From contig VXQO01000145.1 in the NCBI GenBank assembly GCA_009838975.1, positions 1 to 53,472 of the forward strand: a DNA stretch of 53,472 nt. The letters are read 5' to 3'. This document shows positions 1-53,472 of this stretch, piece by piece. The stretch is from Gemmatimonadota bacterium (GTDB lineage Bacteria > Gemmatimonadota > Gemmatimonadetes > Longimicrobiales > Gaopeijiaceae). Position numbers and translations under genes: made by a program. The notes beneath the pieces are model-generated. The model saw only the letters and a list, made by a program, of their open reading frames with translations. It did no database searches and had not been told where the DNA came from. Every line of letters starts with the position of its first letter. Positions within the stretch are counted from its first letter, which is position 1.

Positions 1-134
1 CCCACCCGGTTCGGAAACCACGCTTGCTCACAACGGGGCGTCCACATATGAACTACCGTGCACACACGCAGCACGAGGTGCCCTCGCATTCCCCTCATTT
101 GGCCTCATTTCCGGCGAACCGGTGGATCAGGTGG
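1..134. other. Non-coding window edge
   Basis: Sequence downstream of the multicopper oxidase stop. I see no credible gene, hairpin or repeat here beyond a short direct repeat of cctcattt near position 100. Confidence 0.5.
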
Positions 135-1895
135 TCAGGGCACCACCGTAAACGACCCCATCATCCCCGCGTCCAAGTGCTCCGCGATGTGGCAGTGGAT
201 CATCCACTCCCCCGGGTTCGACGCTTCCATCAACACGTCGACCGTCGACCCCACGGGCACCAGCACCGTATCCTTCCAGGCGAGATTGCGGTTCTCGACG
301 CCGTCGCGCGACAGCACCAGGAAGCGCTGGCCGTGCAGGTGGATGGGGTGATGCATGGGGTGAAACGCGTCCGCGTCGTTGCGCAGCCGGATCTTGACCA
401 CGTCGCCGAGCCGGAAGCGCCAGTCGATCTCGGCGTTTTCCGTGCCCGCCGCCTCGTCTCGCAGGATCCACCGGACCTCGTTCGACGTCGACAGCCAGTT
501 CATGTTGGGCATGCCGTCCGTCCACTCGACGGGGGGCCGGTAGATCGTGTCGATGGAAATGAACTGCTGAACCAGGATGGGCAGCCCCTCGATGTCGACG
601 GTCAGGAGCAGCGCGTGGTCGACGGGCCGGTCGAAGTGCGGGCGGAATTCCGCAAGCTCGGCTTCGAGAACCGCATCGGTTCGCATGATGGAGTGGGAGG
701 AGAGAAGAGCGTCGGCCTCTTCGACCGCAGGTCCTTCGACAACGACGGCGCCCAGGGTGTCGACGGCGGCGTAGAAAGTGCCGCGCATGTGGTCGACGAC
801 CTGGACCTGGTTCAGTAGCGCGTAGGTGCCCGCGGCGGGGAACCGCACCTCGACGATGTAGCGCTCGGCCGGGGAAATGACCAGCGATTCGACCATCATT
901 TCCCGCTGGAAGCGCGACAGGTCGGTACCGACGAGCTTCATGTCGAGCCCGGCGAAGCTGAGGTTGTAGCTGCGCGTGTTCGACACGTTCGTGACGAAGA
1001 AGCGGACGACCTCGCCGGGGCGGACGGTCGCGGCGTAGCGCTCCTCGCCGTTGACCAGCATGACGTTTCCGAAGCGCCCCATGATCGTGAAGTTGGAGGC
1101 GTCGCGCCCGTAGGGGAGCAGTTCGTCGCCGTCGACCAGGAGGTCGTCCACCATGATGAACTCCTCGCGCGTGGCGGGGCCGAAGTAGTCCGCGCGGGCG
1201 GGGTCGACGAACATGTTGCCGTAGAGGCCGCCGTCCTGCTGGATGTCCTCACGCACGTGCGGGTGGTACCAGTAGAGGCCCGGGTCGGGGAAGACGATCT
1301 CGTAGATGAACTCGCCGCCGGGCGGGACGGGTGGCTGGGTGACCTCGGGGACGCCGTCGAAGCGGTTCTCGAGGCGGAGGCCGTGCCAGTGGATCGTGGA
1401 CGGCAGGTCGATTGAGTTCGTGAAGCGGACGACGATGCGCGTGTTCTGGGCGACGCGGAGGAGCGGGCCGGGGTACTGGCCGTTGAAGCCGTACATGACG
1501 AAGGTGCGGCCGCCGATTCTGCGCTTCACGATGCGAGCCTCGATGGCGACCGTGTCCCCGTCGGCGACATGGAGGATCTCGCGCGGGGTGGCCCATGCAA
1601 GCGACGCGGTGTCGACGCCTTCGCCCGGCAGGAAGGGGTCGACGGATGGGCTGACGCTGCGGAGGCCCGGGAGCATCGGGTTGCGCAGCATCATCATGAT
1701 CATGTCGCCGGAGCCGCGGACCGTGTCCATCGACATGGACATGTTCATTGGCATGTTCATGTCCATGCCGCGGGCGCGGGTCGTGTCCTGGGGGGCGGCG
1801 CCGGCGGGAATCGCCCAGGCGGCAGCGAGGACCAGGGCGAGCAATGGCGGAAGTCGGTGGCGACGTTCGATCGAAGTCGTTTGTAATTCCGACAT
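135..1895 (-). CDS. Secreted multicopper oxidase with Met-rich N-terminus
   Basis: 586 residues. A hydrophobic signal segment lies at about 15-34, ending near AGAAPQ. All four copper-ligand blocks are visible: HWHGL near 170, YWYHPHV near 210, HPMHHPIHLHG near 520, and HCHIAEH...GM near 570, which carries the type 1 Cys, His and axial Met. The length fits three-domain laccase/CueO/CopA-type oxidases; the likely role is periplasmic oxidation of Cu(I), other metals or phenolics. Residues 44-56 (MDMNMPMNMSMSM) form a Met-rich strip right after the signal, as in copper-binding tails. The ATG at 1893-1895 has no Shine-Dalgarno and lies inside palindromic sequence, so the transcript may be leaderless, or the start may differ slightly. 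The family is certain; the substrate is unknown. Confidence 0.93.
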   Translation of the reverse strand: MSELQTTSIERRHRLPPLLALVLAAAWAIPAGAAPQDTTRARGMDMNMPMNMSMSMDTVRGSGDMIMMMLRNPMLPGLRSVSPSVDPFLPGEGVDTASLAWATPREILHVADGDTVAIEARIVKRRIGGRTFVMYGFNGQYPGPLLRVAQNTRIVVRFTNSIDLPSTIHWHGLRLENRFDGVPEVTQPPVPPGGEFIYEIVFPDPGLYWYHPHVREDIQQDGGLYGNMFVDPARADYFGPATREEFIMVDDLLVDGDELLPYGRDASNFTIMGRFGNVMLVNGEERYAATVRPGEVVRFFVTNVSNTRSYNLSFAGLDMKLVGTDLSRFQREMMVESLVISPAERYIVEVRFPAAGTYALLNQVQVVDHMRGTFYAAVDTLGAVVVEGPAVEEADALLSSHSIMRTDAVLEAELAEFRPHFDRPVDHALLLTVDIEGLPILVQQFISIDTIYRPPVEWTDGMPNMNWLSTSNEVRWILRDEAAGTENAEIDWRFRLGDVVKIRLRNDADAFHPMHHPIHLHGQRFLVLSRDGVENRNLAWKDTVLVPVGSTVDVLMEASNPGEWMIHCHIAEHLDAGMMGSFTVVP

Positions 1896-1920
1896 TACAT
1901 TATGTAAAGCAAGCTTTACA
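1892..1920 (-). promoter_or_regulatory. Overlapping palindromic operators at the oxidase start
   Basis: Two dyads overlap. The first is TTACAT-T-ATGTAA (1895-1907). The second is TGTAAAGC-AA-GCTTTACA (1903-1920), with perfect 8-bp arms. The TACA-n-TGTA core resembles operators of the BlaI/MecI/CopY winged-helix repressors (family knowledge). On the coding strand the dyad includes a TACATAAT string that could be a -10 element. A 22-bp block here matches 19 of 22 positions upstream of the S9 peptidase at 42055-42076. A repressor site is an inference; no regulator gene lies nearby. Confidence 0.6.
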
Positions 1921-1923
1921 ATT

Positions 1924-2487
1924 CTAGCGCGACCACGGGGGCACGACGTGGTTCATGCGGGCGTAGGCGATCGACTGGCCCAGGTGCTCGTTCATGTGGG
2001 TGACCAGCTGTAGCAGAACCGCCCAGCTTGCCACCTGCCGGCCGTACAGTTCCACCGGCGTGGCCAGGTCGGCGTCGGACATTCCGTCGACCACGGTGCG
2101 CACGTGGTCCATGGATGCGGCCAGCAGGCTCACCACCTCGTCCTTGTCCGCCCCGCCCTCTTCGAGCGACTGGTAGTCCACGCCCTTCGGCGGGTCGATG
2201 CCGAGGTTGAGGTGCGGGTACATGTAGTTGTAGCGGGCGACGTGCCGATAGACTCGGGCCACCGTCATGACCCCTTCCATGGGCGACCAGGAGTACGATT
2301 CGGCGGGCATCGCCTCGGACAGGGCCACGAACTTGCGTGCGGAGGCCTCGAACTGGCCCTTGAACTCGGCGCGGAAGTCGGGGGTGTCCTGGGCGTGGGC
2401 GGGAGTGGGTGCGAGGGCGGCGGTCAAGGCGGTTGCGACGGCCGCGAGGAGTGCGGCGGGCATCGAGGGGGCTGGACGCTTGGACAT
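1924..2487 (-). CDS. Exported DinB-superfamily protein
   Basis: 187 residues from the ATG at 2487, chosen because AAGGAG lies 11 bases upstream and a signal peptide follows (hydrophobic stretch ending PAHAQ near residue 33). The rest is a DinB/YfiT-like four-helix bundle: an early His in RVYRHVARYNY, and HMNEHLGQ near the C-terminus, which supply the three His of the usual metal site. DinB-fold proteins include metal-dependent thiol transferases and many of unknown role; exported copies with the motif YSWSPMEG are common in Gemmatimonadota-like genomes (recollection). An open upstream extension to 3000 is read-through antisense to the next gene and is rejected. Substrate unknown. Confidence 0.85.
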   Translation of the reverse strand: MSKRPAPSMPAALLAAVATALTAALAPTPAHAQDTPDFRAEFKGQFEASARKFVALSEAMPAESYSWSPMEGVMTVARVYRHVARYNYMYPHLNLGIDPPKGVDYQSLEEGGADKDEVVSLLAASMDHVRTVVDGMSDADLATPVELYGRQVASWAVLLQLVTHMNEHLGQSIAYARMNHVVPPWSR

Positions 2488-2562
2488 CGGTAGCTTCACT
2501 CCTTGCGCGAGGGATCGGTTCGCAGATTCAGTATCGCCACTTCGAAGTACCATGATATCTTG

Positions 2563-3093
2563 ATGTTCATGTTCAGGAAAACCGACATTCGCGCCACCCG
2601 GTTCCGCGCCCTCGTCGCCTCGGCCACCCTGGCGACCCTGGTCGGCGCCCAGGCGTGTACCACGTTTCACGCAATCAGCGGCGATCCCCCGCTCGGCGAG
2701 CAGGTTCGGGCTCACCTGACGCCTGAGGGGCAGGTGCGACAGGCGTCCGCCACGGGCATGGCACGCACCAGCGTCGAGGGGAGCGTCCTGGGGGTCGAGC
2801 CGGATGTGCTGTTGCTCGTCGTTCCCATTCCGGGCGTCGTCCCGGAGTTGCAGCGGAGTCCGAAGATCGCCGATACGCTCAGGATCGCGAGGGGCGACGT
2901 GACCGGAATCGATGTGCAGCAGTTTTCGGCAGCGCGCAGCGGCCTTCTGGCCGGCGGGGTTGCCGCAGTCGGCGTGCTCGGCGTGCTCCTGGCAGGCCAC
3001 ATAGGATCCTCCGACGGAGGGATCGGGGACCCCACCAATCGGAACGCCTTTCGACCCGGTCTTCCGATCGTCAGGATTCCCATCGGCAGGTAG
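2563..3093 (+). CDS. Small hypothetical envelope protein
   Basis: About 176 residues. A basic start is followed by a hydrophobic segment (RALVASATLATLVGAQACTTF) ending in a Cys that could be a lipid anchor, although the lipobox is not canonical. A region rich in Val/Pro follows, then a second hydrophobic, Gly/Ala-rich stretch near 125-150 (LLAGGVAAVGVLGVLLAGHI), which may be a membrane helix. No Shine-Dalgarno decides between the ATGs at 2563 and 2569 or a TTG at 2503. It is divergent from the DinB gene. I do not recognise a family. Confidence 0.55.
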   Translation: MFMFRKTDIRATRFRALVASATLATLVGAQACTTFHAISGDPPLGEQVRAHLTPEGQVRQASATGMARTSVEGSVLGVEPDVLLLVVPIPGVVPELQRSPKIADTLRIARGDVTGIDVQQFSAARSGLLAGGVAAVGVLGVLLAGHIGSSDGGIGDPTNRNAFRPGLPIVRIPIGR

Positions 3094-3281
3094 GCGACCG
3101 GTAGGAGAATCGGCGGACTTCCGGGCTCGGCCCGCGCGTCGACCGCAGTCAGCAGCACCAGCTCATGCTCCGACCCCATCCCCCTGATACGAACACGCTT
3201 GCGTATACACAACCCCCGACATAAGGTGGAGGCCATCGTCACCCCTACCCTGCGGGAAGGTCCTGCAAAAGGAGGCTTCGC
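3094..3281. promoter_or_regulatory. Leader region of susCD
   Basis: 188 bases between the small protein and the SusC start. It should hold the susC promoter; TTGCGT at 3199 and CATAAG near 3220 are weak candidates with short spacing. A clear AAAGGAGG ribosome site precedes the ATG at 3282. No ORF or strong hairpin was seen. Confidence 0.35.
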
Positions 3282-6227
3282 ATGAGAGTTCCCATTGTCG
3301 TGTCTCGGGCCGCCCGGCCCCTTCGGGCAACCACATTGCTCGCGTTCGTCGCCGTGCTTGCCGCGGTCCTGCCGTCGGCCGTGCTGGCGCAGACCGGCAG
3401 GATCACGGGAAGCGTGCTCAACGCGTCGAACAACACTCCCATCGGCGTCGCCCAGATCCGGGTCGGTGACACCGGACTCGGCATAGTGACGGGTGACAAC
3501 GGTCGCTTTGTCATCCTCAACGTGCCTGTCGGTACGCACGAGGTGGTTGTCGAGCGCATCGGCTATCGGACGGAGAGTCAGACCATTCAGGTATCCGCCG
3601 ACCAGGCGGCCGTGCTGACTTTCCGCATGAGCGAGACGGCCCTCGAACTCGACGAACTGGTGGTGACCGGAACACCAGGAGCTTCGTCACGCCGCGAACT
3701 CGGCAACAGCGTCGGGAGCGTGCGCGCCGCCGTGCTCGAGGCCACGCCGTCGCAGACATTGACGGAGATCCTCAACGGGCAGACGACCGGCATTCAGCAG
3801 TGGCGCAACGAGGGACAGGTCGGCGGCGGGTCGAAGATCGTGCTCCGCGGGATCAACAGCATCAGCCAGGACGTGCAGCCGCTGATCTACGTCGATGGCA
3901 TCCGGATGAACAACAACTCGGGGATCTACAACAACCGCTCGAGCATCAATCCCGGCCCGGCGGGCGCCCAGACCTCGCCCAACCCCCTGGATCTGATCGA
4001 TCCCGCCAACATCGAGCGAGTCGAGGTCGTGCGGGGAGCGGCTGCGACGACGCTCTACGGCACCGAAGCGGCGGGCGGCGTGATCCAGATCTTCACCAAG
4101 CAGGGGCGTTCCGGACAGGAGGCTACCTGGACCGCGGAGATGACCGCCGGCACCCGGTTCATGACCGGAAACTCGATGGGTCCGATCCTGGGCAAGACCG
4201 ACGACTGGGGATTCACCAAACCCTGGTATTCGAACGGCCCGCTCGGCGAAGCGAAGCTCTCGGTGTCGGGTGGCACGAACACGATCAGCTACTTCGTCTC
4301 CGCCGGCATGAACTACGAAGACGGTGTCATCGACAACAACGACGACCAGGTCTACAGCGTGCGCGGCAACTTCAGGATGCAGCCCACGTCGTCGGTGAAT
4401 CTTCAGCTCAACTCGGCCTACACGCACCGCACGACCAACTACATGGAGATGGGCGACAACGCCACGGGCTTCATGCTGAACGTGCTGCGGGGAACGCAGG
4501 ACTACACCAACGCGGCCGTGGACCGGGACAACTACCAGGGCGACCCGGACCAGATTCTGTTCGATATTACGAACAGCGGCCGCGTCGAACACTTTGTAGG
4601 CGGCCTTACCTCGACGCACACGGCCGACGGTCTCGGACTGACGACCCGGCTCACGGTGGGGCTGGACTACACCACGGCCTTCAACCAGCAGAACTTCCCG
4701 TTCGATCACGTCCTCCGTCCGCGCGGCCGACGCAACCTGAACGAGTGGGAGCACCGCACGATCACCTTCGACCTGGGCACGACCTGGGAATACGATATCA
4801 GCGACAACATGTCCTCCAGCTTCTCGGCGGGCGGACAGATCTTCAGCGACTGGGACCACACGGTCTACGGCTTCTCCGAGGACTTCGGGGGCCCCGGCGA
4901 GAAGACGCTGACATCAGGTGCGACGACCACTTCGAGCGAGGATCTGCTCAAGGTCGTCAACGCGGGCTTCTTCGCACAGGAGGTCCTGGGGATCGGCGAC
5001 AACCTGTTCCTGACCGGCGGGGTCCGCGTCGACGGCAACAGCGCATTCGGGGAAAGCCTCGGACTTCAGGTCTATCCGAAGTTCAGCACCTCGTACGTGG
5101 TGTCGGACACGGACTTCTGGCCCAGCGACTTCTGGCCGGTGATGAAGCTCCGCGCGGCCTGGGGTCAGTCCGGCAAGGCGCCCGGCGCCTTTGACGCCGT
5201 GCGCACCTGGAACCCGGTGGCCGGCTACGAGGGGCAGGCCGGGGTCACGCCGGCCAACCTGGGGAATCCGGACCTGGGTCCGGAGCGTTCCTCCGAGCTG
5301 GAACTGGGCTTCGAGGGCAGCCTGTTCGACGACCGGATCGGCGTCGATGTCAGCTGGTACAACAGCGTGACCAGCGATGCGCTGATGCCCGTCACGGCCG
5401 CTCCGTCGGACGGCTTCCTCAGCTCGCAGCTGAAGAACGTCGGCGAGTTCAAGAACACCGGCATCGAGGTGGAGCTGAGGGGTGTCCCGGTCTCCCTGGA
5501 GAACGTCAGGTGGGAGGTGACCGGTCGTGTTTCCACCATCAAGAGCGAGGTTCTCGACCTCGGCGAGGCGCCCGAGTTCTTCCTCGGATGGGGATCGATC
5601 CTGGGGCAGTGGGTGCGCGTCGGCTATCCGATCGTGTCGCTCTGGGGCGAATCCGTTTCGAACCCGGATGCGATCGCGGACCCGGTCATCGAGGACAACC
5701 ACTACTATGGTCCGGTCTACCCGACCCACATCTTCAGCGGGACCACCTCGATCAACCTCTTCCAGCGTCTTACGATCTACGCGCTGGGCGAATACCACGG
5801 CGGACAGTACCAGTTCAACATCATGCCGTGGCAGCAGGTGCGCCGCGGTCTCTGGCCCGAGTGCAACGACCTGGGCCTGAACAATGCCGACGACGCTGCG
5901 GCCTGGGGCGCCGCACCGGCGATCTGGCGGGCGCGTTGCCAGCTTCCGACGCCGAACTTCGACTTCTGGATGCGGCCGTCGGACTTCTTCAAGCTGCGCA
6001 CCATCTCGGCGTCGCTGCTGGTTCCCGACAACCTGATTCCGGGAGCCACGGGCACCACGCTGACGGCCACGATGCAGAACGTCTACAAGTGGTCGAATGG
6101 CGCGGGCATCGATCCCGAGTTGACCGTCGGCTACGGCGGCGGCGTAGGCACGTTCCCGGCCCGGTACGAGTACTACCAGCTTCCGGCGCCGGTCATGTTC
6201 TCCATCAGCCTGCGGGCCAACTTCTAG
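3282..6227 (+). CDS. SusC/RagA-type TonB-dependent outer-membrane receptor
   Basis: 981 residues. The signal peptide ends near AVLAQ (residue 37). A carboxypeptidase-regulatory-like domain (GRITGSVLN...GYRTESQTIQV, about 38-110) is followed by a LDELVVTG TonB-box-like segment and a plug domain (IVLRGINSISQDVQPLIYVDGIRM and IERVEVVRGAAATTLYGTEAAGGVI, about 135-265). The rest is a 22-strand-type barrel ending in an aromatic C-terminus (SISLRANF). With its partner SusD downstream it would import a large ligand such as an oligosaccharide or peptide, driven by TonB. The gap to susD is 27 bases, so the two form an operon. No glycosidase or peptidase is linked, so the ligand cannot be read from context. 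Confidence 0.95.
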   Translation: MRVPIVVSRAARPLRATTLLAFVAVLAAVLPSAVLAQTGRITGSVLNASNNTPIGVAQIRVGDTGLGIVTGDNGRFVILNVPVGTHEVVVERIGYRTESQTIQVSADQAAVLTFRMSETALELDELVVTGTPGASSRRELGNSVGSVRAAVLEATPSQTLTEILNGQTTGIQQWRNEGQVGGGSKIVLRGINSISQDVQPLIYVDGIRMNNNSGIYNNRSSINPGPAGAQTSPNPLDLIDPANIERVEVVRGAAATTLYGTEAAGGVIQIFTKQGRSGQEATWTAEMTAGTRFMTGNSMGPILGKTDDWGFTKPWYSNGPLGEAKLSVSGGTNTISYFVSAGMNYEDGVIDNNDDQVYSVRGNFRMQPTSSVNLQLNSAYTHRTTNYMEMGDNATGFMLNVLRGTQDYTNAAVDRDNYQGDPDQILFDITNSGRVEHFVGGLTSTHTADGLGLTTRLTVGLDYTTAFNQQNFPFDHVLRPRGRRNLNEWEHRTITFDLGTTWEYDISDNMSSSFSAGGQIFSDWDHTVYGFSEDFGGPGEKTLTSGATTTSSEDLLKVVNAGFFAQEVLGIGDNLFLTGGVRVDGNSAFGESLGLQVYPKFSTSYVVSDTDFWPSDFWPVMKLRAAWGQSGKAPGAFDAVRTWNPVAGYEGQAGVTPANLGNPDLGPERSSELELGFEGSLFDDRIGVDVSWYNSVTSDALMPVTAAPSDGFLSSQLKNVGEFKNTGIEVELRGVPVSLENVRWEVTGRVSTIKSEVLDLGEAPEFFLGWGSILGQWVRVGYPIVSLWGESVSNPDAIADPVIEDNHYYGPVYPTHIFSGTTSINLFQRLTIYALGEYHGGQYQFNIMPWQQVRRGLWPECNDLGLNNADDAAAWGAAPAIWRARCQLPTPNFDFWMRPSDFFKLRTISASLLVPDNLIPGATGTTLTATMQNVYKWSNGAGIDPELTVGYGGGVGTFPARYEYYQLPAPVMFSISLRANF

Positions 6228-6254
6228 GCCCGGCGGAAAGAAAGGAGACATACG

Positions 6255-7523
6255 ATGAACAGATACACGAAGAGATGCCGGGGGACCCTCTGGGCGATGG
6301 CGTGTACGGTGCTTTTCGCCGGATGCGACCTGTTCGAAGTGGTGAACCCCGGTCCGATCATCGACGACGCGCTGAACGAGGAAGCCGCCGGCAAGACCGT
6401 GCTGATCGGCGTGGTGGCCGATGTCGAGGTGGCGCTGGACGCCATGGCCTGGCTGGGTGGACCCGCGTCGACCGACCTCAACGCGGACGCAACGCAGCCC
6501 TGGCTGCAGGACGCGGGCGAAGGCCGCCTGACCGTGACCAACGCCGAGTCCAGCTGGAACCCGATGCAGCTGGCACGCTGGGGCGGCGCGGCCGGAATCG
6601 CGCGGCTTAACGAGACGCAGTCCGACGCGGCCTCCAACCAGTTCCTGACCGCTGCCTACATGTGGGCCGGGTGGGCGAACCGGATCCTCGGCGACAACGT
6701 CTGCATCGCCGTCTTCGGCGGCGAGGACAAGGACGGCGACGGAACCGCCGATCCGGGCGATGTGCACGAAGCGAACATGCACTACACGCGCGCCCTCGAA
6801 CGCTTCGAGGCGGCGCGCACCCGGGCCCAGAGCACGGGGCACGACTCGATCACGGTGGCCGCGACGGCGGGGATGGCGCAGGCCAACCTGATTCTGGGCA
6901 ACTACTCGGCGGCGCAGTCGCTCGCGGCCCAGATTCCCGACGACTTCATGTGGGTGGCGCACCGCTCCGACAACAGCGGGCGGGAATGGAACTCGGTGTG
7001 GCAGTTCACGCACGAGAACCAGAAGCAGATCACGGTGTGGCAGATGTACAACGACAGCATCGGGCCGGACACCGACCCCCGCGTTCCGTGGCGGGACATG
7101 AACCAGACCTCGGGCGGCGGCGTGAAGCCCTTCCTGCGTCAGCTCAAGTACACCGACCGGGCCGACGACTACCCGCTGGCCAAGGGCCAGGAGATGCGTC
7201 TGATCGAGGCCGAGGTCATGCTGCGCATGGGTGACAGGCAGGGTGCGATCGACCGGATCAACCACGTGCGCGACCGGGTCGGAGTGCCGCCGGTGTCGGC
7301 AGCGACCGACTCCGACGCATGGCTGGCCCTGGATCGGGAGCGGAACTTCGAGCTGTGGCTCGAGGCGCGCCGGCTGAAGGACAACGCCCGCTTCGCCGCC
7401 GAAAACCTGAGCCCCTGGGCGGTCGCGTTCATGCAGAACCGGGACTACTGCTTCCCGCCGAGTCTGGCGGAGTGCAGTGCCAACCCGAACGTGACGGGGA
7501 ACCCGTACTGTAGTCAGGGCTGA
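6255..7523 (+). CDS. SusD/RagB-like ligand-binding lipoprotein
   Basis: 422 residues starting at an ATG preceded by AAAGGAGA. The signal ends in a lipobox (VLFAGC), followed by DLFEVVNPGPI, typical of SusD-like lipoproteins from Gemmatimonadota/Bacteroidota. The TPR-rich core and a C-terminal RagB-type segment (LIEAEVMLRMGDRQGAIDRIN, then LALDRERNFELWLEARR) support the call. It should cap the SusC barrel on the cell surface and bind its ligand. It is somewhat short for the family (usually 450-600), but the C-terminal ERNFELWLEARRLKD motif is intact, so it is not evidently truncated. Confidence 0.92.
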   Translation: MNRYTKRCRGTLWAMACTVLFAGCDLFEVVNPGPIIDDALNEEAAGKTVLIGVVADVEVALDAMAWLGGPASTDLNADATQPWLQDAGEGRLTVTNAESSWNPMQLARWGGAAGIARLNETQSDAASNQFLTAAYMWAGWANRILGDNVCIAVFGGEDKDGDGTADPGDVHEANMHYTRALERFEAARTRAQSTGHDSITVAATAGMAQANLILGNYSAAQSLAAQIPDDFMWVAHRSDNSGREWNSVWQFTHENQKQITVWQMYNDSIGPDTDPRVPWRDMNQTSGGGVKPFLRQLKYTDRADDYPLAKGQEMRLIEAEVMLRMGDRQGAIDRINHVRDRVGVPPVSAATDSDAWLALDRERNFELWLEARRLKDNARFAAENLSPWAVAFMQNRDYCFPPSLAECSANPNVTGNPYCSQG

Positions 7524-7547
7524 GTCCGGTCCCGGGAACGGGGCACA

Positions 7548-7586
7548 CCGGCCGCCGGGGTCGCCAGATGCGGCTTCGGCGGCCGG
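7548..7586. terminator. Bidirectional hairpin between convergent genes
   Basis: CCGGCCGCCG (7548-7557) pairs perfectly with CGGCGGCCGG (7577-7586) around a 19-base loop. It sits between the SusD stop and the end of the convergent DCC gene. No T-tract follows, so termination is an inference from position and stem strength. Confidence 0.5.
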
Positions 7587-7631
7587 CTTGCGTCGGTATG
7601 GTCGGGCGGGGCGCCGGGAGAGCCGCCAGCA

Positions 7632-8081
7632 CTATTCGCCGCGGGGTACCTCGTCCGAGTCCAGCATCCGCGCCGCGAGGCCGGGCGGCGGAATCTCGCA
7701 GGCGTCGGCGCGGCCGAACCATCGCAGCCGGTTGCGTGCGAAGACCTGGTAGGCCGCGTCGCGCAACGGTCGGGGAACGAGCAGGGCCACAGCCAGGGCC
7801 GGCCAGGGGAACCGCAGGTGGCGCGCCAGACGCAGGACGGCGGTCGAGGCCGTGTGGACGCCGGCCCGGTCGACGAGCACGATGGCGTCCGGCAGGGAGT
7901 CGAAGTCGCGCGCGGGGTCGCCGAGCGCGAGGGCGCGGCAGGCGGCGTCGGAGGCCAGGGGCGCGAAGCTGAGCCGTGCGAGGGGGTCGCGCTTCACTGT
8001 CCACCGGACGGTGGCGCTGCAGAAGGCGCAGTCGCCGTCGAAGAGCACGACCGGTCGGGGATCTTCCACAAGACCTCTCAC
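7632..8081 (-). CDS. DCC-family thiol-disulfide oxidoreductase-like (DUF393)
   Basis: About 149 residues with the family signature VVLFDGDCAFC near the N-terminus, including a CxxC (Cys18, Cys21), and the C-terminal YQVFARNRLRWFGR block with a following Cys. DCC proteins are thioredoxin-fold-like and usually have this length. I chose the GTG at 8081; a second GTG at 8069 has AGAGG nearby and is also possible. An ATG at 8267 would add an unsupported N-terminus overlapping the divergent propeller gene. The biological partner is unknown. Confidence 0.85.
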   Translation of the reverse strand: MRGLVEDPRPVVLFDGDCAFCSATVRWTVKRDPLARLSFAPLASDAACRALALGDPARDFDSLPDAIVLVDRAGVHTASTAVLRLARHLRFPWPALAVALLVPRPLRDAAYQVFARNRLRWFGRADACEIPPPGLAARMLDSDEVPRGE

Positions 8082-8172
8082 GGGAGGGATTTGCGCCAGC
8101 GGGTCCACGTTCGCGAAAATGCGGGCGGTCGTTTCGCGGGCCGCAAACCACACGAACGGGAAGCACGACAGG

Positions 8173-9225
8173 ATGAGCGTAAGGCTGATGGTAGGGACGG
8201 GGAAGGGCGGCTTCTGGGTGGACAGCCACGATCGCCGCGAGTGGAAGGTGAGCGAGCCGTTCTTCAAGGGGTGGAAGGTGACCGCGGGTGTGCGACTCGC
8301 CGATGGCCGCTACATGGCCGCGGTGGCGAGCGACATCTACGGGCCCGCGCTCCATGTGTCGGCGGACGGGGCAAACTGGGAGCAGCTGCCGACCGGGCCC
8401 GCGTACCCGGACGGGGGCGACCGGCGCCTGCGGGAGATCTGGACACTGCGCGAGAACCGGGGCGTGGTCTACGCAGGCGTCCAGGACGCGGGGCTGTTCA
8501 CAAGCTCCGACGGCGGCGGGAGTTGGCAAGGAGTGACCGCGCTGAACGACCACGCGACGCGGCCGGCCTGGATGCCGGGGGCGGGCGGCCTCTGCTGCCA
8601 CGCGCTGCTCTTCGACGACACGAACCCGGACCGCATGTGGTGCGGCATTTCGGCGGTGGGCGTGTTCCGCACGGACGACGGCGGGGCCACCTGGGTGCCG
8701 AAGAACGCCGGCGTGCCGGCCGCCCTCGAGGACGAGCACCACAAGGGGATCGGCACATGCGTGCACGGCCTGGCGCAGGATCCCGACGACCCCGACCGCA
8801 TCTTCCGACAGGACCACCTGGGGATGTTTCGCAGCGGGGACGGGGCACAGAGCTGGGAGCGGAACGAAGACGGCCTGGAAGCGGCGTTCGGGTTCCCGAT
8901 CGTCATCGACCGCGCCAGCAGGTACCTGTTCGCCGTGCCCCTCGAGGCGGATCAATACCGTGTGCCGGTCGGCGGAGCGCTCCAGGTCTATCGCAGCACG
9001 GACGCCGGCGGCAGCTGGCACTCGGCGTCGGCAGGGCTGCCCGCGGCCGACTCGTGGGGCACCGTGCTGAGGGGCGCGATGGCGGTCGACAACCTGGATC
9101 CGGGCGGGGTCTACTTCGGGACGACGTCGGGCACGCTGCACGCGAGCGCCGATCTGGGCGAGAGCTGGACCAACCTCCCGGTCATCCTGCCGCGGGTGCT
9201 GCACGTGTCGGCGTGGGTGGACTGA
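8173..9225 (+). CDS. Asp-box (BNR/sialidase-like) beta-propeller protein
   Basis: 350 residues from the ATG at 8173 (MSVRLMVGTGKGGFW). No signal peptide is seen, so it is probably cytoplasmic. Five Asp-box-like motifs of the form S-x-D-x-G-x-x-W are visible: SSDGGGSW, RTDDGGATW, RSGDGAQSW, RSTDAGGSW and SADLGESW. This predicts a propeller of the exo-alpha-sialidase/VPS10 type. The catalytic Arg triad of true sialidases is not evident, so the enzyme name would be misleading. The stop codon overlaps the start of the following MoaD-like gene (TGATG), implying coupled translation. Longer upstream open sequence is antisense to the DCC gene and rejected. Confidence 0.85.
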   Translation: MSVRLMVGTGKGGFWVDSHDRREWKVSEPFFKGWKVTAGVRLADGRYMAAVASDIYGPALHVSADGANWEQLPTGPAYPDGGDRRLREIWTLRENRGVVYAGVQDAGLFTSSDGGGSWQGVTALNDHATRPAWMPGAGGLCCHALLFDDTNPDRMWCGISAVGVFRTDDGGATWVPKNAGVPAALEDEHHKGIGTCVHGLAQDPDDPDRIFRQDHLGMFRSGDGAQSWERNEDGLEAAFGFPIVIDRASRYLFAVPLEADQYRVPVGGALQVYRSTDAGGSWHSASAGLPAADSWGTVLRGAMAVDNLDPGGVYFGTTSGTLHASADLGESWTNLPVILPRVLHVSAWVD

Positions 9226-9503
9226 TGCCTTCCGTGACCGTCACGCTGCCTTCGCTCCTCGATCCGGCAACCGGGGGTGTGCGCGAGATGGCCGCCTCGG
9301 GCCGGACCCTGCGCGAGGTATTCGCCGACCTCCTCGTCCGCGAGCCGAGGCTGAGACCGCACCTCTTCAACGAGGCCGGGGAACTGCGGCGCCACGTGCT
9401 CTGCTTTCACAACGGGACCAACACGCGCTGGATGGACGGGTGGGACGGGGCGGTGGCCGACGGCGACACGGTGCTCTTCATGCAGGCGGTGTCGGGTGGG
9501 TAG
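9225..9503 (+). CDS. MoaD/ThiS-like small ubiquitin-fold protein
   Basis: 92 residues. The sequence fits the MoaD/ThiS beta-grasp fold and ends in Ser-Gly-Gly (MQAVSGG), the C-terminal diglycine that E1-like enzymes adenylate in sulfur carriers. Motifs HLFNEAGELRRHV and DGDTVLFMQAVSGG match MoaD-like proteins. It overlaps the propeller gene by one base (TGATG). No E1-like MoeB/ThiF, moaE or thiamine gene is nearby, so it is unlikely to be the housekeeping molybdopterin subunit. It may be a sulfur carrier or protein modifier linked to the propeller partner. Confidence 0.85.
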   Translation: MPSVTVTLPSLLDPATGGVREMAASGRTLREVFADLLVREPRLRPHLFNEAGELRRHVLCFHNGTNTRWMDGWDGAVADGDTVLFMQAVSGG

Positions 9504-9749
9504 CAGTCCGTGGGTGAAGCCCCCCGAGCACCGAGAGCGGCGAGGCGCCGGGCCGGCAAGGCGCGACGAAGCGCCAGTAGCAGCGCTACGGGCGCAAGGA
9601 GCAACGCAGAGCGAAGCGGTCCGGCGCGGATGCATCGCCGGGCGAATGCCGGGGGGATTTTGTCCACGGGCTGCCAAGGGGCCGGTCGTCCGCGCCGGCG
9701 CGACCGCGTGGGGTCTCCGGGCTCTCTTCCCAAACCACAGGTGACCTCG
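9504..9749. other. GC-rich structured intergenic region
   Basis: 246 bases with no credible gene. It contains a strong hairpin at 9571-9595, an alternative stem at 9560-9575, the palindrome GATGCATC near 9630, and runs such as gccgggcgaatgccgg. The overall look is that of a dispersed extragenic element or structured leader, but no second copy occurs in this window. Confidence 0.4.
9571..9595 (+). repeat. Strong hairpin in intergenic element
   Basis: GCGCCAGTAGC (9571-9581) pairs with GCTACGGGCGC (9585-9595): ten pairs, one A-G mismatch and a three-base loop. The 5' arm can instead pair with GGCGC at 9560-9564, giving two mutually exclusive stems. This could be a repeat element or an attenuator; the sequence does not decide. 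Confidence 0.5.
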
Positions 9750-10868
9750 ATGCCCTCCTGGTTCAAGCGCTATCTGCTCCCCGGGCTGGTCTTCCAGTCC
9801 ATCATCATCGCGGGCGGGTACGGCACGGGGCGCGAGCTGATCGAGTTCTTTCTCGAATACGGGGTGGTCGGCGGGCTGCTCGGGATGATCCCGGCCACCA
9901 TCCTCGTCAGCATCACCTGCATGATCGGCTTCGAGTTCGCGCGGGCCTACGCCAGCTACGACTACCGCTCGTACTTCAAGCACCTGCTGGGGCGCGGCTG
10001 GTTCACGTACGAGATCGGGTACCTGACGGCGGTCATGCTCGTACTGGCGGTGATCGGTTCGGCGGCGGGCACCTTCCTGGAAGAGACGTTCGAGCTGCCC
10101 GGCTCGGTGGGCGCGGTGGCGCTGCTGGTCGCGATCGGCGTGCTGGTCTTCAAGGGCACGGCCACGATCGAGCGCTTCTTCGCGGGGTGGTCGTTCCTGC
10201 TCTACGGCGCCTACCTGGTGCTGTTCGTGTGGAGCATGGCGCGGTTCGGAGACCAGATCTCGGCCGGGATCGCGGACGGCGAGGCGCTCACCGGGTGGTT
10301 CTCGTCGGGCGTGCGATATGCGGCGCTGCTGGTGGCGCTGGTGCCGGCGATGCTCTTCGCGACCCGACACATCGGCCGCCGCCGCGAGGCGCTCTGGGCG
10401 GGGGCGCTGGCCGGACCCATCTCGATGATCCCGGCGCTTCTCTTCTTCCTGGCGCTGGCCGGGCAGTACCCGGGCGTTCTCGATCGCCCCGTGCCAGCCA
10501 ACCACATGCTCGAAGTGCTGGGGTCGCGTCCGTTCCAGATCATCTTCCAGCTGATCCTCTTCGGCACCCTGATCGAGACCGGCGCGGGCCTGATCCACGC
10601 ATTCAACGAGCGCATCGACGGTGTCTACCGCGCGCGCGGCAGCAGCATGCCCTCTCGCTGGCGCCCGCTGATCGCGCTATTTCTACTGGCGACGGGGTAC
10701 GCGATGTCGCGGATCGGCCTCGTCGACCTGATCGGAATGGGGTACAACGCGATGAGCTTCGTGTTCATGGGCGTAGTCGTCGTCCCGCTGCTCACAGTGG
10801 GCGTCTACAAGCTGCGGGGCCGCGCAACGGCTGAGCGCGACCGCCCGGCTGCCGCCGAGGCACCATGA
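9750..10868 (+). CDS. YkvI-like polytopic membrane protein
   Basis: 372 residues from the ATG at 9750, which follows an AGGTGA ribosome site. About ten hydrophobic helices are visible, beginning LLPGLVFQSIIIAGGYGTGRELIEFF, the N-terminal pattern of YkvI-type proteins, which are distant relatives of APC-fold transporters. The loop between helices 7 and 8 contains the charged RHIGRRREALW. Family members are poorly characterised; transport of an amino acid or amine is possible but unproven. The open frame extends upstream to 9510 through the structured region, but that part is basic and lacks coding character. Confidence 0.8.
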   Translation: MPSWFKRYLLPGLVFQSIIIAGGYGTGRELIEFFLEYGVVGGLLGMIPATILVSITCMIGFEFARAYASYDYRSYFKHLLGRGWFTYEIGYLTAVMLVLAVIGSAAGTFLEETFELPGSVGAVALLVAIGVLVFKGTATIERFFAGWSFLLYGAYLVLFVWSMARFGDQISAGIADGEALTGWFSSGVRYAALLVALVPAMLFATRHIGRRREALWAGALAGPISMIPALLFFLALAGQYPGVLDRPVPANHMLEVLGSRPFQIIFQLILFGTLIETGAGLIHAFNERIDGVYRARGSSMPSRWRPLIALFLLATGYAMSRIGLVDLIGMGYNAMSFVFMGVVVVPLLTVGVYKLRGRATAERDRPAAAEAP

Positions 10869-10886
10869 CTGCCGCCGAGGCATCAT
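10850..10886 (+). repeat. Short direct repeat
   Basis: The string ctgccgccgaggcaYcatg occurs twice in tandem, across the end of the YkvI-like gene and the following spacer. It is probably a small local duplication. Confidence 0.6.
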
Positions 10887-10936
10887 GGCCACTGCCGGCG
10901 CACGTTCTTTCACAGCCGGAATGAGTGTATGAGCGT

Positions 10937-12658
10937 ATGAGTAACTCGACCCCCCCACCCGGTGTGGTTCGCGCGCCCCGGACGGCGGGCGGCCAGGACG
11001 GTGCGCCTGCGGAGACCCCGTTGGCGGGCGCGATCGAGCGCCGCCGATTCCTGGCGGCGGCGGCAGCCGCTGCGGCCGGCGGAGCGCTGCGACCGGAGTC
11101 GGTCGGCGCGAGTGGCTTCGTTGCCGGCGCTTCCCCGGTTTCGCCGCTCGCTCCCCAGCCCCCGCAGCAGCAGGAGGCCCCGCCGCCCGTCCCCCTCGGC
11201 AACGGCGAGCCCCCCGCGCTCCAGTTCCAGGCCTATCCGGGCGGTACGGGGGCGCTCATGGAGAAGCTGTGGCACGAGACCGGCGGCAATCCCTTCGAGC
11301 GCACCGAGATCGAGATCGAGCGCTGGAGCGGACCCGTGCCCGGGGACGAAGAGGATGTCGCCTTCCTCCCGGTGCATCGCCTCGCGGCGCTGATCCGGGC
11401 ACGCGAGATCTCGTCCTCCGAGCTGACCGGGATCTACCTCGACCGCCTCAAGCGGCTCGATCCCGTGCTCCTCTGCGCAGTGACAATCCTGGAGGGCCGT
11501 GCGCAGGAAGAGGCGCGCCAGGCCGACCTCGAGATCGCGGCCGGGGACTGGCGCGGACCGCTGCACGGCATCCCCTACGGGCTCAAGGACCTGTTCGCCG
11601 TCGCCGGGACGCGCACGACGTGGGGGTCCGCCGAGTTCAGCCACCAGTTCACGCGGTACGATTCGCGGGTGGTCGTGCGGCTGCGCGAAGCGGGCGCGGT
11701 GCTCGCGGCCAAGCTCGCCACGGGTGAGTTCGCCCGGGGCGACCAGTGGTACCGCGGCAGAACCCTGAACCCGTGGAACCTCGACGAGGGGTCGAGCGGG
11801 TCGTCGGCGGGCCCCGGATCGGCCACCGCGGCGGCGTGCGTCGCGTTCGCGATCGGCACCGAGACGCAGGGGTCGATCGTGTCGCCGTCGCGGCGTTGCG
11901 GGCTGACCGCGCTGAGGCCCACCTTCGGCCGCGTCAGCCGCTACGGCGGGATGGTGCTGTCGTGGAGCATGGACAAGACCGGCCCGATGTGCCGGAGCGC
12001 ACTCGACTGCGCGCTCGTCTTCAACGCCATCCACGGCGCCGACGTCAAGGACCCGGCGTCGCTCACCGTGCCGTTCCGCTTCGATCCCGATCCCGACCTT
12101 GCGGCCATGCGCATCGGCTACACCGAGGACGCGCCCGAGTCGTTCGTCGAAGCGCTGGGTGCGCTCGGCGCGGACCCTCAGCCGATGGCCGAGATCCCGC
12201 GGGGCAGCTCGAATTCGCTGGGCGTCGAGTCGTCGGCGGCCTTCGATTTCCATGTGGCGCGGGATGGCGAGCCGGAGCCGTTGCCCGAGGACCTGGAGCC
12301 GGCGGAGCGGCGGTCCCGCGGCCGGTTCCGGGGCGGCAGGGACGTGCGCGCGCTCGATTTCGTGCAGTCACAGCGGCGGCGGCACGTCCTCATGAAGGAG
12401 ATGGCCGAGGTCATGCAGGACTTCGACATGTTCGTGACGGGTTCAGGGTTGGTCGGCCTCACCAACCAGACCGGCCACCCCGCCGCGGTGGTTCCCTACG
12501 GTTTCGGCGTGCGGAATCCGGACTCGGAGAGCCCGACCGAAATGCCGCTGACGACCACCTTGATCGGCGACCTGTTCACCGACGACAAGATCCTGAGCGT
12601 GGCGCACGCGTTTCAGAAGGGGACGGACTGGCATTCGCGGAGGCCGGGGATCGAGTAG
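10937..12658 (+). CDS. Tat-exported amidase-signature enzyme
   Basis: 573 residues from the ATG at 10937. Residues around 33 carry a Tat-like signal (ERRRFLAAAAAAAAGG), followed by a Pro/Gln-rich linker. The amidase-signature catalytic elements are present: Lys217 in GIPYGLKD, cis-Ser289 in GSSGSSAGPGS and nucleophile Ser313 in TQGSIVSP. The usual GGSxGG is altered to GSSAGPGS, and the expected GGSIRxPA to GSIVSP. The C-terminal block LTNQTGHPAAVVP is typical. It should hydrolyse an amide outside the cytoplasm; close GatA function is excluded by export and divergence. The substrate is unknown. Confidence 0.87.
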   Translation: MSNSTPPPGVVRAPRTAGGQDGAPAETPLAGAIERRRFLAAAAAAAAGGALRPESVGASGFVAGASPVSPLAPQPPQQQEAPPPVPLGNGEPPALQFQAYPGGTGALMEKLWHETGGNPFERTEIEIERWSGPVPGDEEDVAFLPVHRLAALIRAREISSSELTGIYLDRLKRLDPVLLCAVTILEGRAQEEARQADLEIAAGDWRGPLHGIPYGLKDLFAVAGTRTTWGSAEFSHQFTRYDSRVVVRLREAGAVLAAKLATGEFARGDQWYRGRTLNPWNLDEGSSGSSAGPGSATAAACVAFAIGTETQGSIVSPSRRCGLTALRPTFGRVSRYGGMVLSWSMDKTGPMCRSALDCALVFNAIHGADVKDPASLTVPFRFDPDPDLAAMRIGYTEDAPESFVEALGALGADPQPMAEIPRGSSNSLGVESSAAFDFHVARDGEPEPLPEDLEPAERRSRGRFRGGRDVRALDFVQSQRRRHVLMKEMAEVMQDFDMFVTGSGLVGLTNQTGHPAAVVPYGFGVRNPDSESPTEMPLTTTLIGDLFTDDKILSVAHAFQKGTDWHSRRPGIE

Positions 12659-12736
12659 GCCGGCGATTCACGTGCCGCCCGGCATTCGCGGCCGCAGGGA
12701 CCTCACCGCCGAGATCCTGCCGGATGTGCGCCCCTC

Positions 12737-12892
12737 GTGCCCGCCGGTTTCCACCAGCTGGAAATCCCCGATATCACCTGGTGGACTGCGCGGGAAGCGG
12801 TCTTGAATGCGTTGGTGCACGGGGACTACTTCCTCCACCAGTCCATTCACCTGAATCTGCTCGCCGACCGGATGAGGGCGAGCCGCGCACGA
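12737..12892 (+). pseudogene. Remnant of an AlbA_2/HATPase-type regulator
   Basis: A short frame encodes LEIPDITWWTAREAVLNALVHGDYFL followed by IHLNLLADRM. This closely follows the HATPase_c_4 core of ATP-binding, Schlafen/AlbA-type transcriptional regulators (the pattern is IP-YP-EALREAlvNAlvHRDY...DR). No upstream AlbA domain or downstream winged helix is present in any frame, so it is a decayed fragment. The rest of the gap 12659-12924 holds nothing recognisable. Confidence 0.5.
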
Positions 12893-12924
12893 CGTGCCGG
12901 CCGAGCCGAAACAGGTTTGACGAC

Positions 12925-14709
12925 TCAGGAACGCGCAGCTTCGTCGAAATCGACGGTATCGGCTGCGACAGGCAGGATGACAGGCATAGCGGGGCGAGCC
13001 TCCGAACTCAGCGCAAGGCGGAAGGCCTCCATGGCCTCCAGGATCCCATCTCCGGCGTGACGGAATTCGTCGGGAATGGCGCGTTGGCGTGCCACTGCAC
13101 GTTGTACCGCCTCCTGTCTGACCTGGTCCGTCACCGCCGATGCCGCATCAGGCCCCCACCGGGCTTCATTGAACGACGCCAATTCTGAACCCAGATACGC
13201 CTTGAATTCCCGGAGAACCGTCTGCTGGCGCGTGAGCTTCTCGCAGTGATAACCCATGGCAGCCAGGCGGATTGCCAGCGGCAACAGTCGGGGAAGCTCC
13301 CTGGACACTCTGGCGATGTAGCGTGAGAACACCGGCAGCTGGTCCGCCGTAAGGCGCCGCCGGATGCCCATGATGCTCAAGTAGAGAAGGTGCTTGCTCA
13401 CCGGCTTGTAGATGTGCGGTATCGGATTGAGGTTTTCCAGCAGGGTCAGGCAGCGCTCGAAGTAGTTCTCCAGCGTCGAATCGTAGATGGTGCCGACGAC
13501 CCGGAGGTACCCCTCCACAAGCGTCCTGGGATCCATCTGCGGCTTGAAGTTCAGGGCAGTGGCGTCGATTTCTACAGGTTTGTCCAACAACCGATTCTCG
13601 CGCTCCAGCCGATCCCACAGATTCGTTCCCTTGAGAGCGGTCAGCAACCCGACCAGCGCGATCGGAATCCCGGCTTCCTGGATGAACTCGATCTGCGCAT
13701 CGAACGCGTTGTCGTCGTCGTCATCGAGGCCGAGGATGAAGCCGCCCAGAACCATCATTCCCTTTTGCTGAATCTTGCGGACGGACGTGAACAGGTAGTT
13801 GTCGTCGCGCCTGTCGAGATTCTGAGGCTTCTTCATCTTCTTGAGCGCCTTCGGATTGGGCGTTTCGATACCCAGGAAGACGGCGTCGAAACCGGCGTCG
13901 ATCATGACGTCCATCAAGTCGTTCATCCGGACGAGATTGACACTCGCTTCGGTGAACAACGCATAGGGATGACCACGCTCCTTTTGCCACTCGGCGATCA
14001 CGGGGAGAAGCTTCGAGACTTCGCGCTTGTTGCCAATGAAGTTGTCGTCCACCAGAAAGAGTGGACCCCGCCAGCCCAACTCGTACAGATGATCGAACTC
14101 AGCCACCATCTGTTCCGGGGATTTTGTTCGCGACACGCGGCCGTACAGCTTCGTGATGTCGCAGAACTCGCAGTCGAAGGGGCATCCCCGCGAGAACTGC
14201 AGGCACATCGAGTGATACTCCCTCATGTCTATGAGGTCGAAACGGGGGATCGGAGCCGTGCTCATGTCCGGCTTCCTCGGGGCGCGATAGACGGTCCGTG
14301 CCGTGCCGTTCTCCAGGTCGCGAAGGAAGGTCGAAAAGGTCTCCTCGACCTCGTCGAGCACAAAATGATCGATTCCCTCCATCTCTTCATGAAACGTGGT
14401 GGGGTGCGGCCCGCCGGCGATGACCGGGACCTGCGCGCGATTGCAGCGCTCCACGACCTCCTCGAGTGAAGGGCGTTGCGGAATCATGGTCGATGTGAAG
14501 GCCAGATCCGCCCACTCCAGGTCGGACTCCTCCAGTGGCGTCACGTTGAGGTCGACCACCCGCAGATTGTACCGGGACGGGAACATCGCGGCCACGGTGA
14601 GCAGGCCGAGTGGAGGGAATGCCGCCTTGATGCCCAGAAGGTCAAGCGCGTAGTTGTTGCCCCAGTAGGTGGGAGGGTGTTTCGGGTAGAGGAGCAGGGC
14701 GTTTGGCAT
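12925..14709 (-). CDS. B12-binding-domain radical SAM enzyme (DUF4070 type)
   Basis: 594 residues. An N-terminal Rossmann-like cobalamin-binding domain (about 1-130) is followed by a radical SAM barrel with the cluster motif CPFDCEFC (Cys176, Cys180, Cys183; CxxxCxxC). The C-terminal 250 residues resemble the DUF4070 extension found in HpnP-type hopanoid methylases and relatives. Such enzymes typically methylate unactivated carbons or phosphinates, or rearrange them. It starts four bases downstream of the stop of the reductase-sulfotransferase gene, so it is the last gene of the PKS operon. C-methylation of the polyketide chain is a plausible role; a role in hopanoid or other lipid modification is also possible. 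Confidence 0.88.
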   Translation of the reverse strand: MPNALLLYPKHPPTYWGNNYALDLLGIKAAFPPLGLLTVAAMFPSRYNLRVVDLNVTPLEESDLEWADLAFTSTMIPQRPSLEEVVERCNRAQVPVIAGGPHPTTFHEEMEGIDHFVLDEVEETFSTFLRDLENGTARTVYRAPRKPDMSTAPIPRFDLIDMREYHSMCLQFSRGCPFDCEFCDITKLYGRVSRTKSPEQMVAEFDHLYELGWRGPLFLVDDNFIGNKREVSKLLPVIAEWQKERGHPYALFTEASVNLVRMNDLMDVMIDAGFDAVFLGIETPNPKALKKMKKPQNLDRRDDNYLFTSVRKIQQKGMMVLGGFILGLDDDDDNAFDAQIEFIQEAGIPIALVGLLTALKGTNLWDRLERENRLLDKPVEIDATALNFKPQMDPRTLVEGYLRVVGTIYDSTLENYFERCLTLLENLNPIPHIYKPVSKHLLYLSIMGIRRRLTADQLPVFSRYIARVSRELPRLLPLAIRLAAMGYHCEKLTRQQTVLREFKAYLGSELASFNEARWGPDAASAVTDQVRQEAVQRAVARQRAIPDEFRHAGDGILEAMEAFRLALSSEARPAMPVILPVAADTVDFDEAARS

Positions 14710-14712
14710 GGT

Positions 14713-17232
14713 CTACCTCGCTTCGTCCAGTACGAGAGCCGAATCGACCCGGCTTGCGACAAATTCGCGGTAGTCGGCGAATGCGGCGTTCACCTTGTCG
14801 CTGGTCAGGCCGTAGTCCGCGATATCGTACTTGTGCCGTTGCTCCAGCCGCCGTTGCTCCTCCTGCTTCCAGAACCAGGCTTTCATCGCCTCAATCGACT
14901 CGGCCTCCATCGGCCAGCCGAACCGACGATAGATGCCGACCACAACTGCGATGGGGTCGCGTACCAGATCGTAGAAGCTCACATCGTGCCAGCGGTGTTC
15001 CAGTTCGGGGTGTGACCGCCGAAACTGAATCGCTCGGCCAAGCATGCGACTCATCGCTCTCAGTTGTTCGGTACCGAGCTCCCTGCGGGGGCGCGGCTCG
15101 CTGATGTCCGACCGGAAGCGCTCCACCAGACTGCACCAGGACCCCATGAGTTCGACTGGTTCGCGATGCGTCTGTATGAACAGGGCGTCGGGATATGCCT
15201 CAAGCAGGGCGCCCAGTTCCATCAGATGGGTCGGCATCTTGAAGATCCATTGGCCCTGGCTGCCCGGGTGACAGGCCCTTCGCTGATAATTGTAGTGCTG
15301 CATGGTGCGGCGATGCACGTGGTAGGCCTCGCGGGTGCCGGTCTCCTCGAGCCAGCGCTCGTACTCGGGCAACCGATATCGAGTCGCGAACACCCATGTC
15401 TTGAGCGACAACCTGAGGATCGGGATATCCTCTTCCGGTTCGTCGAGCCCGGCATGGTGAAGGCCTGCGAGAGTATCAACAATACCCGCCGCTGCGAATA
15501 CGTCCGCCGCCTTGATACGGCGGGGATCCCGGGCAGTGCCGACGACCGTTGCGTAGTCGCCGTCCGGAATGACGGGCTCGACGTATTCGTAGGCCCGCAA
15601 GGCCCAGAACCGCCGGTCCCGGGCCAATAGACGGTGCAGGAAGGTCGTGCCCGTCCTGTTGATGCCCACGATGAACACCGGCCGCTCGATTGGCTGCCGC
15701 CCGATCTCCGGCAGCCGCACGCGCTCTCCGGCCAGTTCGGCATTGTTGCGCAGTATTCGGCACAAGTCGAACACGCAATGCCCGATGCGCTTTGCCAGCA
15801 GGCCGGCTTCGGGAGCGTTGAAGCCCTCGACGAGACGGGCCAATCCATCGAGCATCCACTCGGGGTAGGTGGTGTCGAAGGACACGCCGTTGTCCCTGGC
15901 GTATCGCCGGGCCTGCTTCAGCACGCTGTCCAGGCTGACCCCCAGCGGCGGAATCGCCTGCGGCCATTCTTCCTCATGGTCCCTGACCCAGCGGTTGTAG
16001 CGAACATACCTGGTGAGAGGACCCGGCCAGTTGATGTCACCAGGACAGTCCTCTCGAATGGCCCGGTCGGAGACCGGCAGCGTCTGGACCGTTTCGGAGC
16101 CCCGAAACCAATACGGGGCGAAGTGATCGAACAGGGGCCAGCTCCGGGCCATCGGAGACGCGTCCCCGTGCGCCTGACAGGCGCGCTTGAAAACGGTATA
16201 GGGAACCTCCGGATAATTGAGGCCGAACTCCGCGAGCTGCATGGCCCGGTACGACGGCGCGTTGTTGCAGCAGCTGTAGATGGTGAAGCGCCGATTCTCA
16301 TTCATGGAAATGTCGGTGCACATGCGCGTCAGCGTATCCGCCGGATCGTCGGTGGCCCGCATGGTGAACCCCTTCGGAATCATTCCGACCTCGACCGCCG
16401 CCGCGAAGACAAGCTGTGGAGGGGTGTCCGACTGGGCGTAACCGGTGGAGGCCATGGTGGTTTGCCCAAAACGGAAGACCGCCGCCGGCAAGCCGACCTG
16501 ATGCGCGAACAGGACGGCCTGTTCCGCCACAAGCTTGCTCCAGGCATACCCGAGCAACCCGAGCGGCATCACTTTCTTCATCCGACCCAGGTCCGGCTGC
16601 GCATGGTCGCCGATGTAGCAGTCGCGGTATTCGCCGGCAAAGGAGTGCACGTACTCGGGGAACACACCCATGGTCGAGACGTGAAACAGGTGCTTGAGCC
16701 GGACACTCAGACACAGCCGGAGGACCTCGCGCACTCCGAGAGCGTTTACCTCGCGGAGAGACCGGTAGGACGCGATGAGGTTCGGGTTGGCCGCAAGGTG
16801 GTGGACAGCGTCGATTTCCCGGCACAGGCGGTCGAAGTCGGCTTGCGAGAGCCCGAAACGCGACTGCGAGACATCACCGGCGTAGACGTGGATTCTCGAT
16901 GTGAACGCATCGTCCCAGGTCTCCGCGTGTTCCATGTTGGCGCGCAGTCGCTCGAAACCGTGTTCCGCCGATTCGGCTCGCACGACGCAATGGACCATCA
17001 GTTCGGATTCGTGCGCGAGCAGGTCGCGCACGAGGAAGCGACCGACGAATCCGGTTGCGCCGGTAACCAGAACATGGCGGAAATCCGCGGGTGAAACCGG
17101 GTCCAGCGGCGAGGCGTCTTCGAGCGTGGTGCGGACAACGCGGCGCAGGGCGGTGAGATCGCGCTGGCATTCGGGCGGCAGGGTGCCTGCCAGGGGCGGC
17201 ACCCGGTGCTTCGTCGCGGACGCGAGAGTCAT
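14713..17232 (-). CDS. Thioester reductase-sulfotransferase fusion protein
   Basis: 839 residues with two enzymatic halves. The first (about 50-420) is a NAD_binding_4-type thioester reductase: GATGFVG at 58-64 for NADPH, and YAWSK near 229 as the SDR Tyr-Lys pair. Such domains reduce carrier-bound acyl chains to aldehydes or alcohols. The second half (about 510-800) is a PAPS-dependent sulfotransferase of the Sulfotransfer_3 type; its phosphosulfate loop is VFIVGINRTGTTFLH near 515, and the 3'-phosphate region lies around FIQTHREPVELMGSWCSLVERF. It lies five bases after the PKS gene, which has no thioesterase. The natural reading is reductive release of the polyketide followed by O-sulfation of the resulting alcohol. 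No carrier or adenylation domain is present. The domain calls are strong; the reaction order is inference. Confidence 0.88.
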   Translation of the reverse strand: MTLASATKHRVPPLAGTLPPECQRDLTALRRVVRTTLEDASPLDPVSPADFRHVLVTGATGFVGRFLVRDLLAHESELMVHCVVRAESAEHGFERLRANMEHAETWDDAFTSRIHVYAGDVSQSRFGLSQADFDRLCREIDAVHHLAANPNLIASYRSLREVNALGVREVLRLCLSVRLKHLFHVSTMGVFPEYVHSFAGEYRDCYIGDHAQPDLGRMKKVMPLGLLGYAWSKLVAEQAVLFAHQVGLPAAVFRFGQTTMASTGYAQSDTPPQLVFAAAVEVGMIPKGFTMRATDDPADTLTRMCTDISMNENRRFTIYSCCNNAPSYRAMQLAEFGLNYPEVPYTVFKRACQAHGDASPMARSWPLFDHFAPYWFRGSETVQTLPVSDRAIREDCPGDINWPGPLTRYVRYNRWVRDHEEEWPQAIPPLGVSLDSVLKQARRYARDNGVSFDTTYPEWMLDGLARLVEGFNAPEAGLLAKRIGHCVFDLCRILRNNAELAGERVRLPEIGRQPIERPVFIVGINRTGTTFLHRLLARDRRFWALRAYEYVEPVIPDGDYATVVGTARDPRRIKAADVFAAAGIVDTLAGLHHAGLDEPEEDIPILRLSLKTWVFATRYRLPEYERWLEETGTREAYHVHRRTMQHYNYQRRACHPGSQGQWIFKMPTHLMELGALLEAYPDALFIQTHREPVELMGSWCSLVERFRSDISEPRPRRELGTEQLRAMSRMLGRAIQFRRSHPELEHRWHDVSFYDLVRDPIAVVVGIYRRFGWPMEAESIEAMKAWFWKQEEQRRLEQRHKYDIADYGLTSDKVNAAFADYREFVASRVDSALVLDEAR

Positions 17233-17237
17233 GTGAG

Positions 17238-20200
17238 TCAGCCGTCCGACACGGAAACCGACTTCGCTGCGCTGGCGGTCGTGGGACGACGGCCGGATCC
17301 GTCGCTGTCTGTGACGGAGGCGGATTCGCCGTTCGGGAAGTGATCCTCGATCCTGTTTGCAAAGGGCGAGCTTCGGCGTCGTGCCCGGTGCCGGAATTGC
17401 TCGGAAGCGGCCGATGAACCGTAAACCTCCGCCACATCCGCAGCCTCTTCGTCCGATCCCGTGCCCTCGACGATCGACCGGGCGAGGGACAGGGCCGTGG
17501 CGGTGGTCATGAGCTCCAGGGCGCTGACCTGGTAGTTGAACTGCGTTTGGACAAAGGCGCCCAGTTCGGCGACCGATATCGAGGTGAGCCCGAAGCTCGA
17601 CAATGGCTCGGTCATGTCGCCTTCATCGTGGCCACAGAGTTCGGCCACCTTCGCGGAGATCTGTGCCACGACACTCTCGATGGTCAGATCACCGCCAGCG
17701 TCCACGTCGAACGCCGCCTGATTGTTCAGCAGGCGTCCGTTGCGCATGTAATCGGGAGAATCGACGGACCATGGCGGGTTCGAGAACAGCGCGGTGACCA
17801 GATGGTCATGGCCGGGCATGGTGCGCAGGGCGTAGTCGAGATTGGCAATCGCGAAGTTGGCGCTGACGGTGGTCATGCCGGCCATTCTCATCAATCTCAT
17901 GATGTGGAGGCTGCGCGCCGCCATGCCGACCTCGGTGACCGGGCCCAGGTTGTACGAGAGACCCGGGAGGCCGCGCCGACAACGCCAGGCGGCCAACCCG
18001 TCCAGGTAGGCGCTCGCCCCGCTGTAGTTAATCTGTCCGAGATTGCCGAACGTCGACGCAATGGACGAAAACAGCACGAAGTAGTCCAGATCACACTCGG
18101 CAGTGGCATGGTGCAGATTCAGCGCACCCTGGGCCTTGGGCGCGAACACCCTGCGGAGGGACTCCGGGGATGTATCGAGGAACGAACGATCCTCGAGGGT
18201 TCCAGCGAGGTGGAACACACCCTTCAGCGGTCGCTGCATCCGAGCTACACAGCGCCGGACATCGGCCTCGCTCCGCACATCACCCGCGAAGATGTCGATC
18301 TCGTAGTCCTCGTCCATCTTCGACAGGGTAGTCTTCTGGCGAATCCACTCCAGGTCACGGCTCCTGTCCCGATCCCGGTCCATCAGGGTCAGGTGCCGCG
18401 CTCCCACCGCGATCAGGTAGGGCACGAAGCGCAGGCCAAAGCCGCCCAGGCCGCCTGTCACCAGATAGGTCGCATCGGGGTCGAGGAAGGGCCGTGTATC
18501 GGCGATCCCGAACCCGCGTTCGGTGCCGGCAGGTGGCGCCGTCAGGACCAGCTTCCCCTGGTGCTGGCCGGTAGTCATGAGGCGCAGCGCCCTGGCATAG
18601 TCCCGGTAAGGGGAAGCAGTTAGGGCGGGTGGAGGCACTGCGCCCTCCGCCATCAGGTCCAGACAAGCTTGGGAAAGCATGTGTGACAGGACGGGATCGT
18701 CGAGCATCAGCCGGTCGACATCGATCGCCGCAAAACGGAGATTCTTGCGGAACACGCGCATGCTCAGCGAGTTGTCGGTGTAGATGTCGACCTTGCCGAT
18801 CTCGCAGTGCCAGCCGGAGGGGCGCAGTGCCTTGAGACAGAGCGCGATGTGATGCCCGGCGAGCGAATTGAGCACCACGTCGACGCCCTCGCCGTCCGTA
18901 GCCTCCATCAGATCGTCGTACCACTCGTGGCTGTGCGAGTCGAAGGCCCCGCGGGCGCCCATTGCCAGCAGTTGGTTGCGTTTGCTCTCGTTGCCCGCGG
19001 TGGCGTAGATCTCCGCGCCGACGTGCTTCGCCAGGGCAATGGCGGCCTGTCCGACGCCGCCCATTGCCGAGTGGATGAGGACCCGCTGTCCCTCCCTCAG
19101 CCGGGCCAGGTAAACGAGCGAGTAGTACGCGGTCACATAGACGGACAACGACGACGCGGCCTCTTCCATGCTGATCCGCGGCGGCTTCAGGAAGGCGAGA
19201 TGCTCGTTGACCACGACCCGGTTGCCGATACAACCACCCACCGTGACGGCTACCTCGTCACCGACCTGCAGTCGCGTCACGCCATCGCCGATGCGCCGAA
19301 CCACTCCGCTGCCCTCTATACCCACTTCGCGTCCCAGCGCCGAGCGCTCGTAGGCCATGGCGGGGAGAAGGCCCAGGGTAACCATCACGTCGCGGAAGTT
19401 CAACGCAGCTGCAGCGACCTCGATCTCCACTTCGTCCGGGCCCGGCGGGGGCACTTCGCAGGTCGTCATCTGCAGCCCGCTGACCTGGCCGGGGTTGTCC
19501 AGGCGGAGCCGGTAGGTTGGATCTTCGCCCACGGGGACAAGGGGGGCGCGCTCCCGCAGGCTGATCACCCGTGGGGCCCAGAGCCGTCCCTCCCACACCG
19601 CAAGTTCGCGCTCGCGCAGGTCGATCCGGTCCAGAAGGGCCAGGGTTTCCAGATCGCTCTTCGCACCCAGGTCCACGAGCCGGAAATCGATTCCGGTATC
19701 CTCGGCAAGGAGCTCCAGGGCGATGCTGCGGACCGCTCCCCAGAGGGCGCTGCCGCGTGGATCGTCCACGTGGCGGACGGCCCCGCGCGTCACGATGGTC
19801 AGGCGGCAGTTGCGGGTCGCGTTCTCCAGGCGGAATGGGGCCACGGCCTGAAGGAACGAGACCAGCTGCCAAACCGCCCGTTCTCCGGTGGGATCCGTGG
19901 GATCCGGGCCGCAGAAGATGTCGATCGCCGCCAGATCGGCCGCCGAGGGCCATTCCTCCAGCGTCATGAAGTTGCCATCCTCGTAACTGGCCCACGGAAC
20001 CTGGTGGACCCCGGGTGAATCGAGCAGGGCCGCCCAGTCCGAAGCCCAGCTGTCCGGCTCGCCGATCACCCACCGTGGCCGTGGAGTTTCGGTCGCGCCG
20101 TCGGTGTCGAGCGGGTCGCCATGGCGCTGCGGCGCCTGCAGGAGCGTCGTGCGCTTCCCCGCATGCACGCTCGTCCAGCCCTCGCCCGGATCAACCGCCT

Positions 20201-23200
20201 CGCCGTCGGCGTGGAAGACCACCGCGAGCCCCCCCGCAACGGTCAGCCGATGCAGGAGTGCCCACTGCTCCGGCCCGAACGCCGCAGCGTCGGAGTGCAG
20301 GAACAGGATCTCGGCGGCGGCGGGACGCAGCAGGCCCGAGGTCATCTCCAGGTCCTGTACCTGCTCCGACATCGGATCGAGCGGCGCAAAACGAAGCGCG
20401 GCCTCTCGATGATTGAAGGCCTCGTAGTGGGCCCGTGCGCACTCCTCGTCCTTGCCGAGAATCCAGAACTCGGTCTGGGCGTCCGGACCCGAAAGATACT
20501 TAATACATTTGTTTAGTATTGTGGAGTCGGGCTCTCGTTCACCGGCCACCTCGATCACATGGCACGAATAGCGGGCCCCGAGAGTCCCCTGCTCGAACGC
20601 GGCGATCAGCGCGGTGGGATCGACCTCTCCGTCCCGGATTGCATTGCCGATTGACGGCGCCGGAGGCACGAACCTGGGCTGCCATGCCACGACGTGCTTG
20701 CTGTCCGGTACGTCGCTCCAGCGGGGATTGCTGTTGAATGAGTGGTACTCGCCGATGTGTGCGATCAGGTGTCCCGTGGCGCGATCGTAGAAGCTGAGTC
20801 GGCCGATGTAGAGTTCGCCGAGCGGCTTGGTGTACTGGCCGCGTTCGTCCACATCGTACCATTCACCCGTATCCACGAGGTGACAGGCGATCCGCGGTCC
20901 CGTCGGGGGACGCAGGAAGGTCACGTTACAGGCCCGCTGCGGCATGGAGAAGAAATCGGGCAGGCGCATCAGGTAGCGCAGGAAGATCTGCAATCCGCCG
21001 TCCGTCAGCGGCGGATACATGACATAGCCCTCCTCCTGGGCGGTCACCCACAGCTCTTCATCGACTTCTATGTCGAGCAGCATGTCCGTCGAGTTGGCAT
21101 CCATGTCGATCTGCTTGACGCTGCGGAACTCGGGGCCGAACTCGAAGTCGTCGCCTACGACCGCTTCGATCTGTTCGTAGAACTCGTCACCGGTGCCCAG
21201 GGGCTCGGGATCGAAAGCCGAGGCCAACACCTCGTCCAGTGTCGCGTAGGCGTCGAGCGGATGATCGGCATCCACCCGATGGACCCGGCCCCGGCAGTGC
21301 AGCGTACCCGAGTCGTCGTCTTCGAAGGAACGGGACGAAATGGTGAAGGTGAACTGGTCCGGAGCGTTGGGAATCTGAAAAAGGGCGGTCTGTAGCCGCA
21401 CCGGCGTCCTGCCCACGGGAGTGTGCTGCAGGAACTCGATCTCCTCGATGTTGATGGGGTTCCCGGAGAACGCCTGGAGGAGCAGTTCGATGTAGCCCGC
21501 GGCCGGAATGATGGGCGCGCGATGAACCCGGTGGTCGGTCAGCCAGGGGAAATCCTGCTCGGAAAGGCGCGCCTCGAAGAGAATGTGATCGCACGGTACC
21601 CTGTGGCCGACCAGCGGCCCGTGCGAATATTGGCCGCGCTGGACGAACATCTCGTCGTCGACCAGGTCGTCGTGGGTGGTCGTTTGTTCCTGCGGATGCC
21701 CCGGGAGGAGGTGGGCGATGGGTTCCGGGCGCGGATACTGGGAAGCGAAGTCCAGTTCGACGCCGTTCCGGTACAGGGCTCCCAGGGCTTCCTGGAATCC
21801 GAGACACGCATCCTGGTCCTTCATCAGCGTGGGGATACAGACCGGGACCGAAGAGGCGCCTTCCACGCACTGCCGGATCAGCGGCTGCAGCGCGCCGTGC
21901 GGCGCGATCTCCAGAACAACATCGGGACGGTAGTCCCTGACCACGGTCTCCATCGCCGCAGCGAAGTGCACCGGCTGGCGGATGTTGGACCACCAGTACT
22001 CGGCGTCCAGGCGCCGCGTCGCCGTTCCGGTCACCGAAGACACCATCGGAACGTGTGCGTCGAAAGCGCATGCGTCGAGGAAGGACAGGGAGGCGATCAC
22101 GTCGTCGTGCAGCGGGTCCATCGCCGTCGAGTGGAACGCAATGTTGCCGGGGATCAGCCGATTCTGCAGGCCGCGGCGCTCGAGTTCCACCAGGACGGGC
22201 TGCAGCGCGGGTTCCTTGCCGCAGACCACGGTGTTGGCAGGCGCGTTCTCGCAGGCAATCTCGACCTGTGGGGCGCGGTGGTTCCTGCGCTCGAACGGAA
22301 CCCGCAACTCCTCCAGCAGCGTCTCCACACCCGGCCGGTCCAGGCCGATCGCGAGCATCCGTCCCGAGCCGGCCACTCTCTGCTGAAGGGTGGCGCGGTG
22401 ATAGACCAGGTGCGTGGCCTCCGCCAGGGACAGGGCCCCGCTGGCGTAGGCTGCAGCCACCTCGCCCGAGCTGTGTCCGATCACGCAGTCCGGGTGTAGG
22501 CCCCAGGTCGAGAGCAGTTCAACCAGTGCGCACTGAATCATGAAGATCACGGGCTGGGCCAGCTGGACTTCGTTCAGTTCCTCCTGGCTCGCCGCAAAGC
22601 AGGCATCCCGCAGCGATGTCCCGGAGTGCTTCCGCCACTCCTCTTCGACGGCGTCAACCACACGACGGAACACTGGGTCGGCATCGTAGAGCGCGCGCCC
22701 GCATCCCGCCCACTGCGTGCCCTGGCCCGAGAACACCATCGCCACCCGGCGCTCAACTTCTTCCCCGGTGGAGACGTCGGACGGTTCTTCCACGAAAGCG
22801 TCCAACGCCTCTGCGAGCTGTTCACGATCTCGCACGGCGAAAGCGGCCCGTACGGGGAAATGGGTGCGCCTGCGGCTGAGATTGCCCGCAAGTGTGTACA
22901 GGTCGATGTCGCGCCTGGCGAGGATCTCCCCCAGGCTCCGGGCAGCCTCCGCCAGGGCGTTGGTGTTGCGCGCGGACAGCGGAATCATGTATCCGGCGCG
23001 TGGAGCCGGAGGCACCGACCAGGCCCTTGGCCGCTCCGGCCGGTATTCCCTCACCACGCAGTGCCCGTTGGCCCCCCCGAACCCGAATGAATTGATGCCG
23101 ACCACGACCGGGTAATCCGGGAAGGGCTCGCAAGCAGTCTGGACCTGCATGGGGCAGCTATCGAAGTCGATTTCCAGATTCGGAGCCAGAAAGTTTTTCG

Positions 23201-24365
23201 AGATGGGCGCGAAGGTCCGGCGCTGCATCATGAGGATGACTTTCAGCAATGCGGCGCTGAACGCCGCCGCCTCCAGATGCCCCACGTTGCTCTTGACGCT
23301 GGCGACGCGCAGCGGGACATCGCGCTCGACGCCCCCGAAAGCCTGCGCAATCGCGTTTCCTTCGATGCGGTCCCCCACGACGGTGCCGGTCGCATGTGCT
23401 TCGATGTAGTCGAAGTCCTCGGGGCCGAGTCCGGCGCGTGCGCAGGCCGTGCGCATCAGATCGACCTGCGAATGACGGGTGGGTGCGGTGATGTACCGCC
23501 CCTGGGCCATACCCTCGGCGTCGTCGGCGGTCCCGGCCGTGTTCACCGCGGTGGCTTCGATCACGGCGAAGATGTGGTCGCCGTCCCTTTCGGCCACCTC
23601 CAACGGCTTGATTGCAAAGACGAACGCCCCTTCCGCGCGCATGTACCCGTTGGCGTCGGCGTCGAAGGAGTGACACCTGCCATCGGGACTGATGACCCCC
23701 AGAGCGTTGAACGAAGCGCTGCAACGAGCCGATCCAAGGTAGGTGGCGGCCCCCACCAGAGCCTGTTCGCAGTCGCCCTGCCGCATCGCGTTGATGCCCG
23801 TATGAAGAGCGGACAGGGACGCCGAGCAGGCCGTGGAGCACGCGAGCGACGGCCCCATGAGATTGAGGTGGTACGAAATGCGGTTGGCCAGCATCGACGC
23901 GTCGATGCTCAGGATGGAGAACTCGTTGGTCCCGTACAGCGCCCGCCAGTTGGCCGTGGACGCGACCTGGGCCCCGATGAATACGCCCGTGGAACTGTTC
24001 CGAAGTGCGTTCAGATCCCACCCGGCGTGTTCGCAACTCTCCCACGAGCAGCCCAGCAGCATCCGGATCTGCGGATCCATGTACGCCATCTCGTTGCGCG
24101 AGACCCCGAACAGGCCGCTGTCCATCCGCTGCTCGCCCTGGTCACGTATCAACCCTTCGTAGGCACTGCCGAAGCGGCCCGGGCCCGAGAATCCGCCGAT
24201 GGGCTGGTAACCGCGACCGTAGCGGTCGGCTACGGGCTCCCTGACTATCTCGCGTTCGGAGAGGAGCCGCCAGAAGTCGTCGTCGCAGCGGATGCCGCCC
24301 GGCATCCGGTACGCGTACCCGACAATGGCGACGGGATAAGCAGAGTTCAACGGGTCTGATCTCAT
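17238..24365 (-). CDS. Single-module reducing type I polyketide synthase
   Basis: 2375 residues with domain order KS-AT-DH-(linker)-ER-KR-ACP. KS: Cys180 in STACSAS, His324 in EAHATGT and the KSNVGH block. AT: GHSSG with Ser632 and an AFH-type motif suggesting malonyl-CoA. DH: His945 in DHRVHRAPIIP and Asp1122 in TDGGLQ. ER: GGVGQAA near 1767. KR: GGLGGFG near 1969 and Tyr2114 in NYSGASA. ACP: Ser2262 in GLTSIS. A degenerate region lies between DH and ER (about 1250-1560), where a methyltransferase sits in many iterative PKSs; no SAM-binding glycine motif is visible. No thioesterase is present. Departures from consensus are HATGT for HGTGT, Arg for Gly in the DH motif, Ser for Asn in the KR YxxxN, and Thr before the ACP Ser. 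A single complete module suggests iterative synthesis of a reduced, lipid-like chain, as in mono-modular PKSs of sponge symbionts and fungal reducing PKSs. The Ser-rich tail after 2300 may dock to the next protein. Confidence 0.95.
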   Translation of the reverse strand: MRSDPLNSAYPVAIVGYAYRMPGGIRCDDDFWRLLSEREIVREPVADRYGRGYQPIGGFSGPGRFGSAYEGLIRDQGEQRMDSGLFGVSRNEMAYMDPQIRMLLGCSWESCEHAGWDLNALRNSSTGVFIGAQVASTANWRALYGTNEFSILSIDASMLANRISYHLNLMGPSLACSTACSASLSALHTGINAMRQGDCEQALVGAATYLGSARCSASFNALGVISPDGRCHSFDADANGYMRAEGAFVFAIKPLEVAERDGDHIFAVIEATAVNTAGTADDAEGMAQGRYITAPTRHSQVDLMRTACARAGLGPEDFDYIEAHATGTVVGDRIEGNAIAQAFGGVERDVPLRVASVKSNVGHLEAAAFSAALLKVILMMQRRTFAPISKNFLAPNLEIDFDSCPMQVQTACEPFPDYPVVVGINSFGFGGANGHCVVREYRPERPRAWSVPPAPRAGYMIPLSARNTNALAEAARSLGEILARRDIDLYTLAGNLSRRRTHFPVRAAFAVRDREQLAEALDAFVEEPSDVSTGEEVERRVAMVFSGQGTQWAGCGRALYDADPVFRRVVDAVEEEWRKHSGTSLRDACFAASQEELNEVQLAQPVIFMIQCALVELLSTWGLHPDCVIGHSSGEVAAAYASGALSLAEATHLVYHRATLQQRVAGSGRMLAIGLDRPGVETLLEELRVPFERRNHRAPQVEIACENAPANTVVCGKEPALQPVLVELERRGLQNRLIPGNIAFHSTAMDPLHDDVIASLSFLDACAFDAHVPMVSSVTGTATRRLDAEYWWSNIRQPVHFAAAMETVVRDYRPDVVLEIAPHGALQPLIRQCVEGASSVPVCIPTLMKDQDACLGFQEALGALYRNGVELDFASQYPRPEPIAHLLPGHPQEQTTTHDDLVDDEMFVQRGQYSHGPLVGHRVPCDHILFEARLSEQDFPWLTDHRVHRAPIIPAAGYIELLLQAFSGNPINIEEIEFLQHTPVGRTPVRLQTALFQIPNAPDQFTFTISSRSFEDDDSGTLHCRGRVHRVDADHPLDAYATLDEVLASAFDPEPLGTGDEFYEQIEAVVGDDFEFGPEFRSVKQIDMDANSTDMLLDIEVDEELWVTAQEEGYVMYPPLTDGGLQIFLRYLMRLPDFFSMPQRACNVTFLRPPTGPRIACHLVDTGEWYDVDERGQYTKPLGELYIGRLSFYDRATGHLIAHIGEYHSFNSNPRWSDVPDSKHVVAWQPRFVPPAPSIGNAIRDGEVDPTALIAAFEQGTLGARYSCHVIEVAGEREPDSTILNKCIKYLSGPDAQTEFWILGKDEECARAHYEAFNHREAALRFAPLDPMSEQVQDLEMTSGLLRPAAAEILFLHSDAAAFGPEQWALLHRLTVAGGLAVVFHADGEAVDPGEGWTSVHAGKRTTLLQAPQRHGDPLDTDGATETPRPRWVIGEPDSWASDWAALLDSPGVHQVPWASYEDGNFMTLEEWPSAADLAAIDIFCGPDPTDPTGERAVWQLVSFLQAVAPFRLENATRNCRLTIVTRGAVRHVDDPRGSALWGAVRSIALELLAEDTGIDFRLVDLGAKSDLETLALLDRIDLRERELAVWEGRLWAPRVISLRERAPLVPVGEDPTYRLRLDNPGQVSGLQMTTCEVPPPGPDEVEIEVAAAALNFRDVMVTLGLLPAMAYERSALGREVGIEGSGVVRRIGDGVTRLQVGDEVAVTVGGCIGNRVVVNEHLAFLKPPRISMEEAASSLSVYVTAYYSLVYLARLREGQRVLIHSAMGGVGQAAIALAKHVGAEIYATAGNESKRNQLLAMGARGAFDSHSHEWYDDLMEATDGEGVDVVLNSLAGHHIALCLKALRPSGWHCEIGKVDIYTDNSLSMRVFRKNLRFAAIDVDRLMLDDPVLSHMLSQACLDLMAEGAVPPPALTASPYRDYARALRLMTTGQHQGKLVLTAPPAGTERGFGIADTRPFLDPDATYLVTGGLGGFGLRFVPYLIAVGARHLTLMDRDRDRSRDLEWIRQKTTLSKMDEDYEIDIFAGDVRSEADVRRCVARMQRPLKGVFHLAGTLEDRSFLDTSPESLRRVFAPKAQGALNLHHATAECDLDYFVLFSSIASTFGNLGQINYSGASAYLDGLAAWRCRRGLPGLSYNLGPVTEVGMAARSLHIMRLMRMAGMTTVSANFAIANLDYALRTMPGHDHLVTALFSNPPWSVDSPDYMRNGRLLNNQAAFDVDAGGDLTIESVVAQISAKVAELCGHDEGDMTEPLSSFGLTSISVAELGAFVQTQFNYQVSALELMTTATALSLARSIVEGTGSDEEAADVAEVYGSSAASEQFRHRARRRSSPFANRIEDHFPNGESASVTDSDGSGRRPTTASAAKSVSVSDG

Positions 24366-24461
24366 TTCACGATACCCTGCTCGAGCAGCGTCAGGGCCGA
24401 AGTCACGACACTACGCCCGAGAGTTCTGGAAATGGAGAAGAAACGCTGCCAGGCAGCAGGA
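24366..24461 (-). promoter_or_regulatory. Spacer before the PKS gene
   Basis: 96 bases containing the 12-bp palindrome CTGCTCGAGCAG (24377-24388), flanked by CCCTG and CAGGG that could form a larger stem, and a second palindromic patch GCTGCCaGGCAGC near 24450. The ribosome site of the PKS is weak (CAGGG). The hairpins could be processing or attenuation signals within the operon; function is inference. Confidence 0.35.
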
Positions 24462-24740
24462 CTACGACTCGTCAACGAACTCCTCTACCACCCGGTCGGC
24501 GGTTTCGAACATCTGCTGGAGCCACTGTTGCCGCTTGGCTCTCATCTGCTTGACCTTCTCCCACAGCGCGTCGCGGATCCTCTTCGCTGCTTCCTCGCGC
24601 GCTTGACTGGAAAGGTCGGTATCATTCTGGAACTCGTATTTCTCGATCGCGAAAGCCGCGATGTCGAGGATGTTCTCGCCAACGATGTTGAGATCGACGG
24701 CGCTCCTGATCGTGATGGTCTTTTCCTGGCGGTTCGTCAT
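24462..24740 (-). CDS. Unknown 92-residue charged helical protein
   Basis: It starts at an ATG preceded by TTGGAGC. The protein is highly charged and predicted largely helical, with an amphipathic central stretch (AREEAAKRIRDALWEKVKQMRAKRQQWLQQMF) and an acidic C-terminus (EEFVDES). No signal peptide, membrane segment, Cys or recognisable catalytic motif is seen. It lies between the STAS gene and the PKS on the same strand, so it is likely cotranscribed. I do not recognise a family. Good ribosome site, GC-typical codon use and context support a real gene. Confidence 0.72.
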   Translation of the reverse strand: MTNRQEKTITIRSAVDLNIVGENILDIAAFAIEKYEFQNDTDLSSQAREEAAKRIRDALWEKVKQMRAKRQQWLQQMFETADRVVEEFVDES

Positions 24741-24812
24741 TGTTCAGCTCCAATGGTGGGAGATTGGCGGGAAAGCCATGGGAGGCCAGCGGTCCGTTCC
24801 GGATGCATGGAT

Positions 24813-25160
24813 TCAGCCATTCGCAAAGGACTCGATCGCCGTCGCCCGGGAATCGTAGACATTGATGATCTGGTCGAATCCGCTTACCGCAACGATGTCG
24901 CGGTTGAACTGCGAGAGCGAGCACAGCCCGAATCTCTTGCCCGGACCGGTGAATCGTCTGGCGATGACCAGGCACACGCGAAGGCCGGCACTGCCGATGA
25001 AGGCCACCCGCTCGAAATCGAGGACCAGATGGCGGTCATCGGGCCCCAGACCCTCTTCCAGCAGTCTCTGGAAGTCCTCGGCGCTGCCGCTGTCGATGCG
25101 GCCCAGAAGGGAGGCGATCAGCGTATCGCCGGACCTTGCCCACTTCAGGTCGACTGTCAT
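24813..25160 (-). CDS. STAS-domain anti-sigma-factor antagonist-like protein
   Basis: 115 residues forming a single STAS domain. The phosphorylatable Ser is Ser57 in AFIGSAGLR, at the same position as in SpoIIAA/RsbV proteins. The ATG follows an ACGGAGC ribosome site. In this family an RsbW-like kinase phosphorylates the Ser and so releases a partner. The upstream gene encodes a permease with an RsbW-like C-terminal domain, a ready-made partner. A close paralog of the same layout lies at 52880-53248. Whether it binds the permease domain, a sigma factor or something in the PKS pathway is unknown. Confidence 0.9.
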   Translation of the reverse strand: MTVDLKWARSGDTLIASLLGRIDSGSAEDFQRLLEEGLGPDDRHLVLDFERVAFIGSAGLRVCLVIARRFTGPGKRFGLCSLSQFNRDIVAVSGFDQIINVYDSRATAIESFANG

Positions 25161-25229
25161 GTTTGCTCCGTCATGAAATCTGCCTTGAACACTGCTTCAG
25201 TAAAGAAAAGGGGTCCATGGGTAGGCCAG

Positions 25230-26111
25230 TCAAGGGCCAGACCATCTGTTTACGCCCACCGTGAGGATGTCGACGTTGTGGTATTCCCGGTGCTTCACCG
25301 ATGTGGCGTGATGCCGCAGCAGCGCCAGCGAGAGATCCCGCTCGCTGGTCGGGTCCGGACGGTCGCCGAAGAGCATCATCTGGTTTTCGAGGTTGCCGGC
25401 ATGCGTGGCTGCGGTGAATTCCAGTGACGCGCCCTCCCGGGCGTTCCGGGCCACCACGCGCAGGCGACGTTCCTCGTTGGCTGGTCCGTGTTCATCCTCT
25501 TCCTGTCGCAGGAGACTCAGCAGCGCTTCCTCGGACGCCGCCCGGAGCCGCTCCGTCGCACTCGTACCCCATCCGTATCGAGCCGCGAAGTCGACCACGA
25601 AACGATCGAGTCGGGGAAGGCTTTCGGGGCGAAGCGGCACCTCCGTCCTGATGCGGCGGGGTCCGGTCAGTTCGAGGAAGAGGGTCAGGAGAAGGATGGT
25701 GAGCCCCCCGGCGGTCAGGCCGTTTGCCAGCATCCGACCGGTGGGCGTCGCAAGGTGGGCGGGGAATATGGCCTGGAACTGGATGCCCACCCCTATCCAG
25801 AGCGAAAGTCCGGCGATCAGGGCATTCTGCCGGTGCGCGCCTTCGTGGAAGACGACGCGCATTCCCTGCGCGAAGGTCAGTCCGAAGATCACCGTGAGGT
25901 AGGCGCCGAGCACCGGAAGCGGAATCGAGAGGATCAGGGCCACGATCTTGGGCACGAACGCCAGACACACGAACACGATTCCGATATGGACGCCGATCCT
26001 CCTGGCTGCCACACCGATTCCCTCCGCCATGGAGATGCCGGCGACGTAGGGCCAGGGCGGCAGCACCCCCGCGAATCCGGAGAGCAGAGTGCCGACGCCG
26101 CAAGCGTTCAC
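25230..26111 (-). CDS. Permease C-terminal half fused to RsbW-like ATPase domain (frameshifted)
   Basis: Written from a GTG at 26111, 293 residues. The first part (AVNACGVGTLLSGFAGVLPPWPYVAGISMAEGIG..., then two or three helices and an amphipathic loop) continues the SLC23/NCS2 transporter begun by the next entry. After a last helix (LTAGGLTILLLTLFLEL) comes a soluble domain of about 130 residues, RFVVDFAARYGWG...RLRAASEEALLSLL... ending NVDILTVGV, which resembles HATPase_c_2 anti-sigma kinases. Its N-box is degenerate (Ser where Asn is expected), so ATPase activity is doubtful. The usual NAT signature (QNxGxxxxTRxxG) is also poorly matched. One extra G in the C6/G6 run at 26114-26119 would join both halves in frame. 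As written, the halves overlap as GTGA, so a real two-protein split is the alternative. Confidence 0.75.
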   Translation of the reverse strand: MNACGVGTLLSGFAGVLPPWPYVAGISMAEGIGVAARRIGVHIGIVFVCLAFVPKIVALILSIPLPVLGAYLTVIFGLTFAQGMRVVFHEGAHRQNALIAGLSLWIGVGIQFQAIFPAHLATPTGRMLANGLTAGGLTILLLTLFLELTGPRRIRTEVPLRPESLPRLDRFVVDFAARYGWGTSATERLRAASEEALLSLLRQEEDEHGPANEERRLRVVARNAREGASLEFTAATHAGNLENQMMLFGDRPDPTSERDLSLALLRHHATSVKHREYHNVDILTVGVNRWSGP

Positions 26112-26974
26112 GGCCCCCCGACCTTGCGGAAGTCGATCGCGCGAGGCGCGCGGTATGACAGCCGCTGCATGCGCACCGAATCTCCCACCTGCCTGACCGT
26201 GATCACGAAGGTCACGAACAGGAAGCCGGGCAGCAGGATCCAGAAGCCCGGGCCGAAGCTCAGATCCAATGCGAGCGGCGGCAATGCCGGCATGCCGATC
26301 CAGCCGGCATCGGCCAGGCGGCCAAGGTCCAGGATCCCGAAGAATGCGGCGGTCACACATCCCGCGCCCAAGCCGAGTACCGGTGTCCAGGCCCGCACCA
26401 TCCGGGGGGCGCGAAGCATCAGACCGACGACGATCAGGATCGTCACCGCGGCGACCGTCGGTGCGGCGGCCGGGTGCGCGTGGTCGGGTACGCGCGTCAG
26501 CATGGCGAACCCCATGGGCATCACCGTCACCGACACAAGCGCCAGGAGCGTACCGGACACCATCGGAGTAATGACGTGCCTGAGACGAGAGAGGCTGGCC
26601 GAAAGGATGAACTGGCTGATTGCAGATGCGACCACGAGTATCCCGAGCAGGGGAGGTCCACCCGTGACCAGCGCGAGAACCGCTACGCCGATGGCAGCGC
26701 CGGAAGCGCCCATCACGGTCAGGCTTCCCCCACCGAATGCGCCCAGGCGGCTCGCCTGCAGGACGGTGACGATTCCGCCGATCAGCATGCTGGCGAAGAT
26801 CGCCCACGACAGGTAGCTGTCGTCCAGGTCGGCCGCGCGCGCCACGATCGTGGTGACCACGACGACCGGAACGCACACCAGGATGCCGACCTGCAAGCCG
26901 ATGATGAGAGACATCAAGCCGGGAGGCTTCTCATCGGCCGCGTAACGCAGTCGAGTACCTTCAGTACGGCTCAA
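26108..26974 (-). CDS. SLC23/NCS2-like permease, N-terminal half
   Basis: 288 residues with about eight hydrophobic helices, beginning LMSLIIGLQVGILVCVPVVVV and including FGGGSLTVMGASGAAIGVAVLAL. The late segment FVITVRQVGDSVRMQRLS aligns with the conserved GD-containing helix 8 region of xanthine/uracil permeases. It ends abruptly at a TGA right after DFRKVGG, where family members continue GAVNA-G; that continuation is in the adjacent frame. The protein is thus the front of a single transporter, probably for a nucleobase-like or other anionic solute. The gene starts 42 bases from the divergent reductase gene at 27017, so the two may share a promoter region. Confidence 0.8.
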   Translation of the reverse strand: MSRTEGTRLRYAADEKPPGLMSLIIGLQVGILVCVPVVVVTTIVARAADLDDSYLSWAIFASMLIGGIVTVLQASRLGAFGGGSLTVMGASGAAIGVAVLALVTGGPPLLGILVVASAISQFILSASLSRLRHVITPMVSGTLLALVSVTVMPMGFAMLTRVPDHAHPAAAPTVAAVTILIVVGLMLRAPRMVRAWTPVLGLGAGCVTAAFFGILDLGRLADAGWIGMPALPPLALDLSFGPGFWILLPGFLFVTFVITVRQVGDSVRMQRLSYRAPRAIDFRKVGGP

Positions 26975-27016
26975 CTGTCACCCTCTCCCCGTCCAGGAAC
27001 GCTCCGAAGAGCCCGA

Positions 27017-28093
27017 ATGGCCGACTTGGTGCTGCACACCCAAGGACCTGTGCTTGTCACCGGCGCAAATGGATACGTCGCGTCGTGGCTGGTCAAGGGG
27101 CTCCTGGAACAAGGTCTCGACGTGCATGCGACGGTGCGCGACCCCGCGGACCCGGACAAAACCGGCCACCTCCGGGCGATCGCGCAAAGCGCTGCCGGCA
27201 CGCTGTCCCTGTTCCGGGCGGACCTGCTGGATCCGGCCGGGTTCGACCGGGCCATGATGGAGTGTACACTCGTGTTCCACACGGCATCACCGCTCATTGT
27301 GCGCAATGTCGAAGATCCGATGCGCGATCTCGTCGAACCGGCGACGCGAGGTACCGGGCATGTGCTCGACGCTGCCAATCGCGCGCCGTCGGTGCGGCGG
27401 GTCGTCCTGACCTCCAGCATCGTCGCGACCTACGGGGATGCCGCCGATTTGGAGGACGTGGGCAGGGACCGGTTTGACGAGAGCCACTGGAACACGACCA
27501 GCAACGTGCGCCATCAGCCCTACTCGTACTCCAAGACGCTCTCGGAGCGGCTGGCATGGGAGATGGCCGCGAAACAGGACCGGTGGGATCTGGTGGCCGT
27601 AAACCCGGGACTGGTCCTGGGGCCCGGCCTGAGCCGCCATACGAAGGCGGAGGGCGTCCTGGTCATGCGGGATTTCGGGAACGGGTACTACCGCTTCGGC
27701 GCCCCCGACCTCGAATTCGCGATCGTGGACGTGCGCGATGTCGCCGAAGCTCACGTGCGCGCTGGGATGCTGCCGGATGCGAACGGGCGCCACATCCTCG
27801 TCGCCGAGTCGCGAACGCTGTTCGAGATCGGCGCCGTCCTGCGGTCACATTTCGGCGACGCCTTTCCGTTCCCGCGACGAACCGTCTCCAACACCGCCGC
27901 GCTGATGCTCGCTTCGCGGCGGGGAATCCCCCAGTCCGTCGCGAAACGCAATCTGGGGTATCCGCTCAGATTCGACAGCAGCCGCGCAAGTGACGCCCTG
28001 GGAATGAGCTTCCGATCGCCCGAAGAATCCATCGTCGACCACTTTCAACAACTGCTGGACGACGGCCTCGTCAAACCGATGGCGAGTCGCTGA
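27017..28093 (+). CDS. NAD(P)-dependent extended-SDR reductase (DFR-like)
   Basis: 358 residues from the ATG at 27017. GANGYVA near residue 16 is the Rossmann nucleotide loop, and YSYSK near 170 is the catalytic Tyr-Lys pair, with upstream LTSSIVATYG supplying Ser. The arrangement matches the dihydroflavonol-4-reductase/3-beta-HSD-like family of short-chain dehydrogenases, acting on ketones or aldehydes of secondary metabolites. It is divergent from the permease-PKS run with a 42-base gap and could serve that pathway, for example in reducing a released aldehyde, but this is only positional. The upstream open extension is antisense to the permease and rejected. Confidence 0.88.
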   Translation: MADLVLHTQGPVLVTGANGYVASWLVKGLLEQGLDVHATVRDPADPDKTGHLRAIAQSAAGTLSLFRADLLDPAGFDRAMMECTLVFHTASPLIVRNVEDPMRDLVEPATRGTGHVLDAANRAPSVRRVVLTSSIVATYGDAADLEDVGRDRFDESHWNTTSNVRHQPYSYSKTLSERLAWEMAAKQDRWDLVAVNPGLVLGPGLSRHTKAEGVLVMRDFGNGYYRFGAPDLEFAIVDVRDVAEAHVRAGMLPDANGRHILVAESRTLFEIGAVLRSHFGDAFPFPRRTVSNTAALMLASRRGIPQSVAKRNLGYPLRFDSSRASDALGMSFRSPEESIVDHFQQLLDDGLVKPMASR

Positions 28094-28101
28094 GGCTTTG
28101 A

Positions 28102-28125
28102 TTGCAGCGACCGTACCGGCTGCAA
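28102..28125. terminator. Hairpin between convergent genes
   Basis: TTGCAGC (28102-28108) pairs with GCTGCAA (28119-28125) around a ten-base loop, lying between the convergent reductase and DmdA-like genes. No T-tract is seen. A bidirectional terminator role is inferred from position. Confidence 0.45.
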
Positions 28126-28146
28126 CTGGCGCGGGGCCACCGAAGA

Positions 28147-29259
28147 CTACGACTTCGGAATCTCCTTGTCCGGGTCCACGAACGGCTTGCGTACCACCAC
28201 CACTTCCCGCTCCCCGTCCGGCGTGGCCACCCGCAGTCGCGTCCCCGACTCCGCGAACGCCGTCGGCACCATCGCGTAGCCGATATTACGCTGCAACCGC
28301 GGCGACCACACCGCCGATGTGACGAAGCCGATCGCCTCGCCGTCCGCACCGCCCGCGATCTCGACACCCGCCAGCCGCCGCCCTGGCCCCTCCGCCGCGA
28401 TTCGCGCCAGCGCCTCACGCCCGATGAAATCCCCCTCCTGGCCGTGGTCCACCTGCCACCCCAGCCCGACTTCGTACGGATTCGTGTCCAGCGTCATGTC
28501 GATCCCGTAGTTCAGGATCCCCGCCTCGATCCGCCGAATGTCCGACGGCCCCGTGGGCGCGATTCCCAGATCGGCGCCCGCGTCCATCACCCTGTCCCAC
28601 AGCTCCACCCCCCGGCTCCCGTCCCGCAGGTAGATCTCGTAGCCGACCTCGCCGCTCCACCCGGTCCGGGTCACCACCACCGGGATGCCGTCCAGGTCCG
28701 TCTCCGCAAAAAAGTAGTAACGCAGCCCCGCGACCCCGTCCCCGAACAGCCTCCGCACCACCTCCTTCGACTTCGGCCCCTGCACCTGCATCGGCGACAC
28801 ATCGGGCTCGCACAGCCGCACGTCCAGCCCCGAATTCAGCGCCACGCCCTTCGCCCACAGCAGCACGTCGCTGTCCGCCAGCGCCAGCCAGAAGTGGTTC
28901 TCGCCCAGCCGCAGCAGCACGGGATCGTTTACGATGCCCCCGTCGTCGGCCGTGATCAGCACGTACTTGCCCTGCCCGACCGCGCACTTCGACAGGTCGC
29001 GCGGCGTCAGCAGGTTCGTGAACTCGAACGCGTCCGGTCCGGTGATCTCGACCTGCCGCTCCACGCTCACGTCCCACACCGTCACCCCGGTCCGCAGCCG
29101 CTCGTACTCGGCGTGCAGGTCGTCGTACCGCGTGGGCAGAAACATGTGGTTGTAGACCGTGTAGGCGCGACAGCCGGCGCGCAGGGTGGCGTCGAAATAC
29201 GGCGAACGGCGGAGCCGGGCCCCGCGCTGGATGAGGGCCATGTCGAAGGTGGGGGTCAT
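28147..29259 (-). CDS. DmdA-like aminomethyltransferase/demethylase
   Basis: 370 residues of the GcvT/DmdA family, which moves methyl or methylene groups to tetrahydrofolate. The N-terminus RRSPYFDATLRAGCRAYTVYNHM and the block VSVERQVEITGPDAF...TPRDL strongly recall DMSP demethylase (DmdA) sequences rather than glycine-cleavage T proteins. DGGIVNDPV, EPDVSPMQVQGPKS and TRTGWSGEVGYEI are the folate-domain core motifs. It is the last gene of a five-gene minus-strand operon; GGGAGA precedes the ATG. DMSP is one possible substrate, but related proteins act on other methylated thioethers and amines, and the flavoprotein neighbours do not occur with classic dmdA. Confidence 0.87.
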   Translation of the reverse strand: MTPTFDMALIQRGARLRRSPYFDATLRAGCRAYTVYNHMFLPTRYDDLHAEYERLRTGVTVWDVSVERQVEITGPDAFEFTNLLTPRDLSKCAVGQGKYVLITADDGGIVNDPVLLRLGENHFWLALADSDVLLWAKGVALNSGLDVRLCEPDVSPMQVQGPKSKEVVRRLFGDGVAGLRYYFFAETDLDGIPVVVTRTGWSGEVGYEIYLRDGSRGVELWDRVMDAGADLGIAPTGPSDIRRIEAGILNYGIDMTLDTNPYEVGLGWQVDHGQEGDFIGREALARIAAEGPGRRLAGVEIAGGADGEAIGFVTSAVWSPRLQRNIGYAMVPTAFAESGTRLRVATPDGEREVVVVRKPFVDPDKEIPKS

Positions 29260-29311
29260 TCAGGGATCTCCCAGGGTTGAGGAGGAGGGGTTGAGGAGAT
29301 TGTGAACATTT

Positions 29312-30916
29312 TCACGAGCGCCGTGTGAATCGCGCCACCTGCTTCCGTTCGCGCAAGATTGCGCCTGCGGCAAGACGGCCCGGTCCTCCCGTCACGCCGC
29401 CTCCCGGGTGGCACCCGGAACCGCACAGGAACAATCCCTCGACCGGCGTGGCGTACCGCGCCCAACCCGCGATCGGGCGCATGAAGAGCATCTGGTCGAG
29501 TCCCATCTGGCCATGGTATTCGTCGCCGCCGGTCAAACCCAGTTCGGCCTCGAGTTCGAGCGGCGTGAGCAGGCGGTAGTCGACGATGCGGTCGCGCATG
29601 CCGGGAAGGAAGTCGTCGAGGACCGCGAGGACGCTAGCGAGGAGGGCGTCGCGGGTCGCGTCGTGCTCCCAGTTGCCCTCGCGAAGGTGGTAGGGCGCGT
29701 AGCGGATCTGGATCGAGGCCAGGTGGCGGCCGTCGGGCGCGAGGGTGGGGTCGTGCAGCGTGGGGATCACCATGTCGAGGTGCGGACTGGCCGAGGCGCG
29801 GCCGTACTTGGCGTCATCGTTTGCGCGTTCGAGGTAGTCCAGGGTGGGCGCCACCAGGGTGTGGCCGGCTAGGCGTTCGGCCGCGTCCGGGAGTGGCGGA
29901 AGCCCGTCCAGCAGCAGGTGCAGGACCGCCGTGGTTCCCCGCAGCTGGATGTTGCCGACGTTGCGGTTGAACTCGGGGCCCAGGCGGGGCGCGCCCACCA
30001 GCCCGAAAAAGGTGCGGCGAGGATCGGCGCCCGAGATCACGCAGCGGGCTGCGGTCTCTTCGCCGCCGGCCAGCGCCACCCCGGTCGCGGCTCCGTCCTC
30101 GACGAGAATGCGCTCGACTTCGGTTCCGGTGCGCACCTCGGCGCCGTGCGTCCGCGCCGCCGCGGCCAGCGCAGCCGAAAGCGCCCCGATCCCGCCCTTC
30201 ACGAACGCCGAGGAGCGGAAGCCGTGGGGGTCGTGCCCCGCGGCGTGGTACAGCATCCGCAACGCGCCGCCCATGGCGCTCGGGCCGTGACGGGAGCCCG
30301 CCAGCGCGGTGGTGGCGAGCATGCCCTTGAGCGCGTCGCTCGCGAACCAGTCGTCGAGGAGGTCGCGGGCCGGGAGCGGCGCCACGCGCAGCAGTTCCAC
30401 GACCGTGCGCTTGCCCAGCCTGCCCGCCTGGATGAGGGGGCGGAGAAGACGGAGCCGTTCGCGGGGGGTCATTTCGTGTGGGGTGGGGGCCGGGTGGTCG
30501 AGGGCTACGCGCAGCACCCGCGCCATGGTGCGCAGGTGGTCGGCCCAGTCGGGGAAGCGGGCCGCGTCGGCGCGGCTGTGACGGGCGATCTCGTCCATGG
30601 TGCGCGCGGGGTCGCGCCACAGGGTGAGGGCCTCGCCGCCACCGGTCAGCGAGGTGGCAAGCGCGGGAGGGTGAATCCACTCGAGGCCGTGGGCGGCGAG
30701 GTCCAGGTCGGCGGCGAGGCCGGCGGGGAAGAGTCCCGCGTCCTGCGCGGCCACGTTGACGGCGCAGCCGGGGAAGATCTCCGCCGCCGAGGCCGCGCCC
30801 CCCAGGACCGGACGGCGCTCCAGCACGAGGACCTTCCATCTCTCGCAGGCGAGCCGGGTGGCCGCCACCAGCGCGTTGTGACCGCCTCCCACGACGACCG
30901 CGTCGTACTGCTTCAC
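29312..30916 (-). CDS. CrtI/PYROXD2-like FAD oxidoreductase, copy 2
   Basis: About 534 residues from the GTG at 30916, preceded by a strong AAGGAGG; it overlaps the stop of the preceding gene by four bases (GTGA), so translation is coupled. An N-terminal dinucleotide-binding motif (YDAVVVGGGHNALVAA) is followed by LERRPVLGGAA. The C-terminal FAD block LFLCGSGCHPGGGVTGGPGRLAA matches phytoene-dehydrogenase-related proteins and PYROXD2. It is a paralog of the upstream gene. In this family the reaction is desaturation or oxidation of a hydrophobic or amine substrate; here the neighbours are folate-linked demethylases, so an amine or methylated compound is more likely than a carotenoid. No squalene/phytoene synthase is nearby. 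Confidence 0.9.
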   Translation of the reverse strand: MKQYDAVVVGGGHNALVAATRLACERWKVLVLERRPVLGGAASAAEIFPGCAVNVAAQDAGLFPAGLAADLDLAAHGLEWIHPPALATSLTGGGEALTLWRDPARTMDEIARHSRADAARFPDWADHLRTMARVLRVALDHPAPTPHEMTPRERLRLLRPLIQAGRLGKRTVVELLRVAPLPARDLLDDWFASDALKGMLATTALAGSRHGPSAMGGALRMLYHAAGHDPHGFRSSAFVKGGIGALSAALAAAARTHGAEVRTGTEVERILVEDGAATGVALAGGEETAARCVISGADPRRTFFGLVGAPRLGPEFNRNVGNIQLRGTTAVLHLLLDGLPPLPDAAERLAGHTLVAPTLDYLERANDDAKYGRASASPHLDMVIPTLHDPTLAPDGRHLASIQIRYAPYHLREGNWEHDATRDALLASVLAVLDDFLPGMRDRIVDYRLLTPLELEAELGLTGGDEYHGQMGLDQMLFMRPIAGWARYATPVEGLFLCGSGCHPGGGVTGGPGRLAAGAILRERKQVARFTRRS

Positions 30917-32520
30917 CTCCCCCTCCTTCCGCCGGAACGCCTGCCCAGGTCCGCCAACACCCGGCCCGCCGCGAGCTTGCCCGGCGCGCCCATGATGCCT
31001 CCGCCCGGATGCGTGCCCGAGCCGCACTGGTAGTAGCCGCGCACCGGCGTGCGGTAGCCCGCGTACCCGGCGGCCGGCCGGAGGAAGAAGAGCTGCGACG
31101 GGGTCAGTTCGCCCTGGAAGATGTTGCCCTGGGTGAGACCCGTGGTGCGCTCGATGTCGAGCGGCGTGACGACCTGCCGGTGCAGGATGATGTCCTTCAG
31201 GTTGGGGATGTAGCGCGCCAGCGTGTCGACCACGGTGTCGCCGAAGGCCTCGCGCTTCTCGTCCCAGGTGCCTTTGCGCAGCTCGTACGGGGCGTACTGC
31301 ACGAAGCAGGACATGACGTGCTTGCCGGGCGGTGCCATGGCTGGATCGATCGCCGAGGGGATGACGATATCGATATAGGGTTCGCGCGAAAAGTCGCCGT
31401 ACTTGGCGTCGTCGTAGGCGCGTTCGAGGTAGTCGATGGACGGGCTGATCGAGACCGCGCCCCGCAGGTGCGGACCGTGGCCGGGCATGCAGGCGAAGTC
31501 GGGGGCCGTGTCGAGCGCCAGGTTGACCTTGCCGGAGGAGCCGCGGAAGCGGTAGGCGCGCACGGCGCTGAGCAGGTCGTCGGGAAGTTGGTTTTCGTCG
31601 ATGAGGTCGAGAAAGGTGCGGTGGGGGTCAAGGCTGGACGAGACCACCTTCGCGTGCAGTTCGTCGCCGTTGGCGAGCGCCACGCCATTGACACGCCCGT
31701 TCTTCACCAACGTCCGTGCCACCGGCGCGTCCGTCCGGATTTCGGCCCCCGCCTCGCGCGCCGCGGAAGCGATCGCGTTCGCCACGGCGCCTGTCCCGCC
31801 CTTGGCAAAGCCCCAGGCCCGGAAGTGGCCGTCGATTTCGCCCATGTAGTGGTGCAGCAGGACGTAGGCGGTGCCCGGCGAGCGCGGCCCGAGGAAGGTG
31901 CCGATGATCCCGCTCGCCGACAGGGTGGCCTTGAGCACGTCGGTCTCGAACCACTCGTCGACCAAGTCGGCGGCGCTCATCGTCATGAGCTTGACGAGCA
32001 GGTGCAGCTGGTCGGGTTCCAGGTCGAGGAAGTGTCGGGCGAGGCCGAGCAGGCCGCGGATGTCGCGCGGACCCAGCCGTGCGGGATCGGGAGGGGCGAT
32101 GCCGAGCAGGTGCTTCACGGCGCGCGCCATGTAGAAGAGCGACCGGCCGTATTCGTCGTAGGCCTCGGCGTCGCGGATCGAGAAGCGCGCGATCTCCCGC
32201 CAGGTACGGTGGTGGTCGGAGTCGCGGTACAGGCGGTCGCCGTCCGGCAGCGGCGTGAGGGTGCTCTCGAGCGGCAGGATGGCCAGCCCGTGGCGGGGCA
32301 GGTCCAACTCGCGGATGATGTCGGGGCGCATCAGGCTGACCACGTACGAGAACACGCTGTACCGGAAGCCCGGGAAGATCTCCTCGGTGACGGTGGCGCC
32401 GCCTAGCATCGGGCGCCGTTCGAGCACGCACACGTCGAGCCCGGCGCGGGCCAGGTAGGCGGCGTGGACGAGGCCGTTGTGGCCGCCCCCGATGACGATC
32501 GCGTCGTACTTGCGGGCCAT
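30913..32520 (-). CDS. CrtI/PYROXD2-like FAD oxidoreductase, copy 1
   Basis: 535 residues. YDAIVIGGGHNGLVHAAYLARAG binds the FAD ADP moiety, followed by LERRPMLGGATVTEE. The C-terminus YYQCGSGTHPGGGIMGAPGKLAAGRVL is the conserved FAD C-terminal block. No signal peptide is seen, so it is cytoplasmic. It starts six bases after the GcvT-like gene and overlaps copy 2. The duplication may give a heterodimer or two successive oxidations. The closest named family is PYROXD2-like oxidoreductases; the function is unknown. Confidence 0.9.
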   Translation of the reverse strand: MARKYDAIVIGGGHNGLVHAAYLARAGLDVCVLERRPMLGGATVTEEIFPGFRYSVFSYVVSLMRPDIIRELDLPRHGLAILPLESTLTPLPDGDRLYRDSDHHRTWREIARFSIRDAEAYDEYGRSLFYMARAVKHLLGIAPPDPARLGPRDIRGLLGLARHFLDLEPDQLHLLVKLMTMSAADLVDEWFETDVLKATLSASGIIGTFLGPRSPGTAYVLLHHYMGEIDGHFRAWGFAKGGTGAVANAIASAAREAGAEIRTDAPVARTLVKNGRVNGVALANGDELHAKVVSSSLDPHRTFLDLIDENQLPDDLLSAVRAYRFRGSSGKVNLALDTAPDFACMPGHGPHLRGAVSISPSIDYLERAYDDAKYGDFSREPYIDIVIPSAIDPAMAPPGKHVMSCFVQYAPYELRKGTWDEKREAFGDTVVDTLARYIPNLKDIILHRQVVTPLDIERTTGLTQGNIFQGELTPSQLFFLRPAAGYAGYRTPVRGYYQCGSGTHPGGGIMGAPGKLAAGRVLADLGRRSGGRRGR

Positions 32521-32526
32521 CAGTGG

Positions 32527-33744
32527 TCAGCCCCGCTTGCGCGCCGGGTCGAAGAAAGGCGTGCCGACCACGCGCGCGGGGACCCTGTGGCGCACGAACT
32601 CCACGGTCAGCTCGACCTCGATGCGGCTGCCCTGTTCCGCGAAGTCGCGGCGGATGGTGGCGAGCGCGATGTACTTCTTGAGGATCGGCGAGAAGGTGGC
32701 GCTGGTGATGTAGCCGATCTGCCTGCCGGCGCCACCGCCCTGGCGCGCCGCACCCGCGTAGATAGGCACGGCATCGCGCGAGGCCCGGCCTGCCACCAGC
32801 GGCGGCAGACCCACCGCGGCAAAGCGCTTTTCGATGCCCGGCCAGTCGGCCTCGAGACCCGCAAGCGCCCACTCCGACGGAGTGGCCGCTTCCCGCTCGA
32901 GCGCCTTTTGGCCCACGAAATCGCGGCTTGGCCGCGGCTGGACCGTCCACCCGAGGCCGGCCTCGTACGGCGACGACTTGCGCGACTCGATCAGCGCCGT
33001 CCAGCTCGACACGTAGTCAACCTCCTTGAGCAGCAGGCCGGCTTCGATGCGCGCCACGTCCAGGGCGTCGAGACCGGCCGGCGCGAGACCGAAGCCCCGG
33101 CCCGTCTCCACGAGGGCGTCCCACACGGCGAGCGCGTGCTCGGGCGCGAGCCAGATCTCGTAGCCCAGGTCGCCCGTGTAGCCCGTTCGGGTGATCGTGA
33201 CCGGGGCCGCGCCGATGTGGCCCTCGGCCAGCGCGAAGTACGGGAGCGCGGCGATGTCCGCGCCGGTCACGAGCCGGGCGAGGATGTCCCGCGAGGTGGG
33301 GCCCTGGAGCGCGAGCGCCGCGAGGTCGAGGGTGACGTCGCGCACGGCCGCGTCCATCCCGAGCCCGCAGTCCTGGAACCAGCGCAGACAGGGGTCGGCG
33401 GCCGTGATGCGGAACATGTCGGCGCCCAGTCGCTGCACGGTGCCGTCGTCGATCAGCTTGCCGGCCTCGTCGCACCAGGGCGTATAGAGCACCTGCTCTT
33501 CCGCGCAACAAAAAACGTTGCGCGTCACCAGGCGGTCCACGAGCGCGGCCGCGTCAGCCCCCGTAACCTCGTACTTGCGCAGCGGGGAGATGTCGAAGAG
33601 CGCCGCCCCGCTGCGCACGGCATAGTACTCGTACTCGTGGCCGGGCTCGTAGCTGAGCGCGGCGGCGTAGCCGGACCAGTTGCGCCACCGGCGGCTGCGG
33701 CAGAGGGCGGTGGTGCGCAGGTGGAAGGGGGTCTCGAGGAGCAT
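32527..33744 (-). CDS. GcvT-family aminomethyltransferase
   Basis: 405 residues. GcvT/dimethylglycine-type features: SPLRKYEVTGADAAALVDRLVTRNV, DEAGKLIDDGTV, LALQGPTSRDIL, TRTGYTGDLGYEIW, GLDALDVARIEAGLLL and KSSPYEAGLGWTV; the C-terminal GCV_T_C barrel runs to about 400. It resembles aminomethyltransferases that accept CH2 groups from glycine, sarcosine or dimethylglycine. No gcvH or gcvP is nearby, so it is probably not part of the glycine cleavage system. It is second in the minus-strand operon, 30 bases after the oxidase gene. Product: 5,10-methylene- or methyl-THF (family knowledge). Confidence 0.9.
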   Translation of the reverse strand: MLLETPFHLRTTALCRSRRWRNWSGYAAALSYEPGHEYEYYAVRSGAALFDISPLRKYEVTGADAAALVDRLVTRNVFCCAEEQVLYTPWCDEAGKLIDDGTVQRLGADMFRITAADPCLRWFQDCGLGMDAAVRDVTLDLAALALQGPTSRDILARLVTGADIAALPYFALAEGHIGAAPVTITRTGYTGDLGYEIWLAPEHALAVWDALVETGRGFGLAPAGLDALDVARIEAGLLLKEVDYVSSWTALIESRKSSPYEAGLGWTVQPRPSRDFVGQKALEREAATPSEWALAGLEADWPGIEKRFAAVGLPPLVAGRASRDAVPIYAGAARQGGGAGRQIGYITSATFSPILKKYIALATIRRDFAEQGSRIEVELTVEFVRHRVPARVVGTPFFDPARKRG

Positions 33745-33774
33745 CAGGACGGTTCCGTGCGACGCCCCGCCGGA

Positions 33775-34926
33775 TCAGGCATGCATCGCGGAAAAAAGCG
33801 CCTGGTGGGATGTCACGATGCGCTCCAGGGCCTCCTGGTCGGGTTCCAGCGACCACTCCCCGCGCTCGGCGGTACCTCCCAGCACGATCCCGTCGCTGCG
33901 CGGCTGCATGTGGATGCCGAGCCCGCCGCGGGAAGGCCCGGGTCCCCCGAAGGTTCCGTAGTCGACTTCGGGCTGGGGCACCAGCACGGTCAGCTGGCCC
34001 TTCACGGGGACCAGTTCGGCGTCACCGAAGAGATCACGCGCCCCGAGGCCCGTGCAGTTGATCACGAGGGCCTCTTCCAGCGCCACCAGTTCGCTCGGCT
34101 CGGTGAACTTGCGGATGACGATGCGTCCGCCGAAGTCGATGACGTCGCGCACGAGAGCCTCGAGGTAGATCGAGGGCTCGATGCGCATCTGGGTGCGGCG
34201 GGTCGCGTAGCGGGTCGGGAAGGGGTGCTCGCCGGGGCCGAGCCGGGTCGTGCCCGTACGCAGGTGCGCCGGAAGCAGCGAAGGGCGCTCCGGCTCACGG
34301 TCTGCCTGTCGCGGGCGGGGCTCGTTGTTGCTCAGTGCAAAGCTGCGGATCCACGACACGCCGTATCCCCGCCCGACCAGGAGCTGCAGCTGGCGGTAGG
34401 AAATCTCGACGGCTTCGCGGAACTGCGCGTCCCAGGCGGGAGTCCGTAGATCGCCGTCGACGAGCCCCGACGTTGGGGTGAAGCCGGCGAGTGACATGTT
34501 CGAGGTCGTGTTCGGGGGCACCGTCGTGGCGTAGATGGTGACCCGGAATCCGCGGCGCTGGAGCTGACGCGCACAGGTGAGCCCCACAACCCCACAGCCG
34601 ATCACCGCCGCGGCGCGGCTGTCGTGTTCGAGGGCCATGTCGGCGGCCATCTGTCCCGTGCCCCACGAAATCGACATGCCCGCGCCCCCGTGGCCGTAGT
34701 TGTGGATCACGGTGGTCCCGCCGAGCCGTTCGGCGCGCAGCACGAATCCGGAGGGTCGATGTGGCCGCAGGCCCACGGTGGTGCGGATGACACGATCCCA
34801 ATCCGCCCGAACCGGTGCCAGAACAAGCGAAGGCCGGTCCACGGACCACGAGCGCACCGAGCACGCGCCCAGCCCGCTCCCGATCAGGCTCATGCCGCCG
34901 ATCTTCAGCATTGTTCTTCGGTCCAC
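33775..34926 (-). CDS. Circularly permuted D-amino-acid-oxidase-like flavoprotein
   Basis: 383 residues from a GTG with GGAGG upstream. MDRRTMLKIGGMSLIGSGLGACS is a Tat-type signal with a possible lipobox Cys22, so it is probably exported. Residues 50-95 (VGLRPHRPSG...VIHNYGHGGAGMSISWG) are normally the C-terminal FAD-binding end of DAO/ThiO-family proteins, yet here they precede the Rossmann ADP-binding motif AAVIGCGVVGLTCARQL (108-122). The protein then runs through the substrate domain (INCTGLGARDLFG, VKGQLTVLVPQ) and ends at GGTAERGEWS. This order is a circular permutation of canonical DAO. It heads the demethylation operon. A D-amino acid or a secondary amine (sarcosine-like) is the likely substrate. 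Confidence 0.85.
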   Translation of the reverse strand: MDRRTMLKIGGMSLIGSGLGACSVRSWSVDRPSLVLAPVRADWDRVIRTTVGLRPHRPSGFVLRAERLGGTTVIHNYGHGGAGMSISWGTGQMAADMALEHDSRAAAVIGCGVVGLTCARQLQRRGFRVTIYATTVPPNTTSNMSLAGFTPTSGLVDGDLRTPAWDAQFREAVEISYRQLQLLVGRGYGVSWIRSFALSNNEPRPRQADREPERPSLLPAHLRTGTTRLGPGEHPFPTRYATRRTQMRIEPSIYLEALVRDVIDFGGRIVIRKFTEPSELVALEEALVINCTGLGARDLFGDAELVPVKGQLTVLVPQPEVDYGTFGGPGPSRGGLGIHMQPRSDGIVLGGTAERGEWSLEPDQEALERIVTSHQALFSAMHA

Positions 34927-35103
34927 CAGCCGCCTCCGGCCGAGTCATTCGTGGCACACGCCATTGCGGATACCCATCTTGGTCCGCACGACCACGGACG
35001 GCAACTTGCGACGCCCGCGGTAGATGGGCGATTCGAGGCGGCGCGGCTATTGCCAGCTTCAGGAGCGGCCCACACGTTGAGAACACCTCCAACCACCCCG
35101 CGC
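34927..35103. promoter_or_regulatory. Divergent promoter region
   Basis: 177 bases between the exported oxidase gene and the DUF2891 gene, expected to hold both promoters. No clear palindrome, hairpin or ribosome site for the rightward gene was seen. Confidence 0.3.
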
Positions 35104-36345
35104 ATGGCCCCACCGATCGTCCCGGCAACGCTCCTCACCGGGGCGGTTCTGTTGTTCTCTGCCAGTTGTGCGCGCGAAGAGCTTGCCGATCGTCCGATCG
35201 AAATGGCCACGAAGCCCGAAGGGACGGCCGGGGGTGTGGAGTTGGAGGGCGGGCCCGCGGTCCTGGACCTGGAGCGAGCCCTTGCGCTTGCCGCCATGCC
35301 GTTGTCGTGCGTCGACCGTCCGCACGCACTCCGTCCGGACCGCGAGGGGTACCTGGACGATGTCGCGTACACCCGCCGCCGGGGCTTCGAGCAGGAGCGC
35401 GCCTTCTACGGCTGCTGGGACTGGCACTCGGCGGTGAACTCGACGTGGGCGATGGTTCGCCTGCTCAAGGAGGTGCCCGGGTTGCCGGTCGGGCCGCTGA
35501 TCCGCGAGAAGCTCAGGGATCACCTTTCCGAGGCTGCGATGCAGGGCGAGCTGGCGTACCTCACCGACAATCCTTCGTTCGAACGGCCCTACGGCTGGGC
35601 CTGGCTGCTGCTGCTACAGGCGGAGTTCGCGTCCTGGGACGATCCCGACGCGCTCACGTGGGCCGCGCGGCTCGAGCCCGCAACCAGCCTGGTGGCCGAG
35701 CGGCTGGCGGCCTACCTGGGGGAGTTGGAGGGGCCGGTGCGGACCGGGGTGCATCCGAATACCGCCTTCGCGGTCGCGATGAGCCTGCAGGCCGCGGCCA
35801 TGCGCGCACGTCCCGAGCTCGAGGTGGCGCTGCGCGACGCCGCTGTCCGCTTCTTCTCGGACGATCGCCGCTGTCCAACCGCCTACGAGCCCGGGCGTTC
35901 CGACTTCGTGTCGCCCTGTCTCGAAGAAGCGGCGCTGATGGGCATGGTGATGGAGCGCGACGCCTACGTCGCGTGGCTGGACGACTTTCTTCCACCCCTC
36001 GATTCCGACGAGTTCGCGTCGCTGCGGGATCCGGCCGCGGCGGGACAGGCGGAGGGTGCGCCGTCGGAGGGAGGGGCCGTGATCACCAACGACTCGCTGC
36101 GGGCGGTTTTGGGGGCGCGTTCGCACCTCATCGGGCTGGCGTTCACGCGGGCGGACGCGATGCTGCGGATTGCCGGCGCCCTGCCTGCGGACGATGCGCG
36201 CGTCGAGGGCTTGCGCGCGCTGGCCGAGGAGCATGCGCGGGCGGGTTTCGAGACGATGTTCGACGCAGACTATGCGGGTTCGCACTGGATCGGCTCGTTT
36301 GCGGTCAAGTACCTGGTTGAGGCCATGAAGGGAGGCTTTGGATGA
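35104..36345 (+). CDS. DUF2891 lipoprotein
   Basis: 413 residues. A signal peptide ends in a lipobox (LLFSASC), predicting an outer- or inner-membrane lipoprotein. The body matches DUF2891: YGCWDWHSAVNSTWAMVRLLK, YLTDNPSFERPYGWAWLLLL, TGVHPNTAFA, SDFVSPCLEEAALM and SHWIGSFAVKYL, an alpha/alpha-toroid-like fold with unknown enzyme activity. It overlaps the following serine-hydrolase start by four bases (ATGA), so the two are translationally coupled. The start at 35104 lacks an obvious ribosome site; a TTG slightly upstream is possible. Confidence 0.88.
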   Translation: MAPPIVPATLLTGAVLLFSASCAREELADRPIEMATKPEGTAGGVELEGGPAVLDLERALALAAMPLSCVDRPHALRPDREGYLDDVAYTRRRGFEQERAFYGCWDWHSAVNSTWAMVRLLKEVPGLPVGPLIREKLRDHLSEAAMQGELAYLTDNPSFERPYGWAWLLLLQAEFASWDDPDALTWAARLEPATSLVAERLAAYLGELEGPVRTGVHPNTAFAVAMSLQAAAMRARPELEVALRDAAVRFFSDDRRCPTAYEPGRSDFVSPCLEEAALMGMVMERDAYVAWLDDFLPPLDSDEFASLRDPAAAGQAEGAPSEGGAVITNDSLRAVLGARSHLIGLAFTRADAMLRIAGALPADDARVEGLRALAEEHARAGFETMFDADYAGSHWIGSFAVKYLVEAMKGGFG

Positions 36346-37565
36346 AGAGATTGACGAGAGCCGGCGGTGGTCTGTCCGCGGCCGTTTCGTGGGCAGCGGC
36401 GGTGGTCGTGGCGGCGGCCTGGGTGGTGCCGGCGGGCGCGCAGGGGCCGGTGGTTACCCGCGGCGAGCCGGCCGATGTCGGCATGTCGGCGGGGGTGCTC
36501 GCCGGGGGCGTGGCGCTGTACGAGGAGGCGATCGCCCGCGGGGATCTGGTCGGCGCGGTGCTGCTCGTGGCGAAGGACGGGAAGGTCGTCCTGCACGAGG
36601 CGCTTGGCTGGCGGGACCGGGCACGCGACATCCCGATGGAACCGAACACGCTCTTCCGGATGGCGTCGAACACCAAGCCGGTGGTCGCGACGGGCATTGC
36701 GATGCTCGTAGAGGACGGAGAGCTGGCCTACGGCGACCTCGTTCGCGAGCACATGCCGTCGTGGGACAACTACCGGGCCGGGTTCATCAACATCGGCCAT
36801 CTGCTGTCACATTCCAGCGGGTTGAGGATCCCCACCCTCTTCCTGCAGCCGTACATGCGGCCGTCGGCGCAGCACCCGGACGCGCCCACCCTGCAGCTGG
36901 AGGCGGCGCGGTTCGGTCCCGTCGGCGCGGAGGTCGCGCCGGGCACGAGCTACAGCTACAACAACCCCGGCTACAACACCCTCGGCGCGCTCGTCGAGAT
37001 GGCCTCGGGCATGCAGATGGACGCCTACCTGGACCGGGAGCTGTACACGCCGCTGGGGATGCACGACAGCTACCACCACGAGATCGACGAGAAGATGGAC
37101 GGCAAGCTCGACCGCATGTCGGTGGTCTACTACGAACGCGACGGCGAGGGTGGCTGGGCGCCCGGCTGGACCCCGGGCGATCCGCCGCAGGTCCCATTCG
37201 TGCGCGCCTCGGGCGGGATGATCTCGACGGCCGACGACTATGTGATCTTCTGCCAGATGTTCCTGAACGGCGGGGTGTACGACGGGAGGCGGTATCTGTC
37301 CGAGGAGAGCGTGGAGTTGATGACGTCGCCGAAGATCCGCACCAACCCGGGGTCGGCTGGACCGGCCAGCCATTACGGGTACGGGTGGTCGGTCTCCGCA
37401 GAGGGCGTGTTCTCGCACGGCGGCTCGGACGGGACGAACGCCTTCGTGGATCCGGACCGGCAGATGATCGTGCTGGTGTTCACCCAGACGCCCCGGGGCA
37501 ACAACCCGGTGGGGCGGTTCATGGAGCTGGTGTACCAGGCTATCGAGCCAGGTGTAGTTCAATGA
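36342..37565 (+). CDS. Secreted beta-lactamase-family serine hydrolase
   Basis: 407 residues. The signal peptide ends at PAGAQG (about 34). The class C beta-lactamase/DD-peptidase elements are SNTK (Ser109, Lys112), Tyr-Asn-Asn in SYSYNNPGYN near 205, and a KTG-equivalent in SHGGSDG. The family covers esterases, D-aminopeptidases and penicillin-binding-like enzymes; the substrate cannot be read from the sequence. It is coupled to the upstream DUF2891 gene and overlaps the convergent serine-hydrolase gene by 26 bases at its 3' end. Confidence 0.92.
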   Translation: MKRLTRAGGGLSAAVSWAAAVVVAAAWVVPAGAQGPVVTRGEPADVGMSAGVLAGGVALYEEAIARGDLVGAVLLVAKDGKVVLHEALGWRDRARDIPMEPNTLFRMASNTKPVVATGIAMLVEDGELAYGDLVREHMPSWDNYRAGFINIGHLLSHSSGLRIPTLFLQPYMRPSAQHPDAPTLQLEAARFGPVGAEVAPGTSYSYNNPGYNTLGALVEMASGMQMDAYLDRELYTPLGMHDSYHHEIDEKMDGKLDRMSVVYYERDGEGGWAPGWTPGDPPQVPFVRASGGMISTADDYVIFCQMFLNGGVYDGRRYLSEESVELMTSPKIRTNPGSAGPASHYGYGWSVSAEGVFSHGGSDGTNAFVDPDRQMIVLVFTQTPRGNNPVGRFMELVYQAIEPGVVQ

Positions 37566-38952
37566 GGCGTCCGGCCGCTTCGTCGGTCGCCTCGAAGGCG
37601 GTTTCGCCGCCCTGATTCGTTGCCACCAGCACCGCGAAGTCCCTCTCGGGCGCCATCCAGACCACGGCGTACCAGCGCAGGTTGCTGCCGGAGTGGGCCA
37701 GGGCGCGTCCCCCCGCCCACTGCCGGTTTGTGACGACCCACCCTGACGCGTAGCTGAACCCTTCGGCCGGGGTGTGCAGCCGCTGGATTGACTCGGGCTG
37801 AAGCAGGTCGGCCCGGCCCTGTTCGCCGGCCAGGTGCATCGCGATGTAGCGTCCCAGGTCCTGCATCGTGGCGTGCACCGTCCCTGCGGGGCCGAGACCC
37901 GGCGGGTTGTCGGCACGTGGATCGCCCGGTTCCAGTGCGAACCTGCCGGTGCCCTGCCCCAGGTGCCCGCGGGGCTGGTCCATGGCGCCCGGGACTCCCG
38001 GAGCGCCGAAGCCCGTGTCGTCCATGCCCAGGGGCGCGAAAAGGCGGGTGCGAACGAGGGTCTCCCATTGCTGGCCGGTCAAGGCTTCGAGCGCCGCGCC
38101 CGCGATCATGTAGCCTACGTTGGAGTAGTGGTAGGTCTGGAGCGGCGTGAACTCGGGGGCCGTGCCGAGGACCTCCAGCGCGAAGGCGCGGCGCTGCGCG
38201 GGCAGCGGGTCCGTGTTGTCGAGCATCTGCGTCCAGGTCGAGAACTGGCCGATCTCGTTGGTGAAGCCGCCGCGGTGGGCGAGGATCGGCTCGATGGGGA
38301 CCGGGCGCAGGTCGGGGTGAATGTCGGGGAAGGCGGGGAAGGCGGCTGCCAGCGTGGTCGTCCACTCCAGGGCGCCCTCCTCGACGAGGATCGCGGCAAG
38401 GGTGGACGTCATCGACTTCGTGATGGAACCCAGGTGCCATTTGTCATGGATCGTGACCGGGACGAGGGACCCGTGCGCCCGGGTGCCGGCGGCACCCACG
38501 GCGACGAGCCGGTCACTGGTGACGATCGCGCCGGCGAGTCCGATGAGGCCGTGCCGCTGGCGCACATCGAGGAGCAGCGCGGAGATCGGAGACGCGGTGA
38601 CGGTCAGGGTGGCGGTACCCGTCGCCCCCTGGCTTGTGGCGGTGACGGTTGGCGTGCCGGGTCGCGCGCCCGTCACCAGGCCATCCTCGCGGATCCACGC
38701 CTGGCCGGCCTGCGACGTCGACCAGGTGACGGCGGGGTTGGCGACCGGCTGGCCGCCGGCGTCGGTCACGGTCGCCGTGAAGCGGACGGTGTCGCCCACC
38801 TCGACGGACGCGGTGGCGGGAGTCACCCGGACGGTGGCCGTGGGGGTGGGGGGAGCAACGGGCGTCGTGGGATCGTCGGCACTCCCGCACGCGGCCGCAA
38901 GGAGCGCAACGGCCACGCCTACGGTTGGCAGCGGTGGGTGGACGGTCCGCAC
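37540..38952 (-). CDS. Lipoprotein serine hydrolase with Ig-like domain
   Basis: 470 residues. Lipobox VALLAAAC (Cys22), a Pro/Thr linker, then a BIG2-type Ig-like domain (VRVTPATASVEVGDTVRFTATV...TLTVTA, about 40-120). The catalytic domain from 125 has SITK (Ser176, Lys179), YSN in YHYSNVGYM and HSGSN near the C-terminus, all of the class C beta-lactamase fold. The Ig domain probably holds the enzyme off the membrane. It overlaps the convergent serine hydrolase by 26 bases, so the genes are 3'-antisense. No close sequence identity to that neighbour is seen beyond the family motifs. Confidence 0.92.
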   Translation of the reverse strand: MRTVHPPLPTVGVAVALLAAACGSADDPTTPVAPPTPTATVRVTPATASVEVGDTVRFTATVTDAGGQPVANPAVTWSTSQAGQAWIREDGLVTGARPGTPTVTATSQGATGTATLTVTASPISALLLDVRQRHGLIGLAGAIVTSDRLVAVGAAGTRAHGSLVPVTIHDKWHLGSITKSMTSTLAAILVEEGALEWTTTLAAAFPAFPDIHPDLRPVPIEPILAHRGGFTNEIGQFSTWTQMLDNTDPLPAQRRAFALEVLGTAPEFTPLQTYHYSNVGYMIAGAALEALTGQQWETLVRTRLFAPLGMDDTGFGAPGVPGAMDQPRGHLGQGTGRFALEPGDPRADNPPGLGPAGTVHATMQDLGRYIAMHLAGEQGRADLLQPESIQRLHTPAEGFSYASGWVVTNRQWAGGRALAHSGSNLRWYAVVWMAPERDFAVLVATNQGGETAFEATDEAAGRLIELHLAR

Positions 38953-38970
38953 GGCGCCTCCTCCGCGCCG

Positions 38971-39951
38971 TCAGGCGGCTCCGCGTTTTCGCCAATACCG
39001 CGCCAGCCCCCACCACGAATCGAAGAACCCCGAGGCGGTCGCATACAGCGCCATGTGCCCTTCGGGGATCTTCTCGCCGAGCCGCGCGGTCACCCAGTCC
39101 GAGAAGGTGTGGGCACGCCTGCGGTCGTCGGCGAAGCTCGAGTCGCCGAGGGAGTCGCGCACCCAACCGGCCCACGCGTCCAATTCCGCGCTCAGTGCGG
39201 CGAAGTGCGACCGGCGAGCCCGGTACGGGCCGAAGTGCGTGGCGACGATCCGCTCCGGCTCCCACGCCATCACCCTTCCCATGCTCGCCTTCCACAGCTC
39301 CACATCGATGTCGGGGGGTGGAGTCACGGGGATCGTCGGTCCGCCCCGGATGCGTATGCCGCCCACGTCGCCCACCCACGCCGTCCCGGTCGCGGCCTCG
39401 AAGTAGGCGACGTGGTGCTTGGCGTGTCCGGGCACGTACCCGACCTCGAAGCGGCGGCCGCCCAGCGAGACCACGTCACCCTCGTCGACGACGCGGAGCG
39501 ACGCGCGCGGCACGGGGAGGAACTCACCCCAAAGGGTGGCCATTGCGTCGCCGTAGATGCGGCCGGCCGAGGCGAGCAGGCGGGACGGGTCGGCCATGTG
39601 GGGCGCGCCGACCGCGTGCACGTGGACGATCGCGCCGGGAGCCTCCCGCACGATGGCGCCGGCCGCCGTCGCGTGGTCGAGGTGGATGTGTGAGAGGAGG
39701 ATGGCGCGCACGTCTTGCAGGCTGTGCCCCAGTTCCGCGAGGCCGGCACGCAGGGCGTCCAGGCGCGCCTCCGGGCCGGTGTCGACCAGCGCGATCCCGC
39801 CCTGCGGGAGTTCCAGCACGCCAACCCCGATGATCGTGGCGCGATCCTGGAAGTGCACATCCACCAGCGCCGCGCCACCGCCGATGCCATGCGCGGTCGC
39901 GGTCCCCGGGTCGGTGCGGCGGCCCTCCCGCAGGCTCCCCGTGACAGTCAC
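38971..39951 (-). CDS. MBL-fold metallohydrolase
   Basis: 326 residues from a GTG at 39951 that overlaps the S9 peptidase stop as GTGA. The metallo-beta-lactamase motif LSHIHLDH (His88, His90, Asp92, His93), a further metal His in GYVPGHAKHH and the Asp in WVGDVGGIR are all present. No signal peptide, so cytoplasmic. The fold covers hydrolases of thioesters, lactones, nucleotides and sulfates; no subtype motif is clear. The longer open frame upstream runs antisense through the peptidase gene and is rejected. Transcribed with the S9 peptidase. Confidence 0.9.
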   Translation of the reverse strand: MTVTGSLREGRRTDPGTATAHGIGGGAALVDVHFQDRATIIGVGVLELPQGGIALVDTGPEARLDALRAGLAELGHSLQDVRAILLSHIHLDHATAAGAIVREAPGAIVHVHAVGAPHMADPSRLLASAGRIYGDAMATLWGEFLPVPRASLRVVDEGDVVSLGGRRFEVGYVPGHAKHHVAYFEAATGTAWVGDVGGIRIRGGPTIPVTPPPDIDVELWKASMGRVMAWEPERIVATHFGPYRARRSHFAALSAELDAWAGWVRDSLGDSSFADDRRRAHTFSDWVTARLGEKIPEGHMALYATASGFFDSWWGLARYWRKRGAA

Positions 39952-42008
39952 GCGCCGCCCTGGTCGGTCGTCATCGGGTCCTTGTGGCTTCCCCACTGCT
40001 CGAACCACTTCCTCAGGTAGAGCTGTGTGCGGAGGAAGTTGGACGGGCGTCGGCTTGTGCCGTGCCACTCGCCCTGGAAGCGTACCATCACCGTAGGGAC
40101 GCCCAGATACTGCAGCGCCTGGTACATCTCCTCCGTCTGCGGCATGGGGGTGCGGATGTCCATCTCGCCGGTGAGGAACATTGTGGGCGTGGTGACGTTG
40201 CCGACGTAGAAGATGGACGACCGGTCGATCCACTCGGCGGGGTCCTCCCAGAAGGGCTTTTCGAAGGTGCGGAAGTAGCTGATCGCGTCCGACGTGCCCA
40301 TCGCCGAGATCCAGTTTACGATGGGGCAGTTGGCGGACGCGGCGCGGAAGCGGTCGGTGTTGCCCACGATGTAGCTGGTCAGGATGCCGCCACCGGAGCA
40401 CCCGTAGACGAAGACGTTCTTCTCGTCGACGTAGCCGCGCGCGAGCATCTCGTCGACGCCGTTCATGAGGTCGGGGAAGTCGGCCCCGGGGTAATCGTGG
40501 TTTATCGCGTTGGCGAACTCGGTGCCGTAGCCGGTGGAGCCGCGGGGATTGGTGTAGAGGACGACGTAGTCGTTCGCGGCGTGCTCCTGAAACGCGAAGT
40601 TGAAGCCCCCGTTGTACATGGCGTGCGGACCGCCGTGGATGACGAGCATCATGGGGTACTCGCGCGAAGGGTCGAAGTCGGGCGGCTTCACGATCCACCC
40701 CTGGATCTGGAAGTCGTCGGTCGAGTCGTACCAGATCTCTTCGACTTCGCCGAGCTGCACGTGGCCCAGGACGTCGGAGTTGACGTCGGTAAGACGGGTC
40801 ACTGCCTCAGGCGTGGTGAGGTTGAAGCGGTAGATGTCGCCGGGCTCGTGGGCGCTGGCGATCGTGCCCACCGCGACACCGTCGCCGGAGAAGGTCGACA
40901 TCGCGAAGAGGTGCTCGCCCGATGTGAGCATGCTGACGCCCCGATCCAGCGACACGAAGTGGAGCTGACGGTAGCCGTCGCGGCTGACGTTGAAGTAGAG
41001 GCCGCCGCCGTCCGGCGCCCAGGTCATGGCGCCCACCTGGCGGTCGTAGTCGCCCGAGATGACGCGCGAGCCGGACCCATCGCGGTTCATGACGTGGATC
41101 CTGACGTTGCGGTATGTGTCGTCGTGGGCGTCGATGCCGGTGTAGGCGATGAGCGAGCCGTCGGGAGAGGGCACGGGCGCATTGTCGGGACCGCGGCGGC
41201 TGGTCAGCTGGCGGATCTCACCGCTGCCCACCGAGACGGCGTAGATCTCGGATTCCTGCCAGTGCTCCGGCCGGTCGGCGTCCTCGTGGCGGAACGATGT
41301 GAAGTAGATCTCGGTCCCGTCGGGACTCCACTCGATCGACGTGTGGTTCCAGTCCCCGTCGGTAAGCTGGCGGGGAGTGCCTCCTTCGGCGGGGACTACG
41401 AATACATGCGTCCATCCCGTGTCCACATAGCCGATGCCGTCCCGCTTGTAGGCCGGTCGCTCGACTACCTTGGGTTCGCGTTCCCACTGGGCGCCGTCCG
41501 GCCTGGCCGGCAGATCGACCCCGGCGAAGTCGGCGCGGTCGGACACCCGGCTCGTAAACGCGATCCAGTTTCCATCCGGGGACCAGCGGGGGTTGGATGG
41601 CCCGTTTTCAAGACGCGTGATCTGCGTGGTCAGGCCCTCGGCGTCCATCCAGCGGACATGGAGCTGCGAGCCGCCCGGGTCACCCGGCGCGGTGTAGAGG
41701 ATGCGGGTGCCGTCGGGCGACCAGGCGCCGCCGCCGCCGTCGACAAGGTGCCGCTTCCTGGATCCGTCGGCGTTCATCATCCACAGCGCCGACTCGCGCC
41801 GGTCGTTGCGCTTGTCGATCCACCCCCTGGTGTAAACGATCCGGGCGCCGTCAGGCGAGATCCGCGGGTTGGACACGCTCTCAATGTCCATGTACTGGTC
41901 CAGCGAGAGGCGCTGTTGGGCTGCGGCCGGGGCGGCAAACACGACGGCCGCGAGGGCAACGGGAAGGATGTTCGAGGGCAGGAGCGCAACGAGGCGGGGG
42001 CGAGTCAT
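39948..42008 (-). CDS. Exported S9-family prolyl-oligopeptidase-like peptidase
   Basis: 686 residues. Signal peptide to about AAAQQ (31). An N-terminal beta-propeller with WD40/TolB-like repeats (RISPDGARIVYTRG, PRWSPDGNWIAFTS, EWSPDGTEIYFTS and others) covers about 40-430. The alpha/beta hydrolase domain has the nucleophile Ser538 in YGCSGGG, an Asp in GEMDIRTP and a His in GEWHGTSRRPSN. Such periplasmic DPP/ACEP-like enzymes release dipeptides or acyl-aminoacyl residues. It is coupled to the MBL gene. A 22-bp motif shared with the oxidase promoter sits 47-68 bases upstream of the start. Confidence 0.93.
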   Translation of the reverse strand: MTRPRLVALLPSNILPVALAAVVFAAPAAAQQRLSLDQYMDIESVSNPRISPDGARIVYTRGWIDKRNDRRESALWMMNADGSRKRHLVDGGGGAWSPDGTRILYTAPGDPGGSQLHVRWMDAEGLTTQITRLENGPSNPRWSPDGNWIAFTSRVSDRADFAGVDLPARPDGAQWEREPKVVERPAYKRDGIGYVDTGWTHVFVVPAEGGTPRQLTDGDWNHTSIEWSPDGTEIYFTSFRHEDADRPEHWQESEIYAVSVGSGEIRQLTSRRGPDNAPVPSPDGSLIAYTGIDAHDDTYRNVRIHVMNRDGSGSRVISGDYDRQVGAMTWAPDGGGLYFNVSRDGYRQLHFVSLDRGVSMLTSGEHLFAMSTFSGDGVAVGTIASAHEPGDIYRFNLTTPEAVTRLTDVNSDVLGHVQLGEVEEIWYDSTDDFQIQGWIVKPPDFDPSREYPMMLVIHGGPHAMYNGGFNFAFQEHAANDYVVLYTNPRGSTGYGTEFANAINHDYPGADFPDLMNGVDEMLARGYVDEKNVFVYGCSGGGILTSYIVGNTDRFRAASANCPIVNWISAMGTSDAISYFRTFEKPFWEDPAEWIDRSSIFYVGNVTTPTMFLTGEMDIRTPMPQTEEMYQALQYLGVPTVMVRFQGEWHGTSRRPSNFLRTQLYLRKWFEQWGSHKDPMTTDQGGA

Positions 42009-42054
42009 GACGGTTCTCCTGGCAAGTCGGGCGTCTGAGAGAATTGTATGGAAA

Positions 42055-42076
42055 ACATTACAATATGTAATGCATG
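42055..42076 (-). promoter_or_regulatory. Palindromic operator upstream of the S9 peptidase
   Basis: A perfect dyad CATTACA-ATA-TGTAATG (42056-42072) with a 3-base centre. The 22-base block is identical at 19 of 22 positions to the operator at the multicopper oxidase start (1892-1913), in the same orientation to the gene. It overlaps a plausible -10 (TACATATT on the coding strand). The TACA-n3-TGTA core is BlaI/CopY-like. Repression of both genes by one regulator is an inference. Confidence 0.6.
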
Positions 42077-42136
42077 ATTGACATCACACGGGGATATGGC
42101 CGTCCCCCTACACATCCTGCACTCCGTTGACACGGA

Positions 42137-42526
42137 CTAGGACAGGAACCTCTGAAGCGAGAGCAGCACGCCGATCCCGATAACCATGAGCCCGCCCATC
42201 CGAATTGTCATGCGGTTCTCAAGGTCTCGCAGCCCTGTACGGACCGAAGTCTCGATCTTCCCCATGTCGCTACGCAGGGAGGTCTCCATCTTCTCCATGT
42301 CGCCGCGGATGGAAGTCTCCATCTTCTCCATGTCGCCGCGGATGGAAGCCTCGACCCGCTTCAACTCAACACGGACCGACGTATCGACCTCCTGCAGATC
42401 CGCCTTGGTCGGGAAACGCTCCGCGAATCCCTCGGCGAAGGTGAGGACGAGCACCGTTGCCTGGGTCTCATCGAAACCCGCTTCGTCTCGCAACCTGTGG
42501 GCTGCCCGGAGTGTATCGAAGCCCAT
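42137..42526 (-). CDS. Coiled-coil membrane-tail protein (DUF1640-like)
   Basis: About 129 residues from the ATG at 42526, chosen because GGAGG lies five bases upstream; the earlier ATG at 42538 contains that site. The N-terminus MGFDTLRAAHRLRDEAGFDETQA matches DUF1640/CCDC90-like proteins. The middle is a coiled coil made of 11-residue units (SIRGDMEKMET), and the C-terminus MGGLMVIGIGVLLSLQRFL is a single membrane helix. The coil is encoded by a 33-bp tandem repeat. Function is unknown; relatives include MCU regulators in mitochondria. Confidence 0.78.
   Translation of the reverse strand: MGFDTLRAAHRLRDEAGFDETQATVLVLTFAEGFAERFPTKADLQEVDTSVRVELKRVEASIRGDMEKMETSIRGDMEKMETSLRSDMGKIETSVRTGLRDLENRMTIRMGGLMVIGIGVLLSLQRFLS
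42249..42347. repeat. 33-bp tandem repeat, three units
   Basis: Two perfect units (42282-42314 and 42315-42347) and a diverged third (42249-42281). The units are in frame and encode the 11-residue coiled-coil repeat. The identity of two copies points to recent duplication or conversion. Confidence 0.9.
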
Positions 42527-42747
42527 CATGACCTCCAAAATGTGGCGTCGCGATTGCAGCCGCCAGCGCGTCAGGAGCAGCGACGGCCGATAGGGACCAC
42601 AGTATTGGCCGGAAGGGCGGGCGGTTCCATGGCTCGATGGGCAGACTCTTCGGCAATGCGCGCGGGTGGCGGGGCGGTGACGAGTCCCCCCGGATACTGC
42701 GAGCGAATTTCGGGCCTCGCGATCGATTCCGAGCTGGGCGGGACCGC

Positions 42748-44247
42748 TTACGAAACCGGAGCGATCACCCTCCTGATCGCCTGTCCCGGATACACCCCGT
42801 CGACCACGCTCCCGTCGCGCACCACCGGCGTGCCGCCGACGAGCACATGCATGAATCCGCGCGAGGGGGTGGCCGGAGCATCGTAGTCCGCCATGTCCAG
42901 CACGGTCTCGGGATCGAAGAGGGCCAGGTCGGCATCGGCGCCCTCCTGCACCCGGCCCTTGCGGGCCATCACGGGAGCTGCGCCCTCAACCCGCCGGGCC
43001 GGCAGGATCGTCATCTTGGCGAGCGCGTCCATCAGGCTGATCACGCCCCGGTCGCGTGAATAGTGACCAAGAATGCGGGCGAACGTTCCGGCGCCACGCG
43101 GGTGCACCGAGGTGAACAGGAACGGAATGCCGTCACTTGCGGCGATCACATCCGGCTGCGCGACGATCCACTCGTTCGTTTCCTCGTTGCGGCCGTGGAT
43201 GACTACCCACCCGCCCTGCTCGCGATACTGCCGGAAGGTCTCCGTGTTCAGCCGCTCCGCCTGGCCGGGCCACTGCAGGCGCTGGTACTCCGAGTCGTCC
43301 AGCCCCTCCCATGGGTCGAACAGCGCGGACTCGATGAAGGTCGAAGACGCGGTGTACGGATACGCCTCCGTGGTGACGTCCAGCCCACGCTCCGCAGCGC
43401 CACGGATCAGGCCCAGGGCGTCCATCGCCGACTCGTCGGCGGAGGAATTGAGGTGGACGATGTGCAGCGACACGCCGGTTGCGGCCGCGTTCGCAATGAC
43501 CTCCTGGAACGGCCCGAGATTGCCGCCCTCGTCTGCTGCGCGCAGGTGCACGTAGGCCGGCACACCGTTTGCCGCGGCAGACTCGAAGAGGTCGATGATC
43601 TCGGTCCGCGAAGCGCCCGGGGTGTAGGTGATTCCGAAGCCGTACCCGAGGCCGCCTTCCTCCAGACCGCCCTCCATCAGAGCCGCCAGCTCGGCAACCT
43701 GTGCGTCGTCCAACTCCTGATAGATGATGTCCGAGCCCATCGACTCGTTCTCGCCCGGGGGCAGAGTCGGCTGGTGCCCGACATCGATACCCGCCAATAG
43801 CTTCGTTCGGGCATTCGGGTGGCTCACGGTCGCGCCGAAGTTGAGCAGCGTGCGGCCTTCGCGCGAGGCGTACCAGGCAGCCACCGGATAGACACCGATC
43901 TCCAACTCCAGTGCGGTGGTCACTCCGTCCAGCGCCTGCAGACGCTCGCCCACCGAACTCTGGCCGTGCGCGTGGAGGTCGATGAACCCGGGCGCCACCA
44001 CGAGCCCTGTCGCGTCGATGGTGTCGCTTCCCTCCAGCGCGTCCTCGGTGACCGCAACGATCGTCCCGCCGGTGATTCCCAGATTGCGCGTAGCGTCAAG
44101 CCCCGTTTCCGGGTCCATGACGCGGCCGTTCACGATGACGAGGTCGTGCGTGGAGCCCCGCATCCACCAGAATGCACCGAGGGCGCCGGCGACGACGACA
44201 GCGAGCAGCAATAGCTGATTGCGGGAGCCTGGAGAGAGTCGGGACAT
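42748..44247 (-). CDS. Membrane-anchored D-aminoacylase-type amidohydrolase
   Basis: 499 residues from the ATG at 44247. An N-terminal membrane anchor (QLLLLAVVVAGALGAFWW) precedes an amidohydrolase barrel. GFIDLHAHGQS carries the metal His pair (His92, His94); VHLRAADEGGN, GLGYGFGITYTPGA, HIVHLNSSA and EGADADLALFDPE are features of N-acyl-D-amino-acid deacylases and dihydroorotase-like enzymes. The usual metal-ligand Cys near 100 is not obvious. It should hydrolyse N-acyl-D-amino acids, fitting the D-amino-acid-oxidase-like gene elsewhere in the window, though the two are not linked. Upstream open sequence to 44496 is antisense read-through and rejected. Confidence 0.9.
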   Translation of the reverse strand: MSRLSPGSRNQLLLLAVVVAGALGAFWWMRGSTHDLVIVNGRVMDPETGLDATRNLGITGGTIVAVTEDALEGSDTIDATGLVVAPGFIDLHAHGQSSVGERLQALDGVTTALELEIGVYPVAAWYASREGRTLLNFGATVSHPNARTKLLAGIDVGHQPTLPPGENESMGSDIIYQELDDAQVAELAALMEGGLEEGGLGYGFGITYTPGASRTEIIDLFESAAANGVPAYVHLRAADEGGNLGPFQEVIANAAATGVSLHIVHLNSSADESAMDALGLIRGAAERGLDVTTEAYPYTASSTFIESALFDPWEGLDDSEYQRLQWPGQAERLNTETFRQYREQGGWVVIHGRNEETNEWIVAQPDVIAASDGIPFLFTSVHPRGAGTFARILGHYSRDRGVISLMDALAKMTILPARRVEGAAPVMARKGRVQEGADADLALFDPETVLDMADYDAPATPSRGFMHVLVGGTPVVRDGSVVDGVYPGQAIRRVIAPVS

Positions 44248-44351
44248 GGCAGGGCCTGTATGCGTTGCAGTAGGTGTGGCGGCGGAGCCGCTATGTCTGA
44301 GATTCCGCACCGGGGTGGCCGCGCGCAACCCTGCCCCCCGGGGCCGACCGG

Positions 44352-45515
44352 TCATGTTCCTCCAGGCATCAGCTCCGTTCCCGGGTGGAAAGCCGCCCAG
44401 GCGGCCCAGAAGGCGACGTAGGCATCGGCAATGGGGCGCAGCCTTCGCCGGGTTCCCGCCAGTGGTCCCGCAACGGGCGTACCGTCGACGGCCCATGTCG
44501 TACCGGTCAGGTCGTCCACCACACCGCCCTCGCCCGCGACGAAGTTGGCCGCCTGGGCGCCGACCTCCGGACGATACGCCATCGCAGCCTCGCGCGTTCC
44601 GTCCCAGATGACCATTCCGGGGGCGTCCCGGTAGGTGAACTCGAGGGCGGCGTGATCGCCCAGCGACGCCATCGCGCCAAAGGAAAACGCCTGGGCCGGC
44701 GTGCCGGGAGGACCGCCGGGCAGGCCCAGGACGCGCTCCTTCGGTGGCAGCCGCCCATCATCCAGCGGGATCGGGTGATCCAGGAAGTCGGCGTTGTGCG
44801 GATCCTCGTACTCGTCTCCGTACGGGTTGCGAACGTACAGCCGCCAGTCGCTGAAGCCGCCGGGCGCGCCCACCATGCGCGAATCGGGGTGCAGCGACCT
44901 CCAGCCGGCCATGGTCATTTCCACGGCCGGCAGCCTCTCGAGGCGGGTGCCGGTCTGCGGGCCGCAGCGGGCCTCGCCCAGCATCTGCAGCCAGAAGGAC
45001 TCCGGCACGTTGGTGTCGTACATGACGAGGTTGGCGTTGTAGAGCAGGCCCGAGACGCGCATTTCGGCGCCGCCCACCGCGTTGCGCCGGAAGGCCAGAG
45101 CCGACCCGGTGAGCGGGCAGTAGGTCACGACCATCCGGTCGTCGCCGTTGAAGTTCACGATCTCGTGGCGCCACATGATGTTGTGCGGAATCACGATCCA
45201 GTCCGCACCCAGCTGCACCGCGATCACGCGGTCGTGGTCGCGCACGAAGGAGTTGGCCGGAATCATCGGCGAGATGGGCACGATCTCGGGGTCGGTAAGC
45301 GCCGGAATCCCATCCCGCCCGACCCCGCCGTCGGCGAGGAAGGCGGGGTCGAGATCGCAGACGAGATCGTCGTCGGGGATCAGGCCGGTGCCGATCCCGC
45401 CCGCACCGTCGCACCCCACCAGCAACAGGGTGGAAAGGACGCACCACGGCGCCGCCCTGTGCGATTGCGCGGTGCCGACGTGAAGTGCGAACATTGTGGC
45501 GACCGGCCCGGTCAT
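44352..45515 (-). CDS. DUF3179 lipoprotein
   Basis: 387 residues. The N-terminus has a hydrophobic stretch with a lipobox (LLLVGC); the first ~20 residues before it are long for a signal, so a start nearer CVLSTLLLVGC is possible. Core motifs IVIPHNIMWRHEIVN, VVTYCPLTGSALAF, RVSGLLYNANLVMYD and SFWLQMLGEA are diagnostic for DUF3179, a Cys-containing family of unknown function widespread in marine bacteria. The conserved Cys in YCPLTGS is present. It is divergent from the TonB receptor gene. Confidence 0.9.
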   Translation of the reverse strand: MTGPVATMFALHVGTAQSHRAAPWCVLSTLLLVGCDGAGGIGTGLIPDDDLVCDLDPAFLADGGVGRDGIPALTDPEIVPISPMIPANSFVRDHDRVIAVQLGADWIVIPHNIMWRHEIVNFNGDDRMVVTYCPLTGSALAFRRNAVGGAEMRVSGLLYNANLVMYDTNVPESFWLQMLGEARCGPQTGTRLERLPAVEMTMAGWRSLHPDSRMVGAPGGFSDWRLYVRNPYGDEYEDPHNADFLDHPIPLDDGRLPPKERVLGLPGGPPGTPAQAFSFGAMASLGDHAALEFTYRDAPGMVIWDGTREAAMAYRPEVGAQAANFVAGEGGVVDDLTGTTWAVDGTPVAGPLAGTRRRLRPIADAYVAFWAAWAAFHPGTELMPGGT

Positions 45516-45638
45516 GGATGGTCCGAGGTGGCGGAAAGGTCCCTGCTGTTGTGGGAATGTCCATGCGACATGACCCGGGCCACAACCCCAACCTGATATC
45601 AGGCAAGCGTCCGCGCACGCTCACGGAACCCCGTCACG
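45516..45638. promoter_or_regulatory. Divergent control region with palindrome
   Basis: 123 bases between the DUF3179 and TonB-receptor genes. It holds a perfect 12-bp palindrome CCTGATATCAGG (45592-45603), 36 bases before the receptor ATG, and a shorter inverted repeat ATGTC-catgc-GACAT near 45558. Both could be operators. Neither resembles the 22-bp motif. Confidence 0.4.
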
Positions 45639-48600
45639 ATGAGATCAGGCAGCCGAACCCGCTCCCGCCGCCCTCCCACCCCCCTCACGCTGCCAGCCTG
45701 TGCGCTCACGCTGGGACTTTTCCTCGCGGCCATACCCTGCCCGGCTTCCGCCCAGTCGCAGGCGTCCACGGGCGTGATCCGGGGCCAGGTTCTGGACGCG
45801 ACCGGCACACCCGTTGCCGGAGCGGTCGTCGAGATCGTGCACCTCGAGACGGCGCTGGCGACCACGGTGCGCACCACCTCTGCCGGCACTTTCGTGCGCC
45901 CGCTCCTTCCGCTCGGACGCTACGACGTTGCCGCGCGGGCCGAAGGTCAGCTCGGATCGGCCGGCTCACCCGGCCTGGTGCTGCGCGTCGGCGAGGAACT
46001 GTCGGTGACGCTGCGCTTCGGCGTGGTCGAGCTGGAGGGGATCACGGTCGAGGGACATCGTCAGCAACTCGTGCACCCCGAGGACGTTACGAGTTCGACC
46101 AGGCTGCCCGGGGAGGTGGTCGACGCGCTCCCCAACAACGGGCGCAACTACCTCGACCTGGCGCTGCTGACTCCCGGGGTCGCGATCTCGCAGGGGCCGG
46201 ACGGAGACGAGCTGAACATCAGCGGCCAGCGCGGGATCTTCAACAACTTCATCGTCGACGGGGCCGACTTCAACAATCCGTTCTTCGGCGAGCAGCGGGG
46301 AGGGCAGCGGCCGGCGTTCACCTTCAGCCAGGATGCCATCGAGGAAGTCGTGGTGGTCAACCAGGGCGCCACGGCCGAGTTCGGGCGGTCGGCCGGGGGG
46401 TTTGTGAATGTTATCACAAAGTCTGGAAGCAACGAGTTCGCGGGTTCCGCGCACTACTTCGGCCAGTGGGACGGGGTGTCGGCGGCGTATCCGGCTGCGC
46501 TGCAGGCGGGAGAGCCGGACTTTCTGCGGAGCCAGTTCGGCTTCACCGTCGGCGGGCCGATCGTGCGCGACCGTGCGTTCTATTTCGTGGCGTACGACCA
46601 GCAGGCGGCGACCGAGACCAAGCAGGCCCGGCGGCTGGTCCGCGAACCCGGGAACCTGGCGCGGCTCCGGGACTTTCTGACTTCACGGTGGCCCGGGCTC
46701 TTTGACGACGAGTTCGGGCCCATCACCCGCACCGACGATGCCCGCGCGTTGCTTTTCAAGACCGATTTCCATCTCGACGGGAGCAACCAGCTCTCGTTCA
46801 AGTACAACTACAACTGGTCCGAGCAGCTGAACGGCACCTTCGACGTGGACTCGTGGGGAGTGTCGGCCAACGGGGTCGAGACCGACGAGGCGCACGCCTT
46901 CAACTTCAGCTGGCGGTCGCTGATCGGGAGCACGATGTCGCACGAGCTGCGCGTGCAGTGGGCGCGGGAGGACCGGGTGCGCTGGTACGACGGGCCGCTG
47001 ATGCCGGGTTCGGTGCCTCCCGCCACGCCGCAGTTCGCGAAGCTGGGCGGGCGCCCCTTTCCCGACATCGGCATGGACTTCGCCGACGGTTTCCGAATCG
47101 GACTGCCGTTCTTCCTGCCCATCGATCCGGCGTACGACACGCGGCTGCAGGTGGTGGACAACTGGTCGTGGCTGACGGGCCGCCACCTGCTCAAGGCGGG
47201 CGTCGAGTACAACCGGACGGGGATTACCCAGCAGTTCATCGGCTTCGCAAACGGCCGTTACATCTTCGACTCGGTCGACGGCTTCATCAACTTCGTGACG
47301 CAGGGGAGCCGGTACGTGACGTGTTCGGACAGGTCGGACAGCGCAACCGGGGAATGTCCCGCGGGGACCGCCATCACGGGACCCGTGCTCACCTACCTGC
47401 AGTCGGGTACGGTTCCGGGGGTGGCGCCGGACCGCCTGGGCAGGGGTGACTTCGGGGTGGACGAACTGGCGCTCTTCGCGCAGGACACCTGGAAACCGAA
47501 CGACCGGATGACGGTGAACCTCGGCCTGCGCTGGGAGGGAACCTGGCACCCCCAGGTCGCGGTCCAGCCGGAGGCGACCTTCTTCTCGCCGTATCTGAAC
47601 GACCCGCGATTCCCCTCCGACGGGACGATCCCCGACGATCTCGACAATTTCCAGCCGCGGCTTGGCCTGGCGTGGGATGTCGGCGGCGACGGCCGGACCG
47701 TCGTTCGGCTCAACGCCGGCGCGTACCATGCGCGCATTCCCATTCTGGTGTTCGCGCAGAGCGTGACCACGAACGGTGCGTTCCAGCAGATCTTCTTCCG
47801 GAGCAGCTTCGGGCTGCCGGACCAGGGGCCGCCCGCGATCGGCGAGCTCATCGACGGGAGCGCCACGGCGCCCTTCCTTCCCGACATACACGTCACGGCC
47901 AAGGACCTGGAGTTGCCGCGCACCTGGTCGTTCGCGGCCGAGATCGAACGGGAGCTGCCCGGTGAAGTCGCCGCGAGTCTCTCGTACCAGCACGCGCGCG
48001 GCGACCACCTCTTCCGGTTCGTCAACCGCAACGACCCGGTCTTCGGGTCGCCGTTCGGGATCGGCACCCACCCCGGAGGGGGCGGCATCGGCACGCTGAC
48101 GGTGGCGGAGAGCACGGCAGGGTCACGCTACCACGCCGTGACGGCCGGTCTGCGCGCCCACGACGCCCTGGACGGGCGGCTGGCCCTCGACCTGAGCTAC
48201 ACGCTGTCGTTCGACAGGTCGGACGACGACAACGAGCGCGATCCCTTCACATTCCGGTATGCGGATGCGTCCAATCTGGCGCCCGACTTCGGCTGGTCCG
48301 ATCGGGACCGGCGCCACAAGGCCACCGGCTACCTGGCGTTCTCCCTGCCCGGGGACGTCGCGTTCAGCAACATCCTGCGCTACCTGTCGGCGTCGCCCGT
48401 CTCGGAGAGCTGTGCGCGGCGCGGCGAGCGGGCCGCCCAGCCCTCGGACCGCATCTGCACGGACGGCGAGATCCTTGAGCGCAACACGCTGCGCCGCGAC
48501 AACGCGTTCTTCACATGGGACATCAAGCTGTCGCGGCCCTTCGCTGTCGGCGGCGAGCGGACGGTCGAGCCCGTCTTCGAGGTCTTCAACCTGACGAACG

Positions 48601-48716
48601 CCGACAACTCGCTCGACACCGCCAGCGGCTCGCTGCTCTTCAACTTCGACGGTTCCATCCGCAGCGGGCTGGGGGATACCCGGCGAGCGCAACTGGGTGC
48701 GCGGCTACGCTTCTGA
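45639..48716 (+). CDS. Oar-like TonB-dependent outer-membrane receptor
   Basis: 1025 residues. The signal peptide ends near PASAQSQ (38). A carboxypeptidase-regulatory-like domain (GVIRGQVLDATGTPVAGAVVEIVHL..., about 45-130) leads to a plug domain (LTPGVAISQGPDGDELNISGQRGIFNNFIVDGADFNNPFFG and IEEVVVVNQGATAEFGRSAGGFVNVITKSGSN, about 150-265), followed by a long barrel ending ARLRF. The plug matches the Oar/adventurous-gliding-type TonB receptors rather than siderophore receptors. No SusD follows, so it works alone. The ligand may be a peptide or protein, as suggested by many nearby peptidases, but that is inference. Its barrel carries a Cys pair near 570. Confidence 0.95.
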   Translation: MRSGSRTRSRRPPTPLTLPACALTLGLFLAAIPCPASAQSQASTGVIRGQVLDATGTPVAGAVVEIVHLETALATTVRTTSAGTFVRPLLPLGRYDVAARAEGQLGSAGSPGLVLRVGEELSVTLRFGVVELEGITVEGHRQQLVHPEDVTSSTRLPGEVVDALPNNGRNYLDLALLTPGVAISQGPDGDELNISGQRGIFNNFIVDGADFNNPFFGEQRGGQRPAFTFSQDAIEEVVVVNQGATAEFGRSAGGFVNVITKSGSNEFAGSAHYFGQWDGVSAAYPAALQAGEPDFLRSQFGFTVGGPIVRDRAFYFVAYDQQAATETKQARRLVREPGNLARLRDFLTSRWPGLFDDEFGPITRTDDARALLFKTDFHLDGSNQLSFKYNYNWSEQLNGTFDVDSWGVSANGVETDEAHAFNFSWRSLIGSTMSHELRVQWAREDRVRWYDGPLMPGSVPPATPQFAKLGGRPFPDIGMDFADGFRIGLPFFLPIDPAYDTRLQVVDNWSWLTGRHLLKAGVEYNRTGITQQFIGFANGRYIFDSVDGFINFVTQGSRYVTCSDRSDSATGECPAGTAITGPVLTYLQSGTVPGVAPDRLGRGDFGVDELALFAQDTWKPNDRMTVNLGLRWEGTWHPQVAVQPEATFFSPYLNDPRFPSDGTIPDDLDNFQPRLGLAWDVGGDGRTVVRLNAGAYHARIPILVFAQSVTTNGAFQQIFFRSSFGLPDQGPPAIGELIDGSATAPFLPDIHVTAKDLELPRTWSFAAEIERELPGEVAASLSYQHARGDHLFRFVNRNDPVFGSPFGIGTHPGGGGIGTLTVAESTAGSRYHAVTAGLRAHDALDGRLALDLSYTLSFDRSDDDNERDPFTFRYADASNLAPDFGWSDRDRRHKATGYLAFSLPGDVAFSNILRYLSASPVSESCARRGERAAQPSDRICTDGEILERNTLRRDNAFFTWDIKLSRPFAVGGERTVEPVFEVFNLTNADNSLDTASGSLLFNFDGSIRSGLGDTRRAQLGARLRF

Positions 48717-48732
48717 GGGTCGGCCCGAAGGC

Positions 48733-50004
48733 CTACACCAGTCCCCCGATCACCCCCAGCAGCCGCTCCACGTCGTCGCGGTTGTTGAACATCCCCACGG
48801 CGGCCCGCAGCAGCTTCCCGTCTTCCTGAAAGGTGACCGCCACGCCTTCGTCGGCGAGGGCCCGGCCCAACCGCTCGTGGTCGAGCCCGTGATGGAAGCT
48901 GACGATCGCCGACGGATTGTTCGGCGGAGTGAACATCCGCATGCCCAGCGCCCGGGCGCCTTCGCCCAACTCTGCCGCCAGGGAGTGGGTATGTTGGGCA
49001 ATCCTGTCGAGCCCGACCTGTCCCAGAAACTCGAGAGCGGCGTCCAGCGCGGTGACCGGCCCGTAGGCGGGGTTGGCGTATTCCAGCTTCTCGGCACTGG
49101 TCTTCAGTCGAAAGCGGTGTCCGGGCAGGGTTTCGGCGACCTGCCGGTGCCCGTACCGGTCCGCGTTCAGCCACTCCAGGTGTTGGCGGCGCACGTAGAA
49201 GGGCGCGCAGCCGAAGTCCGCGTGCAGCCACTTGTAGCCGTTGCCGCAGGCGAAATCGACCCCTTCGTCGTGGAGGTTGGTCGGGAATGTGCCCCATGCC
49301 TGGATCGCATCGGCGAAGAGGTAGGCGCCGTGGGCGTGCGCGAGGTCGGCCAGGGCGGGAAGGTCGTAGCGGAAGCCATTGCGATTCGACACCCACGCCA
49401 CGCTGATCAGCCGGGTCCGCTGGTCGGTTCGCGCGGCAAAGTCGTCGACGGTCACGACGCCATCCCGAGAGGGGATGATCCTCAGTTCGATCCCGGCCCG
49501 CCGCTCCAGCTCGCGGTAGAGCACGAAGGTCGTCACGAAGTGCAGCTCGTCCACGACCACGTTGTCGCCGGCCTGCCATTCCATCGCGCTTACGATGATG
49601 TTCTCGGCGCCGCTCGTCGCGTAGAGAAAGGCGAGTTCGTCCTCATCGGCGCCGAACATGTCCGAGAAGCGGGAGCGTGCACCCGCAATGGCCTCGCGGC
49701 CCGCGGCCGCGTCGCGGCGGCGCATCTTGTTGTCGGCGTACGCGTGCAGCGCATCGCGGACAGGGACGGGCAGCGGTCCCACCGAAGCCGTGTTGAGGTA
49801 CGCAAGCTCGTCGGTAACCGGAAAGCTGCCGCGTACCCCGAGAGGGTCGTCATCGGAACCGTTTTTGGCGGAAGGCAAGTGCCGGTCCGCGCCGGGCCGT
49901 TCGCGTGACTCCGGATAGGCTCCGCCGGTGCGGATTCCCGGAATTGTCGCCAATCCGGCCGCGGCCGAAGTCGTCAGGAATCGTCGTCGGTTCAAGCGGT
50001 TCAT
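48733..50004 (-). CDS. Tat-exported class V aminotransferase-like PLP protein
   Basis: 423 residues. The Tat signal NRRRFLTTSAAAGLATIPG is followed by a class V aminotransferase fold: DELAYLNTASVGPLP, TSGAENIIVSAMEW, Asp232 in LFADAIQAWG and the PLP Lys258 in CGNGYKWLHADFGCAPFYV. Export of a PLP enzyme by the Tat system is consistent with folding in the cytoplasm before secretion. The closest named relatives are isopenicillin-N-epimerase-like or cysteine-desulfurase-like proteins, but the substrate is unknown. Convergent with the TonB receptor, 16 bases apart, and divergent from cysD. Confidence 0.9.
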   Translation of the reverse strand: MNRLNRRRFLTTSAAAGLATIPGIRTGGAYPESRERPGADRHLPSAKNGSDDDPLGVRGSFPVTDELAYLNTASVGPLPVPVRDALHAYADNKMRRRDAAAGREAIAGARSRFSDMFGADEDELAFLYATSGAENIIVSAMEWQAGDNVVVDELHFVTTFVLYRELERRAGIELRIIPSRDGVVTVDDFAARTDQRTRLISVAWVSNRNGFRYDLPALADLAHAHGAYLFADAIQAWGTFPTNLHDEGVDFACGNGYKWLHADFGCAPFYVRRQHLEWLNADRYGHRQVAETLPGHRFRLKTSAEKLEYANPAYGPVTALDAALEFLGQVGLDRIAQHTHSLAAELGEGARALGMRMFTPPNNPSAIVSFHHGLDHERLGRALADEGVAVTFQEDGKLLRAAVGMFNNRDDVERLLGVIGGLV

Positions 50005-50122
50005 GCATGCCTCCCTGAGACCTTGTTGCGCCTGTCAGGCCCGTGTAAGCTTGTGTTCCGGATGAGCATAGGCGTTGGTGCCGACCGCTCGAACGCTCCA
50101 CGACGGTAACACCGTGTCCCCA

Positions 50123-51052
50123 ATGTCGACCAGCGCAAAAGCCCCTTCACGCTACCCTGACACGCATCGCGCGGCCCTCGAATCGGAGGCCATCGAGATC
50201 ATCCGCGAGGGTATCGCGGTTGCGGCGCGACCCGTCATGCTCCATTCCATCGGCAAGGACTCTTGCGTCCTCCTGCACCTGGCCCGCAAGGCGTTCTGGC
50301 CCGCCCCGCCTCCCATGCCGCTGCTGCACGTCGACACCACATGGAAGTTCCGCGACATGATCGCCTTCCGAGACCGGATGGCGGCGGAGACCGAAGTCCG
50401 CCTGATCGTCCACACGAACCGGGAGGGTGTCGACGCGGGCATAACCCCGTTCACCCACGGGTCGGACCACTACACCCAGGTGATGAAGACGGTGGCCCTG
50501 CGCCAGGCGCTCGACGCGGGCCGTTACGACATGATCCTTGTCGGAGCGCGCCGGGACGAAGAAAAATCCCGTGCCAAGGAGCGAATCTTCTCACTTCGCA
50601 ATGCCCGGCACAAGTGGGATCCCAAAGCCCAGCGGCCGGAGTTGTGGCACCTCTACAACACCCGTCTCAAGGACGGCGAGTCCCTCCGCATCTCCCCGCT
50701 CTCCAACTGGTCGGAAGCCGACGTCTGGCGCTACATCGCCGCGGAGGCAATCCCCATCGTACCGCTTTACCGTGCCGCCGAGCGCCCCGTGGTGGAGCGC
50801 GACGGCCAGTTGATCATGGTCGACGACGACCGCATTCCGCTCGCACCCGGCGAGGTCCCCACCCGCTGCCGTGTCCGCTTCCGCACGCTCGGATGCTATC
50901 CGCTCACGGCCGCGGTCGAGAGCGACGCGGACACACTGGACGCGATCATCGCCGAAACGCTCGCGACCGACCACTCCGAGCGTGAAGGCCGCCTCATCGA
51001 CCACGACTCGGAAGCCTCGATGGAGCGCAAGAAGAGGGAGGGCTACTTCTAG
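50123..51052 (+). CDS. cysD: Sulfate adenylyltransferase subunit 2
   Basis: 309 residues from the ATG at 50123. The PP-loop-type ATP site is SIGKDS (42-47), and the block [20 protein letters not shown] is characteristic of CysD rather than PAPS reductase. With CysN it activates sulfate with ATP to APS. The ORF runs directly into cysNC with no gap (stop 51050-51052, ATG 51053). In this window sulfate activation could feed cysteine synthesis or PAPS for the sulfotransferase at 14713-17232. Confidence 0.96.
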
Positions 51053-52876
51053 ATGGCGACAACCCTCAGGTTCGTCCTCTGCGGCAGCGTGGACGACGGC
51101 AAAAGCACGCTGATCGGGCGCATTCTGTACGACTGCCGCCAGGTGTTTACGGATCAGATGCAGAGGGTTGAAGAGGACTCGCACCGTTACGGCACCCAGG
51201 GCGGCGCACCCGACCTCGCTCTCCTCATGGATGGCCTGCAGGATGAGCGCCGGCAGGGCATCACCATCGATGTCGCCTACCGCGGCTTCCGGACGCCCCG
51301 GCGGCGCTTCATCGTCGCGGACGCGCCCGGCCACGAGCAGTACACGCGCAACATGGCGACCGGCGCATCCACGGCCGACGCCGCGGTCGTGATGGTGGAC
51401 GCGCGCAAGGGAATCCTGCCCCAGACCGCCCGCCACACCCGGATCGTGGCGATGTTCGGGGTGCGCCACATCGTGCTGGCGGTCAACAAGATGGACCTGG
51501 TGGCCTGGGACCGCGGCACCTTCGAGTCGATCGACGCCGCTTACCGGACGGTGGCCGAAGAGGTGGGACTCGCTCAGGTCGCATCCTTCCCCGTTTCCGC
51601 TCTCACCGGCGACAACGTGACGCGGCGTTGTGCGCACACTCCGTGGTACCGCGAGCCGGGCCTGCTCGCGCACCTGGAAGGGTTGGAGACCGAGCCGCCC
51701 GCCGCGCGGCAGCCCTTCCGCATGCCGGTCCAGTACGTCAACCGCCCGAACCCGGACTTTCGCGGCTACTGTGGCCGAATCGTGGCCGGCGACGTGTTGC
51801 CCGGCGACCGTGTGCGCGTCACGCCCGCGGGAACGGCCGCCGAGGTCGAGTCGATCGTGGTGTGGCAGGGCACGCGCGACAGCGCCACGCGGGGCGATTC
51901 GGTCACGCTCACCCTCAAGCCCGACGTCGCCGTCTCGCGAGGCGACGTCATTGTGGCCGCCCAGGACCCGCTCGAAGCCGCGGACCAGTACCGGGCGCGG
52001 CTCCTGTGGATGGGCGACGAACCGCTGACGGTGGGACGCCCGTACCGGCTGAAGCTGCACACACACGAAGCGGGCGCCACCGTGACCCGAATCAGGCACC
52101 GTGTCGACGTGGAGGACGGCAGCGAACTCGCCGCCACGCAACTCGAACTCAACGACCTGGGCGTGATCAACCTCGCCACCAATCGACCGATCCCCTTCGC
52201 TCCCTTCGACGAGTCGCGCGAGCTGGGCGGCTTCATTCTCATCGATCGCGCGACCAACGCGACCGTGGGCGCCGGGACGATCACCTATTCACTCATGCGC
52301 GCGGCAAACGTCAAGTGGCAGGATTTCGACATCACCGGCGAGGTTCGCGCCGACCTCAAGGGCCAGCGCGCTCGCTGCCTGTGGCTGACCGGCCTCTCCG
52401 CTTCCGGCAAGTCGACCGTGGCCAACCTGCTGGAGCGGCACCTCGTGAGCGAAGGCCGGCACACCTACCTGCTGGACGGGGACAACGTCCGCCACGGTCT
52501 CAACCGGGACCTCGGCTTCACCGAGGCCGACCGCGTCGAGAACATCCGCCGCGTTGCCGAAGTCGCCCGCCTCATGGTGGACGCCGGGCTGATCGTGATC
52601 GTGTCCTTCATCAGCCCCTTCCAGTCCGAGCGCGATTTTGCCCGCAGCCTGTTCGACAAGGACGAATTCATGGAGATCTTCGTCGACGCGTCGGTGGAGA
52701 CGTGCGCCCGCCGCGACCCGAAGGGCCTCTACACCAAGGCGAAGCGGGGCGAAATCAGGAACTTCACCGGTGTGGACAGTCCCTACGAGCGCCCCGAACG
52801 CCCGGATCTGCGCCTCGACACCGAGAAGCTCTCGCCGGAGGAGTGCGTGGAGCTGGTGATCGAAAGGCTGGTCTAG
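51053..52876 (+). CDS. cysNC: Bifunctional CysN-CysC (ATP sulfurylase GTPase and APS kinase)
   Basis: 607 residues. The N-terminal GTPase of sulfate adenylyltransferase has GSVDDGKST (11-19), DAPGHEQY and NKMD, with EF-Tu-like beta-barrels up to about 430. The C-terminal APS kinase has its P-loop GLSASGKST near 447 and FVDASVETCARRDPKGLYTKAKRGEI, including the conserved Asp and Arg. The fusion yields PAPS directly. Both catalytic halves look intact. No cysH, cysI or cysQ is nearby, so PAPS use in reduction cannot be confirmed here. Confidence 0.96.
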   Translation: MATTLRFVLCGSVDDGKSTLIGRILYDCRQVFTDQMQRVEEDSHRYGTQGGAPDLALLMDGLQDERRQGITIDVAYRGFRTPRRRFIVADAPGHEQYTRNMATGASTADAAVVMVDARKGILPQTARHTRIVAMFGVRHIVLAVNKMDLVAWDRGTFESIDAAYRTVAEEVGLAQVASFPVSALTGDNVTRRCAHTPWYREPGLLAHLEGLETEPPAARQPFRMPVQYVNRPNPDFRGYCGRIVAGDVLPGDRVRVTPAGTAAEVESIVVWQGTRDSATRGDSVTLTLKPDVAVSRGDVIVAAQDPLEAADQYRARLLWMGDEPLTVGRPYRLKLHTHEAGATVTRIRHRVDVEDGSELAATQLELNDLGVINLATNRPIPFAPFDESRELGGFILIDRATNATVGAGTITYSLMRAANVKWQDFDITGEVRADLKGQRARCLWLTGLSASGKSTVANLLERHLVSEGRHTYLLDGDNVRHGLNRDLGFTEADRVENIRRVAEVARLMVDAGLIVIVSFISPFQSERDFARSLFDKDEFMEIFVDASVETCARRDPKGLYTKAKRGEIRNFTGVDSPYERPERPDLRLDTEKLSPEECVELVIERLV

Positions 52877-52879
52877 CCG

Positions 52880-53248
52880 CTAGGACGGCGCCCCGCCCGG
52901 GCCCGCGCCGGCGACGAACTCAACCGCAGCGGCCTCGCTGCCGTGGACCGAGAGAATGTGGTTGAAGCCGCTGATCCGGATGACCTCCTCGATCTGCGTG
53001 GACATGTCGCAGACCGCGAAGGCGCGGCTGGTCCCGCTGAACTTCCTTGCGGTCATCAGGAGAATCCGCAAACCGGCACTGCTCAGGTAGGTGAGCTCCG
53101 AGAGATTCAGCACCAGGGACCGCTCGTCCGAGTCGCTCGCCTCCCGCAGGATTTCCGCGCATTCCATGCTGTTTGCGGTATCGACGCGACCGACGAGCCT
53201 CGCGACCAGGACGCCGTCGTTGCGTGCCCAACTGACATTCAGTGCCAA
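52880..53248 (-). CDS. STAS-domain protein, paralog 2
   Basis: 122 residues from a TTG at 53248, chosen because AAAGGAG lies seven bases upstream and the protein then begins MALNVSWARNDG, aligning with the other STAS protein (MTVDLKWARSGD). The phospho-acceptor is Ser57 in TYLSSAGLRI, at the same position as in the paralog at 24813-25160. It is convergent with cysNC with only three bases between stops. No kinase partner is visible, but the window ends soon after. Likely part of an anti-sigma antagonist network; which partner it binds is unknown. Confidence 0.9.
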   Translation of the reverse strand: MALNVSWARNDGVLVARLVGRVDTANSMECAEILREASDSDERSLVLNLSELTYLSSAGLRILLMTARKFSGTSRAFAVCDMSTQIEEVIRISGFNHILSVHGSEAAAVEFVAGAGPGGAPS

Positions 53249-53325
53249 CTCACGACTCCTTTGATGGGGGTGTTGAAGGACATTAGAGTAATGCATAAGG
53301 CAACAATCCTGAAACGGACGGTGGC

Positions 53326-53439
53326 ATGGCCGAATCTCGCAGAGGATTCCTGAAGCAGTCGGTCGCGACCGTGGCCGCGGCCGCGGTCGCCGCAGGCTCT
53401 TATAAACAAAAGAAGCAGCCGACCAATATATATGTTTAG
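53326..53439 (+). CDS. Truncated Tat-substrate gene, 5' end only
   Basis: It begins MAESRRGFLKQSVATVAAAAVAAG, a textbook Tat signal (SRRGFLK), then breaks into AT-rich sequence with a TAG at 53437. Signal and position show a real exported protein whose body was lost by contig-end noise. The identity is unknown. Confidence 0.6.
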   Translation: MAESRRGFLKQSVATVAAAAVAAGSYKQKKQPTNIYV

Positions 53440-53472
53440 ATAAAGGTGGTGGCCGTAAGATTAAAAAAAAAA
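53398..53472. other. Anomalous AT-rich contig end
   Basis: The last 75 bases (ctcttataaacaaaag... ending in ten A) differ sharply in composition from the rest and break an open frame after a Tat signal. A sequencing or assembly artefact at the contig end is the simplest explanation. Confidence 0.7.

Follow-up and report, generated by a model that had tools for sequence, protein, structure and literature searches.

Gene content of the swf locus

The window, that is, the whole 53,472-nucleotide stretch of Gemmatimonadota DNA that was analysed, carries three complete open reading frames on the minus strand at positions 12925-24365. The gaps between them are only 5 bases (17233-17237, swfA to swfB) and 3 bases (14710-14712, swfB to swfC), and this packing on a shared strand suggests that the three genes form one operon. 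The coordinates and gaps are as reported in a first-pass annotation made from the letters alone, and Pfam bears out the domain anatomy claimed there for all three genes:

17238..24365 (-), swfA: type I PKS/FAS of 2375 aa, one module used iteratively; Pfam domains, all on the minus strand, KS 23031-24335, AT 21759-22736, DH 20766-21617, ER 18543-19442, KR 17934-18473 and ACP 17478-17663
14713..17232 (-), swfB: thioester reductase (NAD_binding_4, 16123-17076) joined to a PAPS sulfotransferase (Sulfotransfer_3, 14905-15681), 839 aa
12925..14709 (-), swfC: B12-binding domain (14329-14622), radical SAM domain (13696-14199) and DUF4070 (13225-13626), 594 aa

The belief that no cluster with this exact gene set had been described does not hold. 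Della Sala et al. described this three-gene operon in 2013 under the name swf, for “sponge symbiont widespread FAS”, found in sponge bacteria; in that account swfA is a PKS/FAS with the order KS-AT-DH-ER-KR-ACP, swfB combines a reductase and a sulfotransferase, and swfC is a radical SAM enzyme (PMC3908369). Every sequence feature of swf that we tested is present in the window: the SwfA module and its motifs, the SwfB fusion, the CX3CX2C motif of SwfC and the same-strand gene packing. Judged by these features, the operon is the swf operon, here in a Gemmatimonadota bacterium from a probably sponge-associated lineage. Chance occurrence is ruled out because more than 20 further genomes carry the swf genes, with identities of about 50-97%. 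The operon is thereby confirmed as real, intact, conserved and already known. What we add is the Gemmatimonadota host phylum, the linkage to PAPS genes and the wider conserved locus.

The swf genes are one of two PKS types, the other being sup, reported as widespread in high-microbial-abundance sponges. Their product has been undescribed since 2013, so the match to swf is not a match to a known pathway with a different product, which the first-pass annotation had named as an outcome that would count against it. Searches of the window with Rfam found no RNA element, a search of viral contigs found no relative, and a sigma-70 promoter scan, uninformative at the window's G+C, found no promoter.

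Properties of the encoded proteins

Six motifs have been described as specific to SwfA: DPQI/V replacing DPQQR, HATGT, GHSSGE, IAFH, QCALVEL and FSGQGTQW, with IAFH suggesting malonyl extension (PMC3908369). All six are present here, as DPQI(97), HATGT(324), FSGQGTQW(545), QCALVEL(611), GHSSGE(630) and IAFH(742), and the catalytic motifs are intact in the sequence. Among solved structures, SwfA matches mycocerosic acid synthase best, a PKS that makes long chains iteratively. The Pks2/MAS family (NF041183) is also its best match in NCBIfam, with a score of 889.8 bits that lies below the 2400-bit equivalog cut-off. SwfA shares the domain order KS-AT-DH-ER-KR-ACP with these mycobacterial lipid PKSs and differs from them in its malonyl-type AT motif. 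The mode of chain release also differs: mycobacterial MAS and Pks2 products are released via Pap/FadD partners, whereas swf has a fused reductase-sulfotransferase. Pfam detects no thioesterase in SwfA or elsewhere in the operon. The genome encodes a single ACPS-family phosphopantetheinyl transferase, in a 270-aa frame of Sfp-like size, which agrees with the published requirement for Svp in place of E. coli AcpS.

In SwfB, the reductase scores 205 bits against TIGR01746 of NCBIfam, slightly below the 213-bit cut-off, and the sulfotransferase half matches Sulfotransfer_3 of Pfam at 2.8e-36. The nearest solved relatives are the MxaA reductase (4u7w) and a sulfotransferase-like chain (2zq5). Across 10 SwfB homologues, the reductase motifs TGxxGxxG and Y229-x3-K233 are conserved and the sulfotransferase motifs 526-RTGTT-530 and R690-x7-S698 are invariant. 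We take RTGTT and R690/S698 to be the 5ʹ-phosphosulfate and 3ʹ-phosphate sites expected of sulfotransferases. Loss of the PAPS-binding residues had been named as grounds for giving up the sulfation proposal; in a sequence alignment, these motifs are present and align with those of the solved structures 2zq5 and 2z6v. SwfB is the only Sulfotransfer_3 protein of its genome, and the second profile searched, Sulfotransfer_1, has no match there. Several genomes of family f7 and genus g1 encode a further sulfotransferase that stands alone and shares about 35% identity with the sulfotransferase half of SwfB (for example G072:C54:32431-33489); none of this type was found in the window genome.

SwfC has the motif C176-x3-C180-x2-C183, whose cysteines are invariant in 9 SwfC homologues, and has been considered a possible methyltransferase (PMC3908369). 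It reaches no NCBIfam equivalog and exceeds the cut-off of no characterised B12 radical SAM family; for the HpnR-type methylases (TIGR04367), the score is 58.6 bits against a cut-off of 650. The gene is usually present beside swfAB; it is truncated at one relative's locus (L033, 5536-5955, G192), was not found next to swfAB at another (L037, G096), and is lacking in the published pPSA11D7. Because swfC is truncated or missing at some swf loci, SwfC is best seen as a tailoring component. A partial second copy of swfB lies at the end of the G096 contig (C19:38947-39375). The AlphaFold models of SwfB (mean pLDDT 48.8) and SwfC (55.3) are poor and unfit for a fold search.

Flanking genes and colinearity with pPS11G3

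The genes around the operon that bear on its interpretation are:

24462..24740 (-), small protein of 92 aa encoded immediately upstream of swfA; counterpart of ORF19 of pPS11G3 / POR_0546 and equal to it in length
24813..25160 (-), STAS protein of the anti-anti-sigma type, 115 aa; counterpart of ORF18 of pPS11G3 and equal to it in length
25230..26974 (-), permease of the SupE type (Xan_ur_permease) that carries a cytoplasmic domain at its C-terminus; counterpart of ORF17 of pPS11G3
27014..28093 (+), SDR of the epimerase/dehydratase type, NAD-dependent; many relatives have it close to swf, sometimes directly after swfB
44352-45515, hypothetical protein with DUF3179, colinear with pPS11G3
45639-48716, TonB receptor, 1025 aa here and in pPS11G3
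48733-50004, aminotransferase, 423 aa here and in pPS11G3
50075..51052 (+), cysD, ATP sulfurylase small subunit (PF01507)
51053..52876 (+), cysNC, ATP sulfurylase GTPase and APS kinase, which makes PAPS; the genome's only APS kinase

The published fosmid pPS11G3 (JX946307), from a Plakortis simplex symbiont, has the swf genes in the same order as the window (PMC3908369). SwfB is 839 aa long in both; SwfA has 2349 aa in pPS11G3 and 2375 in the window, and SwfC has 585 and 594. We compared the two regions by gene order, strand, size and motifs taken from the published tables, and at least 17 genes besides swf match in order, strand and size. The shared order runs from the aminotransferase through the TonB receptor, the DUF3179 hypothetical gene, an amidohydrolase, an S9 peptidase, three beta-lactamase-type genes and a hypothetical gene; then an FAD oxidoreductase, an aminomethyltransferase, two FAD oxidoreductases, a second aminomethyltransferase and an oxidoreductase on the opposite strand; and then the permease, the 115-aa STAS protein, the 92-aa protein, swfA, swfB and swfC. 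ORF15 is the only pPS11G3 reading frame that lacks a counterpart in the window. The organism that pPS11G3 came from was called unresolved in 2014 (PMC4245539). Because of this gene-by-gene colinearity, its host is likely a member of the Gemmatimonadota, which gives the fosmid a probable host phylum. The cysD-cysNC pair, just past the aminotransferase in the window, falls outside the fosmid.

The 92-aa gene stands beside swf in most relatives; its product has no Pfam family above the cut-off. The permease reading frame shifts at about 26108-26160 in the window assembly and is single in the relatives L023 and L033; the shift is either an assembly error or the mark of a recent pseudogene. The minus-strand block at 28147-34926, with two aminomethyltransferases (GCV_T) and three FAD oxidoreductases, recurs in pPS11G3 and at L062 and probably serves methylamine or dimethylglycine-type catabolism. 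Downstream of swf, a SusC-like TonB-dependent receptor and SusD-family pair (3282-7523, plus strand) is likewise kept beside swf at L045, L047 and L052.

Proposed pathway and product

We propose that SwfA would build an acyl chain iteratively on its own ACP from malonyl units, and that the SwfB reductase domain, with NADPH, would free this chain from the ACP as an aldehyde or alcohol. The sulfotransferase domain of SwfB would then transfer the sulfo group of PAPS to a hydroxyl. The simplest acceptor is the newly formed terminal hydroxyl, and the product would then be an alkyl sulfate. Where present, SwfC may act in tailoring, such as B12-dependent C-methylation, and CysD-CysNC, encoded in the same region, would be the source of PAPS. 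We give this reading as a whole (iterative building of an acyl chain, its release by reduction, O-sulfation, optional C-methylation and PAPS from CysD-CysNC) a probability of roughly 0.6. We infer the pathway chemistry, chain length, substrate, product, sulfated hydroxyl and role of SwfC. Reductive release followed by sulfation, the route suggested in the first-pass annotation, stands as a proposal and would correspond to the (methylated) alkyl sulfate already put forward as the swf product (PMC3908369).

The same operon could sulfate elsewhere: at an internal hydroxyl that escaped full reduction, or on another acceptor molecule, with the reductase alone setting the chain end as an aldehyde or alcohol. 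Iterative PKSs with a single module can omit reductive steps, the two SwfB domains lie about 145 residues apart and need not act in sequence, and an SDR is conserved around the swf locus. However, both activities are fused in every full-length SwfB homologue recovered, which favours sequential action on one substrate. Sulfation at another site is possible, and we consider it rather unlikely.

No alkyl sulfate is known as widespread in sponges (PMC3908369), and the best-ranked results of our literature search on alkyl sulfates from sponge symbionts added nothing to the swf papers. When the complete swf cluster was expressed in E. coli, no product could be detected (PMC3908369). The PAPS linkage described below suggests why: this first attempt could have failed for want of a PAPS surplus or accessory genes, and possibly of cobalamin (B12).

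PAPS supply

In the window and in 14 of 25 relatives, an APS kinase gene lies on the swfB contig, at a distance of 2.5 to 39 kb; the genomes measure about 2.8 to 5 Mb. Five loci of a sister lineage (family f7) have cysD, cysNC, the permease and the 92-aa gene immediately preceding the swf genes on the same strand. In the Gemmatimonadota sample, 33 of 34 genomes with swfB have an APS kinase, whereas 90 of the 264 that lack swfB do (Fisher p = 3e-13, with kinship among genomes ignored). The pair could nevertheless be incidental, ordinary sulfur assimilation genes that lie near swf, whose chemistry then need not involve PAPS. The 90 genomes with an APS kinase and no swfB would fit such a coincidence, as would genus g4, where swf and cysNC are on different contigs; linkage is likewise missing in some fragmented assemblies. 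We consider coincidence improbable, given the position of cysD-cysNC at the head of the swf gene row in the sister lineage and the presence of an APS kinase in all 15 swf-bearing genomes of the window's genus and in none of its three swf-lacking ones.

Sulfur assimilation also offers little outlet for PAPS in these bacteria. The sulfite/nitrite reductase domain (NIR_SIR) was found in none of 15 swf genomes, whereas the same profile matches 11 of 14 control genomes, and CysH was not found in the window genome, where PF01507 matches CysD only. Since the window genome lacks both, PAPS is not drained into assimilation there and probably serves sulfation, not the synthesis of cysteine. Most simply, swf bacteria make PAPS in order to sulfate something, with swf as the leading candidate. 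The placement of swf beside a PAPS-making gene pair, in bacteria that lack sulfite reductase, thus gives independent genomic support for sulfation. A literature search combining swf, PAPS and Gemmatimonadota, in which few subscription journals were covered, found no paper drawing that link, and the papers searched do not describe the co-occurrence of swfB with APS kinase or the lack of sulfite reductase either.

A PKS and a sulfotransferase also co-occur in the curacin A and olefin synthase systems, and sulfation as a leaving-group step (beta-sulfation, then decarboxylative elimination to a terminal alkene) was considered in PMC3908369; we regard it as very improbable here, since unlike those ST-TE systems the operon has no thioesterase, its reductase would remove the carboxylate instead, and the sulfotransferase half convincingly matches only 2zq5 and 2z6v in the PDB, with no CurM/OLS sulfotransferase at E up to 10.

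Distribution and probable exchange of swf genes

Among the 298 Gemmatimonadota genomes searched, 34, from two families, carry SwfB-like fusions, either whole or as fragments at contig ends, according to MAG data. At all 20 relatives' loci fetched for synteny, swfA and swfB occur together; the gene orders are A-B-C, A-C-B and C-A-B. A constant swfA/swfB pair with swfC in varying order is expected for one pathway, a set kept by function. The MAGs with relatives are titled Gemmatimonadetes, Gemmatimonadota, Candidatus Palauibacter rhopaloidicola, Defluviicoccus and Gammaproteobacteria. Several relatives come from isolates coded RHO, which fits a Rhopaloeides sponge source. PAUC43f/Palauibacterales have been reported from sponges including Rhopaloeides odorabile, and matches to azinomycin, cyphomycin and similar biosynthetic gene clusters have been reported for Palauibacterales.

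Clusters that are swf-like or orthologous have been described in Nitrospirota, Latescibacterota and Acidobacteriota (PMC9426513) and in the Tectomicrobia “Thalassonella” (PMC10227082); neither paper names Gemmatimonadota as swf hosts. We found no earlier report of such hosts in the literature searched, which covered few subscription journals. At two loci from MAGs labelled Defluviicoccus (L053) and Gammaproteobacteria (L054), SwfA and SwfB are about 52-63% identical and swfC is on the opposite strand. Short fragments resembling swfA lie close to the cluster in the L054 genome (C29:38712-39217). Another locus labelled “Gammaproteobacteria” (L046) lies on a contig of genome G224, which groups with the window's family.

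Within a single cluster, the genes differ strongly in their identity to those of the window. In part of genus g4 (G045 / L026, L046), SwfB is about 90%, SwfA 80% and SwfC 64% identical to the window's proteins, and in other g4 genomes SwfB is 66% identical. Such differences in sequence identity point to exchange of swfB between lineages, which would give mosaic clusters. More speculatively, swf could be the centre of a more extensive sulfolipid locus (cysD-cysNC-permease-92aa-swfC-swfA-swfB) that supplies its own PAPS and whose product would be an alkyl sulfate conserved among sponge symbionts and perhaps abundant. Inside sponges, such a locus might pass from one bacterial phylum to another, and SwfB would be the interchangeable part on which the product depends; we advance this extension tentatively and think it somewhat doubtful.

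Follow-up and report, generated by a model that had tools for sequence, protein, structure and literature searches.

A DAO-type flavoprotein gene with two parts in reversed order

The locus described here raises the question whether a flavoprotein oxidase can occur naturally in circularly permuted form, with the end of its chain placed ahead of the FAD-binding fold. The gene lies in a stretch of 53,472 nucleotides (the window; contig VXQO01000145.1 of assembly GCA_009838975.1, from a Gemmatimonadota bacterium), and an earlier note had described its product as a Tat-exported, circularly permuted D-amino-acid oxidase without giving the strand. The open reading frame is located on the minus strand (34926..33775), as are all features of the gene described below. 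It starts with GTG and encodes 383 amino acids, the interval 33775..34926 including the stop codon. Copies with 97% identity are present in two other genomes.

A leader (residues 1–22; 34861..34926) is followed by residues 42–101 (34624..34803), which correspond to the strands and helix at the C-terminus of DAAO and contain the GLRPHRPSG block (GLRPHR at residues 52–57) as well as HNYGHGG (residues 75–81; 34684..34704). Only then follow the Rossmann FAD motif GCGVVG (residues 110–115; 34582..34599) and the remainder of the core with LGGTAERGEW (residues 349–358) and a last helix. The core (residues 104–381; 33784..34617) equals about residues 1–269 of DAAO, as judged from alignment of a structure model with pig DAAO (1kif) by VIA-align. 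The two blocks are thus placed before the Rossmann motif, as had been claimed. The substrate-arginine segment, the YGHGG flavin/substrate loop and the helix following it are N-terminal instead of C-terminal, this helix is connected to the first Rossmann strand by a short joint, and the new termini fall into the loop preceding the arginine strand. An in-frame stop codon is found 6 codons 5’ of the GTG start and the entire stop-to-stop frame comprises only 389 aa, which leaves no room in frame for an overlooked N-terminal Rossmann domain. The concern that such a motif might be hidden by an upstream frameshift is not borne out, since none occurs in frame upstream and homologues keep the same order.

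Searching the PDB sequences with phmmer aligned residues 102–382 with positions 11–275 of the human DASPO chain (6rkf; i-Evalue 3.9e-16) and, as an independent second block, residues 47–99 with positions 280–335 of the same chain (i-Evalue 4.9e-6). A profile derived from 46 relatives returned the same two reversed blocks on DASPO with stronger scores (1e-24 and 3.1e-10), and the family profile also matched Rasamsonia DAAO (7ct4) in two reversed blocks. Together with the same order in homologues, the two-block match upholds the permutation. The assignment to the DAO-type flavoproteins is likewise sound: the window protein scored 117 bits with Pfam model PF01266 (DAO; gathering cut-off 27.9), which was matched by 46 of 46 family members scanned (E 1e-5), while D-amino-acid oxidation as its activity would be a prediction from sequence. 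As Pfam reports just “DAO”, the permutation is hidden by routine annotation. More specific assignments were rejected. The models for glycine oxidase ThiO (TIGR02352) and D-amino acid dehydrogenase DadA (NF001933) scored 44 and 23.8 bits, compared to curated cut-offs of 250.8 and 383, respectively, and the scores with other NCBIfam models were far below their cut-offs.

The closest known proteins are DASPO (human, 6rkf) and DAAO (pig, 1kif; human, 2du8; Rasamsonia, 7ct4), with which the window protein shares the core fold at 22–28% identity, the GxGxxG motif, the arginine of GxRPxR, the YGHGGxG loop (residues 77–83) and LGGT...W. It differs from them by the reversal of the two parts, by the export-type leader and by a histidine at the place of Tyr228. 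The ThiO, sarcosine oxidase and DadA families belong to the same PF01266 superfamily and fold, but have the ordinary order. Ordinary-order bacterial DAAO homologues from the same phyla and from Actinomycetota (e.g. L155, L076, L149, L168–L186) possess the same motifs with the segment at the C-terminus.

The permuted order is conserved in other bacteria

A survey of homologues had been proposed as a check of the permutation. One genome collection was scanned and contained 56 loci, of which 52 have the permuted order within one open frame; one locus from Actinomycetes (L057) has the ordinary order and three (L054, L055, L043) are incomplete, truncated at contig ends or interrupted by an N-run. 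In an alignment of 46 rows, from which the 97% copies were left out, identity to the window protein ranges from 86% down to 41%. One could suspect a frameshift, a misassembly or a chimeric contig, as the window stems from a draft assembly of 162 contigs. However, the 52 loci sharing the order in one open frame include a relative whose genome is a single contig (G001), and dN/dS values of 0.10–0.22 in 7 of 7 pairs with relatives reflect purifying selection. The homologues and the open frame refute an artefact, to which we assign a vanishingly small probability. The natural circular permutation is real and not a sequencing error, because many other bacteria have retained the gene in this rearranged form.

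A set of 186 loci, many of them redundant and overlapping between searches, comprised 142 permuted, 37 ordinary and 8 partial ORFs. In none of the 179 classified ORFs was the segment present on both sides of the core. Among Gemmatimonadota, a profile survey detected matches in 43 of 200 genomes; 41 are permuted and collinear, and two (G007 and G021) are interrupted, either by a contig end or by an insertion. Matches were found in 34 of 297 Acidobacteriota genomes (26 permuted according to match range or ORF order, 8 ordinary or partial) and in 17 of 149 genomes from the phylum of L049, titled Eremiobacterota and called Vulcanimicrobiota in the taxonomy used (14 near-full, collinear and permuted, 3 fragments). 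The survey of Gammaproteobacteria around L053 yielded 1 of 369 genomes, namely the centre genome itself. In Actinomycetota 40 of 396 genomes had a match, and all 19 newly fetched loci exhibit the ordinary order.

Several observations concern individual genomes. Several MAGs titled Gammaproteobacteria (L007–L010) look like Gemmatimonadota, their ORF lengths matching genomes of the window's own family. Three or four permuted-type matches per genome were present in the Acidobacteriota G264, G476 and G500. A strongly diverged permuted clade of the same phylum (L141–L147) carries CLRP in place of GLRP and an altered TTSN motif, and may act on another substrate. In the single-contig relative G021 the permuted oxidase gene (L075; ORF of 558 aa) runs to about residue 119 and then passes into an unrelated frame resembling, by eye, a PD-(D/E)XK transposase-type protein; this is probably a pseudogene made by insertion.

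The structure model departs from the ordinary DAAO topology

The AlphaFold2 model of the window protein reached a mean pLDDT of 87.1 and a pTM of 0.85. The moved segment is among its most confident parts, with block means of about 94–98 pLDDT, and forms strands 46–56, 62–68 and 71–77 as well as helix 80–98, which runs into the first Rossmann strand (residues 105–109). When compared by VIA-align, whose rows were drawn solely from Foldseek's own matches so that families absent from the rows are not excluded, residues 104..380 of the model superimposed on residues 1..269 of pig DAAO (257 residues, rmsd 2.7, Z 21.7), the rest of pig DAAO being left unmatched. As a control, the ordinary-order homologue L155 was predicted and aligned in the same way. 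In this case, residues 6..321 matched 1..335 of 1kif, that is the full length, unlike the window protein (315 residues, rmsd 1.7, Z 41.7), and the corresponding elements are located at the chain end (strands 265–285 and 290–297, helix 301–320), following helix 243–256. Accordingly, the earlier note's reservation that models might reveal ordinary DAO topology can be set aside: the model lacks the ordinary order and the control has it. Z-scores of the permuted model on pig DAAO and DASPO (21.7–22.5) are about half of those of the control (41.7–42.4), which reflects in part the inability of a sequential aligner to follow the moved piece and in part true divergence. From pLDDT, the order of secondary structure elements and pTM, rather than from superposition, we infer that the moved segment packs in its old place.

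The order changed once in the tree

For phylogenetic analysis the two parts were aligned separately and set in one order, and 178 rows were reduced to 104 by dropping near-copies. In the resulting tree (75 permuted and 29 ordinary proteins) the order changes once, on a branch with a support of 100/97; the profiles used for trimming were built from permuted proteins and may put the ordinary rows, three of which are long branches, at a disadvantage. All of the 200 bootstrap trees agree on a single change, as does a preliminary, quickly built tree of 93 rows. Apart from this one change, the order is conserved. DAAO, DASPO and the glycine and sarcosine oxidases have the ordinary order. As the root was not inferred, the direction of the change rests on these enzymes and on the full-length match of the control.

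Counted from a conserved Trp in the moved segment to GxGxxG, the joint is 22 residues long in 54 of the 74 permuted representatives, and the 29 ordinary proteins have a median of 16 residues from the same Trp to the chain end. This is about what plain tail-to-head joining would leave. The permuted gene likely arose from two copies that were fused in frame after duplication and whose outer halves were then lost, a course that left no surviving intermediate among the 179 ORFs mentioned above.

The permuted proteins carry a putative Tat leader

The window protein starts with MDRRTMLKIGG, comprising the twin-arginine motif DRRTMLK (RR at residues 3–4), and a lipobox (GLGAC) ends the leader with Cys22. 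In the family alignment R3 is invariant, and R4 and C22 are nearly so. The Tat-type leader with a probable lipobox, as put forward in the earlier note, is therefore a conserved trait of the family, and export and lipidation are predictions from these motifs. By the pattern used, 70 of 75 permuted representatives have a twin-arginine leader and 5 lack RR. Loci L004 and L060 were left out of alignment A1; their script-chosen start falls inside the leader. A strict lipobox is present in 54 of the 75 representatives. By eye, the Cys of several others lies in a near-lipobox; many members from the phylum of L049 exhibit AxA-like cleavage sites in place of the lipobox.

In alignment A2, the ten ordinary proteins start a few residues before the Rossmann strand and lack a leader. 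Most ordinary cores have no clear leader upstream, their true starts not being fixed. RR occurs in 10 of 29 ordinary loci, but this count takes in the whole upstream reading frame, untranslated parts too, and does not indicate a leader. Judged by the RR leaders of the permuted set and by the A2 chains starting at the Rossmann strand, permutation and predicted export appear to go together in this sample. The link may be causal, as permutation would provide a free chain start at the surface for leader and anchor. Permutation is unnecessary for export in the wider superfamily, since the relative 3dme, a “conserved exported protein” according to its PDB title, was aligned in ordinary order.

The active site is largely retained

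The signature of bacterial DAAO, GxRPxR plus YGHGGxG as given in PMC9844085, is complete in the window protein and merely displaced; the text of that paper contains no word beginning with “permut”. For human DAAO, PMC6279847 names three substrate contacts: Arg283 and Tyr228, which bind the carboxylate, and Gly313, which binds the amine. By alignment, Arg54 (34765..34767) occupies the place of Arg283; all 81 permuted and all 12 ordinary representatives have Arg here. Gly81, which we take to be the equivalent of Gly313, is conserved in 80 of the 81 permuted proteins, and the glycines of GxGxxG are invariant in all 81. The place of Tyr228 is presumably occupied by His339 (33910..33912) according to sequence alignments, so that the tyrosine typical of DAAO and DASPO is missing from the window protein. 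Among permuted representatives this position is His in 38, Tyr in 23 and another residue or a gap in 20 of 81, whereas Tyr is found in 11 of 12 ordinary ones.

Retention of two of the three contacts, both at the front of the chain, and drift of the third favour an amino-acid substrate bearing a carboxylate. Given His at the Tyr228 place and the variation across the family, a substrate other than a D-amino acid is possible. The same variation, along with CLRP and the altered TTSN motif of the diverged clade, might even indicate a periplasmic protein that still binds flavin but no longer oxidises amino acids and fulfils another redox or binding role. However, the near-complete conservation of Arg54, Gly81 and the GxGxxG glycines argues against such a loss, which we consider quite improbable.

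We regard it as probable that the window protein belongs to a natural, circularly permuted branch of the DAAO fold and is a predicted exported, usually lipid-anchored flavoenzyme oxidising an amino acid. Such a protein would fold around FAD in the cytoplasm, be exported in folded state through Tat and, in most members, be anchored by a lipid at the Cys ending the leader. In the periplasm it would oxidise its substrate, a D-amino acid or a similar amino acid, by transferring a hydride from it to FAD; the carboxylate would be held by Arg54 and the amine would lie near Gly81, and the electrons might be passed to O2 or to the membrane. Tentatively, one may go further: a single ancient permutation, the first natural one known in this fold, may have made the whole exported DAAO branch. 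As the chain would no longer begin in the buried Rossmann strand, its start could carry a signal and a lipid anchor, which would yield an amino-acid oxidase or dehydrogenase tethered to the membrane in the periplasm of Gemmatimonadota, Acidobacteriota and Vulcanimicrobiota.

A search of one open-access library brought up no description of a natural permutation in the DAO fold. PMC11334425 presents circularly permuted multi-FMN-bind1 proteins, a natural permutation in an extracytosolic flavoprotein as here, but in an unrelated covalent-FMN domain that does not have the DAO fold. In the present family two of the three human DAAO substrate contacts (Arg283, Gly313) precede the FAD fold in the chain and yet the site is kept. 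The family offers a natural test of whether the Rossmann strand must be made first for DAAO folding and FAD uptake, and of whether permutation and Tat export go together; it may also supply exported, anchored oxidases.

Neighbouring genes are shared among close relatives

In the window, the oxidase gene is surrounded by genes for GcvT-like, CrtI-like and DUF2891 proteins and for two proteins of beta-lactamase fold. A GcvT-like gene (33744..32527) lies directly downstream, followed by those for two CrtI-like oxidoreductases and a DmdA-like protein; the GcvT-fold proteins encoded at 28147–29259 and 32527–33744 (both minus strand) thus flank the two oxidoreductases. One of the GcvT-fold proteins scored 383.6 with the DMSP demethylase model (cut-off 410), and the other is similar to the C-terminal portions of TMAO demethylase and sarcosine oxidase alpha. 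Together with His at the Tyr228 equivalent, the adjoining TMAO demethylase/sarcosine oxidase alpha-like protein and the DmdA-like one further on could suggest that the permuted enzyme acts on N-methylated amino acids or amines of the sarcosine or dimethylglycine type, its GcvT-like neighbours serving in one-carbon transfer. However, GcvT1 is found beside the oxidase in 11 of the loci listed (those up to L058 and those from L112 onwards), all close relatives and including the window's own copy (L001) and a duplicate pair (L002/L058). Moreover, the GcvT-like protein lacks a leader by eye while the oxidase has one, and among solved proteins DASPO and DAAO, rather than sarcosine oxidase, come closest in sequence and fold. 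We therefore consider an N-methyl substrate unlikely and prefer an exported amino-acid oxidase of the DAAO type.

Being restricted to close relatives, the GcvT arrangement neither defines the family nor assigns its substrate, and a function based on an operon was rejected for the same reason. Clustering of neighbouring ORFs yielded no partner gene common to the family and returned mostly shadow ORFs of the oxidase. Elsewhere in the window (17238–24365, minus strand) a type I polyketide synthase of 2375 aa is encoded, whose best NCBIfam match is a mycobacterial Pks2-type model, scoring under its cut-off.
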